A stretch of 64,000 nt of DNA from Chondrosia reniformis (taxonomy: Eukaryota > Porifera > Demospongiae > Chondrillida > Chondrillidae): positions 7,138,001 through 7,202,000 of the forward strand of contig OX359200.1 of assembly GCA_947172415.1 (NCBI GenBank). Reading direction: 5' to 3'. The position numbers and the translations under genes were made by a program. The notes beneath the pieces were generated by a model that did no database searches, was not told the origin of the DNA, and worked only from the letters and a program-made list of their open reading frames with translations. How positions within the stretch are numbered: position 1 is the first letter of the stretch; each line of letters opens with the position of its first letter. Below are positions 1-64,000 of the stretch, piece by piece.

Positions 1-28
1 TTAAAAATTAACATTACATACGTAATAT

Positions 29-480
29 ATGTATACTCAGAATCATAGGGGCAGGCCTCCAAGACAAGAGAGATGGGTATTTGGCCTATGCGATATCTCC
101 TTTGAGCCAGCCCTCGGGTACATGGAATTGGTGCCTGACCAAAGGGCTGGTACGCTATTGCCAATCATTCAGGCACATGTGCAGCCTGGCACTGTAATTG
201 TGTCAGATGAATGGAGGGCCTACAGTAATGTTGGGCAGCTACCTAATGTAGCTGCCCACAGAACAGTAAACCACAGCCTCAATTTTGTGGGTCCGACTGG
301 GATCCACACACAAAATATTGAGAGCTATTGGAATAGAGCAAAAATCAAATTCAAAAATATGAGGGGGTATCTGAAGACCAACTACCCTCCTACTTAGACG
401 AGTTCATGTGGAGGGAACGGTATGGGATTACAAAAATAGATGCATTTCAAAACATTCTTGCACACATTACGCAACAATAA
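29..480 (+). pseudogene. Merlin/IS1016-type (ISXO2-like) transposase fragment, frameshifted
   Basis: The reading frame from 29 gives a 122-residue piece typical of the ISXO2-like DDE transposase domain of Merlin DNA transposons. It shows GRPPRQERWVFG near the start, then VSDEWRAY with a catalytic Asp, HRTVNHSLNFV, HTQNIESYWNRAK with the catalytic Glu, and ends in a stop. Just after KNMRG the family-like reading (SEDQLPSYLDEFMWRERYG) continues in the next frame to a stop at 480. This indicates one lost base in the G-run at 363-367. The N-terminal helical part and the first catalytic Asp are missing, either cut by the window edge or lost. It is probably a dead copy. The family call rests on motif recognition. 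Confidence 0.8.
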
Positions 481-1386
481 CCTTTTTAAATACATACACT
501 CCTTTATTTATAGAATTTTACATTTACACATCTATTTACATTTATTATTTCCTGTAATCATAGATACTAAATTGAGATCAACAATGAAAGTCACTTACAA
601 ATAAATAAAGAGGTCAAACAAAAGGTGTCTTACAGATAATAGAAATTAATCAGAATTTTAGCTTAATCTGAGGAACATAAAATTACCAATGGTCCATTCC
701 GTGCTTAACAAGACGGTCTTGTTAAAGCACGGCAAGAAGTATGTGTGCTTGCACTCAAACAAAACAAACACTTAAGCATACATAAATACGTCCAGACACA
801 CAGAAATTCTTACTTAAGTGCCAATGAAAAACCATAAACGGAACTTTTAACAATACATCCCGACAACCTTTCCTACAATGATAAAACAAAACCTTAAGAG
901 GATGCATAGCTGCTGTATTATACACACAAGTAGAACCTAAATACTAAAAAATGAAAGTAAGTGTCGACTGAAAATGAACTGGACCAAAAATGAAGGAGGA
1001 ATTGGTCAAAAGAGGCGATATACTCGGGGTGTGAAGACCCATCAACGCTAATAAACTAAGTGAAGCGCCCGATGCAACCATGGGAGATAAGCGCCCGATG
1101 CAACCATGGGAGATAAGCGCCCCTCGACAAAGACATAGTAGGTGAAGCGGAAGTGATTGCTTACGTCATTGATGCAAATGGACGCCGTGTCCGTATATTA
1201 CGGGTGATCCGTAGTCTTCTTATTCTGTTTCGTAACTCCCTCAACATTTGTGCTGCTTTCAACTTTTGTCTTGCCGTTCAGTTATTAGTTTTGTAATGAC
1301 GTCACTATGGTCATAATATCACGTGTCAGTGACGTCATAACTGACGTCACTGCAGTTATAACGCCGTGGTCCGGCTACTGCACCTG
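481..1386. other. Intergenic stretch between Merlin remnant and HOIL-1-like gene
   Basis: No convincing coding exon was seen on either strand. A 26-bp unit starting gcgcccgatg occurs twice in tandem around 1066-1118. The last 230 bases contain several bZIP/CRE sites and are the likely promoter of the gene starting at 1394. A HOIL-1 ubiquitin-like domain was looked for here and not found. Confidence 0.6.
1162..1349 (+). promoter_or_regulatory. Cluster of CRE/ATF sites upstream of HOIL-1-like gene
   Basis: Three perfect TGACGTCA palindromes lie at 1297-1304, 1330-1337 and 1342-1349, with a TTACGTCA variant near 1165. They sit 45-100 bp (variant about 230 bp) upstream of the start codon at 1394. 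TGACGTCA is the consensus for CREB/ATF-type bZIP factors. Three perfect copies within 53 bp are unlikely by chance in AT-rich DNA. Function is inferred from position only. Confidence 0.55.
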
Positions 1387-2091
1387 ATCTTCAATGGAGG
1401 GCGTTGTCGACATTTCTGCTTCCCCTCCTTTTCAAGAGGGAGATAGAGTGATAGTGTTTACGAAAGAGGGCAAAGAGACTCACGGAACAACCAAATGGTC
1501 TATTCCAGGACATCTTTATGATCAGAAAGGAACTCTTATTGGAATAGATATGGTATATATGTTCTTAAAGTTGTCAGCACCTTTTAACTGCAAATATTAT
1601 ATACGCATACATACTACAGTTTTAATTCAGTACAGTATGATTTTAGTGCTTATATATTCAGCCATTTTGCTAGACTGACTTACAGTCTCCAATTAATGGA
1701 CAAAATGTGTCCTTATACCAATGTATTAAATACTGCATGTCTATATCCTCGGTTCATATATATAATTTTACAAAAATGACCAATCTTAAAACTGCAACTA
1801 ATAATTTATAACTGCAACTAATAATTTATAACTGCAACTAATAATTTAAAACTGCAACTAATAATTTATACTGCACCTAAGCCTGTGCAAATACTAAGAT
1901 GATAAGTGAAAAAGTTCCAAGGCGATAACTTCAATGGATTGATTTTCCTATTATTTAATGTATTAGGATGATCCTATTGAAAAGGATAATGTTCCTCAGC
2001 ACCTGGAACACTTGGTTCACCACGTTTCTGAAAATGACGACAACCACCTGTTGATAATCCCTCAAGAATATGTTGTGGAAGAAAATTTGCC
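1387..2091 (+). repeat. Segmental duplicate of 5935-6607 (CYLD-type CAP-Gly exon, intron, exon)
   Basis: The sequence from atcttcaatgg to atttgcc is matched, with only scattered differences, by 5935-6607. The match covers the 3' part of one exon, the whole intron and the 5' part of the next exon. Intron and exon are similarly conserved, so the copy is recent or was homogenised. A 20-bp unit (actgcaactaataattta) in the intron is present about four to five times here and about twice in the source. Both breakpoints fall inside exons of the source gene. Confidence 0.9.
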
Positions 2092-4690
2092 TAAGGCTAA
2101 GAAAGGTAATCTAGACGAGAGTATCTACCAGGAGTTTATTAGGAGCATGTCGGAGAAGAAAGAGGAGCAGAAGGACCATCAAGCAGTGAGTAGATCTTGC
2201 TACGTAATTATTCTGACAAGATGGCTCATCTGTCTCAAGCCACAAATTTGGTGCACCTGGAAAACAAAGAAATTTCAGTTTTATTGTCGTATACCTTAGA
2301 GATACAAATACCATGGAATTATGCCAGAACTATTTGTCATTGTCTTTTCAATTTTCTTCATCACTGCAATATTTATTTTATTGTCAGTTTATGCATAGCG
2401 TTGCCATCCCTAATCCCTAATCCCTGATCCCTGATAACAACAGTGTTGTTGTACACTTTATATTTTATTACCTCTCTCATGCACCAGGACCTCAATACCT
2501 CTCATGACGGCAGCATGATGAGGGATCATTATGCTCCTTCAAAGAAAATGGCTGCCACTGATGCAAAACCAGGTATGTTTGACAATAGCCTGTTTTGGTT
2601 GTTATTTACTCACTAGACACAAGTTTTACAATCCAATGAGGTTGATAGATATTTCTGCTCAATCATAAGCACACAATTTACTCTTATGTTTGTAGTTTAC
2701 TGGTTTACTACTTGTATTCCTTCAGCCCCAACTACCTTTAGAGAGGAAACTCCGCCCACCACCAGACAGGAAGCTCCATCCTCTTCCAAACAGGACGTAT
2801 CCCGTCCAGTGATATATGGAGTTGATGTACCATTGGTTAACCCAAAGGAGGCGGAGCGGAGGGAGGAGCCTGGGTGGGAGTGTCCTGCCTGCACTGTGGT
2901 CAACCTTCCCCACAGACCTGGTTGTGAGGTGTGTTATTTGATGAGTACAAGTGCATTATATAGTTTAGTGAAGCAGAGTATGGTTAGCATGAAGTGTGAG
3001 GTGGTTATCAAGATTAATTTGGCAATGTCTTCTATAACTTAGAACGCTGAGGAGGAACAGCAAAGAAAGGAAATGGAGCGAAGGAGGAATTATGAGGCCC
3101 ATAGGAACTTGGATTTTAAGGATTACATTGAGAACACAGCGAACTTCCAGTGTCTTATTTGCTATGAAGATGTAGAAATTGGTGAGGGTGTCATGCTTAG
3201 AGAATGTCTGCATGACTTTTGCAAGTAAGTTTACAACCTTTAATCACATGAGTGACTATATTCTACAATGCTTCAGGATGATAGCAAAGCTCTACTTGAT
3301 GTTAATTATAGGGATTGCCTCAAAGGTCAGATTATGGTATCAGAAGAGGCACAAATAAGGTGTCCATTTGATGATGGACATTATCAATGTCAAACTTTTA
3401 TCACTGAAAGAGAAATGAGAGCTGTAAGTATTGAAGTTACAGACCCGTCATCAGTAATTATATTCATATACACTTACATCATGAGGTACAATGTATGTAT
3501 ATTCTCTGTATTCAATGAGCATGTGAATATCATGTGATTTGACCAGTATACATAGCTGGGTCTGTTATTTCTACTTTTTAGCTTTTGACCGAAGAAGAGT
3601 TTGAGAAGGTTGAAAAACGTGGTCTGCAGCAGGCAGAGGCTGCAATGGTAGATGCTTTCCACTGCAAGACGCCAGATTGTCAGGGATGGTGTGTCTATGA
3701 TGACGATGTCAACTTCTACGACTGCAACTTTTGTAAGAAACAGAACTGTTTAACATGCAAGGCTATCCACGAAGGTATGAACTGCCAAGAGTATCAAGAT
3801 GACCTGGAAAGGAAGGCAGCCAATGATGAAGCAGCAAAGGCAACCAAAGAAATGCTAGAAGTGAGCACCTCCATCAATATTACTGTAGGCAGAGATGAAG
3901 AGAAGATATACACATAACCTGTTGTATGGTATACAATATAAAACACTTGATTACTCAGAAAGGAATAGTTCAATTCCACTCAATACTTAGTTAAATGACC
4001 TTGGTCACTTGGCTGGATTGGTGTAATCACTTCCAGTGATTGTATCCACTGCTTAGGTTGTTAGGAATAGTGTCCTTAGATATGTGTTTGTTAATGTTTG
4101 TTGTGTCTTCTCTGTTTCTCAGAAAATGATTCAGCAGGGAGAAGCCATGAACTGCACTCAATGTGGAGTAATTGTGCAGAAGAAGGAAGGATGTGACTGG
4201 ATCAAGTGTAGTGTGTGCAAGACAGAGCTCTGTTGGGCAACCAAAGGACCAAGATGGGGACCAAAGGTGAAGTGATCTGCACTGCTTTAGGAGTTGGGTT
4301 CTTAGATATTATCACAACACTTGATGGCAGAGAACTGGTGGCCAGTGACTGGTATCCTTCAGATCAAGTCCGCATTACACTTGTGGTTGGGTTATCACTT
4401 GGGGTGTATTAATCAATGGAGTTTTCACTTGTAAAATATTTTTGGTCATTTTCTATCAGCTAAGCTTCTTGTCAACTGCCACCTCATAGTAGTATAATAA
4501 TAGTATGTGGAAAATACTATTGGTAATTGTCAATATTAAATTGTTATAATATTGCACAATCTATATAAGATGTCTATTAATTAGAACTTACGTAACTTCC
4601 TCATTGTAGGGTTGCGGGGATATCAGTGGAGGATGTAAGTGTGGAGTAAAAGGACAAAGGTGTTCTCCACACTGCAGAAACTGTCATTAG
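1394..4690 (+). CDS. RBCK1: HOIL-1/RBCK1-like RBR E3 ubiquitin ligase with CAP-Gly-derived N-terminus
   Basis: Nine exons: 1394-1552, 1967-2185, 2488-2572, 2726-2928 (or -3000), 3043-3224, 3312-3423, 3582-3860, 4123-4266, 4610-4690, giving about 487 or 511 residues. Domains in order are a CYLD-type CAP-Gly segment (exon 1 to early exon 2), a short charged helix-like stretch, an NZF zinc finger ([17 protein letters not shown]), RING1 ([11 protein letters not shown]...[11 protein letters not shown]), IBR ([12 protein letters not shown]...[13 protein letters not shown]) and RING2 with the expected catalytic Cys in KEGCDWIKC. It ends in NCH, like human HOIL-1, whose final His matters for ester-bond ubiquitination. 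In LUBAC, HOIL-1 works with HOIP and normally carries an N-terminal UBL that binds HOIP. That UBL is absent here. The donor at 2929 would remove the fourth NZF Cys. A weaker donor at 3001 keeps it with the same phase. AATAAA lies at 4836. Confidence 0.88.
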
Positions 4691-5037
4691 CTGAGGTTCC
4701 TGGGTTGTTGACTTTATTGCATTCTATTGGATAGCTGACAGCAAATATTTCGTATCTTTATGTTGACTTTTATACTGTACATTTACATAATTATGCAAAT
4801 ATGTGTGTATAACGATGTGACGTTGTATATATTATAATAAATCAATTGACCTTTATCCTCATAACGTAACTACCGGTGACCCTCTGAGAACATGCTAGTT
4901 TCCGTTTCGGGATTCCCTGGAAATTTGTGGTTCGCTGCAGAAGTGGCTTTGTCGAATTAAGCGTCGCACACTCGAGCTCGAGGCGACCGAGAGCTGGCAA
5001 GGAGGCAAGGATAAGTTAATGTAATAAATAAATCTAC
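4691..5037. promoter_or_regulatory. Intergenic: HOIL-1-like 3' end and promoter of CAP-Gly kinase, with kB-like site
   Basis: A poly(A) signal AATAAA lies at 4836-4841. GGGATTCCC at 4909-4917, about 120 bp before the start codon at 5038, matches a Rel/NF-kB half-symmetric site. The next gene follows within 350 bp of the previous stop, so this short gap must hold both the terminator and the promoter. Confidence 0.4.
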
Positions 5038-8000
5038 ATGGCTCAGCATCTCTACGAATTGTGCATTCTATTGGATGACCGTCCTTACGAAAGAAACAAG
5101 AAAATCAATGGAGATTTAAATTTAAAAGAGGAAAAGGCTCGTAAAGGCGACCTATTAAAGTATTGCGAAACGAATAATGTAACCTTTGGTGGCGTCTCCT
5201 TCGATGAAGTATTTTATTGTCCAGTTTACGATCCAAATAAGAGAGTGCTCTGCGATAAGGGGCAGATAGCTGGACTCACAAAGGACCAGTTTCAATGGCT
5301 CCTAGCAATTACGCATCCATCTGATCGTTTTGCATTTTATTCCGAGGGCAAATTGGAACAGGTTCTTCAGCTGAACGTGGAGGATCATATCCTGGTCAAT
5401 GTACGGACAGAAAAAAGAAACAGTCGGGCGGATACCTGCTGTTCGGCCGTAGTCAAATACATAGGGCCACTTCTTCCTAATCCTGGACGGTACTTGGGAC
5501 TACAGCTACAAGTAAGTAATCATTGCGCACACACGATTAATATAGTTCTTAGAATTTTGTAAAACTATTGTGTTTGTACGCAAGTTATTGTGTATTGTTT
5601 AACTCAGGAGCGTATCCGTCTTATGACTCATGTAACAGAATAGGGATAACATTAGGGATAAAATATCCCAGAACGAATATGGTTAATACTCAGAACTTCA
5701 GCATCCTATCCCTCTCCACTATGTCTAAGTTTGTTATGTACCGTTCTTTTTGCTGGCTACATAGGAGAAATGGGGTAACTGCAATGGAAAATTTAAAGGA
5801 AAGCGCTTATTTTCCTGTGATCTGGGATACGGCATATTCCTACCAGCCAATCACTTTATTGCTTGTGATGCAAAGCTTCCCACAGCTCCTCAGAAGGGTA
5901 CACAGAACAGCAGTAATGCCTTAATGAAGAAAACATCTTCAATGGAAGGTGTTGTCGACATTTCTGCTTCACCTCCTTTTCAAGAGGGAGATAGAGTGAT
6001 AGTGTTTACGAAAGAGGGCAAAGAGACTCACGGAACAACCAAATGGTCTATTCCAGGACATCTTTATGATCAAAAAGGAACTCTTATTGGAATAGAAATG
6101 GTATATATGTTCTTAAAGTTGTCAGCACCTTTTAACTGCAAATATTATATACGCATACATAGTACTACAGTTTTAATTCAGTACAGTATGATTTAAGTGC
6201 TTATATATTCAGCCATTTTGCTAAACTGACTTACAGTCTCCAATTAAGGGATAACCTTCATGCATATAATGGACAAAATGTGTACTCATAGCAATATATT
6301 AAATACTGCATGTCTATATCCTTGGTTCATATATATAATTTTACAAAAATGACCAATAATTTAAAACTGCAACTAATAATTTAAAACTGCACCTAAGCCT
6401 GTGCAAATACTAAGATGATAAGTGAATAAGTTCCAAGGCAATAACTTTAATGGATTAATTTTTCTATTATTTAATGTATTAGGATGATCCTATTGAAAAG
6501 GATAATGTTCCTCAGCACCTGGAACACTTGGTTCACCACGTTTCTGAAAATGACGACAACCACTTGTTGATAATCCCCCAGGAATATGTTGTGGAAGAAA
6601 ATTTGCCCGTTGATGTGCAATCACTTGATGAAGCACCCTCAAATTCTGAAAAAGGTTCACCAGAAAGGAAGGGCTCACCCAAAAAGTTTTTCTCAAAACT
6701 CTTTAATGGTAACCAGAAGAATTTGGCAGAGAAGAAGGCAAAGGCTGAACAGAAGCAGCATCTGAAGGAGCTGGGAATTACTCCTTTAGAATATCAGGAA
6801 ACGATAAGACTCCAAAAGGAATACGAGGAGAAGAAACTAAAGTCAAAACCCCTCCCCCATCAGGACTGCATTGACCTACCAGTGTATGATGGATCTAAGG
6901 GTTTAGGATCTTCGAGGCAGAGGGTGGGGTCTGATAGTTATCTCTATCATCATACAAGAGAGAAGAGCCCAGTTTCTGAACTGACCAAACAAATATCAGA
7001 ACCAATTCAGCATTTCGCAACTCCAAATGGAACATTTACTCCAGTCAGTTTTGAAGTGGGTATGGAAGTGGAAGCGCGACTGAGGGAGGAACCAGAAATA
7101 CATTATGGTGTCATTCGATGGATAGGAACACTTCCTAGAATAAACAGAAAGATAGCTGGAGTAGAACTTGTAAGTTGTGTCTTTGCCAAATGCCACTTTC
7201 CTTGACAGGCCACGTGTTTGTGTGTATATAGAACTACAAGAAAGATGGCGGAGGTGATGGATCGTGGGATGGTAAAATCTACTTCACCTGTCCTGAAGGG
7301 TATGCCATGTTTGTAGCTCTGGAAAATCTGAGGCCAATTGCAAAGGTACAAGTAGCCAGTGAAAGTGACAGTGATTTTGGTGAGTGGTCACATTCTAGCA
7401 TCATGTATACACCCTCTGTAATTGCATGGGACACGGTTGCTTTAACAGGACTGAAATTTATGTAGGTTACTTCCAAGGTATCCATATTGCTGATTTAAAA
7501 TTTCCTAATTTGTTGTCTAATGATCTCATTGTATTTCCTTAAGCCTGACTAGAAGCTTACAAAATTAAACTAAATTATAAAGATATTCATAAGATGACGA
7601 TGATAGACATAAATGAGATGTTCTTTATTTAGAACAGATGAGGTCTTGTTTAATTAGAATGAATAAAATGCTCTTTTTCTAGATCCGAACAAGAAGGTAT
7701 TGCAAAAGGAAGTAAAGGACCTGAAACAGTCTCTGGTACGAGCGGAGACTATTAGTCACAGCCTTAAAAAGGATAACGACTCACTGAAGGAAGAAGTAAC
7801 AGAATTGAAACAAAAGCTGGATGAGATAGAGCAGGCCTGGACCATACAGCCGGCAAGCTTAAATGTCACAGGAAGAGAGCTTGGCAGAGGTGCGTGGGGA
7901 GAAGTGAAGATTGGAGTGTACTGTGGAGGTCGTGTAGCCGTAAAGAGGATGCACCAGATAATTGTTTCAGAATACAATATTCAACTCTTTAAACGAGAAA

Positions 8001-8593
8001 TGGATATAGTGGCCCGTCTCCGTCACCCTCACCTGGTCCTCTTCATAGGAGCAGTCACTACTGGTACACTGACCATAGTGACAGAGCTGATGGAGACCAG
8101 TCTACGTAAGCAGCTTGAATTACGTAGAATATCCGAGAAGCACATTCTCCCAATCAGTAGAGATGTAGCCTGTGCTCTGAACTACCTTCACTCTCTTCCT
8201 GAGCCCATCATCCATCGAGATGTCAGCAGTGCCAATGTCCTACTCAACTCAAAGCCTGGAGGAAGATGGATGGCCAAATTAGGAGATTTTGGATCAGCCA
8301 ATTTGTTAAGCAAGCTTGGAACAGTAGCTCCAGGTTGTGTCGCCTATGCTGCCCCGGAATGCCAGACCCCTGCTCTACAAGGTCCCAAGATGGATGTCTA
8401 CAGCTATGGAGTGTTGCTGTTTGAAATGTTCACAGGACACATGCCTGAATTAGGTCAGCTTGAGAATATCCGAGAGAGAGTACCATTTGGGTTCTGTCCT
8501 GATGGTACAGTACTAGCAGTCGAGTGTACTCATCAGGAAATGGAACAGCGTCCAGCAGTGACTGAAGTGTTGGAGAGATTAAATGACTTGTAA
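5038..8593 (+). CDS. CYLD-like triple CAP-Gly protein fused to a TKL-type protein kinase
   Basis: Five exons: 5038-5511, 5765-6100, 6483-7169, 7232-7379, 7683-8593, giving 851 residues. Residues 1-548 match the N-terminal half of CYLD: three CAP-Gly-like domains (around residues 120-190, 225-310 and 455-540) separated by a charged linker. Instead of a USP domain the last exon encodes a coiled coil (about 550-600) and a complete kinase domain. Kinase motifs are GRGAWGEV (616-623), the ATP-binding Lys636 in VAVK, Glu654 in the C-helix, HRDVSSANVLL (726-736), DFG (750-752) and APE (772-774), so it should be active. Exons 1 and 2 have exactly the same lengths (474 and 336 bp) and phases as those of the CYLD gene at 17598, showing common origin. 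The kinase exon is intronless and joins at a phase-1 intron. CAP-Gly domains may target microtubules or ubiquitin-pathway partners (inference). Confidence 0.9.
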
Positions 8594-8856
8594 ACTTTGA
8601 AACCAGATTTTGGCACGAGAATGATCATTTTGTTTTGCACTTCACAGTTCACCTTACAATCTATTTTTATTTTTCCCATTTTGAACCCTGAAATTTACGG
8701 TTCTAAATTATACGTACATACAATAAACATTAAATAAAATTCAAATATCGTATCATTAATAATACATTCAACAAGGTACAGAAATTGGTAACATCTTTTA
8801 AAAAAGTGGTGGCTTTTAGAAAAGCCGGATTGTTTGCAAATTGTTAAGTGAACTGT
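8594..8856. other. Tail-to-tail spacer between kinase gene and histone H4
   Basis: This 263-bp AT-rich spacer carries AATAAA-type signals around 8722-8740 for the plus-strand gene and the histone 3' processing signals on the minus strand. No coding exon was seen. Confidence 0.5.
8811..8826 (-). terminator. Histone mRNA 3' stem-loop
   Basis: Read on the minus strand this is GGCTTTTCTAAAAGCC, a 6-bp stem with a 4-base loop, matching the canonical replication-dependent histone stem-loop bound by SLBP. It starts about 30 bases after the H4 stop codon. A purine-rich AAAAGATGT follows at about the usual distance for the U7 snRNA-binding histone downstream element. It predicts a non-polyadenylated, S-phase mRNA. 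Confidence 0.92.
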
Positions 8857-9625
<769 letters not shown>

Positions 9626-11622
9626 ATGGTGTCAGTGGTGTTTGAAATTCATCATCTTATTCACTTGCTAGTTGCAGTCATTTTAATTAGCTTTTCAAAA
9701 TATGGACATGGTGAAACACTTGGTGAGTATATTACAAGTATTACTAGTAAATGTTATATATTAAAGTTTAAATTTGTGTGTATATATAATTTACCTCTGC
9801 AATGTGTGTATATAGATATTTCACTAGCCATGGTAAATTCAAGAAATGTAACTGTTGGAAATAGTTTGGTAGTGTGTGATGGAGAAGCAATTGAATTTGT
9901 CTGTACTCATCCTCCAATTTCAACAGAGGTGAACAACTCAAGAATTTTTAGAACTAGTGCACCTAACTGGAGCAATGGCAATTCAATAATTTTTCATAAT
10001 ACAGTGGATGGTATAAGCACCTACAGTAAGGGGAACAATCAGACAGTGCTCAAGATAAACCATTTAAGGAGTGAAACTGACTTAACTATCTACAATTTTA
10101 CATGTTTCATTCCACTGGCAAGTGGTGGTATATTGCAAAGCAATCAAATGCCACTTTATATAAGTAGTGAGTATGCATATGCATGCATGTGTTTTATTTG
10201 ATGGTAACAACGTTAACAATTTTTTTACTTATATATTTTATACAGAGCTCCCAGGTACTCCAATTAACGGTTGTAAAAAGCAGCTATTTTCTAATGGTAC
10301 AGTAATATTTCATTGGACCCCAAGTTCCACATGCTTCAAGGACTGTAAGCTAGTGGTCAATGCTACTTGGAATCAAACATGGACAAGTTGGGCTGTGAAT
10401 GACACAACTACAGTTAAATTTGAGTTCCATACTTCACCTGAACATATTGTTCAGTATGAGTTCTTCTTTTCAGAAATATGTATCTCTAAAGTTAATATTG
10501 ATGAAACTGAACTCATAAGCAAAGCAAGAAAGTGTGTGGTAGATTTATACAGGAATTTCAGTAATGAAACAAAAGTGAATGTCTCAATAGGTAATTTATT
10601 GAACATTAGCAACATTTATATATATAAATTCAATTGACCTGGAGATCTTCGGGTTGAAACAGCTATAGTAAAACATCTACTTGTATAATCATATATATTC
10701 ACAATAAGTATCCTAATTTATTGAGACTCAGCAACAATTGCATGTATTTAAACAAAACTGAACGTTTCGACCCAGAGGTCTTTATCAGCATGCATAATGA
10801 GGACTCAACTCATGTCTCAATTTTCTATTTAAAGGGCTTGTAATTCCCTCTTCCTCGAGCTCATTATGCTGATGAAGACCTCCGGGTTGAAACGTTCAGT
10901 TTTGTTTAAATACAATTGTTGCTGAGTCTCAATAAATTAGGATACTTACTATCATGAATGCAACAAAAAATCTTTATACTTCAATATTCACAATATAGCT
11001 CCCTTATGTGCATGTATATAACATGTGCATGTGTATATATATATGTATATATATTTATATACCCTTAAGCTTGATAATATTATGTAATTTTTTTCTCTGC
11101 ATGATCATGGCACAATGTCCATAGTTTTGAGGAACACTAGCCAAGACAATTATCTTGATCCCAATAAATTTCAAGAGATGACCTGGTTTATTCCAGTTCT
11201 GACCAGCACTATAATTACAAGCCTGTTCTTAATTGGTTTATTTGTCACAATACTATGCTTGCTCATCAGATATGCAAAAAAATGTGACTCTGGCAGTGGT
11301 AATCAAATTGGAGAAACAAGTAAGTTTATCAAATGCTTTAATGTTATGCACATGATCATGATCAGTCAATTAATGATATCATTTGATCTTATACAGTCAT
11401 TACTGCCACAGGCCTATTATTGTTTTAATTTTTACTTCCGGTCATTACGTTTACGCCTTACTTTTAATTTGCATTTTAATTTATTATTTATTTATATATA
11501 TGTCCAAACCCCCAAACCTTATAGAGGATGAGGTCATATATGATGAACTTGATGATATAGCTATGGTGGAAAGAGTTCCCAACCCAGCCTATATGTCACT
11601 TGAGGCAAAGTGCATGTGGTAG
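9626..11622 (+). CDS. Type I membrane receptor, Ig-like + Fn3-like, with tyrosine-motif tail
   Basis: Five exons: 9626-9722, 9816-10166, 10246-10590, 11125-11319, 11525-11622, giving 361 residues. All four introns are phase 1. Exon 1 encodes a signal peptide. Exon 2 encodes an Ig-like domain with paired cysteines (EFVCTHP... YNFTCFIP) and many N-glycosylation sites. Exon 3 encodes a Cys-rich Fn3-like module. Exon 4 encodes a juxtamembrane stretch, one transmembrane helix (LTSTIITSLFLIGLFVTILC) and a basic stop-transfer sequence. The last exon has VIYDEL, an ITIM-like motif, followed by NPAYMSL, which contains both NPxY and YxxL. This suggests a phosphotyrosine-signalling or endocytic receptor. 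The ligand is unknown. Its Ig domain resembles the second Ig domain of the next gene (shared APNW, SNQ). The large third intron holds a MITE. Confidence 0.75.
10707..10946. mobile_element. Foldback MITE with TA target site, in receptor 1 intron 3
   Basis: Terminal inverted repeats start AGTATCCTAATTTATTGAG and extend inwards for about 90 bp per side with few mismatches, leaving about 60 bp of unique centre. TA flanks both ends (10705-10706 and 10947-10948), as expected for Tc1/mariner-type insertion. There is no transposase. The centre of each arm (aacgtttcgaccc..gaggtctt) resembles short motifs at about 10640 and about 53940. Confidence 0.85.
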
Positions 11623-12384
11623 ATCTGCAGATCATTGACAATTGCATAGGATTTGTGCAGTTTTATATACTATACCTATATTCTGAGTATGCAAATGAAC
11701 ATGCAGATAAGGCATGCATCATTAAATTTTGTCAAAAATGGTGTATTACTGTAGATTATACATGCAGATTATTAACCCATAATGCATATGCAATATACAG
11801 TACAAGTTACAATATACTATATATATATGTATATGTTTTAGTTATACCACATGCACAGCGCTGAGCTAGGTGTATATATTAGGGATTTTAGGCGCACGAG
11901 TCCCCGAGGGTGCATTAGCATTGTATGATTTTTTTGTTTAATGCATGCATTGCCAAATAAACACATGAACAGTATCATTAATAATTATATATTTGATCAC
12001 ATACAATTCATAGTCCAGCTGACCATGTGACGTAAAGTTATCAAATAAAAATGGAGGCAGATAGCAGTCTGGACTAAGAGAGAGTGACTACATAGTGTTT
12101 AGACCTCGAATGCATCAGTGACAAAATCTTATGTATATATATAGTCATGATCACTGCATGAGTTTTATATTAGCCACTACAACACTAATACTATAATATC
12201 TCATGCATTATCACTCAATAGCCAGCTGTGTCTATATATATATATATATATATATAGCTATAGCTATGTGCACAATGCATTATTCATGATATAGTCATAG
12301 TCTATATAGTCTGAATTCCGGCGAATGCGCCTTTTTGCTGTATAGACTGTACACGTGTAGTTTTTAGATTGTTAGTAGCTATAT
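11623..12384. other. Intergenic AT-rich stretch with TA microsatellite
   Basis: No coding exon was seen. It contains a (ta)n tract near 12231-12256 and AT-rich sequence, and must include the promoter of the receptor gene starting at 12385. Confidence 0.5.
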
Positions 12385-15300
12385 ATGGATACGTTTCAAA
12401 TGTTTCAAATTCAAATTTTGTTGCTTTTATCGATTGTTGTGCTTCGGAATCATGCTAAAGGTAAGCCATGCGAGCACAAATTTTTAAATTAGTAGTTATT
12501 TAAGTAAAATAGTTAGCATAGGAGGGTAGATGAAGGCAATGCATATGACGGATTTATATAGTAGTAATCCCTCTGAATTATTAGCGATATTCTTTCTGAG
12601 AGACCTTAACCCTAGTTTTATCATTTCTGTAATATAAAATCTGTGGGGCGTAACCCCTTTGTGGTTTTGCGCAACTGAAACTGATCATTCCCATTTAGCT
12701 CAGTTTCCTAGGACCTAAGGTTCGATCAACTCTTTGACAGTTCAGCCTAGCCCGCGAATTAGGCTACATATCTATTTATTTAGTTACTATGAAGTTTAAA
12801 TTTCTCTGCGGCTTAGTTCCATTTTTGGAGGCTTCAGAAAATTCTGTCTGTCTTGGCCAATCTGTCAACCTAACATGCAGCTTCACATTCGATGGTTCCG
12901 TAAGAAATTCGAGGGTAAATTGGAGACTTAACAATAAGCCCTTGTATTTAGAAGAAGGGATTGCTTCGGTGCCTTACAGAAACGATACAATGACAATTTT
13001 AAACTTCATTCTAACGGATGCACAATTGGAGTATTTGAACTTCACCTGTTCGGTACCACTTGCCGGCTCACCGTACCTCCAGGTCACGAGTGACCCTATT
13101 TCCTTGAAAGCAATTGGTAAGCTAGTATAGATGGATGCATGCATGTAGATTGTACTCTATCTGAATGAACTACATATTGATCTGCAGGGAAACCCGAGAC
13201 ACCGACTTTATACATACAAGTTGCAACATGGAACATTAGAGTTACTTGGGATTACAATCCTCTGTGCTTTGCAGCACCACCCTGTAGCCTTTCATATGTT
13301 GGCCAGGTGTGTGAACAGCATAGAGGTAACTGTCAGTCAATGTCTCCTACAAGTTTGAATGCAGGAGCAGCATATGGTTTGGAACCTAGCACTAGCTACA
13401 ATGTGACATTGTATGCAACTTGTAGCTCCAATGGAACTACAATTAAAAGTGAAAGTACATCAAGGAGCGCAACAACCACAGGTCAGCTTTATCTAACAGT
13501 AATTTGCACTCTACTGCACTAAGTTATTTTATTATGTTATGGTTATTTTCACCTCATGCAGCTAACATTGATTCAAATGAACCTAATATCATACTAGTGA
13601 ATGCTACAGAACATGCATGTCTGGGTCAAAATTATGATATTAAGTGTCTTCATCCAGCAATTGATTCTACATTAAATGGTCGTAAAGTGTTTTCTGCAAG
13701 TGCTCCAAATTGGAGGGTGAATGGGAAGGTACTGCTAATTGAAGAAATATACTCTATCAAGTACTCTGGAAAATATGAAACAGTCCTGAGTATCACTCTC
13801 AACAAGTATCATTTTAATAATGGGCAGTATTTCAGGTATTCTTGCTTTCTTCAGCTTTTCAACGGAGACATCTTAGAGAGTAACCAGTTGGAAGTGCAAC
13901 CATTAGGTATTATAAAGAATATTATACATTTGAAATATGTGTCTGCATGTGTGTATATGAAGTATGTTTTATATCATCTTCTGGCCTTAGCTATAGGTTT
14001 CTTAGACTTATATAAATAGACTATCAAATGCACACATTCTGTCTCAATTTGCTAACTATATGTGAGTTTAGAAGCTTTGAAGCCCAGACTTTATCAAATA
14101 GGAAGGATTAATGTAAGGAGTATTCCACACTCAGTTAAGATTTACTGGTACTCTCTATTTTAAGGTGTATAGATTTATAATAGTGTAAAATGTAAATGGT
14201 ACAACTTTCAATTGATTGAGGTGATCACATGTTATGTGAAAAACCTTTTTATATGTGCATAGACCAATCTTATGACAGTACTCTAAGCTCCAGTACAGTT
14301 ATTGATTGGAGAGCCAATGCTTCTTGCTACAACAGTGACAATTATTATTTTGTTGCTTGGCAACCTATTAATGATGCTTCTAAAAATCAGAATTGGACAG
14401 TTGTTCATACCGATGACACATCTTACTCATTTGACAGCTTTCATAATTATCCATGTAAAGTAAGGATTGCAAGGAGCAGTCTAGGCTCACTCAATCAGCA
14501 GCAACAAAGTGAGTTCTTGTTGTAAATATTCCATGCATATTACCATATAACTGGAAATTTTGGCAGCAAATTTATTATGGTAGATTGGTGGTTTTGAGAG
14601 CAAATACGCCAAACATAGGAGTACAACTGTCTTGTCAGTAAAATCCACCTAATGCCATAATTTGAGCAATTTGCAAATATTCTTCCTGTCAAAATTTCTG
14701 GCTATATACATTCTTGAAGGGATAATATCAGGTGACTATTAGGAATCATGTCAAATTCTTTCGCTTCAACCCCAAATTTGTTCATTAAATCATTACTAAC
14801 GTCTCGGCTGCATGCTGCAGCCGTCTTCAGAGTACAATTGGCAAAATGGAGATCTTGATTGTTGCCTCTGGATGAGGCTCCCACTAACCGTCAATCTCCA
14901 CACCCTGGTCTCTGTTCATTAGCTCGCTTTCCTTAAGGAGATGTGGAGGGACTCTTGCATGATCTAGGATCCGGGTCTCCTCCTGTAATATATACCTCAG
15001 CGCTGTGACGACATTTTGAAGCCTACCGAGCGTTTATACGCATTTGGTGGGATTCTTTTGACCTTTTTAGGGGCTGCCTGCGGCAGCCCCTTACATTGTT
15101 TTCATTTGCCGATTACGTTGTACGGCTTCATGTTACGGAAAGATATATATATATAATACAGGTTCATACGCAACTGCTATAACACTTATTTTATACGTCG
15201 ATATATGTATAATACGAGTTCATACGCAACTATTGTAACACTTAATTTATACGTCAATACATCGTTTTTGCAAATGGCGGCGTTAAGGAAGCTTTAGTTA

Positions 15301-16735
15301 ACGAAGCTTTTCCATCGTTATTTATAAAGTTCAGGACACTTAAACGTTCTCAATCGTTCGTATTACGAATATATATATTAAATCCCAACGATGCGGCCAA
15401 GTAGTTAATTCGGGGGGGGGGGGGGGGGGGCGGCAGCCCCACGAGTTTTTAAACTCGAAATACTTGTTTCATTGTTATTGTATAAATTCAATTAACACCT
15501 TCCATAATTGGAATATATTGCAAATGGTGACAGCTATTTTCTATTCTTTGTGCACCTAAAGGTATCTATGTTACACTTCAGTTAGCTGTAGAAAAAGATG
15601 ACAACCGAACTGTGTGTATTGGAGATTCCATAAAAGTAACATGTAAATACCAGGAGGAACTACCACCTTCAAAGGCTTGTGATTCCTCTCCATCATTAAT
15701 AGTTAATACTGCATATCTCAATTTCAGTTGGGATATCTGTTCAGATAATGTATGTTCCTATCAGTTCAATGTCAGTGAGAGTAGGCTGCAGGAGTTTATC
15801 TGTGAAGAAAGATACACAATAGAAACTGATGTGTGTTTTACGAACCATAATACTAGATCTGAAGTCAGTGAAACAAAGTCCATTAGACCATTAGGTAAAT
15901 ATACAATACAACACGCTCAAATTTGTAGCATGATAGTATTGTGTGTCTCTTTTTGCAATTTTTCCACAGTCCTACCCCATAGCCCTAAGTTTAAAGAACC
16001 TGTAAATCCAAGTGACACAAGTGTCAGCATACAATGGGAGCACAACACAGTGTGTTTTGAATTCTGTTCATTCCTATACCACATTTCTTGGAGGGAATAT
16101 AATGCCTCCAATGAAACAGGCTCTGTTGATGAAAGATGCTGTAGACGTACTATCAATGATCTGAAACCAAGCACAGAGTATAACATTACTGTTTATGGAA
16201 AATGTCAAGAGAATGGATCAGTAATTACAGGAGCTGCTTCAGTAACATTTCAAACAAGTATATAAATAACTTTATATAAATGTTCTAAATAATCATGAAT
16301 GAATTTCATATAACTTTTATTAAATGCAGAGACCAAGTCAGAAGAACCTACTACTCAATGGCCTACAGTTATTGGTCTTTCAGTTGCTCTTGCTGTTGTT
16401 GCTGTAATTGCAATTTTGTTGATAACATACATTTTGCTTAGTAAGTTTAATTTGCTGAACTGAAAGTTTGTTTTTGTGATAAATTTTATGGGCAAACCAA
16501 ATTAGGATTACTGTGACATTTAAAATTTGAAACATGTTTTACTTTACAATTATTTTGTTTGTTTAATCATTTAATACTCTCCAAACAATATAGTATACTA
16601 ATATGGTTATCCAACAACAAAATGTGTGATGTATAGTTTTGTTTTGGTAAATGTGTACATGTTACACTTTTTTATATAGTTAGGAAGAAATGCAGAAATT
16701 GCAAAGAGCAAAAAGAGGAACCTAACAACATGTGA
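12385..16735 (+). CDS. Type I membrane receptor with alternating Ig-like and Fn3-like modules
   Basis: Nine exons: 12385-12460, 12817-13116, 13188-13481, 13562-13906, 14263-14508, 15562-15894, 15970-16257, 16330-16440, 16680-16735, giving 682 residues. Every intron is phase 1, so each extracellular exon is one symmetrical module. Order: signal peptide, Ig, Fn3, Ig, Fn3, Ig-like, Fn3 (clear LKPSTEYNITVYGKC strand), then a juxtamembrane/TM exon (VIGLSVALAVVAVIAILLIT) and a short basic tail with CRNC. Many NxS/T sites indicate a glycosylated extracellular part. Unlike receptor 1 the tail has no tyrosine motif, so it may act as a co-receptor or adhesion protein (inference). A decayed extra exon lies at 14072-14163, and a repeat-filled intron separates modules 4 and 5. 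It is probably a tandem relative of receptor 1. Confidence 0.78.
14072..14163 (+). pseudogene. Relic Fn3-type exon within receptor 2 intron
   Basis: A phase-1 acceptor (gtttag|AA) opens a frame EALKPRLYQIGRINVRSIPH... KIYW that looks like the first strands of the neighbouring Fn3 exons. It then meets a stop at 14161 with no in-phase donor joining the next exon. Skipping it (exon 13562-13906 directly to 14263-14508) keeps phase 1 and an open frame. It is best read as a duplicated module in decay, though an unusual alternative exon cannot be excluded. Confidence 0.5.
14680..15480. repeat. Repeat-filled intron segment with G-tract
   Basis: The intron between receptor 2 modules 4 and 5 contains a palindrome (CGGCTGCATGCTGCAGCCG, near 14794-14812). 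A segment from about 15070 opens with ggggctgcc...ggcagcccc and ends with ggcagcccc plus actcgaaatacttgtt, preceded by a run of about 19 G at 15412-15430. The actcgaaatacttgtt end and an internal aaatggcgg motif recur in the CYLD intron at 18121-18450, so both look like diverged copies of one non-autonomous element. Confidence 0.55.
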
Positions 16736-17597
16736 AGTAATTTAAAAGACTAACTGTATCTCTTCAAAAATAACAACATTACATGCAAAGTATTCCTTAT
16801 GTATACTGAAAAGTATGAATGGTTTTGTCCATGGCCATACAGAGAGAGATCCGATTGGCTCAGAGCATGTCTGAAAGAGAACTACACTGCTATGCTGCAG
16901 AATTGCGTGTGTCTGTTGCCATTGCCAGTTGAAAAACTAGTGTGATCAATCACGATCATACCTTCTTCATTTTCCAACAAATACCTTATGCCTTATATTT
17001 GAAGAAAAAGCGCTAGCGTGCACATTGGTTCCGGATCCATAAAAACGAAGGTTTTCTAATCTAGACTAAGTCCTTCTATCTTCAGTCTATATATGCCAGG
17101 AGGGAGTGATCTGATAATCTCAGGGCTTCGCCTCTGGAGTCCATCTCCCCCACCTCACTATTACCTATCATCTTGAGGCTGTTCCACCGAACGGGGTAAT
17201 CTTTCCTTTTTTTTTTAACTGCTCCAGCTTTTTCCTAAAATGGTATTAACCATCAGCTATATTTAGTAACGAGGGAGTTCCCCTGCAAAAACGGCTCAAA
17301 CGGCTCGAAGACGCCGAAACAAAATTCTTTCGTAGCATTGGTTTATATGGTGAGTACATGTAGTAGGCATCAATTTAATCTGTTTTCTACATACCAGGGA
17401 TATTAGTTTAACGACGGAGTCTTTCGTTTATAGAAGTTTCTATATTTATATGTAAATCGTAATGTTATGTTTAGCTCCAAAGTTTTTTTTATAAACTTCG
17501 TTTTGAGTTTGTATATATTTAACTGTTCTGCTTTTTATTGTTATATATCATCGACATTATCTGGTTGTGTATTATATTATATAGACCTGAAATCAAA
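16736..17597. promoter_or_regulatory. Intergenic region upstream of CYLD with NF-kB-like site
   Basis: No coding exon was seen in these 860 bp. GGGAGTTCCC at 17273-17282 is an exact match to the kB consensus GGGRNNYYCC, about 315 bp before the CYLD start codon. In mammals CYLD is an NF-kB target and feedback inhibitor, so the site is plausible, but a single degenerate decamer is weak evidence. Confidence 0.4.
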
Positions 17598-20500
17598 ATG
17601 GCGTCTGCAAGTCATTACTATATTCTACTCCAAGATAAGCCATTTGAAAGTAAATCGGTGCTCTCTACCATTGGTAACTTAATTTCCAAGTCAGCACCTG
17701 GCTATGCTCTAAAAGGCTCTCTACTCATATTTGCTGGAAGATCAACTTCTAGCACAGGAGCAGACGTATACCACTTAGCTAATGATCCGAACAAGAGAAT
17801 AGAGTGTGTATCACACGAGGTGGGTTATCTCAGAGAGGACGAATATGAATTTCTCTTACCTATAAAGGAAACAAGGGAATGTTTCAAGCTTTATAATCAA
17901 AAGGATAAGTTCAAAAGTACCACTACTCTGGCCTTTAAAGATCGTGTGTGGGTTTCTCTTCCTGAGGAGCCTCGTCAAGGTATTTGTCAGACTTCATGTT
18001 GCAGTGGTATTGTGAAATATATCGGTCCAATACCTGAAAACCAAGGAAACTACTTTGGACTGGAATTGCAGGTACTCTTTTGTGGATATTACAGTTGCCT
18101 GAATGTTTAAAAATATTTTTTGGGGCGCCATAGACGCTCCTATATTGTTTTCAGACATTATGTTAACGTATGGCTTCCTGTTCGTAACCTTGTATCTATC
18201 AAAAATGGCGGACATTCGGTTAGCTTTTGTTTTCTAGCTTAAAATTAGCTTTCTCTTCCTTAGCGTAGAACATTAAACGAATGAAATGGATTTTAAAACC
18301 AACCTTACTAACCTAAAGCTTGCACAAAAACGTTTTCTGCAAGATATGGTCTTGAAATTGACGGCAATCAAGCAACGACCAGAGTCGGTTAAGAACCAGC
18401 AGGTTTTTTTAACTCGAAATACTTGTTATTTTTCCTATTGTACAAAATTTTACTACAAACAGATTTTTTAGGATGGTTATCTTAATTGAGTATCCAAAGT
18501 TGTAGTTTGTATGTATCTTTCTTGCTGGTTGAACCAGAAAAAAATCCCTCTATTAGTTACCAAAAATTATTGTGAGTGAGAAAGCAATTTTGTATAATAA
18601 TGGGTCCAATAATATGAATTACGTTTTGTGAATTTGAACTTGGTGTACGTACATGGTTTAGAATGTTGTCAGAATGAATCCTTTGCAACTGATCCCAGAT
18701 TTTGATTTGGAACAGTTCTATAAAGTCATTTATGGGACCACTGCACTCTGCACTCAAATAACTCCAAGCAGTAATCTGTAGACCAAAATCAACATTCAGT
18801 TGTGAGAATAAATACAGTGAAACCTGTATATTAAGACCACTCGTGAGACTGACTAGGTGATCTTATTAGTGTTGTAGGGTTAAAAATGGCTATAGTATAA
18901 AAATTGAGTTAGCGTTTGTTAGATTACTTACGTAACTGGGAGAATAACATGGCTCGACCCAATACAGGAATATATAATTGATCATATGCACCAAAACCAT
19001 TTCCATGTAAAGAAGTTTGTTGATGCTGTTGTTTGCTGTTGTCAGTCAGTTCTTTTTGTTTCTCCATTTTAAGTTGGACTTTATATTTGAATAAAATTTG
19101 AAGAATACTTGTAAACTGTTATGAATTGTGTTTTGTGACTTTATGTTTAGGCTCCAGTTGGTACTTGTGATGGTACTATCAGGGGTGTACGCTTCTTTAG
19201 TTGTGAAGATCTGTATGGTATATACCTACCAGCTAACCACATCATATCTAAATCTGGTACATCACAAGTACCTTCAGTGTCAGTGCTTGTCAATCCTCAG
19301 AAGAAGGAGAAGAAGAAAGGAAAATTACTTGTTTCTTCTGACAAGTCATCTTCTGGTCGAGAGTTCAGAGAAGGAGATAGAGTTACAGTATTTGATTCAA
19401 ATGACAAGCAGTGTGTTGGTACAGTAAAGTGGGCTTTACCTGGGAAAGAGAATGGTCTTGATGGTTACATCATTGGAATAGAACTGGTAAGAAAAATTGC
19501 TCTTACAATTGCCTTGTTTATCATGCTTCTTTTCCTCTTAAAAGGATGATCCTGTAAAGAAGGAGAAATTTCCTGACAATGTCCCAAAAATGGGAAGTTA
19601 TTTCACAAAGCCAAATTATAAAAAGCATACTTACTTGGCTATGCCTGAAGCTTTTGTAAGTAAAAAAAGTGAGATAGAGAAGCCTGAGGGCTGGATAGAT
19701 ATTAATGAAGATTACTACAAGAACGAGGGTATCCAGCCTACTAAATCGGTTCTTTTGGCAATATCTGAAGTTGCCAAGGATGAACACACAACTGTAGATG
19801 CCCTTGTAAATGAGAGTGAAGCTGCAAGAAAGAAAATTGAGGACAACATGCACAAACAGGTTCTAATCAATGCTGGAGTGCCTCCTGAAGAGCTAAAAGG
19901 GCAAGAAAGCCGAATGGAACATTATGAAATCGAAAAGAAAAAACAACTAGAAAGAAGACATGAAGAGGAAAGAAACAAGAAAGATTATCATCAAGTATCT
20001 AAGGCAAAGGGTTCCAAATCTGATCACCTAGATAACCAACCTCAATTCCGCAATCAGAATTCTTATGATGAACTTCAAAACAGGGATATTTCTGGATTGG
20101 GAAGGCAAAATTCAATGGAACATAAAGAGCCAGCTAGTGGACCCTATCATCCTGGAGAAGGAGCTAGTGGACCCTATCATCCTGGAGAAGGAGCTGGTGA
20201 CCCACAATCAAAGGCTGTACTTAGACAACAGACAGGCTATCCTCCAGGGACCCAGGATGGCTTTGACTCAAAGAATCACTTGGAGATTGGGTCTAGAGTT
20301 GAGGTCTGCACTCCAGATGGGGTAAATTATGGTACTATAAGATGGATAGGGACTTTTCCTGATGTGAAGCAGAAGATAGCTGGAGTGGAACTAGTAAGTT
20401 ACTTTATTGCATCCAGTGTAAATATTCACATCTCATTATATCTATATAGGATGACCAGATAGAAGGTGCTGGTGATGGTTCATGGAATGGAGTTGAATAC

Positions 20501-23153
20501 TTTTACTGTCCTAAAGGACATGCCATGTTTGTAGCTCTTGATAAACTCAGACCTGATGAGAGATTCTCACAGAAAGTACATGGAGATAATCGTAAGTGTA
20601 GTTTCTTCATATGTAATTGTGTATGTCTAAAGAATACCTTCTAATATACTTACCTATTTCTGTAGCTGTTGATAAAGCTGTAGGTAACAAACAAAGAGTG
20701 GTCCAGTCTGCTCCAGCTCCTGATGCAGAAAAGAAAGTAAACAAGTTCATTGGAACTCTTAAAGGTATTCAAGGCAACCAGAACTCGTGTTACCTGGATG
20801 CTACATTGTTTGGAATGTTTGCACTGAACAACTACTTTGATCAAATGTTACTCGAGGAAGTTCAGGATGAATATGGAAGGGAAGTACAAGATATCATATC
20901 AACCAAGATTATATATCCGCTGAGACAGTGAGTGTACCTGATATTGTGTGCTATATACTACCTGCTACCAGATAGACATTGCCAACTACATACGAATGTA
21001 TGAATATAATTAAGATTTTGCCAGAGTCAATTGGTTTACCAGCTCCCTTATCAATATATTTATATTTCACTTGCTATAGAAACACTGTAGTGTCCTATGA
21101 TCCTGTGATGGAGTTGAGAAGAGCTCTTGACAAGTTAGGAAAAGTGAAAGGAATAACACATGCAGAACAAGGTTTGTGATCTACCTTGATCATGTAGAAC
21201 AAGTGAAGACTATAGACTCTATAACAAGAAATAGGTAGATTCCTTGAGTACTTACTATGTGATAATCAATACCATTTTCCTGACCATGAGAATGTAAATT
21301 AGCTATATAGAATATGGATATGTTGGTATAGGGCTATTCAAGATACTTGCAGTATAGGTATACGTAGCTTAGAGGTTAATTTGCTAACTTCACTTAATTT
21401 CAGATCCTGAGGAGTTTCTGAATCTTTTATTTAAACATGCTTTGAGAATCAAGCCATTTCTGAGATTACAGTAAGTAAGATCCTTAACTACTACTATAAG
21501 TCAAGATATTGAACATACATGCAGTATGTAAATCATAAACTTCATAAGTCAAGAACATAGTACATACTTACATGTAGTTAGTAAACTATAGAATACTTCT
21601 GTGTCCTGGGCCATTGCTCTTCAATTAATTGCAAGGCAGTTGAGCAATGAATGCTATAACATTTTCTTCTGTTCATCCTTTCAGTCGTCGCTCTGGAGAA
21701 GATACTGAGTTCTTCCTTCAACTGTTTGTTGAGCCAAGTGAGAAGAAGATATGGACGGTCAAAGAAATGTTAACTCAGTCACTGAAAGGCCAAGGAATCA
21801 GTTTTATAAAGGTGCATTTTATTATACATGCAGAACTATCATTAAATCATCTCTTGAAATAAATTTCAGATAATGTGCTTTCTTATATTTTGTAGAAGAA
21901 CCTGACATGATAATTATCTTTTTCTTTTGATATTTTGATATATGATATTTTATTAAAGGTTTATTTTCCTTTATTCCTCATTAATTGTCATTTCTACTTT
22001 CCTTTTTATTCCTCAGCCTCCCCTCAAGTTGATTATTCAGCTACCAAGATATGGGAAAGACTTTAAAGTCTTTGAGAGGATCTTTCCAGAAATTGACTTA
22101 GATATATCAGAGCTCTGTAGGGGCTATGGTAAGACTGTATTACACTTTGTAAAAGCTGAAAATTTAGCAAATATCATATATATTTTTTACTTTTGTATAG
22201 CACCACTTGTCCCGGATGATGCTACATGTGTCATTTGTGGTGAACACAGTCCAAATCATTCTTGTTCTGATTGTGGAAGTAGAGATAATCCTGTATTCAA
22301 ACAACAAGAAGTCATGTACTTCTGTGAAGACTGCTCCAAAAGAGTGCACCATCATGAGAAGCGGTTCAACCATCGTGTTAAGCCTTTAGTGTACACACCT
22401 GCTGACAACCCTGTCTGCAAGATGCAGTTGATGTCAGTCATTTGTATTGAGAAGAGTCACTATGTCTGCTTCACTCGCTTTGAAAAGAGGTGGTTCTTCT
22501 TTGATAGCATGGCCGACAGAACTGGTTAGTAGAGGTTGAGTGTGTACCTGCATGTGTTATATTAAATAGCAGTTCTACCTCTAATTAGACTATATATATA
22601 TGTTACATACGTATATACGTATGTCCTTATAGACACTGAGTTCAACATTCCTGAAGTCACAGAGTGTCCGGAGATTGGACGTGCTCTGGATAACATTGAT
22701 GAGACAAGAAAGAAGGATCCCTCAACTCTTCATCCTCTTGTGAGGAGACTAGTGAAAGATGCCTCCATCTGTGTCTATGTTGATCCTGAGGGGGACATGT
22801 ATGGAGAGCAAGATGATAGTTTCAATCATGGTACTGATCCTTCTCCTGGTCGTGGTACTGATCCTGCTCCTGGTCATGGTCGTGATCCTGCTCCTGGTCG
22901 TGGTCGTGATCCTGCTCCTGCTCCTGGTCGTGGTCGTGATCCTGCTCCTGCTCCTGGTCGTGGTCGTGATCCTGCTCCTGCTCCTGGCCGTGGTCGTGAT
23001 CCTGCTCCTGATCATGGTCGTGATCCTGCTCCTGCTCCTGGCCGTGGTCGTGATCCTGCCCCTGGTCATGGTCGTGATCCTGCTCCTGCTCCTGGCCATG
23101 GTCGTGATCCTGCTCCTGGTCATGGTCATGATTTTCTTGGTAGTCAAGTGTGA
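17598..23153 (+). CDS. CYLD: CYLD-type deubiquitinase: three CAP-Gly domains + USP
   Basis: Eleven exons: 17598-18071, 19151-19486, 19545-20393, 20450-20591, 20666-20927, 21080-21171, 21404-21470, 21685-21811, 22017-22128, 22201-22524, 22633-23153, giving 1101 residues (human CYLD 956). Three CAP-Gly domains occupy roughly residues 120-190, 225-310 and 520-595. The third has GTIRWIGTFP...GVEL and DGSWNGVEYFYCP. The USP domain starts near 630 with Cys642 in NQNSCYLDATLFGMF, His907 in EKSHYVCFTRF and Asp922 in FFDSMADRTG, so the triad is intact. The inserted B-box-like zinc module is present (CVICG, CSDCG, CEDC). CYLD removes K63- and M1-linked ubiquitin and restrains NF-kB signalling. Odd points are a Glu/Lys-rich helical linker with a tandem SGPYHPGEGA repeat and a long repetitive (DPAPGRGR)n tail past the USP. 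Exons 1-4 share exon phases with the gene at 5038, and exons 1-2 also its exon lengths. Confidence 0.95.
18121..18450. repeat. Diverged interspersed element in CYLD intron 1
   Basis: It begins ggggcgccatagacgctcc, contains aaaaatggcggacatt, and ends ttaactcgaaatacttgtt, matching features of the 15070-15480 element. No open reading frame or clear terminal inverted repeat was seen. A short pogo-like end (cagtgaaacctgtat) lies at about 18818 in the same intron without a matching partner. Confidence 0.45.
22826..23133 (+). repeat. Coding minisatellite: Asp-Pro-Ala-Pro-Gly-Arg-Gly repeat tail of CYLD
   Basis: Units of 24-30 bp (cctgctcctggtcgtggtcgtgat) repeat about eleven times in frame at the very 3' end of CYLD. 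They encode runs such as DPAPAPGRGR. The unit length is a multiple of three, so all six frames stay open, which creates long but meaningless antisense frames. The tail is absent from vertebrate CYLD and probably varies in copy number. Confidence 0.85.
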
Positions 23154-24797
23154 AAAAGTTGTAGACATCATTCACTTACATAGTTTAGAACACTAATGCA
23201 CAACCTAACATTAAAACTGCTCTTGCATAAAATTTGTTAACTTACTGAAAGACATGTAGCTGATATTGTATTTTAAGTTGTAGCTTGTTTTAAATTGTAA
23301 TTGGTATTAGTGTCATTGCATATATGTATATATGTTGTCAGAGCTCCCAAGATTAGGTTTGAGACCATCTAACATATAACACCACGCAGGTGTGTGAAGT
23401 TAGCATGTACAATACAAAGTTTTTGATAAATAATCGAAGAAGCAACCTGGATCATTAAACAAAGCGAAGCTGGTCTTCAGTTTTCCAATAATCCTAGTCT
23501 GATTGGAAATTAAAGCGCCTTAATGAGTAATATTGGCTTGCTGTTTGGCATAAGCATTGCCATGTTCATTAATATTGGCGACCTGTTGCCTCCTTCAATT
23601 TTTTCTTCCTCAGTTGTTGAATTTTAAAATTTTAATGATCTCACGTGAATGTACATTACAAAGTATAACTGGGATGCCTACCCTATAGCTAAAAAGTTTG
23701 TAGACCATTTAGACATGCATGACCTCTTGAAAATTAAGTTTTGAGGAGTGCATGCGATATATATTGTAACTTGCACTGTATATATATATATATAAAGTAA
23801 ATAAAAAACATTTACAAAAATGATGTTAGAAGTAGGAATGGTAGTGTTCACTAATACATCTGCAAAAAGTATCGAAACAAGACACTGATTATATGATAAG
23901 GCTAATCATACGGAAGTTGCATATATACTGAAATTTAAGTAAATTAACCATACACTTCTGTGTTTGGGCGCACTAACCTTAAGTAGGAATGGTGTGCCCA
24001 AACACAGAAGTGTATGGTTAATTTACTTAAATTTCAGTATATATGCAACTTCCGTATGATTAGCCTTATCATATAATCAGTGTCTTGTTTCGATACTTTT
24101 TGCAGGTGTATTAGTGAACACTACCATTCCTACTTCTAACATCATTTTTGTAAATGTTTTTTATTTACTTGTATTCCCCCTTTTTTCCTCTTAATATTAC
24201 TAGTTTTAAATTGATTTGAAAGTTTTCTTGGCGAAGATCTCAAAATAACGTCTTAGACAAGAGAAATATGCCGAAAACCATGATCTCTTAATTAAAAAAT
24301 GGCGTCCGAGAAGACCACAATTTTCGCTCTTCACAATTAACATGCTTATGGAAACTAATTGAGGAAACCACCATGCAATTGCAAGATTTTTGATCATTTG
24401 TCCTCCTTTTCACGCCCTTATTCAACCAAAATCATCCTCATTTCCACCTCTTAGCAAGCTTACAAAAAACTATATGCCTTATCGACTGTGTTCTGCCGCG
24501 GTGATTGCGCAATGAAAGGGTCTGATTTCATCGGACTAATACACCACCACTCCCATGACTTTACTTATATAAACTAAATCTGGTTGACTGATTTCAGTTG
24601 CATGTCATTATTATTATAGCAGCAGTCATGGAGTGAGTTTGCATCATATTTGTATATATTCTCCAATTTTTGTAGGAACGGTATTCCCCACTTCATCTAG
24701 CTATAGCCAATGTCGTAAATTAAATGGCCGTTCGAGTTGTGTCCGTACAAGGTATAATTGTGGATCCTCCAATCAGTGTACACTAAACTTTCCCGAG
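23154..24797. other. Intergenic region CYLD to PIG-U
   Basis: No coding exon was recognised. The region holds the 376-bp palindrome at 23795-24170, an AT-rich flank with a TA tract at 23778-23792, and the PIG-U promoter in the last few hundred bases. Confidence 0.5.
23795..24170. mobile_element. Near-perfect 376-bp palindrome (foldback element)
   Basis: Two arms of about 174 bp (from aagtaaataaaaaacattta inwards) are almost exactly complementary and are separated by a short spacer around 23969-23996, which itself contains a partial repeat of aagtaggaatggt from the arm. No coding capacity. It is most likely a recently inserted foldback MITE. If transcribed it would make a long perfect hairpin RNA, a possible small-RNA source. 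Confidence 0.9.
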
Positions 24798-26352
24798 ATG
24801 ACAGAACAGTTCCGCGTGTTTAGTTTTCCGTATATTGCAACAATCGCAACAGCTCTACGCGTAATCTTCTTTGCACTAGGTGCTACGGAAAGATTGGAAA
24901 AGAGAATTGAACTGTCTACCGCTGTAAACCAGTGGTCCAGACGTGAGTAGTTAGGTGAACCATAGATATTATAATATTATAATGGATGAACAGAAGATAT
25001 GGTAGCAATAGTATAAGGTATTCCTTGGCTAATTATATGTTTGCTGGCAAACAATAATAATAATGCGTTCCAGTGATTGTATTGCTTATCATCGCAGCCT
25101 GGCCAAGTGCAATTAATTCCCTTACTTCATTAATATTATAATAATATATTGGTTGCCTGTGATGATATATTGGTTGCCTGTGATGATATATTGTATAAAG
25201 GATGTATTGATTTGCTGTATTATATCTGCTAGTAAGAGAAGGTGTGCATCTATTGGAGAATGGCTATTCCCCTTATGATGGAGATATATGTCACGAGGTA
25301 CTGCTCAGCTGTAATATATATTACGTAATCTCTCCTCCACTAAATGACATGCAATTCTCATACCTCCAGCCCCCTCTGGTTTTGTATTACTTCAAACTGG
25401 TCCTCTCTTTTGGACAGTGGTCAGTATATGTTCATTATATAGTAAGTGAAGTCTAGTATATGTACATTATATAGTAAGTGAAGTTTAGTATATATACATT
25501 ATATAGTAAGTGAAGTTTAGTATATGTTCACTATATAGTATGTGAAGTTTAGTATATGTACATTATATAGTAAGTGAAGTCTAGAATATATACGTTATAT
25601 AGTAAGTGAAGTTTAGTATATATACATTATATATGTTCATAGTATGTGAAGTGAATAATTATATTATGATGGATGGCAGAGTACCAGATGATGTAGTAGT
25701 TACCTCTCTAATGTACTATTTTATTAAATCTTTATATCCATGGGTTACTGTTTTGATGTCAACCTCTCAATGCTGTAGATGGTAGATTTATTGATAGCCT
25801 ATTCAATATGGAGGTTTGTGGATTGTCTACACAGAAATATGGTGAGCATGTGCTACATAAGAGAACAAAGATGACGTGCAAGTTGACATACTAATCCTGC
25901 TTGTTAGTATGGTTGCAATGTTGTGAAGGCGTTATTGTATATCAAATGAAGTGTACTCATGATGGTGACATATAGAGTGGATTTAGGGGATTTCCCCATA
26001 GCTGTCCCACCTCCTGATTGGCTGCAGGTTATATCACAGGCTGAGGAAAGAGCACATTATGGAAAGGGGAGTGACCAGATATTGATCAAACTGGACAAGA
26101 GGCTACCAGACATTACAGCTGCACTGTAAGTGCACAATAATGTACATACCCCAGAATTAAGAGAGATTACAATAAACATGTCCATGGTTCTCCTTCCATC
26201 AGGTATCTCTTGAATCCTCTGACCATCCTCACTACTTGCAGTCTCTCCACAGTCCACCTCAACACGTTGTTTATAGCACTTTTCCTCTCCTCCAGTGGAC
26301 AAGGTGAGCACCCAGTACGGATGGATAGGGCAAATGATATGTTTATATCCTG

Positions 26353-26398
<46 letters not shown>

Positions 26399-28513
26399 TG
26401 TGTGTGGGTGTGTGGGTAACTTCCTGTATGCTCTTCATGGATTACTTCCTGTGCACATAGGTAACTTCCTGTACATTCTGTAGGTAACTTCCTGTGTGCC
26501 TCCCTGTTCCTGGCAGTCTCGAGCTACCTCTCATTCTATCCGGCAATGCTGCTGGTTCCACTAGTAGTATTGGCATTTCAGGTATGTGCCACACCTTAAA
26601 TTACAGGCCACACCCCTTTATATGTCACGCCCACTTTTACCTGCCACACCTCTTCTTCTCATAGGATACTCTTGCATCATTACTTAAAGTACTGTTCGGA
26701 TTTACTGTTTCCATATTTGGACTGCTGGCTATATCGTACCTCATTACGGGATCAGTTGAGTATATGAGTGCCACCTACGAGACAATGTGAGACTTTAGTA
26801 TGTGTGTGGGGGTGGGAGTGGGGGTGGGAGTATGAAGCATTGAATGGATACTCATATGATGTACATATACAACCTGCAGCTGTCATATGTCATATGTGCT
26901 AGTGTCATGTTTCGGTTTTGCTTCCAGTTTGCTAGCTTCAGATTTGACACCGAACTTTGGACTGTTCTGGTACTTTTTCACTGAAATGTTTGACCACTTT
27001 AGAAGTCTCTTCCTAAGTGTGTTACAGATCAATGCTTTCATCATGGCTATACCTCTCACCATCAGATTGTAGTGAGTCACTGTTGAATGAAGTGTATGTA
27101 TATTATCTATACCAAGGATTCACAGAAGATCAAGATAAAGAAAAGACAAAGACTCCCAGGATCACTGATGAAGGGTGAAATTCCCAGAAACGGCTGTCTG
27201 ACCCATTGGAGAAGAAGATGAAAGAAGGGAAAGAAGGAAGAAAAGACTCCTGTATCCTCATCCAAAAGCTCTCTTCAGGTTTAGTTCCCCTATAGGCTCT
27301 TTTACAGAATAGGCATATAGCATGTAGGAAAATGGTATCTTAGATTTTTCATATATTTTCTATACAGACATTTATTCATTCACTAACTCATGAATATCTT
27401 TAAGCTCATCAACTTAAGTTTAATATAGTCTTCCTTCTGTAGTGAAAAGCCATTGTTTGTCTGTTACCTGTTGGTGTCGCTGATATCTATTTACAAGTCC
27501 TATCCGTGTCTGGGGGATGTCCTTCTGCCAATAGCACTGCTACCGCTCTGGGGTCACCTGTACAGAAGTGAGTGGGTGGAACCAGTTGGAACCAAACTGG
27601 TTCACATGAAGTCTTTATCATTTCATGTGTTTTGAAATAGATAAACTTTTGAACAGTTTCCTTCCATTCTGATTGGCCAGTTGGGCTACCTAAAAGGCTC
27701 CAGTTTTTCAAACATTAATTAAAATGCCATTTTTATCTTGTTAGTTACATTCAGTCCTCTTTCACATACATTACCTCATTATGGCTCTTAATTCCATCTA
27801 CATTAAGTGGGCGTGGCTAATCTGTGGTTTCCTCCCACCTTCCACTAGATATGAGGTTTACACTTGCTGTGCTGGTGATGTTTGTGATTGCCATTATTAT
27901 TGGACCTGTATTCTACCATCTCTGGACCTCCACTGGCAGTATCAACTCAAACTTCTTCTTTGCCATGACATTAGTGTATTCACTATCCCAGGTAGGTCTG
28001 GCTGTGGGAGACTGGTAGATGTAGATACAGTGTGGTCTGGCTGTGGGAGACTGGTAGATGTAGATACAGTGTGGTCTGGCTGTGGGAGACTGGTAGATGT
28101 AGATACAGTGTGGTCTGGCTGTGGGAGACAGGTAGATGTAGATACAGTGTGGTCTGGCTGTGGGAGACTGGTAGATGTAGATACAGTGTGGTCTGGCTGT
28201 GGGAGACTGGTAGATGTAGATACAGTGTGGTCTGGCTGTGGGAGACTGGTAGATGTAGATATAGTGTGGTCTGGCTGTGGGAGACTGGTAGATGTATGTA
28301 TAAAGATACAATATGGTCTATGCAGTTGTTGGAAGATAATTTTACTATGTGCCCTCTCAATATTAAAATTGTTGGATTTACAAATTTATCTTTTCACAGA
28401 TATTTCTTGTCAGTGACTTGATCCATTCAGAACTGGTGTATCAGTACGATTTGAAGCACGGTTGGCCTAGAGCAGATAAAGAGGGGAACCACATTAAACT
28501 AAAACTCACTTAA
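24798..28513 (+). CDS. PIGU: PIG-U, GPI transamidase complex subunit
   Basis: Twelve exons: 24798-24942, 25233-25297, 25370-25441, 25779-25841, 26028-26125, 26203-26303, 26484-26581, 26665-26786, 26928-27071, 27443-27567, 27849-27991, 28400-28513, giving 429 residues (human 435). Recognisable stretches are ENGYSPYDGDICHE after the first helix, YLLNPLTILTTCS, LASDLTPNFGLFWYFFTEMF (hallmark of PIG-U), YEKPLFVCYLLVSLISIYKSYP and GSINSNFFFAMTLVYS. It is a polytopic ER membrane protein that helps the transamidase attach preassembled GPI anchors to proteins. All splice sites are GT-AG with consistent phases. Exon 3 ends inside a 32-bp tandem repeat that also copies its 5' splice site. The last intron starts with a 39-bp minisatellite. 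A dispersed repeat lies in intron 9. Confidence 0.95.
25428..25660 (+). repeat. 32-bp minisatellite spanning the PIG-U exon 3 / intron 3 donor
   Basis: The unit includes the last codons of exon 3 plus the donor (ttatataGTAAGTgaag). GTAAGT or GTATGT recurs at 25442, 25474, 25506, 25538, 25570 and 25602, exactly 32 bp apart. Only the first keeps the reading frame, because 32 is not a multiple of three. Confidence 0.9.
26351..26416. repeat. (TG)n microsatellite
   Basis: An almost pure TG dinucleotide tract, followed by a threefold echo of gtaacttcctgt up to the next PIG-U exon at 26484. The echo resembles the start of that exon (GTAACTTCCTGTGTG), so part of the acceptor region has been duplicated. 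Confidence 0.9.
27110..27365 (-). repeat. Dispersed repeat family A, minus-oriented copy in PIG-U intron 9
   Basis: It carries agaagatcaagataaag, gactcccaggatcactgatgaagggtg and agaataggcatatagcatgtaggaaaat. The same sequence in inverse orientation makes up 58345-58610. Partial copies are at 47065-47165, 56730-56870, 60535-60670 and 62150-62215. It is non-coding and probably a SINE or MITE family. Exact ends were not determined. Confidence 0.8.
27993..28300 (+). repeat. 39-bp minisatellite at PIG-U last intron donor
   Basis: About eight copies of a 39-bp unit beginning gtctggctgtgggagactgg start three to four bases after the donor at 27992. As 39 is a multiple of three, all frames remain open and give repetitive non-genuine frames on both strands. 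Confidence 0.92.
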
Positions 28514-28998
28514 TTAGTTTCTTTCCAGCTCATTTCACATTTGATGAATCTATAATAAACTAGTTGTAATACTTTGCAATGTTTAATTTGCCACCACATA
28601 CGTACTATGCATGGAGACAGTCTTAATCGAACCATCACATGAAACTTTCATTGATCAAGTGTAGCACATTAAAAACTTGCAGCTTTATGAAAAGATTTAC
28701 AAGTCACTGCATGCATCCTATATACTCTTGTGCCCAAGAGCTTTGAATAGATCTACGTAGATTCTATACATATAAGAACAATGTATTATCTTTATAATAG
28801 CAGTAAAATAATAGCAAATTTAAATGACACAACCATGATAAAATAAACTGATTATGAGTTTGACAACTTAAATTGTACAGAACACAAATAGCAAATACAA
28901 ATTATATACAGTGCATGATATGATGGAAACATCTAAATTAATTAACAGCTAGAAAATAAAAGTACCATTGCTCTAAATCTAATGCTACCAGTACAAGG
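28514..28998. other. Tail-to-tail spacer PIG-U / TMEM143
   Basis: AT-rich, with AATAAA-like signals on both strands. No coding exon or structural motif was recognised. Confidence 0.6.
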
Positions 28999-30672
28999 TT
29001 ACACCCATGAAATTGGTCTCTCCTCTGAAACTGTTTCATCAGGAGGTTCCGCATCCATGGCCTGACTGTCCCTCACCAGCGACACTCCACTCCAGGACAG
29101 AAGGGGACGGGGAAGAATCTTTAGCGCCTCAGACATTGCCAGAGCCACCATTCTTCCATCAGCCTGAACCTGACAAAGACCAGCCTCCTCCAAGCTCCTG
29201 ATTGCATCTCTGTGATCCAAGTGGATGTCTACTCCAAAGGACCTCTTAAGCCAGTCCTCCACAGTTGTCTTCAGTGTCTCTTCTGTGTGATACTGCGGTG
29301 GACCCTCTGTATGTGTGGTGCCTGGGACACCAGTTCGATTGGGAGCCGCTAGCAGGAAGGTGTAGGCCAGGAGCATCTCTTTAAACTCTTCGTCTTGAGC
29401 TCGATCTGATAACAAAGTCAGTACCCCACGATTGTGAGCTATGGACTTGTAAAAGAGAAATTGTGAGAGGTTGGCTAGGTAGAGATTACGTTTGGCAGAG
29501 TATCGCAGCCAAGTGTGGAAACAGAACAGACCCAACAGTGCCATCACAGCCACTGAATAATGAAGGTTTACATAAGCCACCGTAGCTAGCATCTTTACAC
29601 TAGCACTGAGTGTCAGCAAGCCAGCAGAGGCAAAGATGAGTGTGTTGTCTTGCCGGGACATTTTTATCTTTCCTCCAGGAAGAAGGTGCTCCAGCTGGTT
29701 ACAAGGGACATCCTTGAATATTTTGAGTGCCAGTTTAGTGCTTCCCTTTCTCCTGAGGGCAATCATCACTCTTGTGAAACTTGCAGAGTTAGAACCCTTA
29801 GATTTGAGACCAACACGGTTTCTTATTCTGTCCAGAAGTCTTTTCGAGGCAATGGATCCTCTTCCTCTTGTCCACAGTCTAAGAATGTCATACTGCTTGG
29901 CATCTACATCCACCCTCACCCCTTCAGTGGTGTCGTGTTCTCGGACAACGTCAAGGAACTCGCTGGCAGGAAGAGGAAGGTAGTTGGCCAGAGTCACAAT
30001 CTCTTCAATCTTTTTCAAGAGCCAATATTCATTATCAAACAGCTGCTGTCTGGAGAGACTGTGCGTCTTGACTGTGTCCTTGTCTGGATCCAGGTGGTCG
30101 TAGAGGGACTACAGGAAGTGGCCACCAAACATTACATAATAATGAATCTACAGATACTTGAACAGAGCTATTCACTAAACTTGAATACTACTAGAGATCT
30201 CTTTACCAATCAGTTGATTTTAGGTCTAAACAAGTTACTTTAGATATGGTGAAATAGCCTCTGCCTAAGAGGTTTTCAAGTTATTAAATCAAAGGATTAT
30301 GATTCTTACTTTCATTTCGTCCAAGTGCTTGTAGAACTTTTGGTAAATGTACGCATCCACCGTCGCCGCAAACTCCGGAAATATGGCGGATTCATCTCTC
30401 GTGAGGAGCTTGTTGTCTTCCAGTATCTTACGTACTAAGGCACGACGAGTGATGGGAATGTAGCGATCACTGCTACTCAGCTGCGTGGAAGCTATGTCGG
30501 CAGCGGTTGTTGATTGCCTCAGCGTAGGCGGGTCTGGAGACTCGGTCTGTCTCGACGCAACAGAAACTACTTTTCGGATAAACAGTAAAGTGGCGACATT
30601 CCTTTGTCGAGGAATGACGGAACATATTCTTCCAGCGACCATCTTGTTATAGGGTATTCCCCGGACAGCCAT
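28999..30672 (-). CDS. TMEM143: TMEM143-like mitochondrial membrane protein (DUF3754)
   Basis: Two exons on the minus strand, 30672-30310 and 30108-28999, giving 490 residues (human TMEM143 459). The start at 30672 was chosen because it begins a basic, Arg-rich presequence-like stretch (MAVRGIPYNKMVAGR) suited to mitochondrial import. An in-frame upstream Met at 30741 would overlap the divergent gene. The DUF3754 signature appears as FKDVPCNQLEHLLPGGKIKM followed by two hydrophobic helices (LIFASAGLLTLSASVKMLATV and VAVMALLGLFCFHTWL). The N-terminal part (ERYIPITRR-like, FAATVDAYIYQKFYKHLD) and the C-terminal AGLCQVQADGRM fit the family. Molecular function is unknown, and human TMEM143 is reported as mitochondrial. 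Confidence 0.9.
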
Positions 30673-30710
30673 CTTAATCTTCTTTCTAGTGTACCTTGGC
30701 AACAGAAAAT
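30673..30710. promoter_or_regulatory. 38-bp bidirectional start region TMEM143 / DYNLRB1
   Basis: Only 38 bases separate the two divergent start codons. Core promoter elements must therefore lie inside the transcribed regions or the first exon or intron of the partner. No TATA box is visible, which fits housekeeping bidirectional promoters. Confidence 0.65.
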
Positions 30711-31707
30711 ATGGTGAGTAATATTTGATAGATCCACACAACGAGCAATCAGTTCACATCATTATTCATTTCTCTTAAGTCTGAAGTAGAAGAAACGCTA
30801 AAGAGAATCCAATCCCACAAAGGAGTGATTGGCGTCATAGTTGTAAACCAGGAGGGTAAGTGTATTATTCTTGTCTCGTCTAATTCCAATAAAGAGTTTT
30901 GTAACTAGGTCACTGTTGAAGGGTTTAAAGATTTGATAAAACGTCAACAAAGAATTTTATATTTCGTTGTGGAAACCTTATATAGTATTCCATTTTAATA
31001 TTAAAGGATCTTCCCCATACTCTAGGTATTCCCATTAGGACGACTATGGACAATGCTACTACAGTGACCTATGCAGGCTTGATTCACCAGTTGACCTCAA
31101 AGGCCAAGTGCACTGTCAGAGACATAGATCCTCAGGTCAGTGGGTCTACTCTACGTTCTCTACATACTCATAACATACTGTATTACTGTATGTTGAATGT
31201 ATTATACATGTATTTGCATATGAGTATTCTAAATGCCATTACAAATGGAACCTCAAAAATGTATACTCATGGGGAGACAGCCATTAACTAGGGAGACAGC
31301 CACTTTGGGTGGTCATTGTAGTTTAGTTACAGCATCATTGGATTATTATCTCTCCAGTTTTATAGCTCCTGCACCACAACTGTTTAGTTTTAGCCATAAA
31401 TGTCATGTACATGCCTGTCTACTCAATCTGATTTAGAACGACCTTACATTTCTGAGAATTAGAACGAAAAAACATGAAATCATGATAGCCCCTGGTAAGC
31501 CCCATTATGGAAGTGTTATAATCCTTATTCTTTGTATCTATGTATGTACATATGTAGGTAGGTACAGCCTCATTGTAGAGAGTCATGTTTTAGCTCATTC
31601 ACTAGTACACCGAAAGTGTTGATCTTCATGTACTGCTCTTCTTCTCCTCCACCTCTGCAGATAAGGACTACCTTCTCATTGTGGTACAGAACCCAAGTGC
31701 AGTCTAG
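30711..31707 (+). CDS. DYNLRB1: Dynein light chain roadblock (LC7)
   Basis: Five coding exons: 30711-30713 (only the ATG), 30780-30855, 31026-31135, 31437-31494, 31661-31707, giving 97 residues, against 96 in human. The sequence is highly conserved: [19 protein letters not shown], then [36 protein letters not shown] and [15 protein letters not shown]. The roadblock fold dimerises and binds the dynein intermediate chain in cytoplasmic and ciliary dynein. An exon coding only for the initiator Met is unusual but all phases agree. The start codon is immediately followed by the donor GTGAGT. Confidence 0.97.
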
Positions 31708-32081
31708 ACCTGACTGTGTAGTAATCTTTGGAACTTGATATTCTTCAGATTATCATGTCATATGTATACTTGTACTATTTATGTTATATTTCAGTCAGTG
31801 CAGTCATATAACAGTGATCTACCAGTTATAATACTGAAGTATAGCATACACATACTAATACATTGCATGCCGTTTATAATTGGACGAAGCACCTGTGCAA
31901 ATACTATGATGAAAAAGTGAATAGCATATTGCATGTGTTGGCATGGACATGGATGTTGTAAGAGTTTAAAGAAAAATAAAAAAGTTCTAAATTACACCTA
32001 ATCTCTCCCATGATCCATTCACAAAAGACTTGTATATTCCCTTTCCCAGTAGTTTGATGTATTATGAGCAAAGTTCAAAGT
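31708..32081. other. Spacer between DYNLRB1 and Asp-box gene 1
   Basis: Tail-to-tail spacer. AATAAA-type signals are at about 31975. No exon was seen. Confidence 0.5.
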
Positions 32082-33458
32082 TCATTTCCCCTTGATCCAA
32101 TCTTCCATAAACTTGACATACTTGATAGTCTCCCTGTTGTAGGTGTAAGTTACGTGGATGTACCCGTCAGAGGTCTGAAGGATGCAGGGATAGCTGTACT
32201 CTGGTCCAGAGCCTGTCTCAAGGTCACGATAATGTGGCCACGTCTTGCCACCATCCTCGGAGAGAGATACTCTAATTGGGTGGCGATCGTGTGTGGTGGG
32301 GTTATATACTAGAACTACATGTCGGTTCATGAGGACACGAGCTTGTATTGCAGCATTGTTGTTTGGGAACTTTGTTGGCTCAGGTTTGGACCAGGTACCT
32401 CCATCGTCACTGGAGACAGCTTGGTAGATGTGCTCTGCTCTCCGGTCTCTGAAGAAGGCAATCAAATTCTTGTTGTTTGGTGTAGGTCGGAAGATGCTGG
32501 GTTGAACCAGATCATCAGAGTCCTTAATGTCCGTCTCTTTCCACTGAAAGCCATTTGATGTGATTTGGGTAGCTGCATAGTTGGGGCTGGCTGTATGAGG
32601 GAGAAAGAGAAGTAATGATAAAGATGACCTCTTTCTGAAGAAAAAAACTAATTTACATCTAAAGTGTCATACTTGCATAATACATTGGAAGGAGCCAGTC
32701 TCCATCCAGTTTGATGACCATCCTATTTCTATCAAAGGATCCATCCTTATGAAATAATTCCCATGGAGTTGTCCAAGATTTTCCCAAATTGGTTGAATTG
32801 AGGGTCCATATCTTTGCCTTTTCTTCAGCAGTTGGCAATCTGGCAATGCCACTGGCTGGCTGTTGAGTGTGATAGAGATGAAGCATTTTGCCTTTAGCAT
32901 CATAAAATAAAACTGGATTCTGATTGGAGTAGTCTTTCCTCTGTGAAAGGACTGCAGCTCTACTCCACTGGTCCGTTCCATTGGGAAGACGAGAGAGGAC
33001 AATGGCGACATCACTCTCCCCCTCTGCAGTTCCACTGAACCAGGCCAAGACCAGGTCTCCATTGGGAAGCAGCTCAATGAAGGAGGCGTGGTTGCTCTTA
33101 AAGGGAGGGATCATATAGGCTTCGTACCTCCCATCTCCAGTTGGCCTCACTTTGCCTAGCAAGATCAAAAGGGGGATTACCATAGTACATGAGATGCAGT
33201 AGAAGAGGAGGAAAGGTTTTACTTGTAACATTGACTAAGCCATATAACCATAAAGACATTAGCTATATTGCACAAATCTTTTATTGTCATCATATTTATA
33301 GCATTCTGTATACAGTTTATATGTATATCTGTACCATCATATGTTTCATCTGGTTCCACACTTCCATTTTCTGACAGTCCTGTCTGCGAGGCAGCTATGG
33401 TAGCTTCAAATAAGTTTAAAATGAGCAGCAAGTACAAACAGCCACACCCATGAGCCAT
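32082..33458 (-). CDS. Secreted Asp-box (BNR, sialidase-like) protein, copy 1
   Basis: Three minus-strand exons, 33458-33335, 33155-32673 and 32590-32082, giving 371 residues. A signal peptide (MAHGCGCLYLLLILNLFEATIAAS) is followed by a beta-propeller of the BNR/sialidase-2 type. Asp-box motifs are visible as SSDDGGTWSKP, SEDGGKTWP and the variant NSTNLGKSWT. The PNGDLVLAWFSG and YSYPCILQTSDGYIHVTYTY strands are typical. In true sialidases the first catalytic Arg lies in an F/YRIP motif; here the corresponding place reads YMIPPF, so sialic-acid hydrolysis is not assured. It could be an exo-glycosidase or lyase-like relative acting outside the cell. A near-identical paralogue lies at 40963-42917. 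Confidence 0.88.
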
Positions 33459-34555
33459 ATTTAATGATATTCATAGTGGGGATGTCCCTGCTTGTTAAAC
33501 ATACATTATGTGCATGACAACTCAAGCATTCAAAAACTTTATTAGCTTTCAGTTTGTTTTTCAGTATAATACAATAAAAGAACGTGTAGCACGGTAGAAC
33601 ACTGCCAACTAGCTAAAACAAGGGTAATGATAAACTGAAATAAGATTAAGATTGTTAGTTAACAAAGTTAGTAGCATTATAAAAAAATTCACAAGCTATA
33701 AAATGGTCTGTAACCCAGTGATAATTATATATATAACAACATGTACATACACTGATCGCGAGGATATACTTATGTAAGACACATGAAATAGTGGATAAAA
33801 AAGGAAACTTTTTGACAATATAATATAAAAATTATAGTAAAGTTTTTATTCAAAATTATTGTCACTGTTAAGTTATAACTTGGAAGCATGATCCATATGC
33901 TCTGCAAGGAAACACGTTCTTTGCATCCAGCATTTTCAGTCCATTTTCATGAAATTAAAATCAATCTGTACAGAATAGAAAAATCAAACTTTATACATAC
34001 ATTCATACAGCTAAATGTATTACAAAATGGTAATTGTAGGTCCGATATAATGACTAAGTTTTCAAAATTACAGGCATGGAATAACAAGCCCATATAGAGG
34101 ACAGCTATAGCTCAAGTCAATTGGCTGCAAGTCAGTAGACTGTCTAGACTGTCATGAAGGTTTGAATAGTATTTAAAATGTCCCAAACATGAGTTATAAT
34201 AATTCTATATATCAAGACAAAAGTCTTAGATATCCATGGCCAGCGGCAGAGTACATGAAGAATGCCACATATATATCAAAAATATATGACTGCATATAGG
34301 CTAACATGGTCTGTTTTGCAGATGGTTTCTACCAACTTACTACTGTCATTGCTCCACTTAGTTTAACAGCTTTCCAGTGAGTTTCAATTAGTTCCATTGC
34401 TCATGTGTCCATACACTGCAGCCTTTAAGTAGGGACCATTTTATGAACTGTAGTAGGGAGAGAAATTAAACATGCTTATATAAAAAATAACAGGATTATA
34501 ATTAACAAATCTGGATCTGAACTCACTGAGAATTAGAGTAGTGCATTACTGCGTA
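33459..34555. other. Intergenic AT-rich stretch upstream of Asp-box gene 1
   Basis: No coding exon was recognised on either strand. The first 90 bp are nearly identical to the sequence upstream of the second copy (after 42917), so the duplication includes the proximal promoter. Confidence 0.5.
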
Positions 34556-34860
34556 CTCCTCTTAGCATCAACTTTACCATGGAAAAGTTGACCCCGGGGC
34601 ACACCACGCGGAGGTGGGAGTACATCGTGCCCCCCACTCCGCCCAGTAGTGCTCCACGTTCCCAGCTAGGAGGGGAGGAAGATGCGCGGGAACGGCTCGG
34701 CGTACCTAGCCGCCCTGTGACCAGTTACTAGATCAAGGTACAAATGCTACGTGTACAATGACCCGACCCTGGCGGACCTCAAACCTTCTTCATTGAGAAT
34801 CATGACACACCGGCGTAGCACCAGAGAACAGTGCGTCACTTTACCTCAAATCAGACCTGC
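34556..34860. other. GC-rich block at left edge of repeat region
   Basis: This island of raised GC content within AT-rich surroundings (gaccccggggcacaccacgc and following) matches no RNA gene I recognise. A second such block lies at 38285-38590. They bracket the tandem-repeat region and might be the ends of one large element or exons of a non-coding transcript. This is inference. Confidence 0.35.
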
Positions 34861-36744
34861 CTTCGTATGAGATAGGGACCACTAAAGGAATGAAAAGGAT
34901 ATCATGTAAATTGCAAGCATACTAAACAATTGTAGAAACACGTAAATTGCAAGCATACTAAACAATTGTAGAAACACGTAAATTGCAAGCATACTAAACT
35001 GGTAGAAAACACGTAAATTGCAAGCATACTATACAATGGTATAAGCATTACAAGTAAAATATGGCTTTGTTGTACAAGGTAGCATGCACACAGTCGACAT
35101 TATATACTATGCAATGGAAATGATACAATAATTAGACCAGGGACAAGCTAGTTCAAAGTGATAAGTCTAGCTGAAATGAAATCACAAGTCAAATTACCAG
35201 TCACAGCTATAGGGGACACCCGGCTCAATGAGAAGTCAAAGTAAATCTAGGCCTGGGACAACTATAGCTAGTACAATTAGGCCCGGAACAGCTGACAGCT
35301 GGTTCAAAAGGACTAGTAAATATAAACCAGAGAGAGTCGGATCAAAATGACAAAAGATCTAGACTATGTAAAGATGGCCCTATGATGCTAATGGACCAGG
35401 GACAATGAGTACTAAGGAGATCATTAAAAACCAGAGATAGCTGCAAAATGGCATGAAATTAGGCCATGGATCTAATAGCTGCTAAAGAGCTCTTAAAATA
35501 GACCTGTGACAGACAAGGTCAAAATTGGTCAGCTATAGACCAGCCAACCCAAAAAGGACGGTCAAATACATAGGACAGGACAGCCAGCTAACATAACAAA
35601 ATTAGACAACATAGACCAGGGACAACCAGCACAAAGTGACCAGGGACCGCCAACTCATAGTTGTAAATCCATAGATAGACCAGGGCGATCTATATAGCTC
35701 AAAATAGACCAGGGACATCCAGCACAAAGTGACCAGGGACCGCCAATTCATAGTTGTAAATCCATAGATAGACCAGGGCGATCTATATAGCTCAAAATTA
35801 GACCAGGGACATCCAGCACAAATGACAAGTCAAACGTAGATGAAAGTATTGTAGCAGTCCAGAACTGAAATGAGTAGCTAGTCCATGCAAATGTAAAACC
35901 TGCATGTATATAGGAAAATAATATAATACAACAGAATAACGTACATCACATAAACATGGCAAACCTTCAAAAAACACAATATCCAGTGTTTGGTGCAGTC
36001 AGGATTTTACTACCAGCTGAAAGTTGCAAATCCACAAAAATTAGCACATCCATGCAGGTCAAATAAGTTCAAATAGAAGAAAGAAGTAGTCCAAATGATT
36101 GCTACGCCAAATAGGAAGCTTGCAGAACCTGTGGAATGTAAAAAATATGAAGCAACTAAATAATGTACATATCAAAATGTCCAACCTTCAAAAGATTTTA
36201 ATCAGGTTGCTTGGTGTATCCTTCTGGTGTATCTTTCTGTTCTAAAGTTATTTTTGGTTCTGTACATTAATCCACTGTTTACATCCATACATACTGTTGT
36301 TTTCAGTTTTGAAATTTTTTCTCTTGTTACTACCTTGTTACTGCTATGTTGATCATGAATTACATGAAGAAATTATCTTAAATTCAGAAGATGAAATTAA
36401 GTGACGATCCAAAGTTATCCATGCGTGTTTTCTTCCTTTGGCGTTTTTATTTAAGAGTGGAGATAATTTTCTTTTTTCTTGCAATTTTTACTGTTGCTGC
36501 TGGTATTAAGTTGAAGTATATGAATATTCAAAGTCATTCATACATGTTTTCTTCCTTTGGCGTTTTAGGTTAAGAGTTAGGAATTTTCTGTTTTTGGTTG
36601 AGTTTTTTGCAATTTTTACTCTTGCTACTGGCATTACGTTGAAGTATATGAATAATTTGAATAATTTAATTAGTTATTTTACATTCAAAGGATGAAATTA
36701 AGTGACCATTCTTAAGTCATCATGTTTTCTTCTTAAAAGCAAAT

Positions 36745-37182
36745 GCCAATCTTGACGAATTGTTAGAAAATAAAATGCAAAAATGCCAATCTTGATGAAT
36801 TGTTAGAAATGCAATATAATGCCAATCTTGATGAATTGTTAGAAAATGCAATAAAATGCCAATCTTGATGAATTGTTAGAAAATGCAATAAAATGCCAAT
36901 CTTGATGAATTGTTAGAAAATGCAATATAATGCCAATCTTGATGAATTGTTAGAAAATGCAATATAATGCCAATCTTGATGAATTGTTAGAAAATGCAAT
37001 AAAATGCCAATCTTGATGAATTGTTAGAAAATGCAATAAAATGCCAATCTTGATGAATTGTTAGAAAATGCAATATAATGCCAATCTTGATGAATTGTTA
37101 GAAAATGCAATATAATGCCAATCTTGATGAATTGTTAGAAAATGCAATAAAATGCCAATCTTGATGAATTGTTAGAGAATAA
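36745..37182. repeat. 37-bp tandem array, about 12 copies
   Basis: Twelve occurrences of gccaatcttgatgaattgtt, mostly 37 bp apart, differing only in caataaa versus caatata and small indels at the left end. There are no variable spacers, so it is not a CRISPR. The core is shared with the 18-bp array to the right. Confidence 0.95.
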
Positions 37183-37814
37183 ATGGACATTAACAGCTAT
37201 TTCAAAGTAACAAATTTAAATAAAAAAACAGACCAGGGACTGCCAGCTCAGTGGCAAGTCAAAAATGGAACAGGGCAGCCAGTTCAAAATTTCAACTCCA
37301 CAGAAACTTGGACATCCAACTCAGATTAGTTAAAAAGAATACCGAAAAATGCCATGTCAAGGATTGCAGATCTAGAACCTGTAGAATGTAGAAAAATAAT
37401 TTAATACAACTGAATAATGTACATCTAAAAACATGACAAACCTTCAAAAGTTGAGCTCTGATTGCTTGGTGATAGATAAATTTCAGTTCTGAGTCATGAA
37501 GTTAAAATTTGCTTTTGAAGTTAAAATATTTCTCAAGTTAAATTGATTTTTTGGTTCTGAATTTTCTTTACTCTGAACAGTGGCATCCAATCTTTACAGT
37601 AGTTGCTAAGTTTAACGTTTTCATTTAAGTTACAATGTTACACTTAAATTGCACCTGTGGCATTACATTGAACTCAGAATTTTTTAGAATTCAGAAAATG
37701 AAATTAAGTGACCATTCAAAGTCGGCCATATTTATCTTGAAATACAAAATGCCAATCTTGCTAAAAATGTCATCTTGTTGATCAAATGCAATGAAAAATG
37801 CCAACACAACAAAA

Positions 37815-37992
37815 ATGCCAATCTTGTTGAATGCGCCCATCTTGCTGAATGCGCCAATCTTGCTGAATGCGCCAATCTTGCTGAATGCGCCAATCTTGCT
37901 GAATGCGCCAATCTTGCTGAATGCGCCAATCTTGCTGAATGCGCCAATCTTGCTGAATGCGCCAATCTCGCTGAATGCGCCAATCTTGCATG
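37815..37992. repeat. 18-bp tandem array, about 10 copies
   Basis: The unit gccaatcttgctgaatgc repeats without spacers. The multiple-of-three period keeps all six frames open and gives spurious repetitive frames. It shares GCCAATCTTG-TGAAT with the 37-bp array. Confidence 0.95.
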
Positions 37993-38103
37993 CCTTATAC
38001 ACATATTTAAAATACTAACATACATTCAATCACACACAAATATACGCAAAGCCTAATTAAATAATATAAAAACACCAATTTGCAAAATTGCTCTAAAACC
38101 AAT

Positions 38104-38262
38104 GTAAAATGCCTGAACGAGACAACCAAATTCAAGTGTATGCAAATACCTGAACGAGACAACCAAATTCAAGTGTATGCAAATGCCTGAACGAGACAAC
38201 CAAATTCAAGTGTATGCAAATGCCTGAACGAGACAACCAAATTCAAGTGTATGCAAATGCAA
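38104..38262. repeat. 37-bp tandem array, 4 copies
   Basis: Unit gcctgaacgagacaaccaaa... of 37 bp, four nearly exact copies, unrelated in sequence to the 36745 array but of equal period. A 75-bp unit (ttcgagaacaatgagtac) is doubled a little further right at about 38658-38780. Confidence 0.92.
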
Positions 38263-38590
38263 TTGCCAACCTTAAAACGGGCTGCCTAAAACAGGGACTC
38301 CGGTCAGAGCTTCTCTTCGCCGAGTCGGTGGGTACTGGTCCCACGCACTGCTTCCAGACCATCAGCCTCTAGTCTTTGGAGAACAAACGCACAAAGGCGA
38401 GTTTGTAGGGAGGAACAACCCCGGATCCTAGGCCATATTGGAGAAGACCATCCCCGCAGACGAAACCTCAGATCCTTCAGCAGCACATGGTCCCATGACC
38501 GTACTCTAAGCCATGGTAGTCGCACCAAATTCCCGGAGGCTGGCGAACCGTATACTCCGGCGCTGGAACGGAGTGGGGCCCGAAGGCCAA

Positions 38591-40396
38591 AGAATGAAAT
38601 TTGCTAGGGTCTATTTATAATAAACGTATTTCTTTCGAACGATCTTCTGGTGGCAAGTTCGAGAACAATGAGTACATGTAGTACATCTATTCAGCTATTC
38701 AGCAGAGCAGGATTTCTGCTGTCGAGTTCGAGAACAATGAGTACGTGTAGTACATCCATTCAGCTATTCAGCAAAGAATAGTCAAAACAGCTCAGCAAAA
38801 CCTTCCTCAATAGAAAGAGCATCTTCAGGCGAAGTCACTGCAGCTCAACCTCAACTTCGAATTCTCTATAGACTCATCGTCTTCAAATTGATTCTTATTC
38901 CTTTTTGGGTGTAGAGAAGTTGACATGATGGCCACGGCAACATGGCACAGCTTTATGAGATTGAAACTTGTAAGTTTTACAAGCGGCCATAAGTTTGTAG
39001 TTGTACTGTAATTTATAAAGATAAAACTCTATAGTTTAAGTCTAATATCATTTGAATTTCCAAGTGCCTATATGTTAGTATGTTGTCTGTATGTGTATTT
39101 TATGTGTATGACTGGAAACACTTGATTAATCATGCACATTTCAGGCGCTTAATTTTACCAAAAATGGCAGCAGGTTGTTGTTTAGGTGTTGCCATGGTTA
39201 TTTATACTTCTTATATAGGCAGAATGATTCGGACATATACATACATATAGTCAGACTAGAACCATTTGAATTGTCTCTATCACTCAAGGCCTATGAAAGT
39301 ACATGTATACGGCCATATATGGGATCATGCTACTATATATATTTTAATTTTATGCTGATCCCAAAATCCCAAAAGTGTACATACAGTTTGACAGTATCTA
39401 TTTGGTATCTGGCTGTTCCTGTTCAGAGTAGCTAACTGTATGGATGACCACACCATGCCAAATTGGGCTGAAATAGTATTACATGCATATGTACATATGT
39501 ATGAGGAGTTTTTGAAATTTGAATTCAGATAGACAATTAGACATGCATGATATAGGACATGTCTGTTTGTATTCTTTTGTGACATGAATGACCCTTTCAG
39601 CTAAATATATAATTGAGCTTGTCTACACTGTTAAAATTGAGAGACGATCACACCTGTCAGTATAACTTATTTTGGCAAAAGTACATCTAGATGAGAAAGT
39701 CCCACTTTATTTTTAACAGACAGTGATTAGAGAACTTGGCTAGAATGTTCTAGTTGAGATTGTTAATGTTTTGGGACAATAACAAGAGAGCTGTATAGCA
39801 GGGTCATGAACATTTAGCTCAAAACAACTCGTGCAAAAAGCAATCCAATTACAGCTCATTTATTGCCATATATGGCAATAGTTTGCTTCCATTCTGCCTA
39901 AGAATTCATTAGTGCAGATGTAGCCTGTTTTGTATTTTTTCACACCCAGTGTTTCAAATGCCTTACATTGTGCCACTTGGCATGCAACTCAAAGAAGATT
40001 AAATTTAGAGAACAAATTTTAAAACTTTCTTTTAGCATTTGATGGCTGATTCACTCACTCTCACTTAAATTCATTCACTCGAGTGTGTTGAGTAAATTTA
40101 AAGTTATTAGTAAGCTGTATCTAATTTGACATTGGATCTGTCAATTTAATTGCTATTTTTTCATTGGGCATTGAAAATTCTAAAGTTTTAATGTAGCTAA
40201 TTAAATTAATGCCACAATCTAGGCAGAGAAAAAGACACAGTGAATCAATGTCAGCATGATCAAATGTGAGAGACATGTTGTTCTTGTTGTTCACTTGTTA
40301 TTCTGCCAGTAGCACCAGCTGAATCATACAGGTACACAAAGTAGAAGGGAAATCCCCTAGCCTCTGATAAACTTATCGGATTCCATGACACAATCA
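38591..40396. other. Gene-poor stretch left of the Fn3 exons
   Basis: Apart from the 75-bp direct repeat at about 38658-38780, nothing was recognised here: no exon with homology, no clear transposon ends. Confidence 0.45.
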
Positions 40397-40774
40397 CTAA
40401 AGTTTAACCTTTTGAACTATAATACCAGACACACTCCCTAATGGACCTGAAAAAAAGAAAATAACAGATATAATTTGTAAAATTCATATTCATAATACAC
40501 ATACAAATTAACTTGGAGATACGTACATTTGTTTAATACATTTTGTCAAGTTTGTTCACTAAATCAATTTGATATATATATATACATACGTATATTCAAG
40601 CTGTATATCACATATTACACGAAATATGTACAAAGATGCATGTACAATATACTCACTAAGTTCTTCTGAAAAGAATACTTTTTCCATTCCTTCAGTTCCA
40701 AAACCCACACTAGTCTCAGCCTTATAATTAACATTCACAATAAAAGGAACTCCAGGTTCTAGTAATGTACGGCT
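40397..40774 (-). pseudogene. Orphan 3' exons encoding the end of an Fn3-like domain
   Basis: Two minus-strand blocks, 40774-40657 and 40446-40397, have correct acceptor and donor sites and a continuous frame. The first reads LLEPGVPFIVNVNYKAETSVGFG and following, the pattern of the last strands of an Fn3 domain. The second ends in VQKVKL and a stop. No matching 5' exon was found before the Asp-box gene 2 stop at 40963, and gene 1 has no such exons. They may be the tail of a gene interrupted by the Asp-box duplication or an alternative 3' end of that gene. Confidence 0.5.
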
Positions 40775-40962
40775 CTATAATGATATTCATAGACTAGGTA
40801 GCAGACTTATCACATGTTTCTCACACATGCTTATTACCAAATTTGGCAATTCACAATAAAAACTTTTATTAAAACATAAATACATTTTAATGAGTCAAAG
40901 GTATTTATCAAGACAAAAATGATTTTACTACATTTCGTAAATTAATAAAAAAAGTTCAAAGT

Positions 40963-42917
40963 TCATTTCCCCTTGATCCAATCTTCCATAAACTTGACAT
41001 ACTTGATAGTCTCCCTGTTGTAGGTGTAAGTCACGTGGATGTACCCGTCAGAGGTCTGAAGGATGCAGGGATAGCTGTACTCTGGTCCAGAGCCTGTCTC
41101 AAGGTCACGATAATGTGGCCACGTCTTGCCACCATCCTCGGAGAGAGATATTCTAATTGGGTGGCGATCGTGTGTGGTAGGGTTATATACTAGAACTACA
41201 TGTTGGTTCATAAGGACACGAGCCTGTATTGCAGCATCGTTGTTTGGGAACTTTGTTGGCTCAGGTTTGGACCAGGTACCTCCATCGTCACTGGAGACAG
41301 CTTGGTAGATGTGCTCTGCTCTCTTGTCCCTAAAGAAGCTCATCAATGTCCTGTTGTTCGGTAGAGGTCTGACTACTGATGGCTGGACTAGATAATTACT
41401 TCCTTTCATCTCATATTCTTCCCATGAAAGGCCATTTGCAGTGATTTGTACAGCACTATACTGATTCTGAATGTCCTTCACTACACATTTAGCATGGAAA
41501 ACAAGCTTATTACTCCTGGACCATAATTATTATACGTACATAATAAAAGTAAAAATGTATAATATATACCAGCTGCTCACGTACATATACAGATTTGTGT
41601 ACTTCTGTCCATTAGTTGAATTATTAATCATTTATTATTTATAGGTCAATATTGCTGTCCATTAGTTGAATTATTAATCATTTATTAGTTATAGGTCAAC
41701 AGTGCTGTCCATTAGTTGAATTATTAATCATTTATTATTTATAGGTCAACATTGCTGTCCATTAGTTGAATTATTAATCATTTATTATTTATAGGTCAAC
41801 ATTTCTGTCCATTAATTGAATTATTAATCATTTATTAGTTTATCTATTTATAGGTCAACATTGTTGTCCATTAGCCGCATTGCAGTGGTATTGTCTACAC
41901 AGTTGTATGGTAACCATTGAAATATCAAAACTAAGGCTATATGGCTTAGTGAAGGTGAAAATTGGATTTAGACAATAAACAATTTATTCTACTGTATAGT
42001 GGGAAAATTTGGCGGGCAATATATTTGGCCAAATTTTCCCACTATACGGTATGCTGGATTAATACAAAGTCCCAATAGATAAGTGAATACATTAGGTATA
42101 CATGCACTCATTACATACAGGAGTAATACATTGGAAGAATCCAATCTCCATTTAGGGTAAGCAATATTCTGTTGCGATCGTATGAGCCATCTTTATGAAA
42201 CATTTCCCATGGCAATGACCACTTGTTACCCAAATCAGTAGAATTTAGGGTCCATATTGTAGCTTTATACTCTGGCAAGTGTATTCCATCCGTTACACTG
42301 GTTGGCTGTTGAGTGTGATAGAGATGAAGCATTTTGCCTTTAGCATCATAAAATAAAACTGGATTCTGATTGGAGTAGTCTTTCCTCTGTGAAAGGACTG
42401 CAGCTCTACTCCACTGGTCCGTTCCATTGGGAAGACGAGAGAGGACAATGGCGACATCACTCTCCCCCTCTGCAGTTCCACTGAACCAGGCCAAGACCAG
42501 GTCTCCATTGGGAAGCAGCTCAATGAAGGAGGCGTGGTTGCTCTTAAAGGGAGGGATCATATAGGCTTCATACCTCCCATCTCCAGTTGGCCTCACTTTG
42601 CCTAGAAACCAAAAGGGGGATTACCATAGTACATGAGATGCAGTAGAAGAGGAGGAAAGGTTTTACTTGTAACATTAACTATATATACCACATACACTTA
42701 AATCATATATCCATAAGACATTATATTGTACAAGTCTTTATATTGTTTCATCATATTTATAGCATTCTGTATACAGTGTATGTACATCTGTACCATCATA
42801 TGTTTCATCTGGTTCCACACTTCCATTTTCTGACAGTTTTATCTGCGATGCAGCTATGGTAGCTTCAAAGAGGTTTAAAATGAGCAACAAGTACAAACAG
42901 CCACACCCATGAGCCAT
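40963..42917 (-). CDS. Secreted Asp-box (BNR, sialidase-like) protein, copy 2
   Basis: Three exons with the same structure as copy 1: 42917-42794, 42601-42119, 41480-40963, giving 374 residues. Exons 1 and 2 have identical lengths (124 and 483 bp) in both genes. Signal peptide, Asp boxes (SSDDGGTWSKP, SEDGGKTWP, NSTDLGNKW) and C-terminus EDWIKGK are the same. Identity is patchy: exon 1, intron 1, the first two-thirds of exon 2 and the last three-quarters of exon 3 are almost identical, whereas the end of exon 2 and start of exon 3 differ clearly. This points to tandem duplication followed by gene conversion. The F/YRIP Arg is again replaced (YMIPPF). A 49-bp minisatellite sits in intron 2. 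Confidence 0.88.
41593..41872. repeat. 49-bp minisatellite in Asp-box gene 2 intron 2
   Basis: About five copies of tgctgtccattagttgaatt... with ataggtcaac at the end of each unit. It is absent from the corresponding intron of copy 1, which is much shorter. Confidence 0.9.
41994..42048. mobile_element. Short perfect hairpin (MITE remnant)
   Basis: Arms of about 19-20 bp (gtatagtgggaaaatttgg and its complement) are separated by about 15 bases containing ggcgggc. It is probably a miniature inverted-repeat element. The stem includes TTTGGCGGG, an E2F-like word, judged incidental. Confidence 0.6.
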
Positions 42918-43260
42918 ATTTAATGATATTCATAGTGGGGATGTCCCTGCTTGTTAAACAGACATTATGTGCATGACAGCTCAAGCATTCAAAAACTCTA
43001 ATTTCATTAGCTTTCAGTTTGTTTTTCAGTATATAATAATTTATACAGTAGCTATACCTGACAAAAGAACACGTATATATATACCTCTGTGTGTATATAT
43101 AGGATACAGTTATATAAAATTACAGCCATATGTATAAACATATGTATGTTCGATGACAAACAGCAAAAACCCTTATTATCATCACAGACGATATAGCAAA
43201 CACTTTTTAGGTAAAAACAAAACAAACATGCAAGGTGATTTAAATATTACAGTTTAGTTT
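42918..43260. other. Spacer between membrane mucin and Asp-box gene 2
   Basis: This is the promoter region of Asp-box gene 2 on the minus strand. The first 90 bp match the region upstream of copy 1. No exon was seen. Confidence 0.5.
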
Positions 43261-45018
43261 CTAATCCTCTACATCTGACTCCGAATCATCATTGGGAGCC
43301 ATATTCTTGAGGAGGGTGTACCCTGGGGCTAGAGAGGATGTTGTCAGCCTTTTAGACTTCTTCTTCTGCCTGCAGAAGCAACATATGGCAGCACAAGACA
43401 CTACAACTAGGCATACACAGGCAAGGATTGGAGCACCAATTGCTACGGCCACAATGATTACTTCAAGGTGGTTGGCAGGTGCCTTAGTTGTAGGAGATGA
43501 TGTTGGGGGAATGTTGCTTTTGCTGGTTTCTGTGGTAGAGATGGGAACTGTAGAACCTTTAGTTAAAGGCTTCGAGGTAGTTGTACCTTTAGTTGAAGAA
43601 CCGGTAGGTGAACTTGCCTTAGCTGAAGAACTGGGAGCTAGTTGAGTTGAAGAACCGGTAGGTGAACTTGCCTTAGTTGAAGAACTGGGAGCTAGTTGAC
43701 TTGAAGCAGTGGGAGTTGGTTGACTTGAAGAACCAGGAGTTGAACTTGCCTTAGCTGAAGAACTGGGAGTTGGTTGACTTGAAGCAGTGGGAGTTGGTTG
43801 ACTTGAAGAACCAAGAGTTGAACTAGTCTTAGCTGAAGCAGTGGTAGTTGGTTGACTTGAAGAACCAAGAGTTGAACTAGTCTTAGCTGAAGCAGTGGTA
43901 GTTGGTTGACTTGAAGCAGTGGTAGTTGGTTGACTTGAAGCAGTGGGAGTTGGTTGACTTGAAGAACCAGGAGTTGAACTTGCCTTAGCTGAAGAACTGG
44001 GAGTTGGTTGACTTGAAGCAGTGGGAGTTGGTTGACTTGAAGAACCAAGAGTTGAACTAGTCTTAGCTGAAGCAGTGGTAGTTGGTTGACTTGAAGCAGT
44101 GGTAGTTGGTTGACTTGAAGCAGTGGGAGTTGGTTGACTTGAAGAACCAAGAGTTGAACTTGCCTTAGCTGAAAAACTGGGAGTTGGTTGACTTGAAGCA
44201 GTGGGAGTTGGTTGACTTGAAGAACCAAGGGTTGAACTTGTGTTAGTTGAAGCAGTGGGAGTTGGTTGACTTGAAGAACTGGTAGCTGTGGAAGGACCCA
44301 TGGTGGGAGAAGACTTCCCAAGTCTAAGAAGGTTGTTGGGTTCAGAGCTGGAGACAGCTGTCTGTACAGGTCCACTAGGTCGATCACTCAGGGAGGAACA
44401 GTGATTAGATTCAGGCAGGCAGGAGCCATTAATATGAGTGATGTTCATGTCAGGTTTTCCTCTATGACTCCCCGACACAGAGCATCCTGGAGCATTGTAC
44501 CATATTGCCTGATAGAACACGGTCTTGTTGTGAGCGTCCAACGTAAAAACCTGGGTCGCAGTGCGCTTTCCGTCTTCCGAAACATCAAAGAGAGTACATT
44601 CGCCCAATGCGAACGACTTGTAATCCACCTGCAGATTTTCGGCACAACGATCATCACTTCCAATTACTTTTCTTCGAATGACAAATGGGCCGTTAGTTCT
44701 ACGACTCGGGTACCCAAGTCGATAGAATCCATTCGCCTGGCACAGAATTTGGGATTCGGGAAAACGTCTGTAAATTGTACAATTCGAGGTAGTGCCATTA
44801 TCAAAGTAGACGTAAGCGTAACATTTTTCGTTTCTACAGCAAGCAATAACACAGTCCTCAAATGCAGCTTCTGGGTAAGCGTTAATTCTGTAGAAAGGTC
44901 CACCGGGTTTCTCGATGACGTTATACGGGTGATAACTTCCATCCATACAAGTGACACCGCCTTCAGCAACAACTTGTGAAGCGACCACAAGAGATACTAG
45001 AAAAATAACAACATCCAT
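43261..45018 (-). CDS. Intronless membrane mucin with PAN/apple-like N-terminal domain
   Basis: A single 585-codon frame. Residues 1-18 form a signal peptide. About 24-105 is a Cys-rich domain resembling PAN/apple (AAFEDCVIACCRNEKCYAYVYF). About 110-215 is a second Cys-containing region with N-glycosylation sites. About 220-505 is a Ser/Thr/Pro-rich tandem repeat region (SSSQPTPTA, SSQPTTTA, SAKTSSTLG units), a mucin-type O-glycosylation target. Near 520-550 is one TM helix (VIIVAVAIGAPILACVCLVV) followed by Cys and a basic stop-transfer. The tail is acidic at the end and contains GYTLL, a YxxL-type sorting motif. It lies upstream of two sialidase-like genes on the same strand, so a surface-glycan role is tempting but unproven. 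The antisense frame through the repeats is a shadow. Confidence 0.85.
   Translation of the reverse strand: MDVVIFLVSLVVASQVVAEGGVTCMDGSYHPYNVIEKPGGPFYRINAYPEAAFEDCVIACCRNEKCYAYVYFDNGTTSNCTIYRRFPESQILCQANGFYRLGYPSRRTNGPFVIRRKVIGSDDRCAENLQVDYKSFALGECTLFDVSEDGKRTATQVFTLDAHNKTVFYQAIWYNAPGCSVSGSHRGKPDMNITHINGSCLPESNHCSSLSDRPSGPVQTAVSSSEPNNLLRLGKSSPTMGPSTATSSSSQPTPTASTNTSSTLGSSSQPTPTASSQPTPSFSAKASSTLGSSSQPTPTASSQPTTTASSQPTTTASAKTSSTLGSSSQPTPTASSQPTPSSSAKASSTPGSSSQPTPTASSQPTTTASSQPTTTASAKTSSTLGSSSQPTTTASAKTSSTLGSSSQPTPTASSQPTPSSSAKASSTPGSSSQPTPTASSQLAPSSSTKASSPTGSSTQLAPSSSAKASSPTGSSTKGTTTSKPLTKGSTVPISTTETSKSNIPPTSSPTTKAPANHLEVIIVAVAIGAPILACVCLVVVSCAAICCFCRQKKKSKRLTTSSLAPGYTLLKNMAPNDDSESDVED
43600..44300 (-). 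repeat. Coding tandem repeat of mucin domain
   Basis: Imperfect units of 27 bp and higher-order blocks (agttggttgacttgaagcag on the plus strand) repeat more than twenty times. All unit lengths preserve frame. Copy-number polymorphism between individuals is expected. Confidence 0.9.
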
Positions 45019-48000
45019 TTTATCGTATTAGACCCTCTTGTTGGTACACGTGCCGTAGTTAGATACGTAAGGTACGTTGCCTATAGCTAGAATATATGCC
45101 GGAGACACGCCTTCACATATTGGAATATGAGTAATGCATAGCAGCAATGAATACAAGTATGTAATGTAATCTGATAAATGAGCCGTCACAGTAACCTAAA
45201 GTGTGTATCTCTAATCTGGTCATGGTATACTTTTGCACCCACTGTGGTCCATGCACTGCACAAGAAACTAATTCTAAATCTAAAAAAGGAATTGTTCTAT
45301 CATTGGGCAATAACTATATATGTGTGTATATGTATATATAGAACTGGTGTCATGTTTATTATCAATGTTTATTGTATAGTGCTGCATTGGCAAAATTTTG
45401 CCCTAGTGTGCAACTGCACATGATGCACTTAAATCAATAATAATAATTATAATAATATATCAATCAACCAATCAATGTGCAAGACACCAGGACATGGAAA
45501 AATGGGTCCAATGTAGCACTAATACATATAATAAGTTTAACACAAGCACCAACATAAACCACACACCAAATCTGGCACACCATATGGACATTGAACTAAT
45601 ATAGTTTAGAATAATATGATTAGTGCATGTCACAGATAATACGAAAGAAGCCTGCTTGTCGAGACCAATGGGGTCCAATGAAGAGCATGCGGAGGAGTTA
45701 AATGGAGACCAGAGGAGACCATTGGAGATCAGCACACACCAATAAAGACCAGTGGAGAGGTCTGCGGTAATCAGTGGAGACTAATATGTTAATTAAAAAT
45801 GGTGAGAGATGTGGGGCAAATATGAGTGAACATCGAAATTTACAAAAGCGTTTGTATATGTTTTGTGGTTAAAGGATTTTTAAGCGAGAAACATTAAAAA
45901 TAACTGCTAAATGAGAGTATTGTTACATATTCTGTAATGTGTAATGTATCCATTCAAAAGGTACAGGAAAAGACTTGTAGGGTTACTGGTGACATTCATG
46001 TAATCGCTGTCTGCATATATACTGGCAATAATTTATTATTAAATTAATCACAATATGATGCAACAATAGTCTGTGTTGAGTAATACTCCACTTGGATCAT
46101 GTTCATGACAAGTGAAATATATACTGTACATGCAACTAATTGCATCATGCATATGGCATCCTTGTGTACATTAATTAAGCTAAGAGGTAGATATAGCTGA
46201 TATCTGGCATCATGTATAATATAATGTATAGATGTGAATGGCAAGTAATTACCCCTTTTGTATTATAGCCAGCTGTCGTACGTATAGCCATGGATTCAAG
46301 TCCCAGAAATTTGTGCTTTCTTAATAATGTTTTAAGAATTATTATACTTGTGGTTCAATATCACCTTGATTATATATCCTTAGCCATGTCAGGTAGTAGG
46401 TTTGCAGAAGGATTGCATATACTCTAAAAAGTATTCTGTATACACATTTTCATCCCAATCCCACTATAGCAGCCAATTCTGTTTAGCATATGCTATGTAC
46501 AGGATATCCTGTATGGCTTGGGAAGTGTACCCTAGCTATATATGTAGATGTATTTACAATCTATATAGGTAAGCAGCTGCATGTAATCCCAGGTTACTAT
46601 TTATACTTAATGAACTAAATGTCCCCAATGCCTGTGAGAGCAAATTCTTAAAGGAATAATAACTAATGTTTACAAGGCTTTCAGCACATTTCTCCATTGT
46701 GCTGATGCATGCAGTAACCACAGTACTTGAATGTCTTGCAGAAGACTATAAAAATTCATGTGTACTTTAAAGGCTTTAAGGAACTTGTGTACATTTTAAT
46801 AATTATATAGCTTGTGTCACCTATGATACAAGCTATATAATGTAGCAAAAGCCAATACAGCAGGTCTTTTCACATACCATCCAGTGAATATATACTAGGC
46901 ACTTAATAAACGTTGAATCCTCACTGAATCTATCGTATACATATACATATTGTGATGGATGAATATGTTTATATAGTGGCTATATATAGAAGGCATGAAT
47001 ATTCTAACACACCATTTTTCAACAGGCTACATCTACTTTAGAGTAAATGGCCTACAGGGAATTAAACTGAGAGCTTTGGATAAGGATACAAGAGTTTTCT
47101 CCTTCTTCTTCTTCTCCACTGGGCCATGTACACAGCTGTTTCTAGGAATTCCATGTGATCCTGGGCACTGTCAAATTAATAATTAGTTGGAAAGGTTATA
47201 TATTGTGGGTGGTGGTTACTAGGAGGAGCTGCACCTGGTATGCAGGAAAGGAGCCAAGCTGATTGACCTTTTTGACCTTTCAGATTGATGATATCACAAA
47301 CAGCCAAACCTAGCAACAGCTGCCTGCAGACTCTCCTTAGCAACAGCAGTAAATAGGTGAGTATATACAGTACTCTCAATGGCAATGTTGACTCATAAAG
47401 AGTATATATAAGTAGAGATGGCTGAAGATATACGTATATACGTATACCAAGAGAGGACTTTTACAATGTGATATATACTGTATCATTATTAATACTAAAT
47501 AAACAATGCATATTTATATATACAAAATGTGTATTTCCTAATATGTATGCACAGCTTCAGGTATAAGATCAATTGCAAGCTAAGGAATTCAAATTTTTCT
47601 AAGAATTACAGAGGTATTTTATATAATATGTGTATTCATTTTGTAAATGTTTTATTTTATTTGTATATATATATATATATGTATATATTTATACATATTT
47701 TGCATAGGACTATGTACTATATATAGACAGTTTCTCATGTGACCAAAAATGAAGCTCTACAATTGCAACTAGTGTTGCCATACACATTGTTTACAAATTG
47801 TTTACACATTGTTTATAAATTGTTTACATATTGTTTACATATTGTTTACATATTGTTGTTACATAAATATGCATAATTTCCATTTAGGTTTTATATATAT
47901 ATATATGCGTATTGTACTGTATATACAAGTTTAAATTTCTAAATACAAAACTCATGCAGTGCAGAGTGATTGTATAATAAGGTGGTGTGCTTATATGTAG

Positions 48001-48299
48001 TTATAAATTTGTTTATAGTTTGTGCTAATAAGGTAAGCACATGTGACAAACTGCTAACTAAATTTAGAATATATAAACCCAATATATATATAACCTTAAG
48101 ATTTCCCAGTATACATACACTGCATATTTCACACTTATATATTAGGAATGCATTACATCACTATCAGGAAGTAATCTGTACTGGAAGGCATCCACAGTAT
48201 ATATAAGAGAGAAAGAAACAGACAGACCACTATAGATCAGTTAGTTTGAATTCTTAAAACAGCAAGTAAAATTAGAAAAGTATTCAGAAGACAGACAAC
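45019..48299. other. Gene-poor 3.3-kb stretch
   Basis: No coding exon was supported. Visible contents: a run of gagaccat-type short repeats at 45700-45790, a partial family A repeat at about 47065-47165, a 12-bp tandem (attgtttacaca-like) at 47785-47865, TA tracts at 47665-47690 and 47892-47906, and the SDR promoter with TATATATAAG at 48198-48207. Confidence 0.55.
48198..48207 (+). promoter_or_regulatory. TATA box of the SDR gene
   Basis: TATATATAAG lies about 100 bp before the start codon at 48300, a good position for a TATA box with a 70-base leader. The wider region is AT-rich, which lowers certainty. Confidence 0.45.
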
Positions 48300-49880
48300 A
48301 TGGGTGCTAAGCTATCCTTCCCAATCACCAATCTTAACAACAAAGTTGCCATAGTGACTGGTGCAAACACTGGAATAGGATTTGAAACTGCAAAAGCTCT
48401 ATATGCAATGGGAGGTCACATCATCCTGGCCTGTAGATCAGAAGAGAGAGCCCAAAAGGTATTATAATATATAATGTGCTACACCTCTTCACTATTTCAT
48501 ATTCATGTGCAGTTTTCTGCAATGCGTGATTCCTTAGAGAATTATAAGTAAAAATTGTGTAACTTTTCAGGCTATGCAGAGAATAATATCTGAGGTTGCA
48601 GAAGAACAGATTATGACTGAAGGTACACTGGAGTTTATGAAATGTGATTTGGCATCATTAAAATCAACAAAAAGCTTCATTGAAACTTTCAAGAGCAAAG
48701 ATTTACCCCTACACATCTTGATCAACAATGCTGGAATTGCACTAGCCCGAAAAGGATACACTGAAGATGGGCATGAGAGCCACTTTCAAGTGAGTAAAAT
48801 AATTCACATCTGTAGCCATATATGCATATAGGACAATTTTGTGTTCTCATGAACTCAGCACTTTATAGGAAAATTTAAATTTATAATTTTTGCATTTTCT
48901 AAGGTGAACCATTTGAGTCATTTTTTAATAACATTGGAACTGTTACCAATTTTGAGGCAGTCAACACCAGATGCTAGAGTAGTGTTTGTATCATCAGATG
49001 CTCATAGGAATGGGGTATTTGACATGGCAAATATTGAAGGCAATCACAGTTACGGACGTATGAAGTTTTATGGAACTTCAAAGTTATACAATGTAAGTAA
49101 ATGTGCTAGTTAGTTCTATGGACAGGAAACGATTACTTCATTCTACCGTTCACACGTTCAGATCATGGCAACAAATGCCTTGCAGAGAAGATTGAGGGGA
49201 ACTGGTATCACCGTCTCCAGTCTGCATCCTGGTGTAGTATCAACCGAAATTACTCGCAGCTCTGAAGACATGTTTATTATTAAACTTCTAATGCAAATTG
49301 ACAGTAAAGTCATAAGTAAGTTGAAAGATTGTCTAGTTTAATAAGAGATAGGCGAGTCGTAAAACTTCAAGTTATTTCTGTTCGCAGGGCTTGGACGAAC
49401 ACCGAAAGTAGGCGCAATGACTACATTAAATGCTGCAGTCAACCCGGAGCTGAACAGGGAGGATGGAGCATACTACGAGAACTGCAAACCCGTGATAGCG
49501 AGCAGCTTAGCGAGGTAAATTATGATCGGAGTTGACAAATACTTACAAAAATTAAATAGTAATAATAGCTATCTGATCTATCTTTGTGCTAATGTAACTC
49601 TGTCACTCGTTTGATTATGTATAGGAACGAAGAGAAACAGGAGGAGTTATGGCACATTTGTTGTGAAATGCTGATGCCCTATTTGTCTCCAGACATCCTG
49701 CACGAGTATGGACCTTTGGGTTTGCGGGAGGCCTCAAAGTCACCTCTAACCGCTCGATCCCTACCGGAAATTTTAGAAAATCCTGATATTCACGCTATCA
49801 ACAGCACACAAGTTCATTTCCTAGACTCTGGAGTTAGCAGTTGTTCAGAATTTTCTTCAAGCTGTCAGTCACTTCACTAA
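48300..49880 (+). CDS. Short-chain dehydrogenase/reductase (retinol dehydrogenase/WWOX-like)
   Basis: Six exons: 48300-48458, 48571-48789, 48904-49092, 49162-49315, 49388-49514, 49625-49880, giving 367 residues. It is a classical SDR fold with the cofactor motif TGANTGIG (20-27), ACRS after the second strand (NADP-type preference is possible), NNAG (105-108), catalytic Ser near 156 in VFVSSDAHR, and YGTSK (Tyr182, Lys186). LHPGVVSTEI follows as in retinol-dehydrogenase-like members (RDH11-14, WWOX, DHRS). A roughly 50-residue C-terminal extension ending HFLDSGVSS.. is longer than in most RDH proteins and of unknown role. Substrate cannot be read from sequence; a lipid or retinoid-like substrate is the family expectation. 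Confidence 0.9.
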
Positions 49881-50081
49881 CAGAAGCTCGCAATCAACAA
49901 TAAGCTAAAACAGGTCCACGACAGAAATTTGACAATTTTTAACCTTTTGTAAATTTGATTTGTTTTAATACATTAAACATTTTTGCTGTAAAACAAAATT
50001 ATAATTACTGAAGCTACTGCCAGTACTGTATACCAATAAAGGTTTCCCTAGAAAGCCCGCGCATTTAGCCGGTTGTAGAAA

Positions 50082-53000
50082 ATGGAGACTTTAGATTTAT
50101 GTGCTAGGAAGGAAGGAACGCTTTGGATGCGCAAAGGCTTGCAGCGCGAGGATGGGTTAGTATTGAAAGTGTGCAACACGGAGAAAGGAATCACGGCACA
50201 CGGGAAAAGATTTCCCTTTTCAAAGGTTGCATTTTCACCTTCTGGTGACCACCTCTTTACGACTGACCATCTCGGCAATATTTACAGATTAGATTTAGCA
50301 AGAAATAGGTGAGAGTTCAATTGACAATTGCTGAATTGGTAAAACCTAATTAGTTTCAGAAAATCAAATCATCATCAAATGTCATCGGCTTAATACACCT
50401 TGCAGTGCTGTATATGGTCTGCTATGTCAATTATGTGACATATATATACATACAATTGGTACAAATAACATAGTGTAATGATTGCGTAATGATAGGTTTA
50501 GTTTATCAGACTATTCCAATTGCAAGTATTGAGTTAATTGTAGCCAAACTGGAATGTCACCAAGACTATCTGGATATAGAGAGCAATTTTAATAAATTTG
50601 ACACAAAAATGCTTTAATGGAGCAATTAATTATTATGCTTGACGATTGATATCTTATTGTAAGGTTTCTGTTTATATACTCTACATTTCCTAGTTTACAT
50701 TTTATTTGCCTAAACAGCTTTGTTTGATGATTAAAATGACAAGTATTACCTGTTAGCTAGTGGTCTGACTGTTTTGGGGCATGTGCCGGTGGTCAGCTCA
50801 GAAGGAAGTATGTCTTCCTACCAATCCAGATGGCATATCCACCTGTGTTGTTCTTGCTATCATGTTCCCACAAGTGATGTCACTTTTGTAGTAATTCACA
50901 ATAAATTTGTATCAACGAAGGAACTTGATAAAAATATTATTTATATAAAATTAGAATTTAAGTAACTGGTGGATTGATGCATCATATGCATGGCTACTTG
51001 ACCAATGTGTTGATATCAGTCTATGATAAGAAGAGTGGCATTTGTATCTCTAGCAGACATATCTGTAAGTTTGTCCACTTGTGGTTAGCCTATAATTGAT
51101 AGTGTGGTTCATATTGCTAAGTACAGTTTACAGATAACAGTAAATGGAGTGTCTAATTGTACCACAAGTGCACCCTAGTCTTAAACAATCGTTGTTGCTT
51201 AGCAACAGCACCACCTCCCATTGTTGAGATGTTTGGATATAAATATGTATTATTTGTGGACATTCTTGTATGTGACACATTTGTGTGTACAATAACATCT
51301 GAAATTGAGGACATTTAGAGAAATATACATTAGACGTGGCTTAGCTTAGCCTCTGGGTTCTTTGAGTTCTCGATGTGTATATCTTTTAAGTAGTGTGCAT
51401 ATTGTTAACATAAGTTAATTTCTATATAGAAAGCTGATTGATGTGGTGTCTTTATCAGAACTACTGTACCAGTCTGTACCTGGTTCACTGCTGATAACCA
51501 TTACAAAACCCATACCAAATCCGTACCTCACTAAACCCACACACGTATGCTGTATGTTGACCCATATACGTATCCAGTAGTATAGATAGCTTGCACAGTA
51601 TGGTATTACCATATATAGAGATTAGTTGATATGACTGACTGGAAATTTTACTTTCTTTCCATTTTCAAAATCCCACAATAGTTTAGACCTGGCTTCTCTC
51701 ATATCTACATACGTATGTATGTATGTACATGCATATACGTACATATATTTAACTCAAAGAATGTAGTATTTATATTTGTATTTGATAGTTAAAGTTGTAT
51801 TGATTGCACACTTCCCTTGATTAGCAATAGTGTGTGAGTCAACCATTTGAGACTTTAAAGTGATGTGATGGTAAAGGAATGGATAGACTAAACACACTTT
51901 CACTTCCCTCTTTGGTTTATTTTCCCATCCACTCGATATAAACAGTTGAGGAAGTAAGAACAGATATGGTATACATGTAACAGCTCATATCCAGTGTTGC
52001 CATGATAGTGTGTATCTACCAATCAAGTGCGGATGATGTGAGGTGTACATAGAACCCATCCTGTGTATTGATAGTGAGGATGGATGGGATGTGTACAATA
52101 CTATTTAGACCAAACAACTATTGATAACTTGGTAATTTAAGTGTAAACACAGTTTGTTAAGGAAAGTGATACTTAGAGCCTCTTAAAAGGCTAGCCTTGA
52201 GGGGATATATCATTAGGTTAATAATTAGGAAAATGTCTTCTTTTTAGATGTATCCTTTGCCGAGCCATTCACTACTGTAATGAAGTTCTAAGGATCAAAG
52301 CTGGTTTCTTTGCCAGCTTGTTACTGTTAATTCCTCATTGAAGTACAATTATGGAGAATTGAGCTGTTCCAATATTTGAACTGTTTTATTGTTACATATG
52401 AAGTATGGAACTATGTACATATTTGTACATATACGTAACTGCATACACAGAAGACCTGCCACAGGAAGGTACTGAAATGTGGAATTTCCTTTCATTGATC
52501 ATTAATGAAGTGATAAGAGATACAGTGAAAGCAAAGGAATTTCAACCATCTCATCACTGATGGATTGTTGTAGATCTTCCTATGTGTTCACTATGACTGG
52601 GGTTGTGCGGCCTTGTATGCACTATACCTCAATCACCCACGTGGTATTACTGATATAATGCTGCTTTTCAAAAATACAGATCCTTTAATTTGTAAATTCA
52701 TAACAAATGTAACATTTTAGTGTATGTTGCCGGGCCTACATACTTTTGCCATACAGTGCAGCCCACTTAATTCGAATTCGCTTAATTCGAATTACCGTTT
52801 AATTCGAACGTTTTTCTATTTCCCTGTATGCAGCTAATACATTATTTCGTACGGAAAAAACTCGCTTAAATCGAATCTGCTGACACAAGTTACCACACAG
52901 GATGTATCATATTTCAGTGTGATTTTTAGCAAATTAGCACAGCGTGCGTAACAGGTGTCATATTACGTATATGGCTATACTTTTGTTGACAAAAATATCC

Positions 53001-56000
53001 AGGCATATCTCCTGCAAAATAGTGATAACCCTGAATCCACATTTCGCATTTTGAAAGACTTAGATATTGCACTAACTAAAGCATCCTCTAACTCCTTATC
53101 TCAGAGTGTAATAACAGATTTTACAAGTTCATAGTAAAACTTTATCAATATATGCATAAATATCATAAACACATCCCTTTTTGTTATACTTAGATTGAGA
53201 TCAACTTAAATCCCTGATAATTCAAATAACCTGATAATTCAAATTTTTCCATTGTCCCCAGCAATTCGAATTAAGTGGGCTGCACTGTATTTGGATATTT
53301 GTTAACCACAATTTGTGTTGTGCGTCTATCCAGGTATGACCTCTGTATGAAGACTGGCGTCCATCACTCTGTCATGGCAGTCAATCCCAGCAGACCAGGT
53401 GAACTGCTTTTAGGGTTCCCTGATCACAGTCTGAGATGCTTCATTATTGGTAAGTTATGTAAAGAATGTTGAAGAAGAAGATAGTAGGAAGTACTTTAAT
53501 TGTCTTCTGATTGTAGTAAGTTGGCCACATCCCCTTTAATGGATGTTTTAGTACAAAAGTGGTTTCTTGGCTGAATCAATTTTATTTTCTCTTTTAATGT
53601 AAATTGGTACTTAGGTACGTATATATAGATACACATAGATAGACAGGTATGTACATATATGTACGTTTCCATAGGTTTGGTACATATACTACGTATGTAC
53701 AAGACTGTCTCCTATTCTGTGTATATGCGTATTGCATAACTTACATTTTATTCTAAATATACCCACCCACCCACCCACACTCTTAATTGCATATTTGTCA
53801 TGATAAACAACCTCATGGGAATGCAAATGTGTCTAGTATTGTTAACTTTGCCTCCAATGCAGTTGAGAGAGCATATAAATATGTAGCAGATTTTGTTTAT
53901 CACTGGTCCTGTACTGTAGCAGACCCTCCCCCCTCCCCCCCGAGGGTCGTCTTCAGTGACTGAAGAAGACCCTCGGGGTTCGACGCAGTTAAAAGAAATC
54001 CTTATTCTATATTGGTCCTGTATTGTTTAGGTAATTCAGTAAAGTAAATGAATTGAAGTCATTATTATTATCCACCTACTCATACATAACAAACGTACCT
54101 TATAAGGTATGGAGAATGTTCTTGAAATTCCCCTTTACCAATACTTTGGTGAATATGAAAATGTTAGGCATTTTTAAAAGGTCATTCTAATTATAGGATT
54201 TGCCTCATATCCTGTTTCATCAGTAGGTCACAGCCCTATATGTGCATATGTGCATATAGGTTATAGGGTCAGCTGATGATGAAATCATTTAAAATTAAAG
54301 ATATTTCTTGTACATTTCCTCATGTTATTTCATTTTGCCTTATTTGGAAAACTGCTTCTCTTAAATTAAATATTATTTTGTTATATATGGCATATGGTAT
54401 TTCACCAATACTGCTTCATTCTGTCTTATATAAATTTTCCCAAAGCCATCTTTTGGATAATAGGGAAGGAGATGTGAAACATGTTATTTACACAATGATA
54501 TATGTATTCACATGGCAGTGGTTAAGTAAATGGCTTCTAATGCAGTACTCTCTTCATTACATAAAGAATACCACTCTAATAGAATTGATGAGAATATATA
54601 AATCATTTGACGGCCCATCCATCCATCCGCCCATCCATCCATCCGCCCATCCATCCATCTGCCCATCCATCCATCTGCCCATCCATCCATCCGCCCATCC
54701 ATCCATCCACCCACTTATTATATGATGCATATGTGTACACATCCCTTATAGCCTCTCACCTTCATACAATAAGATGGCAGGTTATATCAGACAATTAGCC
54801 ATCCATCACACACACACATTTACATATGTACATAGCCATTGTAATACTTGTGTACATACGTACGTACACGTAATAACCCATCGAGTTGTCATATATATGC
54901 AGTATAGCAGGTCTCCTAGCAACCACTATCTCAAGTACATACCCTCAGATGCCACTGACCTCAATGTATGTAGGCTTAGATAAGGACTAAGACAGGGCTC
55001 AGAGTGTTTTTACTAGAGTAGACAGATGTTCTGCCACTCCTAGTTTGATAAGTGTGTGAGAAAGATGGCTCATGGCATCATTAATTGCATATAAATTGGA
55101 ATCCTTTAATTGAAACTTTAGTGTCCTCTTTGTCTGTGAAAACACACTTTATTGCTCCATCTATTCCACTACAAACTGGTGGTATGCATACATAATACTA
55201 ACTCTACTGGTACTGGATGTGTGTGTATGTCTGTATATTACTGACTATTATTTCGGCTATTTTATATATTATTATACACTGTACACTATTGATATACTGT
55301 AGGTACATCAATTAATGTGATAATTTTCAGTCACTTTACATAAGCAGCACATCCTATAACATATTTGTGTATTCTGTGTATGGTTGAGATATATATTTAT
55401 CTATTCTGTAGACACTGGTGAGCAACTTGGAATAATGAGTGACCACTCCTCAGCAATTAGACACCTCTCCCTTCATCCCAATGGCTGTCATGTGCTGGCT
55501 GTCACAGCATCTGATGCCATTTTGTGGAACATGGAGCAGTTTGAAAAGTGTCGTCTGCTAAATGGAGGCCAGTCTGTCGGAGTTCAAAATGTAAGCACCT
55601 CCTTTGGTACCTCCCCCAACGCCTCCTTTGGTACCTCCCCCAGCACCTCCTTTGGTACCTCCCCCAGCACCTCCTTTGGTACCTCCCCCAGCACCTCCTT
55701 TGGTACCTCACTCCAGCACCTCCTTTGGTACCTCACTCCAGTACCTCCTTTGGTACCTCACTCCAGCACCTCCTTTGGTACCTCACTCCAGCACCTCCTT
55801 TGGTACCTCCCCCAGCACCTCCTTTGGTACCTCCCCCCAGCACCTCCTTTGGTACCTCACTCCAGTACCTCCTTTGGTACCTCCCCCAGCACCTCCTTTG
55901 GTACCTCACTCCAGCACCTCCTTTGGTACCTCACTCCAGCACCTCCTTTGGTACCTCCCCCAGCACCTCCTTTGGTACCTCCCCCCAACGCCTCTTTTGG

Positions 56001-59000
56001 TACCTCACTCCAGCACCTCCTTTGGTACCTCACTCCCACATTTCCTAATAGCCTCTCAGTGACTCAGTTGCACATATTTTAAGGCCATATATGTGCAGTG
56101 GAAACAGGTGGTACATACCTTATAGTGTGTAAGAAATAGCAAGTTTAATAGGATGGAATTGTGTTGAATAGCTGGCTCAACACAATACATTGCCTGACTG
56201 AGTTGTCACAATATGTTATGTAGCTAAGTCAACTTGTCTCATTACTATAGCTGAGCTGTCACATTACTGTACAAATGTACGTTGCTTAGTTGTTCAACAT
56301 ATGTAGCTTGTGAAAATTGTTGCTATTGAACTGAAACTATAGAAAATCAAACTCACCTGATCCTAGAATAGCTTAGCTGTCTTTTCATTCATTTGGATAT
56401 TATTTCTAATAAAAATGGTAATAATAATTATAACCATACGTAGATTTACTGTATGTGGAATGGATATAGGTAATGCTACAAAGAACTCTATTAATGCTAG
56501 TTCAATTTTAAAAGTGTCTCATCTGCAATGTGGAGGCAAAGCTTATTTGGAATGCTCTGGGTCCCAAGTGGATAGACTAGATACATGAAAGTGGGCGGGG
56601 TCTCTGATTGTGAGCTTGTTCTGATACATGAAATGACTCCTAATTAGTGTGAATGGCAACTAATTATTTGGTTTGTTGGTACTAACAGGTAATTTTCTTA
56701 GACTAATGACTTGAGGCATACCTATATAGAGCTTTGGATGAGGATACAGTTAGGCTTCTTTTCTTCCTTTCTCCACTGGACCAGACAGCTGTTTCTGGAA
56801 ATTCCACCCTTCATCAGTGACCCTGGGAGTCTTTGTCTTCTTGAACTTTTGTGAGTCCTTGATGTTTGAGAATTGTGATTTGATTATCACTTTAATCATT
56901 CAACAGTTGCATTGCCATTCAGTAATATACGAGAGTAATTACATTTGAGTACATGGCTGGTGATATCATTTGATTGTTGGGTTGCCAGGGGTTGTATAGT
57001 CTGCTACTATAGGCTGTATGCCCCATTTTTGGGCTGGGTGCTCTCTTGCCATGGCAACGGGGTGTAACCAAGGAGAGGTGAACTGTACCTTAAGCATTAA
57101 TTCCTTAAATGTATGCTTATGTGTACACGCTGTAGTTAGATTTTATGATGTACACACATTTGGGAATAATAGAGACTTGGTAATATTGAAGGTTTCACTT
57201 CCCATGCTCCCACTTGCCCTACACCTAGTTAATAAGCTAATGCCAACATGTTACCAGTTCTCCCTCTAAATCACTTTTTTGAAATTGAGTGGTGTATACA
57301 TACGTAGGTATGCTTTGATACTCATATGCTAATGTGATGACACATTCCCAAGGAATTGTTTGTATTGTAATGTAATGAAGTGTAGTCACTAGTACGTACG
57401 TATATAAACTACGTACATGAGGCTCAGATGTTCAATCTTTCATTGTCAGATATCCTCAATTACCATTGTTTGCTTACAGTTAGATTTCACAACCTATCAT
57501 GTAATTTTACTCATTTTTCTCTCTCTCTCTCTCCTCTCTCTCTCACACACACACACACTCTCACACACACTGTTTCTCAGGTGCTATTTCTTCCTCAAAG
57601 CAATTCCATTCTGTCATGCTTCAGAGATGATTCCATTCATGCTTGGGAGGCAGACACGCTAGAGTACAAATACCACCTCTCCATTCCCGAGGGAGAGAGA
57701 CCACACTTTAGAGCTTTTGCAGTCTCGGGAGATGGTTCACTCTTTGTTGCAGGGGGAAGGTAATTTCACGCAACTGCATGTGACATTGTCATGTTGAAAT
57801 GGTGCTATTTCACTGGACATCCACCTAGCCAATCAAATGACTCTAAATTGGTAACCATGGTAACCTTTTAATACTCCACTATTATCCTGCCTCTGCTACA
57901 CTCTTCTATTCAACCAATATAAAAATCCATTCTGTATTATCACCTCTTATAAGGTCATTTATCTATGTCCTGTGTATATATAATTTGCTATGATATATCA
58001 GTTGTTTATACGTAGCTATTGCCTTCTTCTCTTATTGCTGAATTTCCTCTTGTCAAAATCCCTTCATTCTTGTGTTGCACAAAGAGGATCTAACACTTGA
58101 GGACTGCATGTTTCAATTAAAATAGTGCCAACATATACAGTGGTTATGTAGCAGACTTGTCAATTATACCATCCACTACCAACATGTCTCGTCTGCCTTA
58201 CTTCTCCTAACAAACATTTGTTTCATTCTAAAATCCTAACTCTCCACACTTTTAACAATAATTGTCACACTCCATCAACAAATTATCTATATCCCATTAT
58301 CCTCTAGATATGGTTGAGATGTGTCACTCCACATTTCTCACAATATAGCTACAGCTACATGAAAAATCTAAGATACCATTTTCCTACATGCTATGCCTAT
58401 TCTGTAAAAGAGCCTATAGGGGAACTAAACCTGAAGAGGGCTTTGGATGAAGATACAGGAGTCTTTTCTTCCTTCTTTTCCCTGCTTTCATCTTCTTCTC
58501 CACTGGGTCAGACAGCTGTTTCTGGGAATTCCACCCTTCATCAGTGATCCTGGGAGTCTTTGTCTTTTTCTTTATCTTGATCTTCTGTGAATCCTTGACA
58601 TGTTGGTTCCCACACAAACTAGTGTGGTCATGTTCCTCTGTCAGCTGACAGTCGAGTTTGGCCTCTTTGTTGTGTATAGAATAACTTTATCACCCCCAAT
58701 GTTGTCAACTGAATACTTGTAATAGCGATAACGTGTTTGCTTGTATTGGGTTCATCCACCAGTAGTCATATGCAACCGCCTCCACAAAAGTACATTTGAT
58801 AAACATTTTGATGACCTCCCCAAATGATTACATTCAGCACATTAGTCAACACAAGCAGAGAATTGTCCAAATATTTACCCTGCATTAATATATACTTCTG
58901 TACATCAGTACGCTCTGGATTTAGAGCTAATGGGTAGGGTAAATCCAGAATCCACTGATGATGAAATCCGAGCTTTAAGATCAGCTCTTGATCTTAAAGT

Positions 59001-62000
59001 CCCCTATTTTTCCTTGCATATGTTTGTTTGTTTCCTTGTAATTCCAATATTTCCATATGAAGTTTTGGTATATATGTACTACAATTGGACTCAGCTTGTT
59101 AAGCAAGATTGGTAATAAATGTTGAAAATGTTTCAAATAACTCACAAGTACTTGCATAAGGCTTGTCATCGCATAGCTCTTCCAAAGTTGGAAGTAGGTC
59201 ATCTTTTAACTGTCTATTCTGTTCCTAATTAGGTTTATCAGCTGCCACTAGGTATCTTGTAGCGATTAGCGATTACCTAGTTGGCTCCCCATATGTTAGC
59301 AAAGAATGCAACAGTTGCTAACCATGTCTCGATAACTTCCATTTGTTACCAAACAACATAGGCTTTAGTTTATTAGTAAAATTAGACATATACGAGTAAG
59401 TCTTCATGTTATCAGTTGACCAATTTAGCTAAATCTACTGAGAGCAGCCTTACGTGTTTTTGAGACAAATATGTTTCTTAAATGGGATTGAACAGATTAG
59501 CACCCAATAATTTGAATGGTTTGTATTGTTAGTTTGAGTATCAAAGCTTCTAGCTGTATCTCTGAAGGAGTTTGTGGCAGTTGTTGAACTTAAAAATATT
59601 TTAGCAATTTGTGGAATAACTAGAAATGTTCTATTGTTGTTAGTACTGTACAATCCTTTATTCTAGATGTACAGTTTTACTATACACATGCTATAAATAT
59701 GGTGAAGGATAATATAACTATAATTATAAGAATATGTGGTAGTTATTTTTGACATCTAGTTATTAAGAACATTTTCATCCTAGCAGTCAAATTAAATGAA
59801 CTGTTCAATTAAATTTATATTTCACTTTCTGTAAATATATGTAAATATACGTAATCTTATAATATACATAATTAAGTAATATCGAATGAGGTGTACGTGC
59901 AGTACGTAGGAAGTGTGTATTGTATCACTAAAGCTAATGTTGCCTTTTTTGGTAATGTAATAGTTCTGTGTTGTAAGTAATGAGATGTTGTTGTAAGTGA
60001 TGAGATGAAGGATATGATATTAATGAAGGAAGCTATGGAGTGTCAATCTTAATTTGTAGAGATCATTGGTCCCATATCTTGGCAAAATGTTGCTTTTATC
60101 ATATCATGGGAAGTTTTTAGATGATTGACCAAAGAAGTGTCAAAGGTGTTGCCAACTTGTAAGATTTTAGAACTTTATGCAATGTGATGGATTTTCCTTT
60201 TCATTTAACTTTTCACACTAACATTCTTTATCTCTCATTCCCAATTGAGTTGACTGTTGTCTATTGTGAGTTGTAGATCTTCTTTCCTTTACCTGTGGAA
60301 CATGAACTCTCACAAGTTGTCCAAGGTGATTCAGTTGCCCTCAAGGATGCGAAGCATACGGCAGGTCTGCTTCCTCTCAGGCTTGCATACCAGCAGCAGT
60401 AACGAGGTACAGTACTGGAGTACTTAATAGTCACATGCCTCTATGTAATATACGTAGTCTTGTGTACGACTGAGGTACATTAATGTATAGTATTGTGTAT
60501 GACTGAGGTACATTAATGTATACTGATTTGCTACATAAACTGTATCCTCATCCAAAGCTCTATAGGTTTTCCATAAATAATGAGTTCTATTTGTATTTTT
60601 CTTAGCTCCGAATGCATGTCAATCTTTCTATAGGAAAATGCTGTTTTAGATTGTTCATACTCTAGCTACACAGGGTAGATCAGGAGAAGGAATAGATGAT
60701 TCCTTTTATGGACAATCCACTCTAATAGCTGCTTACACTATTACGTATGATATTACTGGATTGTATATCAGATAATTATAATGACCATTTCCTGTCAAAA
60801 TATAATTTGATAGTTTTCATCTGTTTTCTGTTACAGGATTGTCTTACCATATCTTGTTACTAAAATATAAAATTTTAACAGCTACAAAAAGACTTACAGA
60901 CACTTGAATTGAAATTATTGTGTAATGATTGGTCACAGGATGACCTCCTGTTGCCTGGAATCCCTCCAGTGTCACTGATGCTTCTATACAATAATACCAT
61001 AGAAAAAATAGGGGAACTCTAAGATCAAAAGCCAATTTTAAAGCATTGATATATCATTATCATTAAACTCTGGATATTACCCCACCCACTCATGTCTCCT
61101 GAGGAGCACAATGAGCTAATTATGGGTGGAACCGAAGTTCACTTGATGGGAACCAGAGTCTCCCCTGAGCCACTCAATACCATACATGTTTAACTTCCAT
61201 GTGAAGTCACTGAAGTGCATCTCTTTTATGTTCTGTAATGGCATTAACACTGACACACATACTATTTTGGCCCAGTATATCCACCCAATATTACATATAA
61301 ATACCATTAAGATATATAGTAAAATACTACTAAGATATACATATTATTTCTATGTGGGTATATGTTGTACTGCGTAGGCATTGCTTGTACTGGGACAAGA
61401 TGGCATTGCAAGAGTTCTTGACATGTCTACCTGTAAACTGATTCTTCAGTTTGGCAGTTCTCAAGAGGTACATTGTATAATATCATGTACTGTATTTGTC
61501 CACATAGTAGCCGGGTACATTTAGAGGCCTGGGATCAGCTGGGCTGTTTGTAAATAGTAGCCGGGTACATTTAGAGGCCTGGGATCAGCTGGGCTGTTTG
61601 TAAATAGTAGCCAGGTACATTTAGAGGCCTGGGATCAGCTGGGCTGTTTGTAAATAGTAGCCGGACACATTTAGAGGCCTGGGATCAGCTGGGCTGTTTG
61701 TAAATAGTAGCCGGGTACATTTAGAGGCCTGGGATCAGCTGGGCTGTTTGTAAATAGTAGCCGGGTCTTGAATTGAGGCGGGTCATCATCCATCTTTGGT
61801 TACTGTTATGTATCCTCTCATTGTAGCCATTGGATGTATGTGAAGCATGTCCCACTGGTCACTATATGGCTGCCATCAGCCAAAAGGGCTGTCTCCATGT
61901 TTATGACCTCTTTCACTTATCAGCAGTTCTTGGACAGGTAAGGATCTGCCAATCCATGCACTCATGTAGCAGCTGTCGTCCATGGGTACATTTGAAGAGT

Positions 62001-64000
62001 TGGGTTTAATGAGTGTTTTGTTAGTTAATTAAGGGGCTGACTCATTCATTAAATGGTTATTACCCATTTCTAATTGTGCCTTTAGATACATTTACTTTCC
62101 TAGTTTGAATTATTAAGTACTTAAATATTAATCATTCATGCATTCATTACAGAATAGGCATAGCATGTAGGAAAATAGTATATTAGATTTTTCATACAAG
62201 CAATATAATTATAATTTTGAATGAATATATATTATATATGTATGTATGTATGTTTTTACATGTGTTTGGTTGGAGTGACTTCTTCGCATATAAAGTGTCA
62301 TACATGTTCAACTGGAACATAAGTAGTTTGATCTTGTACAAAGAGGGTCTTGTTTACATCTTATCTCTCCATCATCCTTAGCCTCCTGCTCCTCTAGTTC
62401 AAATGAGAGAGGAGGAGTCCTGTTCGGCCAAGTCAAAGGCCAAGGCTCCAAAGAAGACGGTTCAGAGGAAGGTAATGAAAAGCAGTAAATCCAACATCCA
62501 GCTGCCTGTCTCACAAGATCAGACTACCTTTAGTGATGAGCCACTACTGGATGAGAGTAGAATGAGGTCCATATTGAAGGGATTTGGGGAATACCCTGCA
62601 AAATATAGGTAAGAATACATATATTACTTCACCTATAATCATCTACGTATGCATACCTGTTGTAGTACAATAGTTTGAATTGCTGACAAGAAATTTTTGA
62701 GAAATTTCACTCTACCAATTTTCACCTTTTAAATCTTAATTAAACTCTATTAGTCCGTATATTTCTCCTTTTGTAAGACTGTTATGCATTGTTTTGCTGA
62801 TACAGGTTGTATCAGTATGCCATTAGCAGAGGAAGCTCTAAGCTGTATCTCTCTAATTAGGCTACCTGCCTTGTATCTGTTGCTGTGTGTGCTATTTGAG
62901 TAGACACATGTAGACTTTTGTTTACATTCACAGGTGCTTCATTTGGCGATGTTTGCTGAGACTGCCGGAAAACCACACTTCCTACAGTAATTTGTTGGAT
63001 AAAGGTACACATCCTGCCTTTACTGACCTTCAGAAGAAATATCCAATTAAGAGCAGAAAGCTGGTCAGGGTGTTACAAAGGTGTGCGAGCTGCCTCTTCT
63101 GTATGTACTCTGAGCCAGTGTGTGTGTGTGTGTCTGTGAGAGAGTGACAGTGAGTATTGGAGACAGATGGGACCTCCAAATCAAACCTCCAATTTTTCTA
63201 AATAGCCCAATGTTGTAGAAATGTATCCAAGTGAATTCATACTTTTATATTGTGTATTTGTTTGTTCATTATGTCCTCAGGTCCCTCTCAGTCCTAGCTC
63301 ATTGGGCTCCCATATTTGGAGAGATTGACTACCTCCCACACACTGTGTTTCCATTCGTGAAGTTATTTCAAAACAACCAACTCCTCACATTTGAGATACT
63401 AGCTACTCTATTCAGTGAGTAATGTATGCGTGTACACAACAGCCATTTTATTGTTTGCATGTAAACAACAGCCATTTTATTGTTGCATGTAAACAACAGC
63501 CATTTTATTGTTTGCATGTGCATAACAGCCATTTTATTGTTGCATGTAAACGACAGCCATTTTATTGTTTGCATGGTAGTGAGGTAGAGTACGTGATTGT
63601 TGTTAATAATGTCTTTGGTATTGCTACACATGGTTTGTTTACATGACATGCAGGTAACTGGTGTGTGAACTGGTTTGAATACTTTCCAAATCCTCCTCTG
63701 AATATATTGGCCATGATTGAGAACCTCTTGGCCTATCACGATGGCAGACTATTGGAGCACTTTGTGCAGTATGGAATCACATCACACGTATGTGATCAAC
63801 TTACAAGTAGCCCCTGTATACAGTATTAATACTGCATTCCTATCTGTGTCATGTAATTGGTTGACAGTTGTGTCCATGTTGGTTGACAGTTGTGTCATGT
63901 TGGTTGACAGTAGTGTCGTGTTGGTTGACAGTTGTGACATGTTGATTGACAGTTATGGTTGTGGTTGAGTTATCATTTGCAGGCACATGATGCACATCAC
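50082..64000 (+). CDS. TBC1D31: TBC1D31 (WD40 + Rab-GAP TBC domain protein), 3' truncated by window
   Basis: Eleven exons seen: 50082-50308, 53334-53449, 55412-55590, 57581-57759, 60277-60406, 61378-61467, 61827-61937, 62382-62608, 62934-63080, 63281-63414, 63654-63787, giving 558 residues so far (human 1066). N-terminal WD40 repeats include [33 protein letters not shown] and [19 protein letters not shown] Lys-rich linker leads into the TBC domain with [47 protein letters not shown] and [26 protein letters not shown], all close to vertebrate TBC1D31. The human protein works at centriolar satellites in ciliogenesis. The TBC domain continues beyond the window. Introns are large by local standards and hold most of the transposons and minisatellites in this part. 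Confidence 0.95.
52754..53287. mobile_element. pogo/Tc1-mariner-type MITE, 534 bp
   Basis: It starts CAGTGCAGCC and ends with the exact complement. The 25-bp terminal inverted repeats are perfect and continue with imperfect attcgaa-rich sequence. TA flanks both ends (52752-52753 and 53288-53289), the target duplication of Tc1/mariner/pogo elements. It has no transposase frame. It inserted in TBC1D31 intron 1, with its right end only 46 bp before exon 2. Confidence 0.92.
53925..54000. repeat. Short hairpin related to the receptor-intron MITE
   Basis: ccgagggtcgtcttcagt and actgaagaagaccctcgggg form an imperfect hairpin followed by ttcgacgc, echoing the gaagacct-cggggttgaaacg motif of the MITE at 10707-10946. 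It is probably a solo remnant of that family. Confidence 0.5.
54608..54720. repeat. 12-bp minisatellite (catccatccgcc)
   Basis: About nine units of catccatccgcc or catccatctgcc within TBC1D31 intron 2. The multiple-of-three length keeps antisense frames open (repetitive Gly-Trp-Met-Asp), which are not genes. Confidence 0.92.
55596..56040. repeat. 24/25-bp minisatellite at TBC1D31 intron 3 donor
   Basis: About eighteen units of gcacctcctttggtacctcc with alternating ends (ccca or actcca) begin at the sixth intron base after the donor at 55591. The mixture of 24 and 25 bp makes the frames switch, giving long repetitive false frames. Confidence 0.93.
56730..56870 (+). repeat. Family A dispersed repeat, partial
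   Basis: It contains gagctttggatgaggataca, the cagctgtttctgg centre and the catcagtgaccctgggagtc end shared with 58345-58610, in the same orientation. Confidence 0.75.
57519..57571. repeat. (CT)n/(CA)n microsatellite before TBC1D31 exon 4
   Basis: A pyrimidine-rich ctctct tract followed by cacaca runs directly up to the acceptor at 57580. It probably serves as an extended polypyrimidine tract. Confidence 0.85.
58345..58610 (+). repeat. Family A dispersed repeat, longest copy
   Basis: It runs from ctacatgaaaaatctaagat through gcctataggggaactaaacc and gacagctgtttctgggaatt to gatcttctgtgaatcc. It is the inverse complement of the PIG-U intron copy. Further partial copies are at 60535-60670 and 62150-62215 (inverse) and 47065-47165 (same). 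Confidence 0.8.
61505..61775. repeat. 50-bp minisatellite in TBC1D31 intron 6
   Basis: About five copies of tagtagccgggtacatttag (50-bp unit) starting about 40 bp after the donor at 61468. Confidence 0.93.
63428..63580. repeat. 28/29-bp minisatellite at TBC1D31 intron 10 donor
   Basis: About five copies of acaacagccattttattgtt begin about 15 bp after the donor at 63415. A second 21-bp array (tgttggttgacagttgtgtc) fills 63870-63965 of the next intron. Confidence 0.9.

What the first reader, a model, noticed from the sequence alone, without database searches (positions are those of the whole stretch)
5038..8593. CYLD scaffold with its deubiquitinase domain replaced by an active-looking kinase
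Seen: three CYLD-type CAP-Gly domains, then coiled coil and a kinase with all catalytic motifs. The first two exons have the same lengths (474, 336 bp) as the CYLD gene 9 kb downstream, and intron phases after exons 1-4 agree (0,0,0,1). The two genes diverge exactly at the phase-1 intron 4, where CYLD goes on to the USP exons and this gene to a single intronless kinase exon. Known: CYLD CAP-Gly domains recruit signalling partners. Inference: tandem duplication followed by exon replacement made a kinase that can reach CYLD's binding partners. I do not know of this architecture being described.
Basis: partly seen in the sequence, partly recalled or inferred. Interest (0 to 1): 0.95.

Follow-up and report, generated by a model that had tools for sequence, protein, structure and literature searches.

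The report
CYLD scaffolds fused to kinases
In this sponge-like genome, genes related to the ubiquitin-cutting enzyme CYLD have been joined more than once to one kind of protein kinase, in two copies keeping both enzymes in one predicted protein, a combination for which my literature searches found no description.

Summary
Window 5038-8593 (KIN) is a five-exon gene model (852 codons with stop) with three CAP-Gly domains, a helical linker and a TKL-type kinase. Exon lengths (474, 336) and intron phases (0,0,0,1) match the CYLD gene at 17598-23153. The kinase exon has no in-frame ATG before its G-loop.

KIN is not alone. About 163 kb of this chromosome hold eight CYLD-type genes; seven carry a kinase exon of one family. 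Two of the seven keep the ubiquitin-protease exons (one without the B-box stretch) and then splice, over a 78- or 83-bp intron, into the kinase exon: predicted deubiquitinase-kinases of 1216 and 1246 residues. So one "replacement of the protease" is too simple. A terminal kinase exon, usually phase 1, was joined to CYLD scaffolds at least twice (topology tests). Close kinase exons also lie downstream of an AIG1-type GTPase, a SAM domain and an unnamed domain. About 275 bp of catalytic core look homogenised between loci, as by gene conversion.

Missing: transcripts, kinase activity, other sponges. T7258 is frameshifted, A4 unclear; a known ubiquitin-contact residue is not conserved. Assembly size fits Chondrosia reniformis.

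The parts
5038..5511 (+). KIN exon 1: CYLD-type N-terminus with the first part of CAP-Gly 1 (474 bp, phase 0)
   Evidence: tblastn with CYLD exon 1, E 1.6e-20
5765..6100 (+). KIN exon 2: end of CAP-Gly 1, start of CAP-Gly 2 (336 bp, phase 0)
6483..7169 (+). KIN exon 3: end of CAP-Gly 2, linker, start of CAP-Gly 3 (687 bp, phase 0)
7232..7379 (+). KIN exon 4: end of CAP-Gly 3 (148 bp), phase-1 donor GTGAGT
   Evidence: PDB CYLD CAP-Gly3 1ixd E 5e-12
7380..7682 (+). Intron 4 (303 bp), phase 1, joins scaffold to kinase; no USP remnant at E<=1
7683..8593 (+). KIN exon 5: one terminal exon coding about 50 helical residues and a TKL kinase; no in-frame ATG before the G-loop
8010..8295 (+). Catalytic-core tract, approximate ends, homogenised with kinase exons elsewhere on C12 and on C14 (KIN against nine others: core dS 0.04-0.17; flank dS about 1 or more, or saturated)
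17598..23153 (+). CYLD gene with USP exons, 11 exons, 1102 codons with stop; no kinase remnant at E<=1 in 23154-33000
1394..4687 (+). Neighbouring chimera: KIN-derived CAP-Gly 2 segment fused to HOIL-1L/RBCK1-like zinc finger and RBR part (exon ends judged by eye)

Best explanation
KIN is one member of a gene family in which a single terminal exon, coding a coiled-coil helix and a TKL kinase and usually starting with a phase-1 acceptor, is spliced onto CYLD-type CAP-Gly scaffolds. In two paralogues (A2, A3) the exon follows the CYLD ubiquitin protease (A2 without the B-box stretch), predicting deubiquitinase-kinase proteins; in KIN and others the protease exons are absent and the kinase exon is joined at or near CYLD intron 4. 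Shown by sequence: open gene models, homology of both halves, repeated pairing, conflicting histories of the halves, homogenised catalytic core. Inferred: that these exons are spliced together in vivo; that the helix oligomerises the protein, the CAP-Gly half docks it where CYLD acts (microtubules, NEMO-like or ubiquitin-ligase complexes), and proximity lets the kinase activate in trans, as RAF- and RIPK-type kinases do (recalled); and that in A2/A3 the kinase could phosphorylate the CYLD linker in cis, a job done by separate IKK-type kinases in mammals.
For: Intact five-exon model with a matching phase-1 junction. 12 kinase loci (13 rows) at 55-100% identity to the query; the other rows are 29-41% identical (130 of 287 first-look candidates scored). 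7 of the 12 lie behind CYLD-type exons. A2: 12 exons, 1216 aa; A3: 11 exons, 1246 aa; no internal stops; kinase over the Pfam cut-off in both, CAP_GLY 2 stretches in A2 and 1 in A3. USP against PDB: A2 E 2.6e-69 to 2e-68; A3 2vhf CYLD E 1.2e-72, 3wxe/f/g 1e-64 to 4e-64, Cys and His boxes in both. Introns before the kinase exon 78 and 83 bp, leaving little room for a separate promoter and UTRs. No in-frame Met before the G-loop in KIN; first Met 120-130 residues into the ORF in A2/A3. Phase-1 acceptors: KIN, A2, A3, A5, K6738, and by eye T7258, K6711, K6734, C14. Selection: kinase flanks dN/dS 0.31-0.34 for KIN against A1-A3, 0.19-0.47 within lineages; USP exons dN 0.05-0.08, dS 0.13-0.21. Human CYLD is tuned by phosphorylation of its linkers and its CAP-Gly 2 and 3 bind ubiquitin (PMC8511506, passages).
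Against: No transcript seen: every splice is inferred. Best A1 junction is phase 0; A4 has no clear exon 4; T7258 has a frameshift in its kinase. Kinase ORFs of A1, A4 and A5 do have in-frame Mets before the G-loop (first at 42, 2 and 98), so the no-Met argument is for KIN alone. N-half dN/dS among A1-A5 is 0.44-0.74, weak constraint. HRDVSSAN lacks the Ser/Thr-type Lys, so activity and specificity are not assured. The Leu475-type ubiquitin contact is absent. KIN CAP-Gly 1 matches dynactin (E 1.5e-5), not CYLD, best in the PDB. Pfam UCH passes for A3 but not for A2 or the window CYLD (995 aa given) at E<=0.1.
Confidence: 0.77

Rival explanations
1. The kinase exons are separate genes that lie next to CYLD-type genes; the apparent fusion is proximity.
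For: No transcript data. A2/A3 DUB frames stop one codon past the donor if the intron is retained, and the window CYLD ends after its own last exon. A1, A4 and A5 kinase ORFs have in-frame Mets before the G-loop.
Against: KIN exon 5 has no in-frame Met before the G-loop; A2/A3 have only 78 and 83 bp between DUB and kinase exons; donor and acceptor are phase 1 in 5 of 7 cluster genes (T7258 by eye), A1 can join in frame, A4 is unclear; the pairing occurs at seven loci.
Confidence: 0.1
2. One duplication of CYLD followed by one replacement of the USP exons by a kinase exon, later amplified.
For: KIN, A5 and T7258 all join at CYLD intron 4, phase 1; N-halves A1-A5 group together, 93/93, not starred.
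Against: A2 and A3 have USP and kinase together. AU tests reject one clade for the cluster kinases (p 0.0103) and for A1-A5 kinases (p 0.0058), and reject N-half clades that would match the kinase groups. Limits: groups were chosen after the quick trees; long branches (C5, KIN, T7258) were flagged; gene conversion may distort the N-half tree, while the converted core was removed from the kinase tree.
Confidence: 0.15
3. The CAP-Gly-kinase genes are decaying by-products of a recombining cluster, without a conserved role.
For: T7258 frameshift, A4 gap, missing stretches in A2, A3 and A5, N-half dN/dS 0.44-0.74, chimeric HOIL neighbour.
Against: KIN, A2, A3 and A5 are open over 852-1247 codons; kinase-flank dN/dS is 0.31-0.34 between KIN and A1-A3.
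Confidence: 0.15

Closest known systems
CYLD (CAP-Gly-containing USP deubiquitinase; human; Amphimedon AqCYLD in a figure legend of PMC5796713)
   Same: Three CAP-Gly domains in KIN; KIN shares exon lengths and phases with the CYLD gene of its own window; A2/A3 keep the USP with Cys and His boxes
   Different: Terminal coiled-coil-kinase exon; KIN has no USP. The legend in PMC5796713 (passages) names RING, CAP-Gly and DUB domains, no kinase
TKL kinases (RAF, CTR1, TNNI3K)
   Same: Best PDB relatives by sequence among the 60 shown of 2283: CTR1 3ppz E 5.5e-27, B-raf 6xfp 4.3e-24, c-Raf 1.6e-23, TNNI3K 3.3e-22
   Different: HRDVSSAN instead of HRDLKxxN (recalled signature); different N-terminal architecture
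RIPK/IRAK-type adaptor kinases (recalled)
   Same: Inferred working principle only: adaptor module plus TKL kinase activated by proximity
   Different: No death domain or CARD among the Pfam hits of KIN; CAP-Gly scaffold instead
CYLD regulation by IKK-type kinases in mammals (PMC8511506, passages)
   Same: A kinase acts on CYLD linkers; in A2/A3 a kinase lies in cis
   Different: In mammals the kinase is a separate protein

Membership tests
CYLD deubiquitinase | Three CAP-Gly domains in KIN, of CYLD type | tested here: met
   Pfam three stretches; CAP-Gly3 best PDB hits are CYLD 1ixd, 7owd, 7owc; exons homologous to the window CYLD. CAP-Gly1 alone matches dynactin best in the PDB
CYLD deubiquitinase | USP catalytic domain in KIN | tested here: not met
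   No USP exon in the model; no remnant in intron 4 at E<=1; USP matches at E<=0.001 genome-wide only in window CYLD, A2 and A3
CYLD deubiquitinase | USP domain with Cys and His boxes in A2 and A3 | tested here: met
   A2 lacks the B-box stretch; Pfam UCH passes only for A3
CYLD deubiquitinase | Shared gene structure (exon lengths, phases) for KIN | tested here: met
   exons 1 and 2 the same length, first four phases the same; exons 3 and 4 differ in length
CYLD deubiquitinase | Leu475-type ubiquitin contact of CAP-Gly3 | tested here: not met
   Arg at this place in the window CYLD (7owd alignment; numbering aa 467-552 from PMC8511506, mapping mine); gap, or Glu if aligned without gap, in KIN
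Eukaryotic protein kinase, TKL group | Kinase domain above Pfam cut-off | tested here: met
   PF07714 115.2 bits against cut-off 23.1
Eukaryotic protein kinase, TKL group | Catalytic residues: G-loop, VAVK Lys, HRD Asp and Asn, DFG Asp | tested here: met
   HRDVSSAN in 12 of 12 sequences; DFG in 10 of 12, DLG in K6734 and K6738
Eukaryotic protein kinase, TKL group | Ser/Thr signature HRDLKxxN (recalled) | tested here: not met
   HRDVSSAN in 12 of 12
Eukaryotic protein kinase, TKL group | Phosphotransfer activity | not testable with these tools
   needs expression and assay
RIPK/IRAK adaptor kinases | Death domain or CARD beside the kinase | tested here: not met
   no such Pfam hit in KIN at E<=1
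RIPK/IRAK adaptor kinases | RHIM motif | not tested
   not searched separately

The most novel reading that the evidence does not exclude
A mobile terminal exon coding a coiled-coil-TKL-kinase module with a phase-1 acceptor has been captured repeatedly in this sponge by ubiquitin and immune-type scaffolds (CYLD with and without its protease, an AIG1/GIMAP-type GTPase, a SAM-domain gene, an unnamed-domain gene); the copies keep exchanging their catalytic core by gene conversion while their scaffolds diverge, and two copies are true one-chain deubiquitinase-kinases in which intron retention would switch the kinase off.
Probability: 0.5. Interest if true: 0.88.

Novelty: new variant of a known kind. 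Interest (0 to 1): 0.82.

Why it matters
CYLD trims ubiquitin chains in inflammatory signalling and is controlled in mammals by kinases acting from outside. A natural protein with the deubiquitinase and a kinase in one chain, and siblings that keep only the scaffold and the kinase, would let the link between phosphorylation and chain trimming be tested in a built-in fusion. The cluster also shows exon shuffling with intermediates side by side, and a catalytic core shared, apparently by gene conversion, between different scaffolds in an early-branching animal.

Tried and rejected
Rejected: stand-alone kinase gene for KIN (no in-frame Met before the G-loop) and for A2/A3 (78 and 83 bp introns). 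Looked for and not found: USP remnant in KIN intron 4, or kinase remnant in 23154-33000 after the window CYLD (none at E<=1). Rejected as support: CAP-Gly3 as a ubiquitin reader through Leu475. Led nowhere: AlphaFold of the kinase exon alone (mean pLDDT 37.8; only the helix is usable), so no fold search was made; Pfam scan of six stretches, four upstream of K6734, C5 and K6711 and two of the upstream HOIL N-terminus (0 hits at E<=0.1). Paper searches: searches returned 0 papers; one search returned 2 and one search returned 1, not opened; one search returned 2, of which I read passages; one search had 59, 15 listed, none opened; one search had 3, none opened; one search had 9, passages of 2 read; one search had 8, passages of 1 read. 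No sponge other than this assembly could be searched. C12 7202001-7250000 was covered by searches but not read. I made no scan of viral contigs or genome contigs.

Full report
OBSERVATION. Its five exons (window 5038-5511, 5765-6100, 6483-7169, 7232-7379, 7683-8593) use GT-AG borders, have out-phases 0,0,0,1 and give 852 codons including the stop, with no internal stop. Pfam finds three CAP-Gly stretches and a kinase. The CYLD gene 9 kb downstream (17598-23153) has 11 exons and 1102 codons including the stop; its first two exon lengths and first four phases are the same: 474, 336; 0,0,0,1. The N-halves (exons 1 and 2) are 39% identical over 255 codons, dN 0.65, dS 2.07, an old divergence.

SOURCE. 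The window is C12:7138001-7202000 of an assembly of 117,379,552 bases in 15 contigs. This fits Chondrosia reniformis, 117.37 Mb in 14 chromosomes plus a mitochondrial genome (PMC12181767, abstract and passages). The name is my inference from size and contig number.

A FAMILY. Searching the whole genome with the kinase exon, 130 of 287 first-look candidates were scored and matched; 12 loci reach 55-100% identity (one of them in two pieces), and all others are 29-41% identical. Seven of the 12 lie behind CYLD-type exons: A1 to A5 in a tandem array at C12 7095424-7124033, KIN, and T7258 on the minus strand (7254721-7258347). With the window CYLD this makes eight CYLD-type genes in about 163 kb. 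The other five are K6711, K6734 and K6738 on C12, one on C14 and one on C5.

DUB-KINASE FUSIONS. A2 (12 exons, 1216 aa) and A3 (11 exons, 1246 aa) contain CAP-Gly exons (Pfam: 2 stretches in A2, 1 in A3), USP exons and then the kinase exon, with no internal stop. Their USP parts match CYLD 2vhf and 3wxe/f/g in the PDB: A2 E 2.6e-69 to 2e-68, A3 E 1.2e-72 for 2vhf and 1e-64 to 4e-64 for the others, with Cys and His boxes present; the 3wx entries carry no name in the table. A2 lacks the B-box stretch. Pfam UCH passes its cut-off only for A3 (E 3e-7), not for A2 or the window CYLD (995 aa given). USP matches at E<=0.001 occur in the genome only in these three genes (20 rows). The introns before the kinase exon are 78 and 83 bp, with a phase-1 donor G|GTTAGT and a phase-1 acceptor TAG|TAACTCTGG. 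If that intron is retained the DUB frame stops one codon later, so a kinase-less isoform is possible (inference).

JUNCTIONS. KIN, A2, A3 and A5 join phase 1 to phase 1, and T7258 does so when read by eye from the DNA. A1 fits best as phase 0 to phase 0. A4 has no clear exon 4. In-frame Mets before the G-loop: none in KIN; first at 130 in A2, 120 in A3, 42 in A1, 2 in A4, 98 in A5 (position in the stop-to-stop frame). K6738 follows an AIG1-family GTPase frame (E 1.4e-15) with a phase-1 donor and acceptor. K6711 lies downstream of a SAM domain (E 2.9e-6); K6734 and C14 lie downstream of a domain 33% identical to the one in the same open frame as the C5 kinase. The acceptors of K6711, K6734 and C14 are phase 1 read by eye. 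Apart from C5, where it is one frame, these upstream links are not full gene models.

DIFFERENT HISTORIES. In the kinase tree without the core, A4 and A5 group with C5 (100/98) apart from the other eight; holding A1-A5 together is rejected (AU p 0.0058), and also A1-A5 plus KIN (p 0.0103). In the N-half tree A2 groups with A4 (100/100); holding A4+A5 (p 6.7e-5) or A1+A2+A3 (p 2.0e-4) together is rejected, and A1-A5 form one side of a branch (93/93, not starred). The program flagged long branches for C5, KIN and T7258, and I chose the groups after the quick trees. I conclude that halves were joined or exchanged at least twice.

CORE HOMOGENISATION. Over 89-90 codons of the catalytic core, about window 8010-8295, ten kinases on C12 and C14 have pairwise dS 0.00-0.17, while flank dS between the four lineages is 1.0 or more or saturated; C5 stands apart (core dS 0.72-0.86). 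Four-fold sites, 12 pairs tested: KIN against A5 43 of 44 in the core and 14 of 39 in the flanks, p 2.8e-10; KIN against C14 36 of 40 and 21 of 46, p 1.2e-5; KIN against C5 21 of 34 and 16 of 43, p 0.04; A5 against C5 p 0.17. Gene conversion is the simplest cause. Core similarity must therefore not be used to date the fusions.

SELECTION. Kinase flanks: A1-A3 dN 0.017-0.024, dS 0.083-0.093; KIN against A1-A3 dN 0.34-0.35, dS 1.0-1.09; within lineages dN/dS is 0.19-0.47. USP exons 5-9: dN 0.05-0.08, dS 0.13-0.21. N-halves of A1-A5 are looser, dN/dS 0.44-0.74.

MECHANISM. The best PDB relatives of the kinase are CTR1 and RAF (60 of 2283 shown), so I call it TKL. All 12 sequences have HRDVSSAN; K6734 and K6738 have DLG for DFG. 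The first 50 residues of the exon model as one helix; the kinase model is unusable. In mammals CYLD CAP-Gly 1 and 2 contact microtubules, CAP-Gly 3 contacts NEMO, CAP-Gly 2 and 3 bind ubiquitin, and phosphorylation in the linkers tunes K63 cleavage (PMC8511506, passages). I infer a scaffold kinase activated by clustering at CYLD-type sites, and in A2/A3 a DUB regulated in cis. Against a ubiquitin-guided version: the CAP-Gly3 Leu475 contact is Arg in the sponge CYLD and not Leu in KIN.

NEIGHBOUR CHIMERA. The window gene at 1394-4687 joins a copy of KIN exons 2-3 (window 1387-2091 against 5935-6607, 730 columns with 82 gaps, 85.9% identity) to a HOIL-1L-like RBR gene (PDB 8eaz E 1.2e-98; that this entry is HOIL-1L is recalled). 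Its sister copy at C12 7131-7134 kb matches it from 2093 on at 94.9-96.3%. The joined protein was read by eye.

LITERATURE. Searches listed no report of a CAP-Gly-kinase or CYLD-kinase protein by title or abstract start; only the held open-access library was searched and few papers were opened. PMC5796713 (passages) describes an Amphimedon CYLD scheme with RING, CAP-Gly and DUB domains and no kinase; PMC5978004 (passages) and PMC13376213 (passages) add background only.

VERDICT. The finding is confirmed and larger than reported. The best history is repeated joining of a kinase exon to CYLD scaffolds, with deubiquitinase-kinase gene models still present. Transcript evidence is the missing piece.

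Noticed in passing
window 1394-4687: HOIL-1L/RBCK1-like gene whose N-terminal part is replaced by a CAP-Gly 2 segment copied from KIN; a possible donor GAG|GTGTGT would cost the last zinc-finger Cys. A sister copy at C12 7131-7134 kb shows no match to the CAP-Gly segment.
   Followed up: partly
L051-L054 (C12 7094862, 7101654, 7108135, 7114320, 7120268): Each array gene A1-A5 is preceded by an almost identical transmembrane exon (97-100% identity to the first), so the tandem unit seems to be a receptor gene plus a CYLD/kinase gene.
   Followed up: partly
L060, C12 6737126-6739445: AIG1/GIMAP-type GTPase frame followed by the same coiled-coil-kinase exon with matching phase-1 splice sites.
   Followed up: partly
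L062 (C5 1169879-1171873), L059, L061: An unnamed domain without Pfam match lies in the same open frame as the C5 kinase and also upstream of the K6734 and C14 kinases.
   Followed up: partly
L056, C12 about 7254985: Frameshift in the activation loop of the T7258 kinase; the gene may be a pseudogene.
   Followed up: partly
L053/L054, C12 7117654-7120020: The A4 kinase exon carries a long run of near-identical 14-residue coiled-coil repeats (LTANLTEMTEEKQR) before the kinase.
   Followed up: no
window 22830-23140: Repeats of Asp-Pro-Ala-Pro-Gly-Arg/His type at the C-terminus of the window CYLD, shorter in A2 and A3.
   Followed up: no
window 8857-9183, minus strand: Open frame that looks like histone H4 (by eye) between KIN and the next genes.
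   Followed up: no
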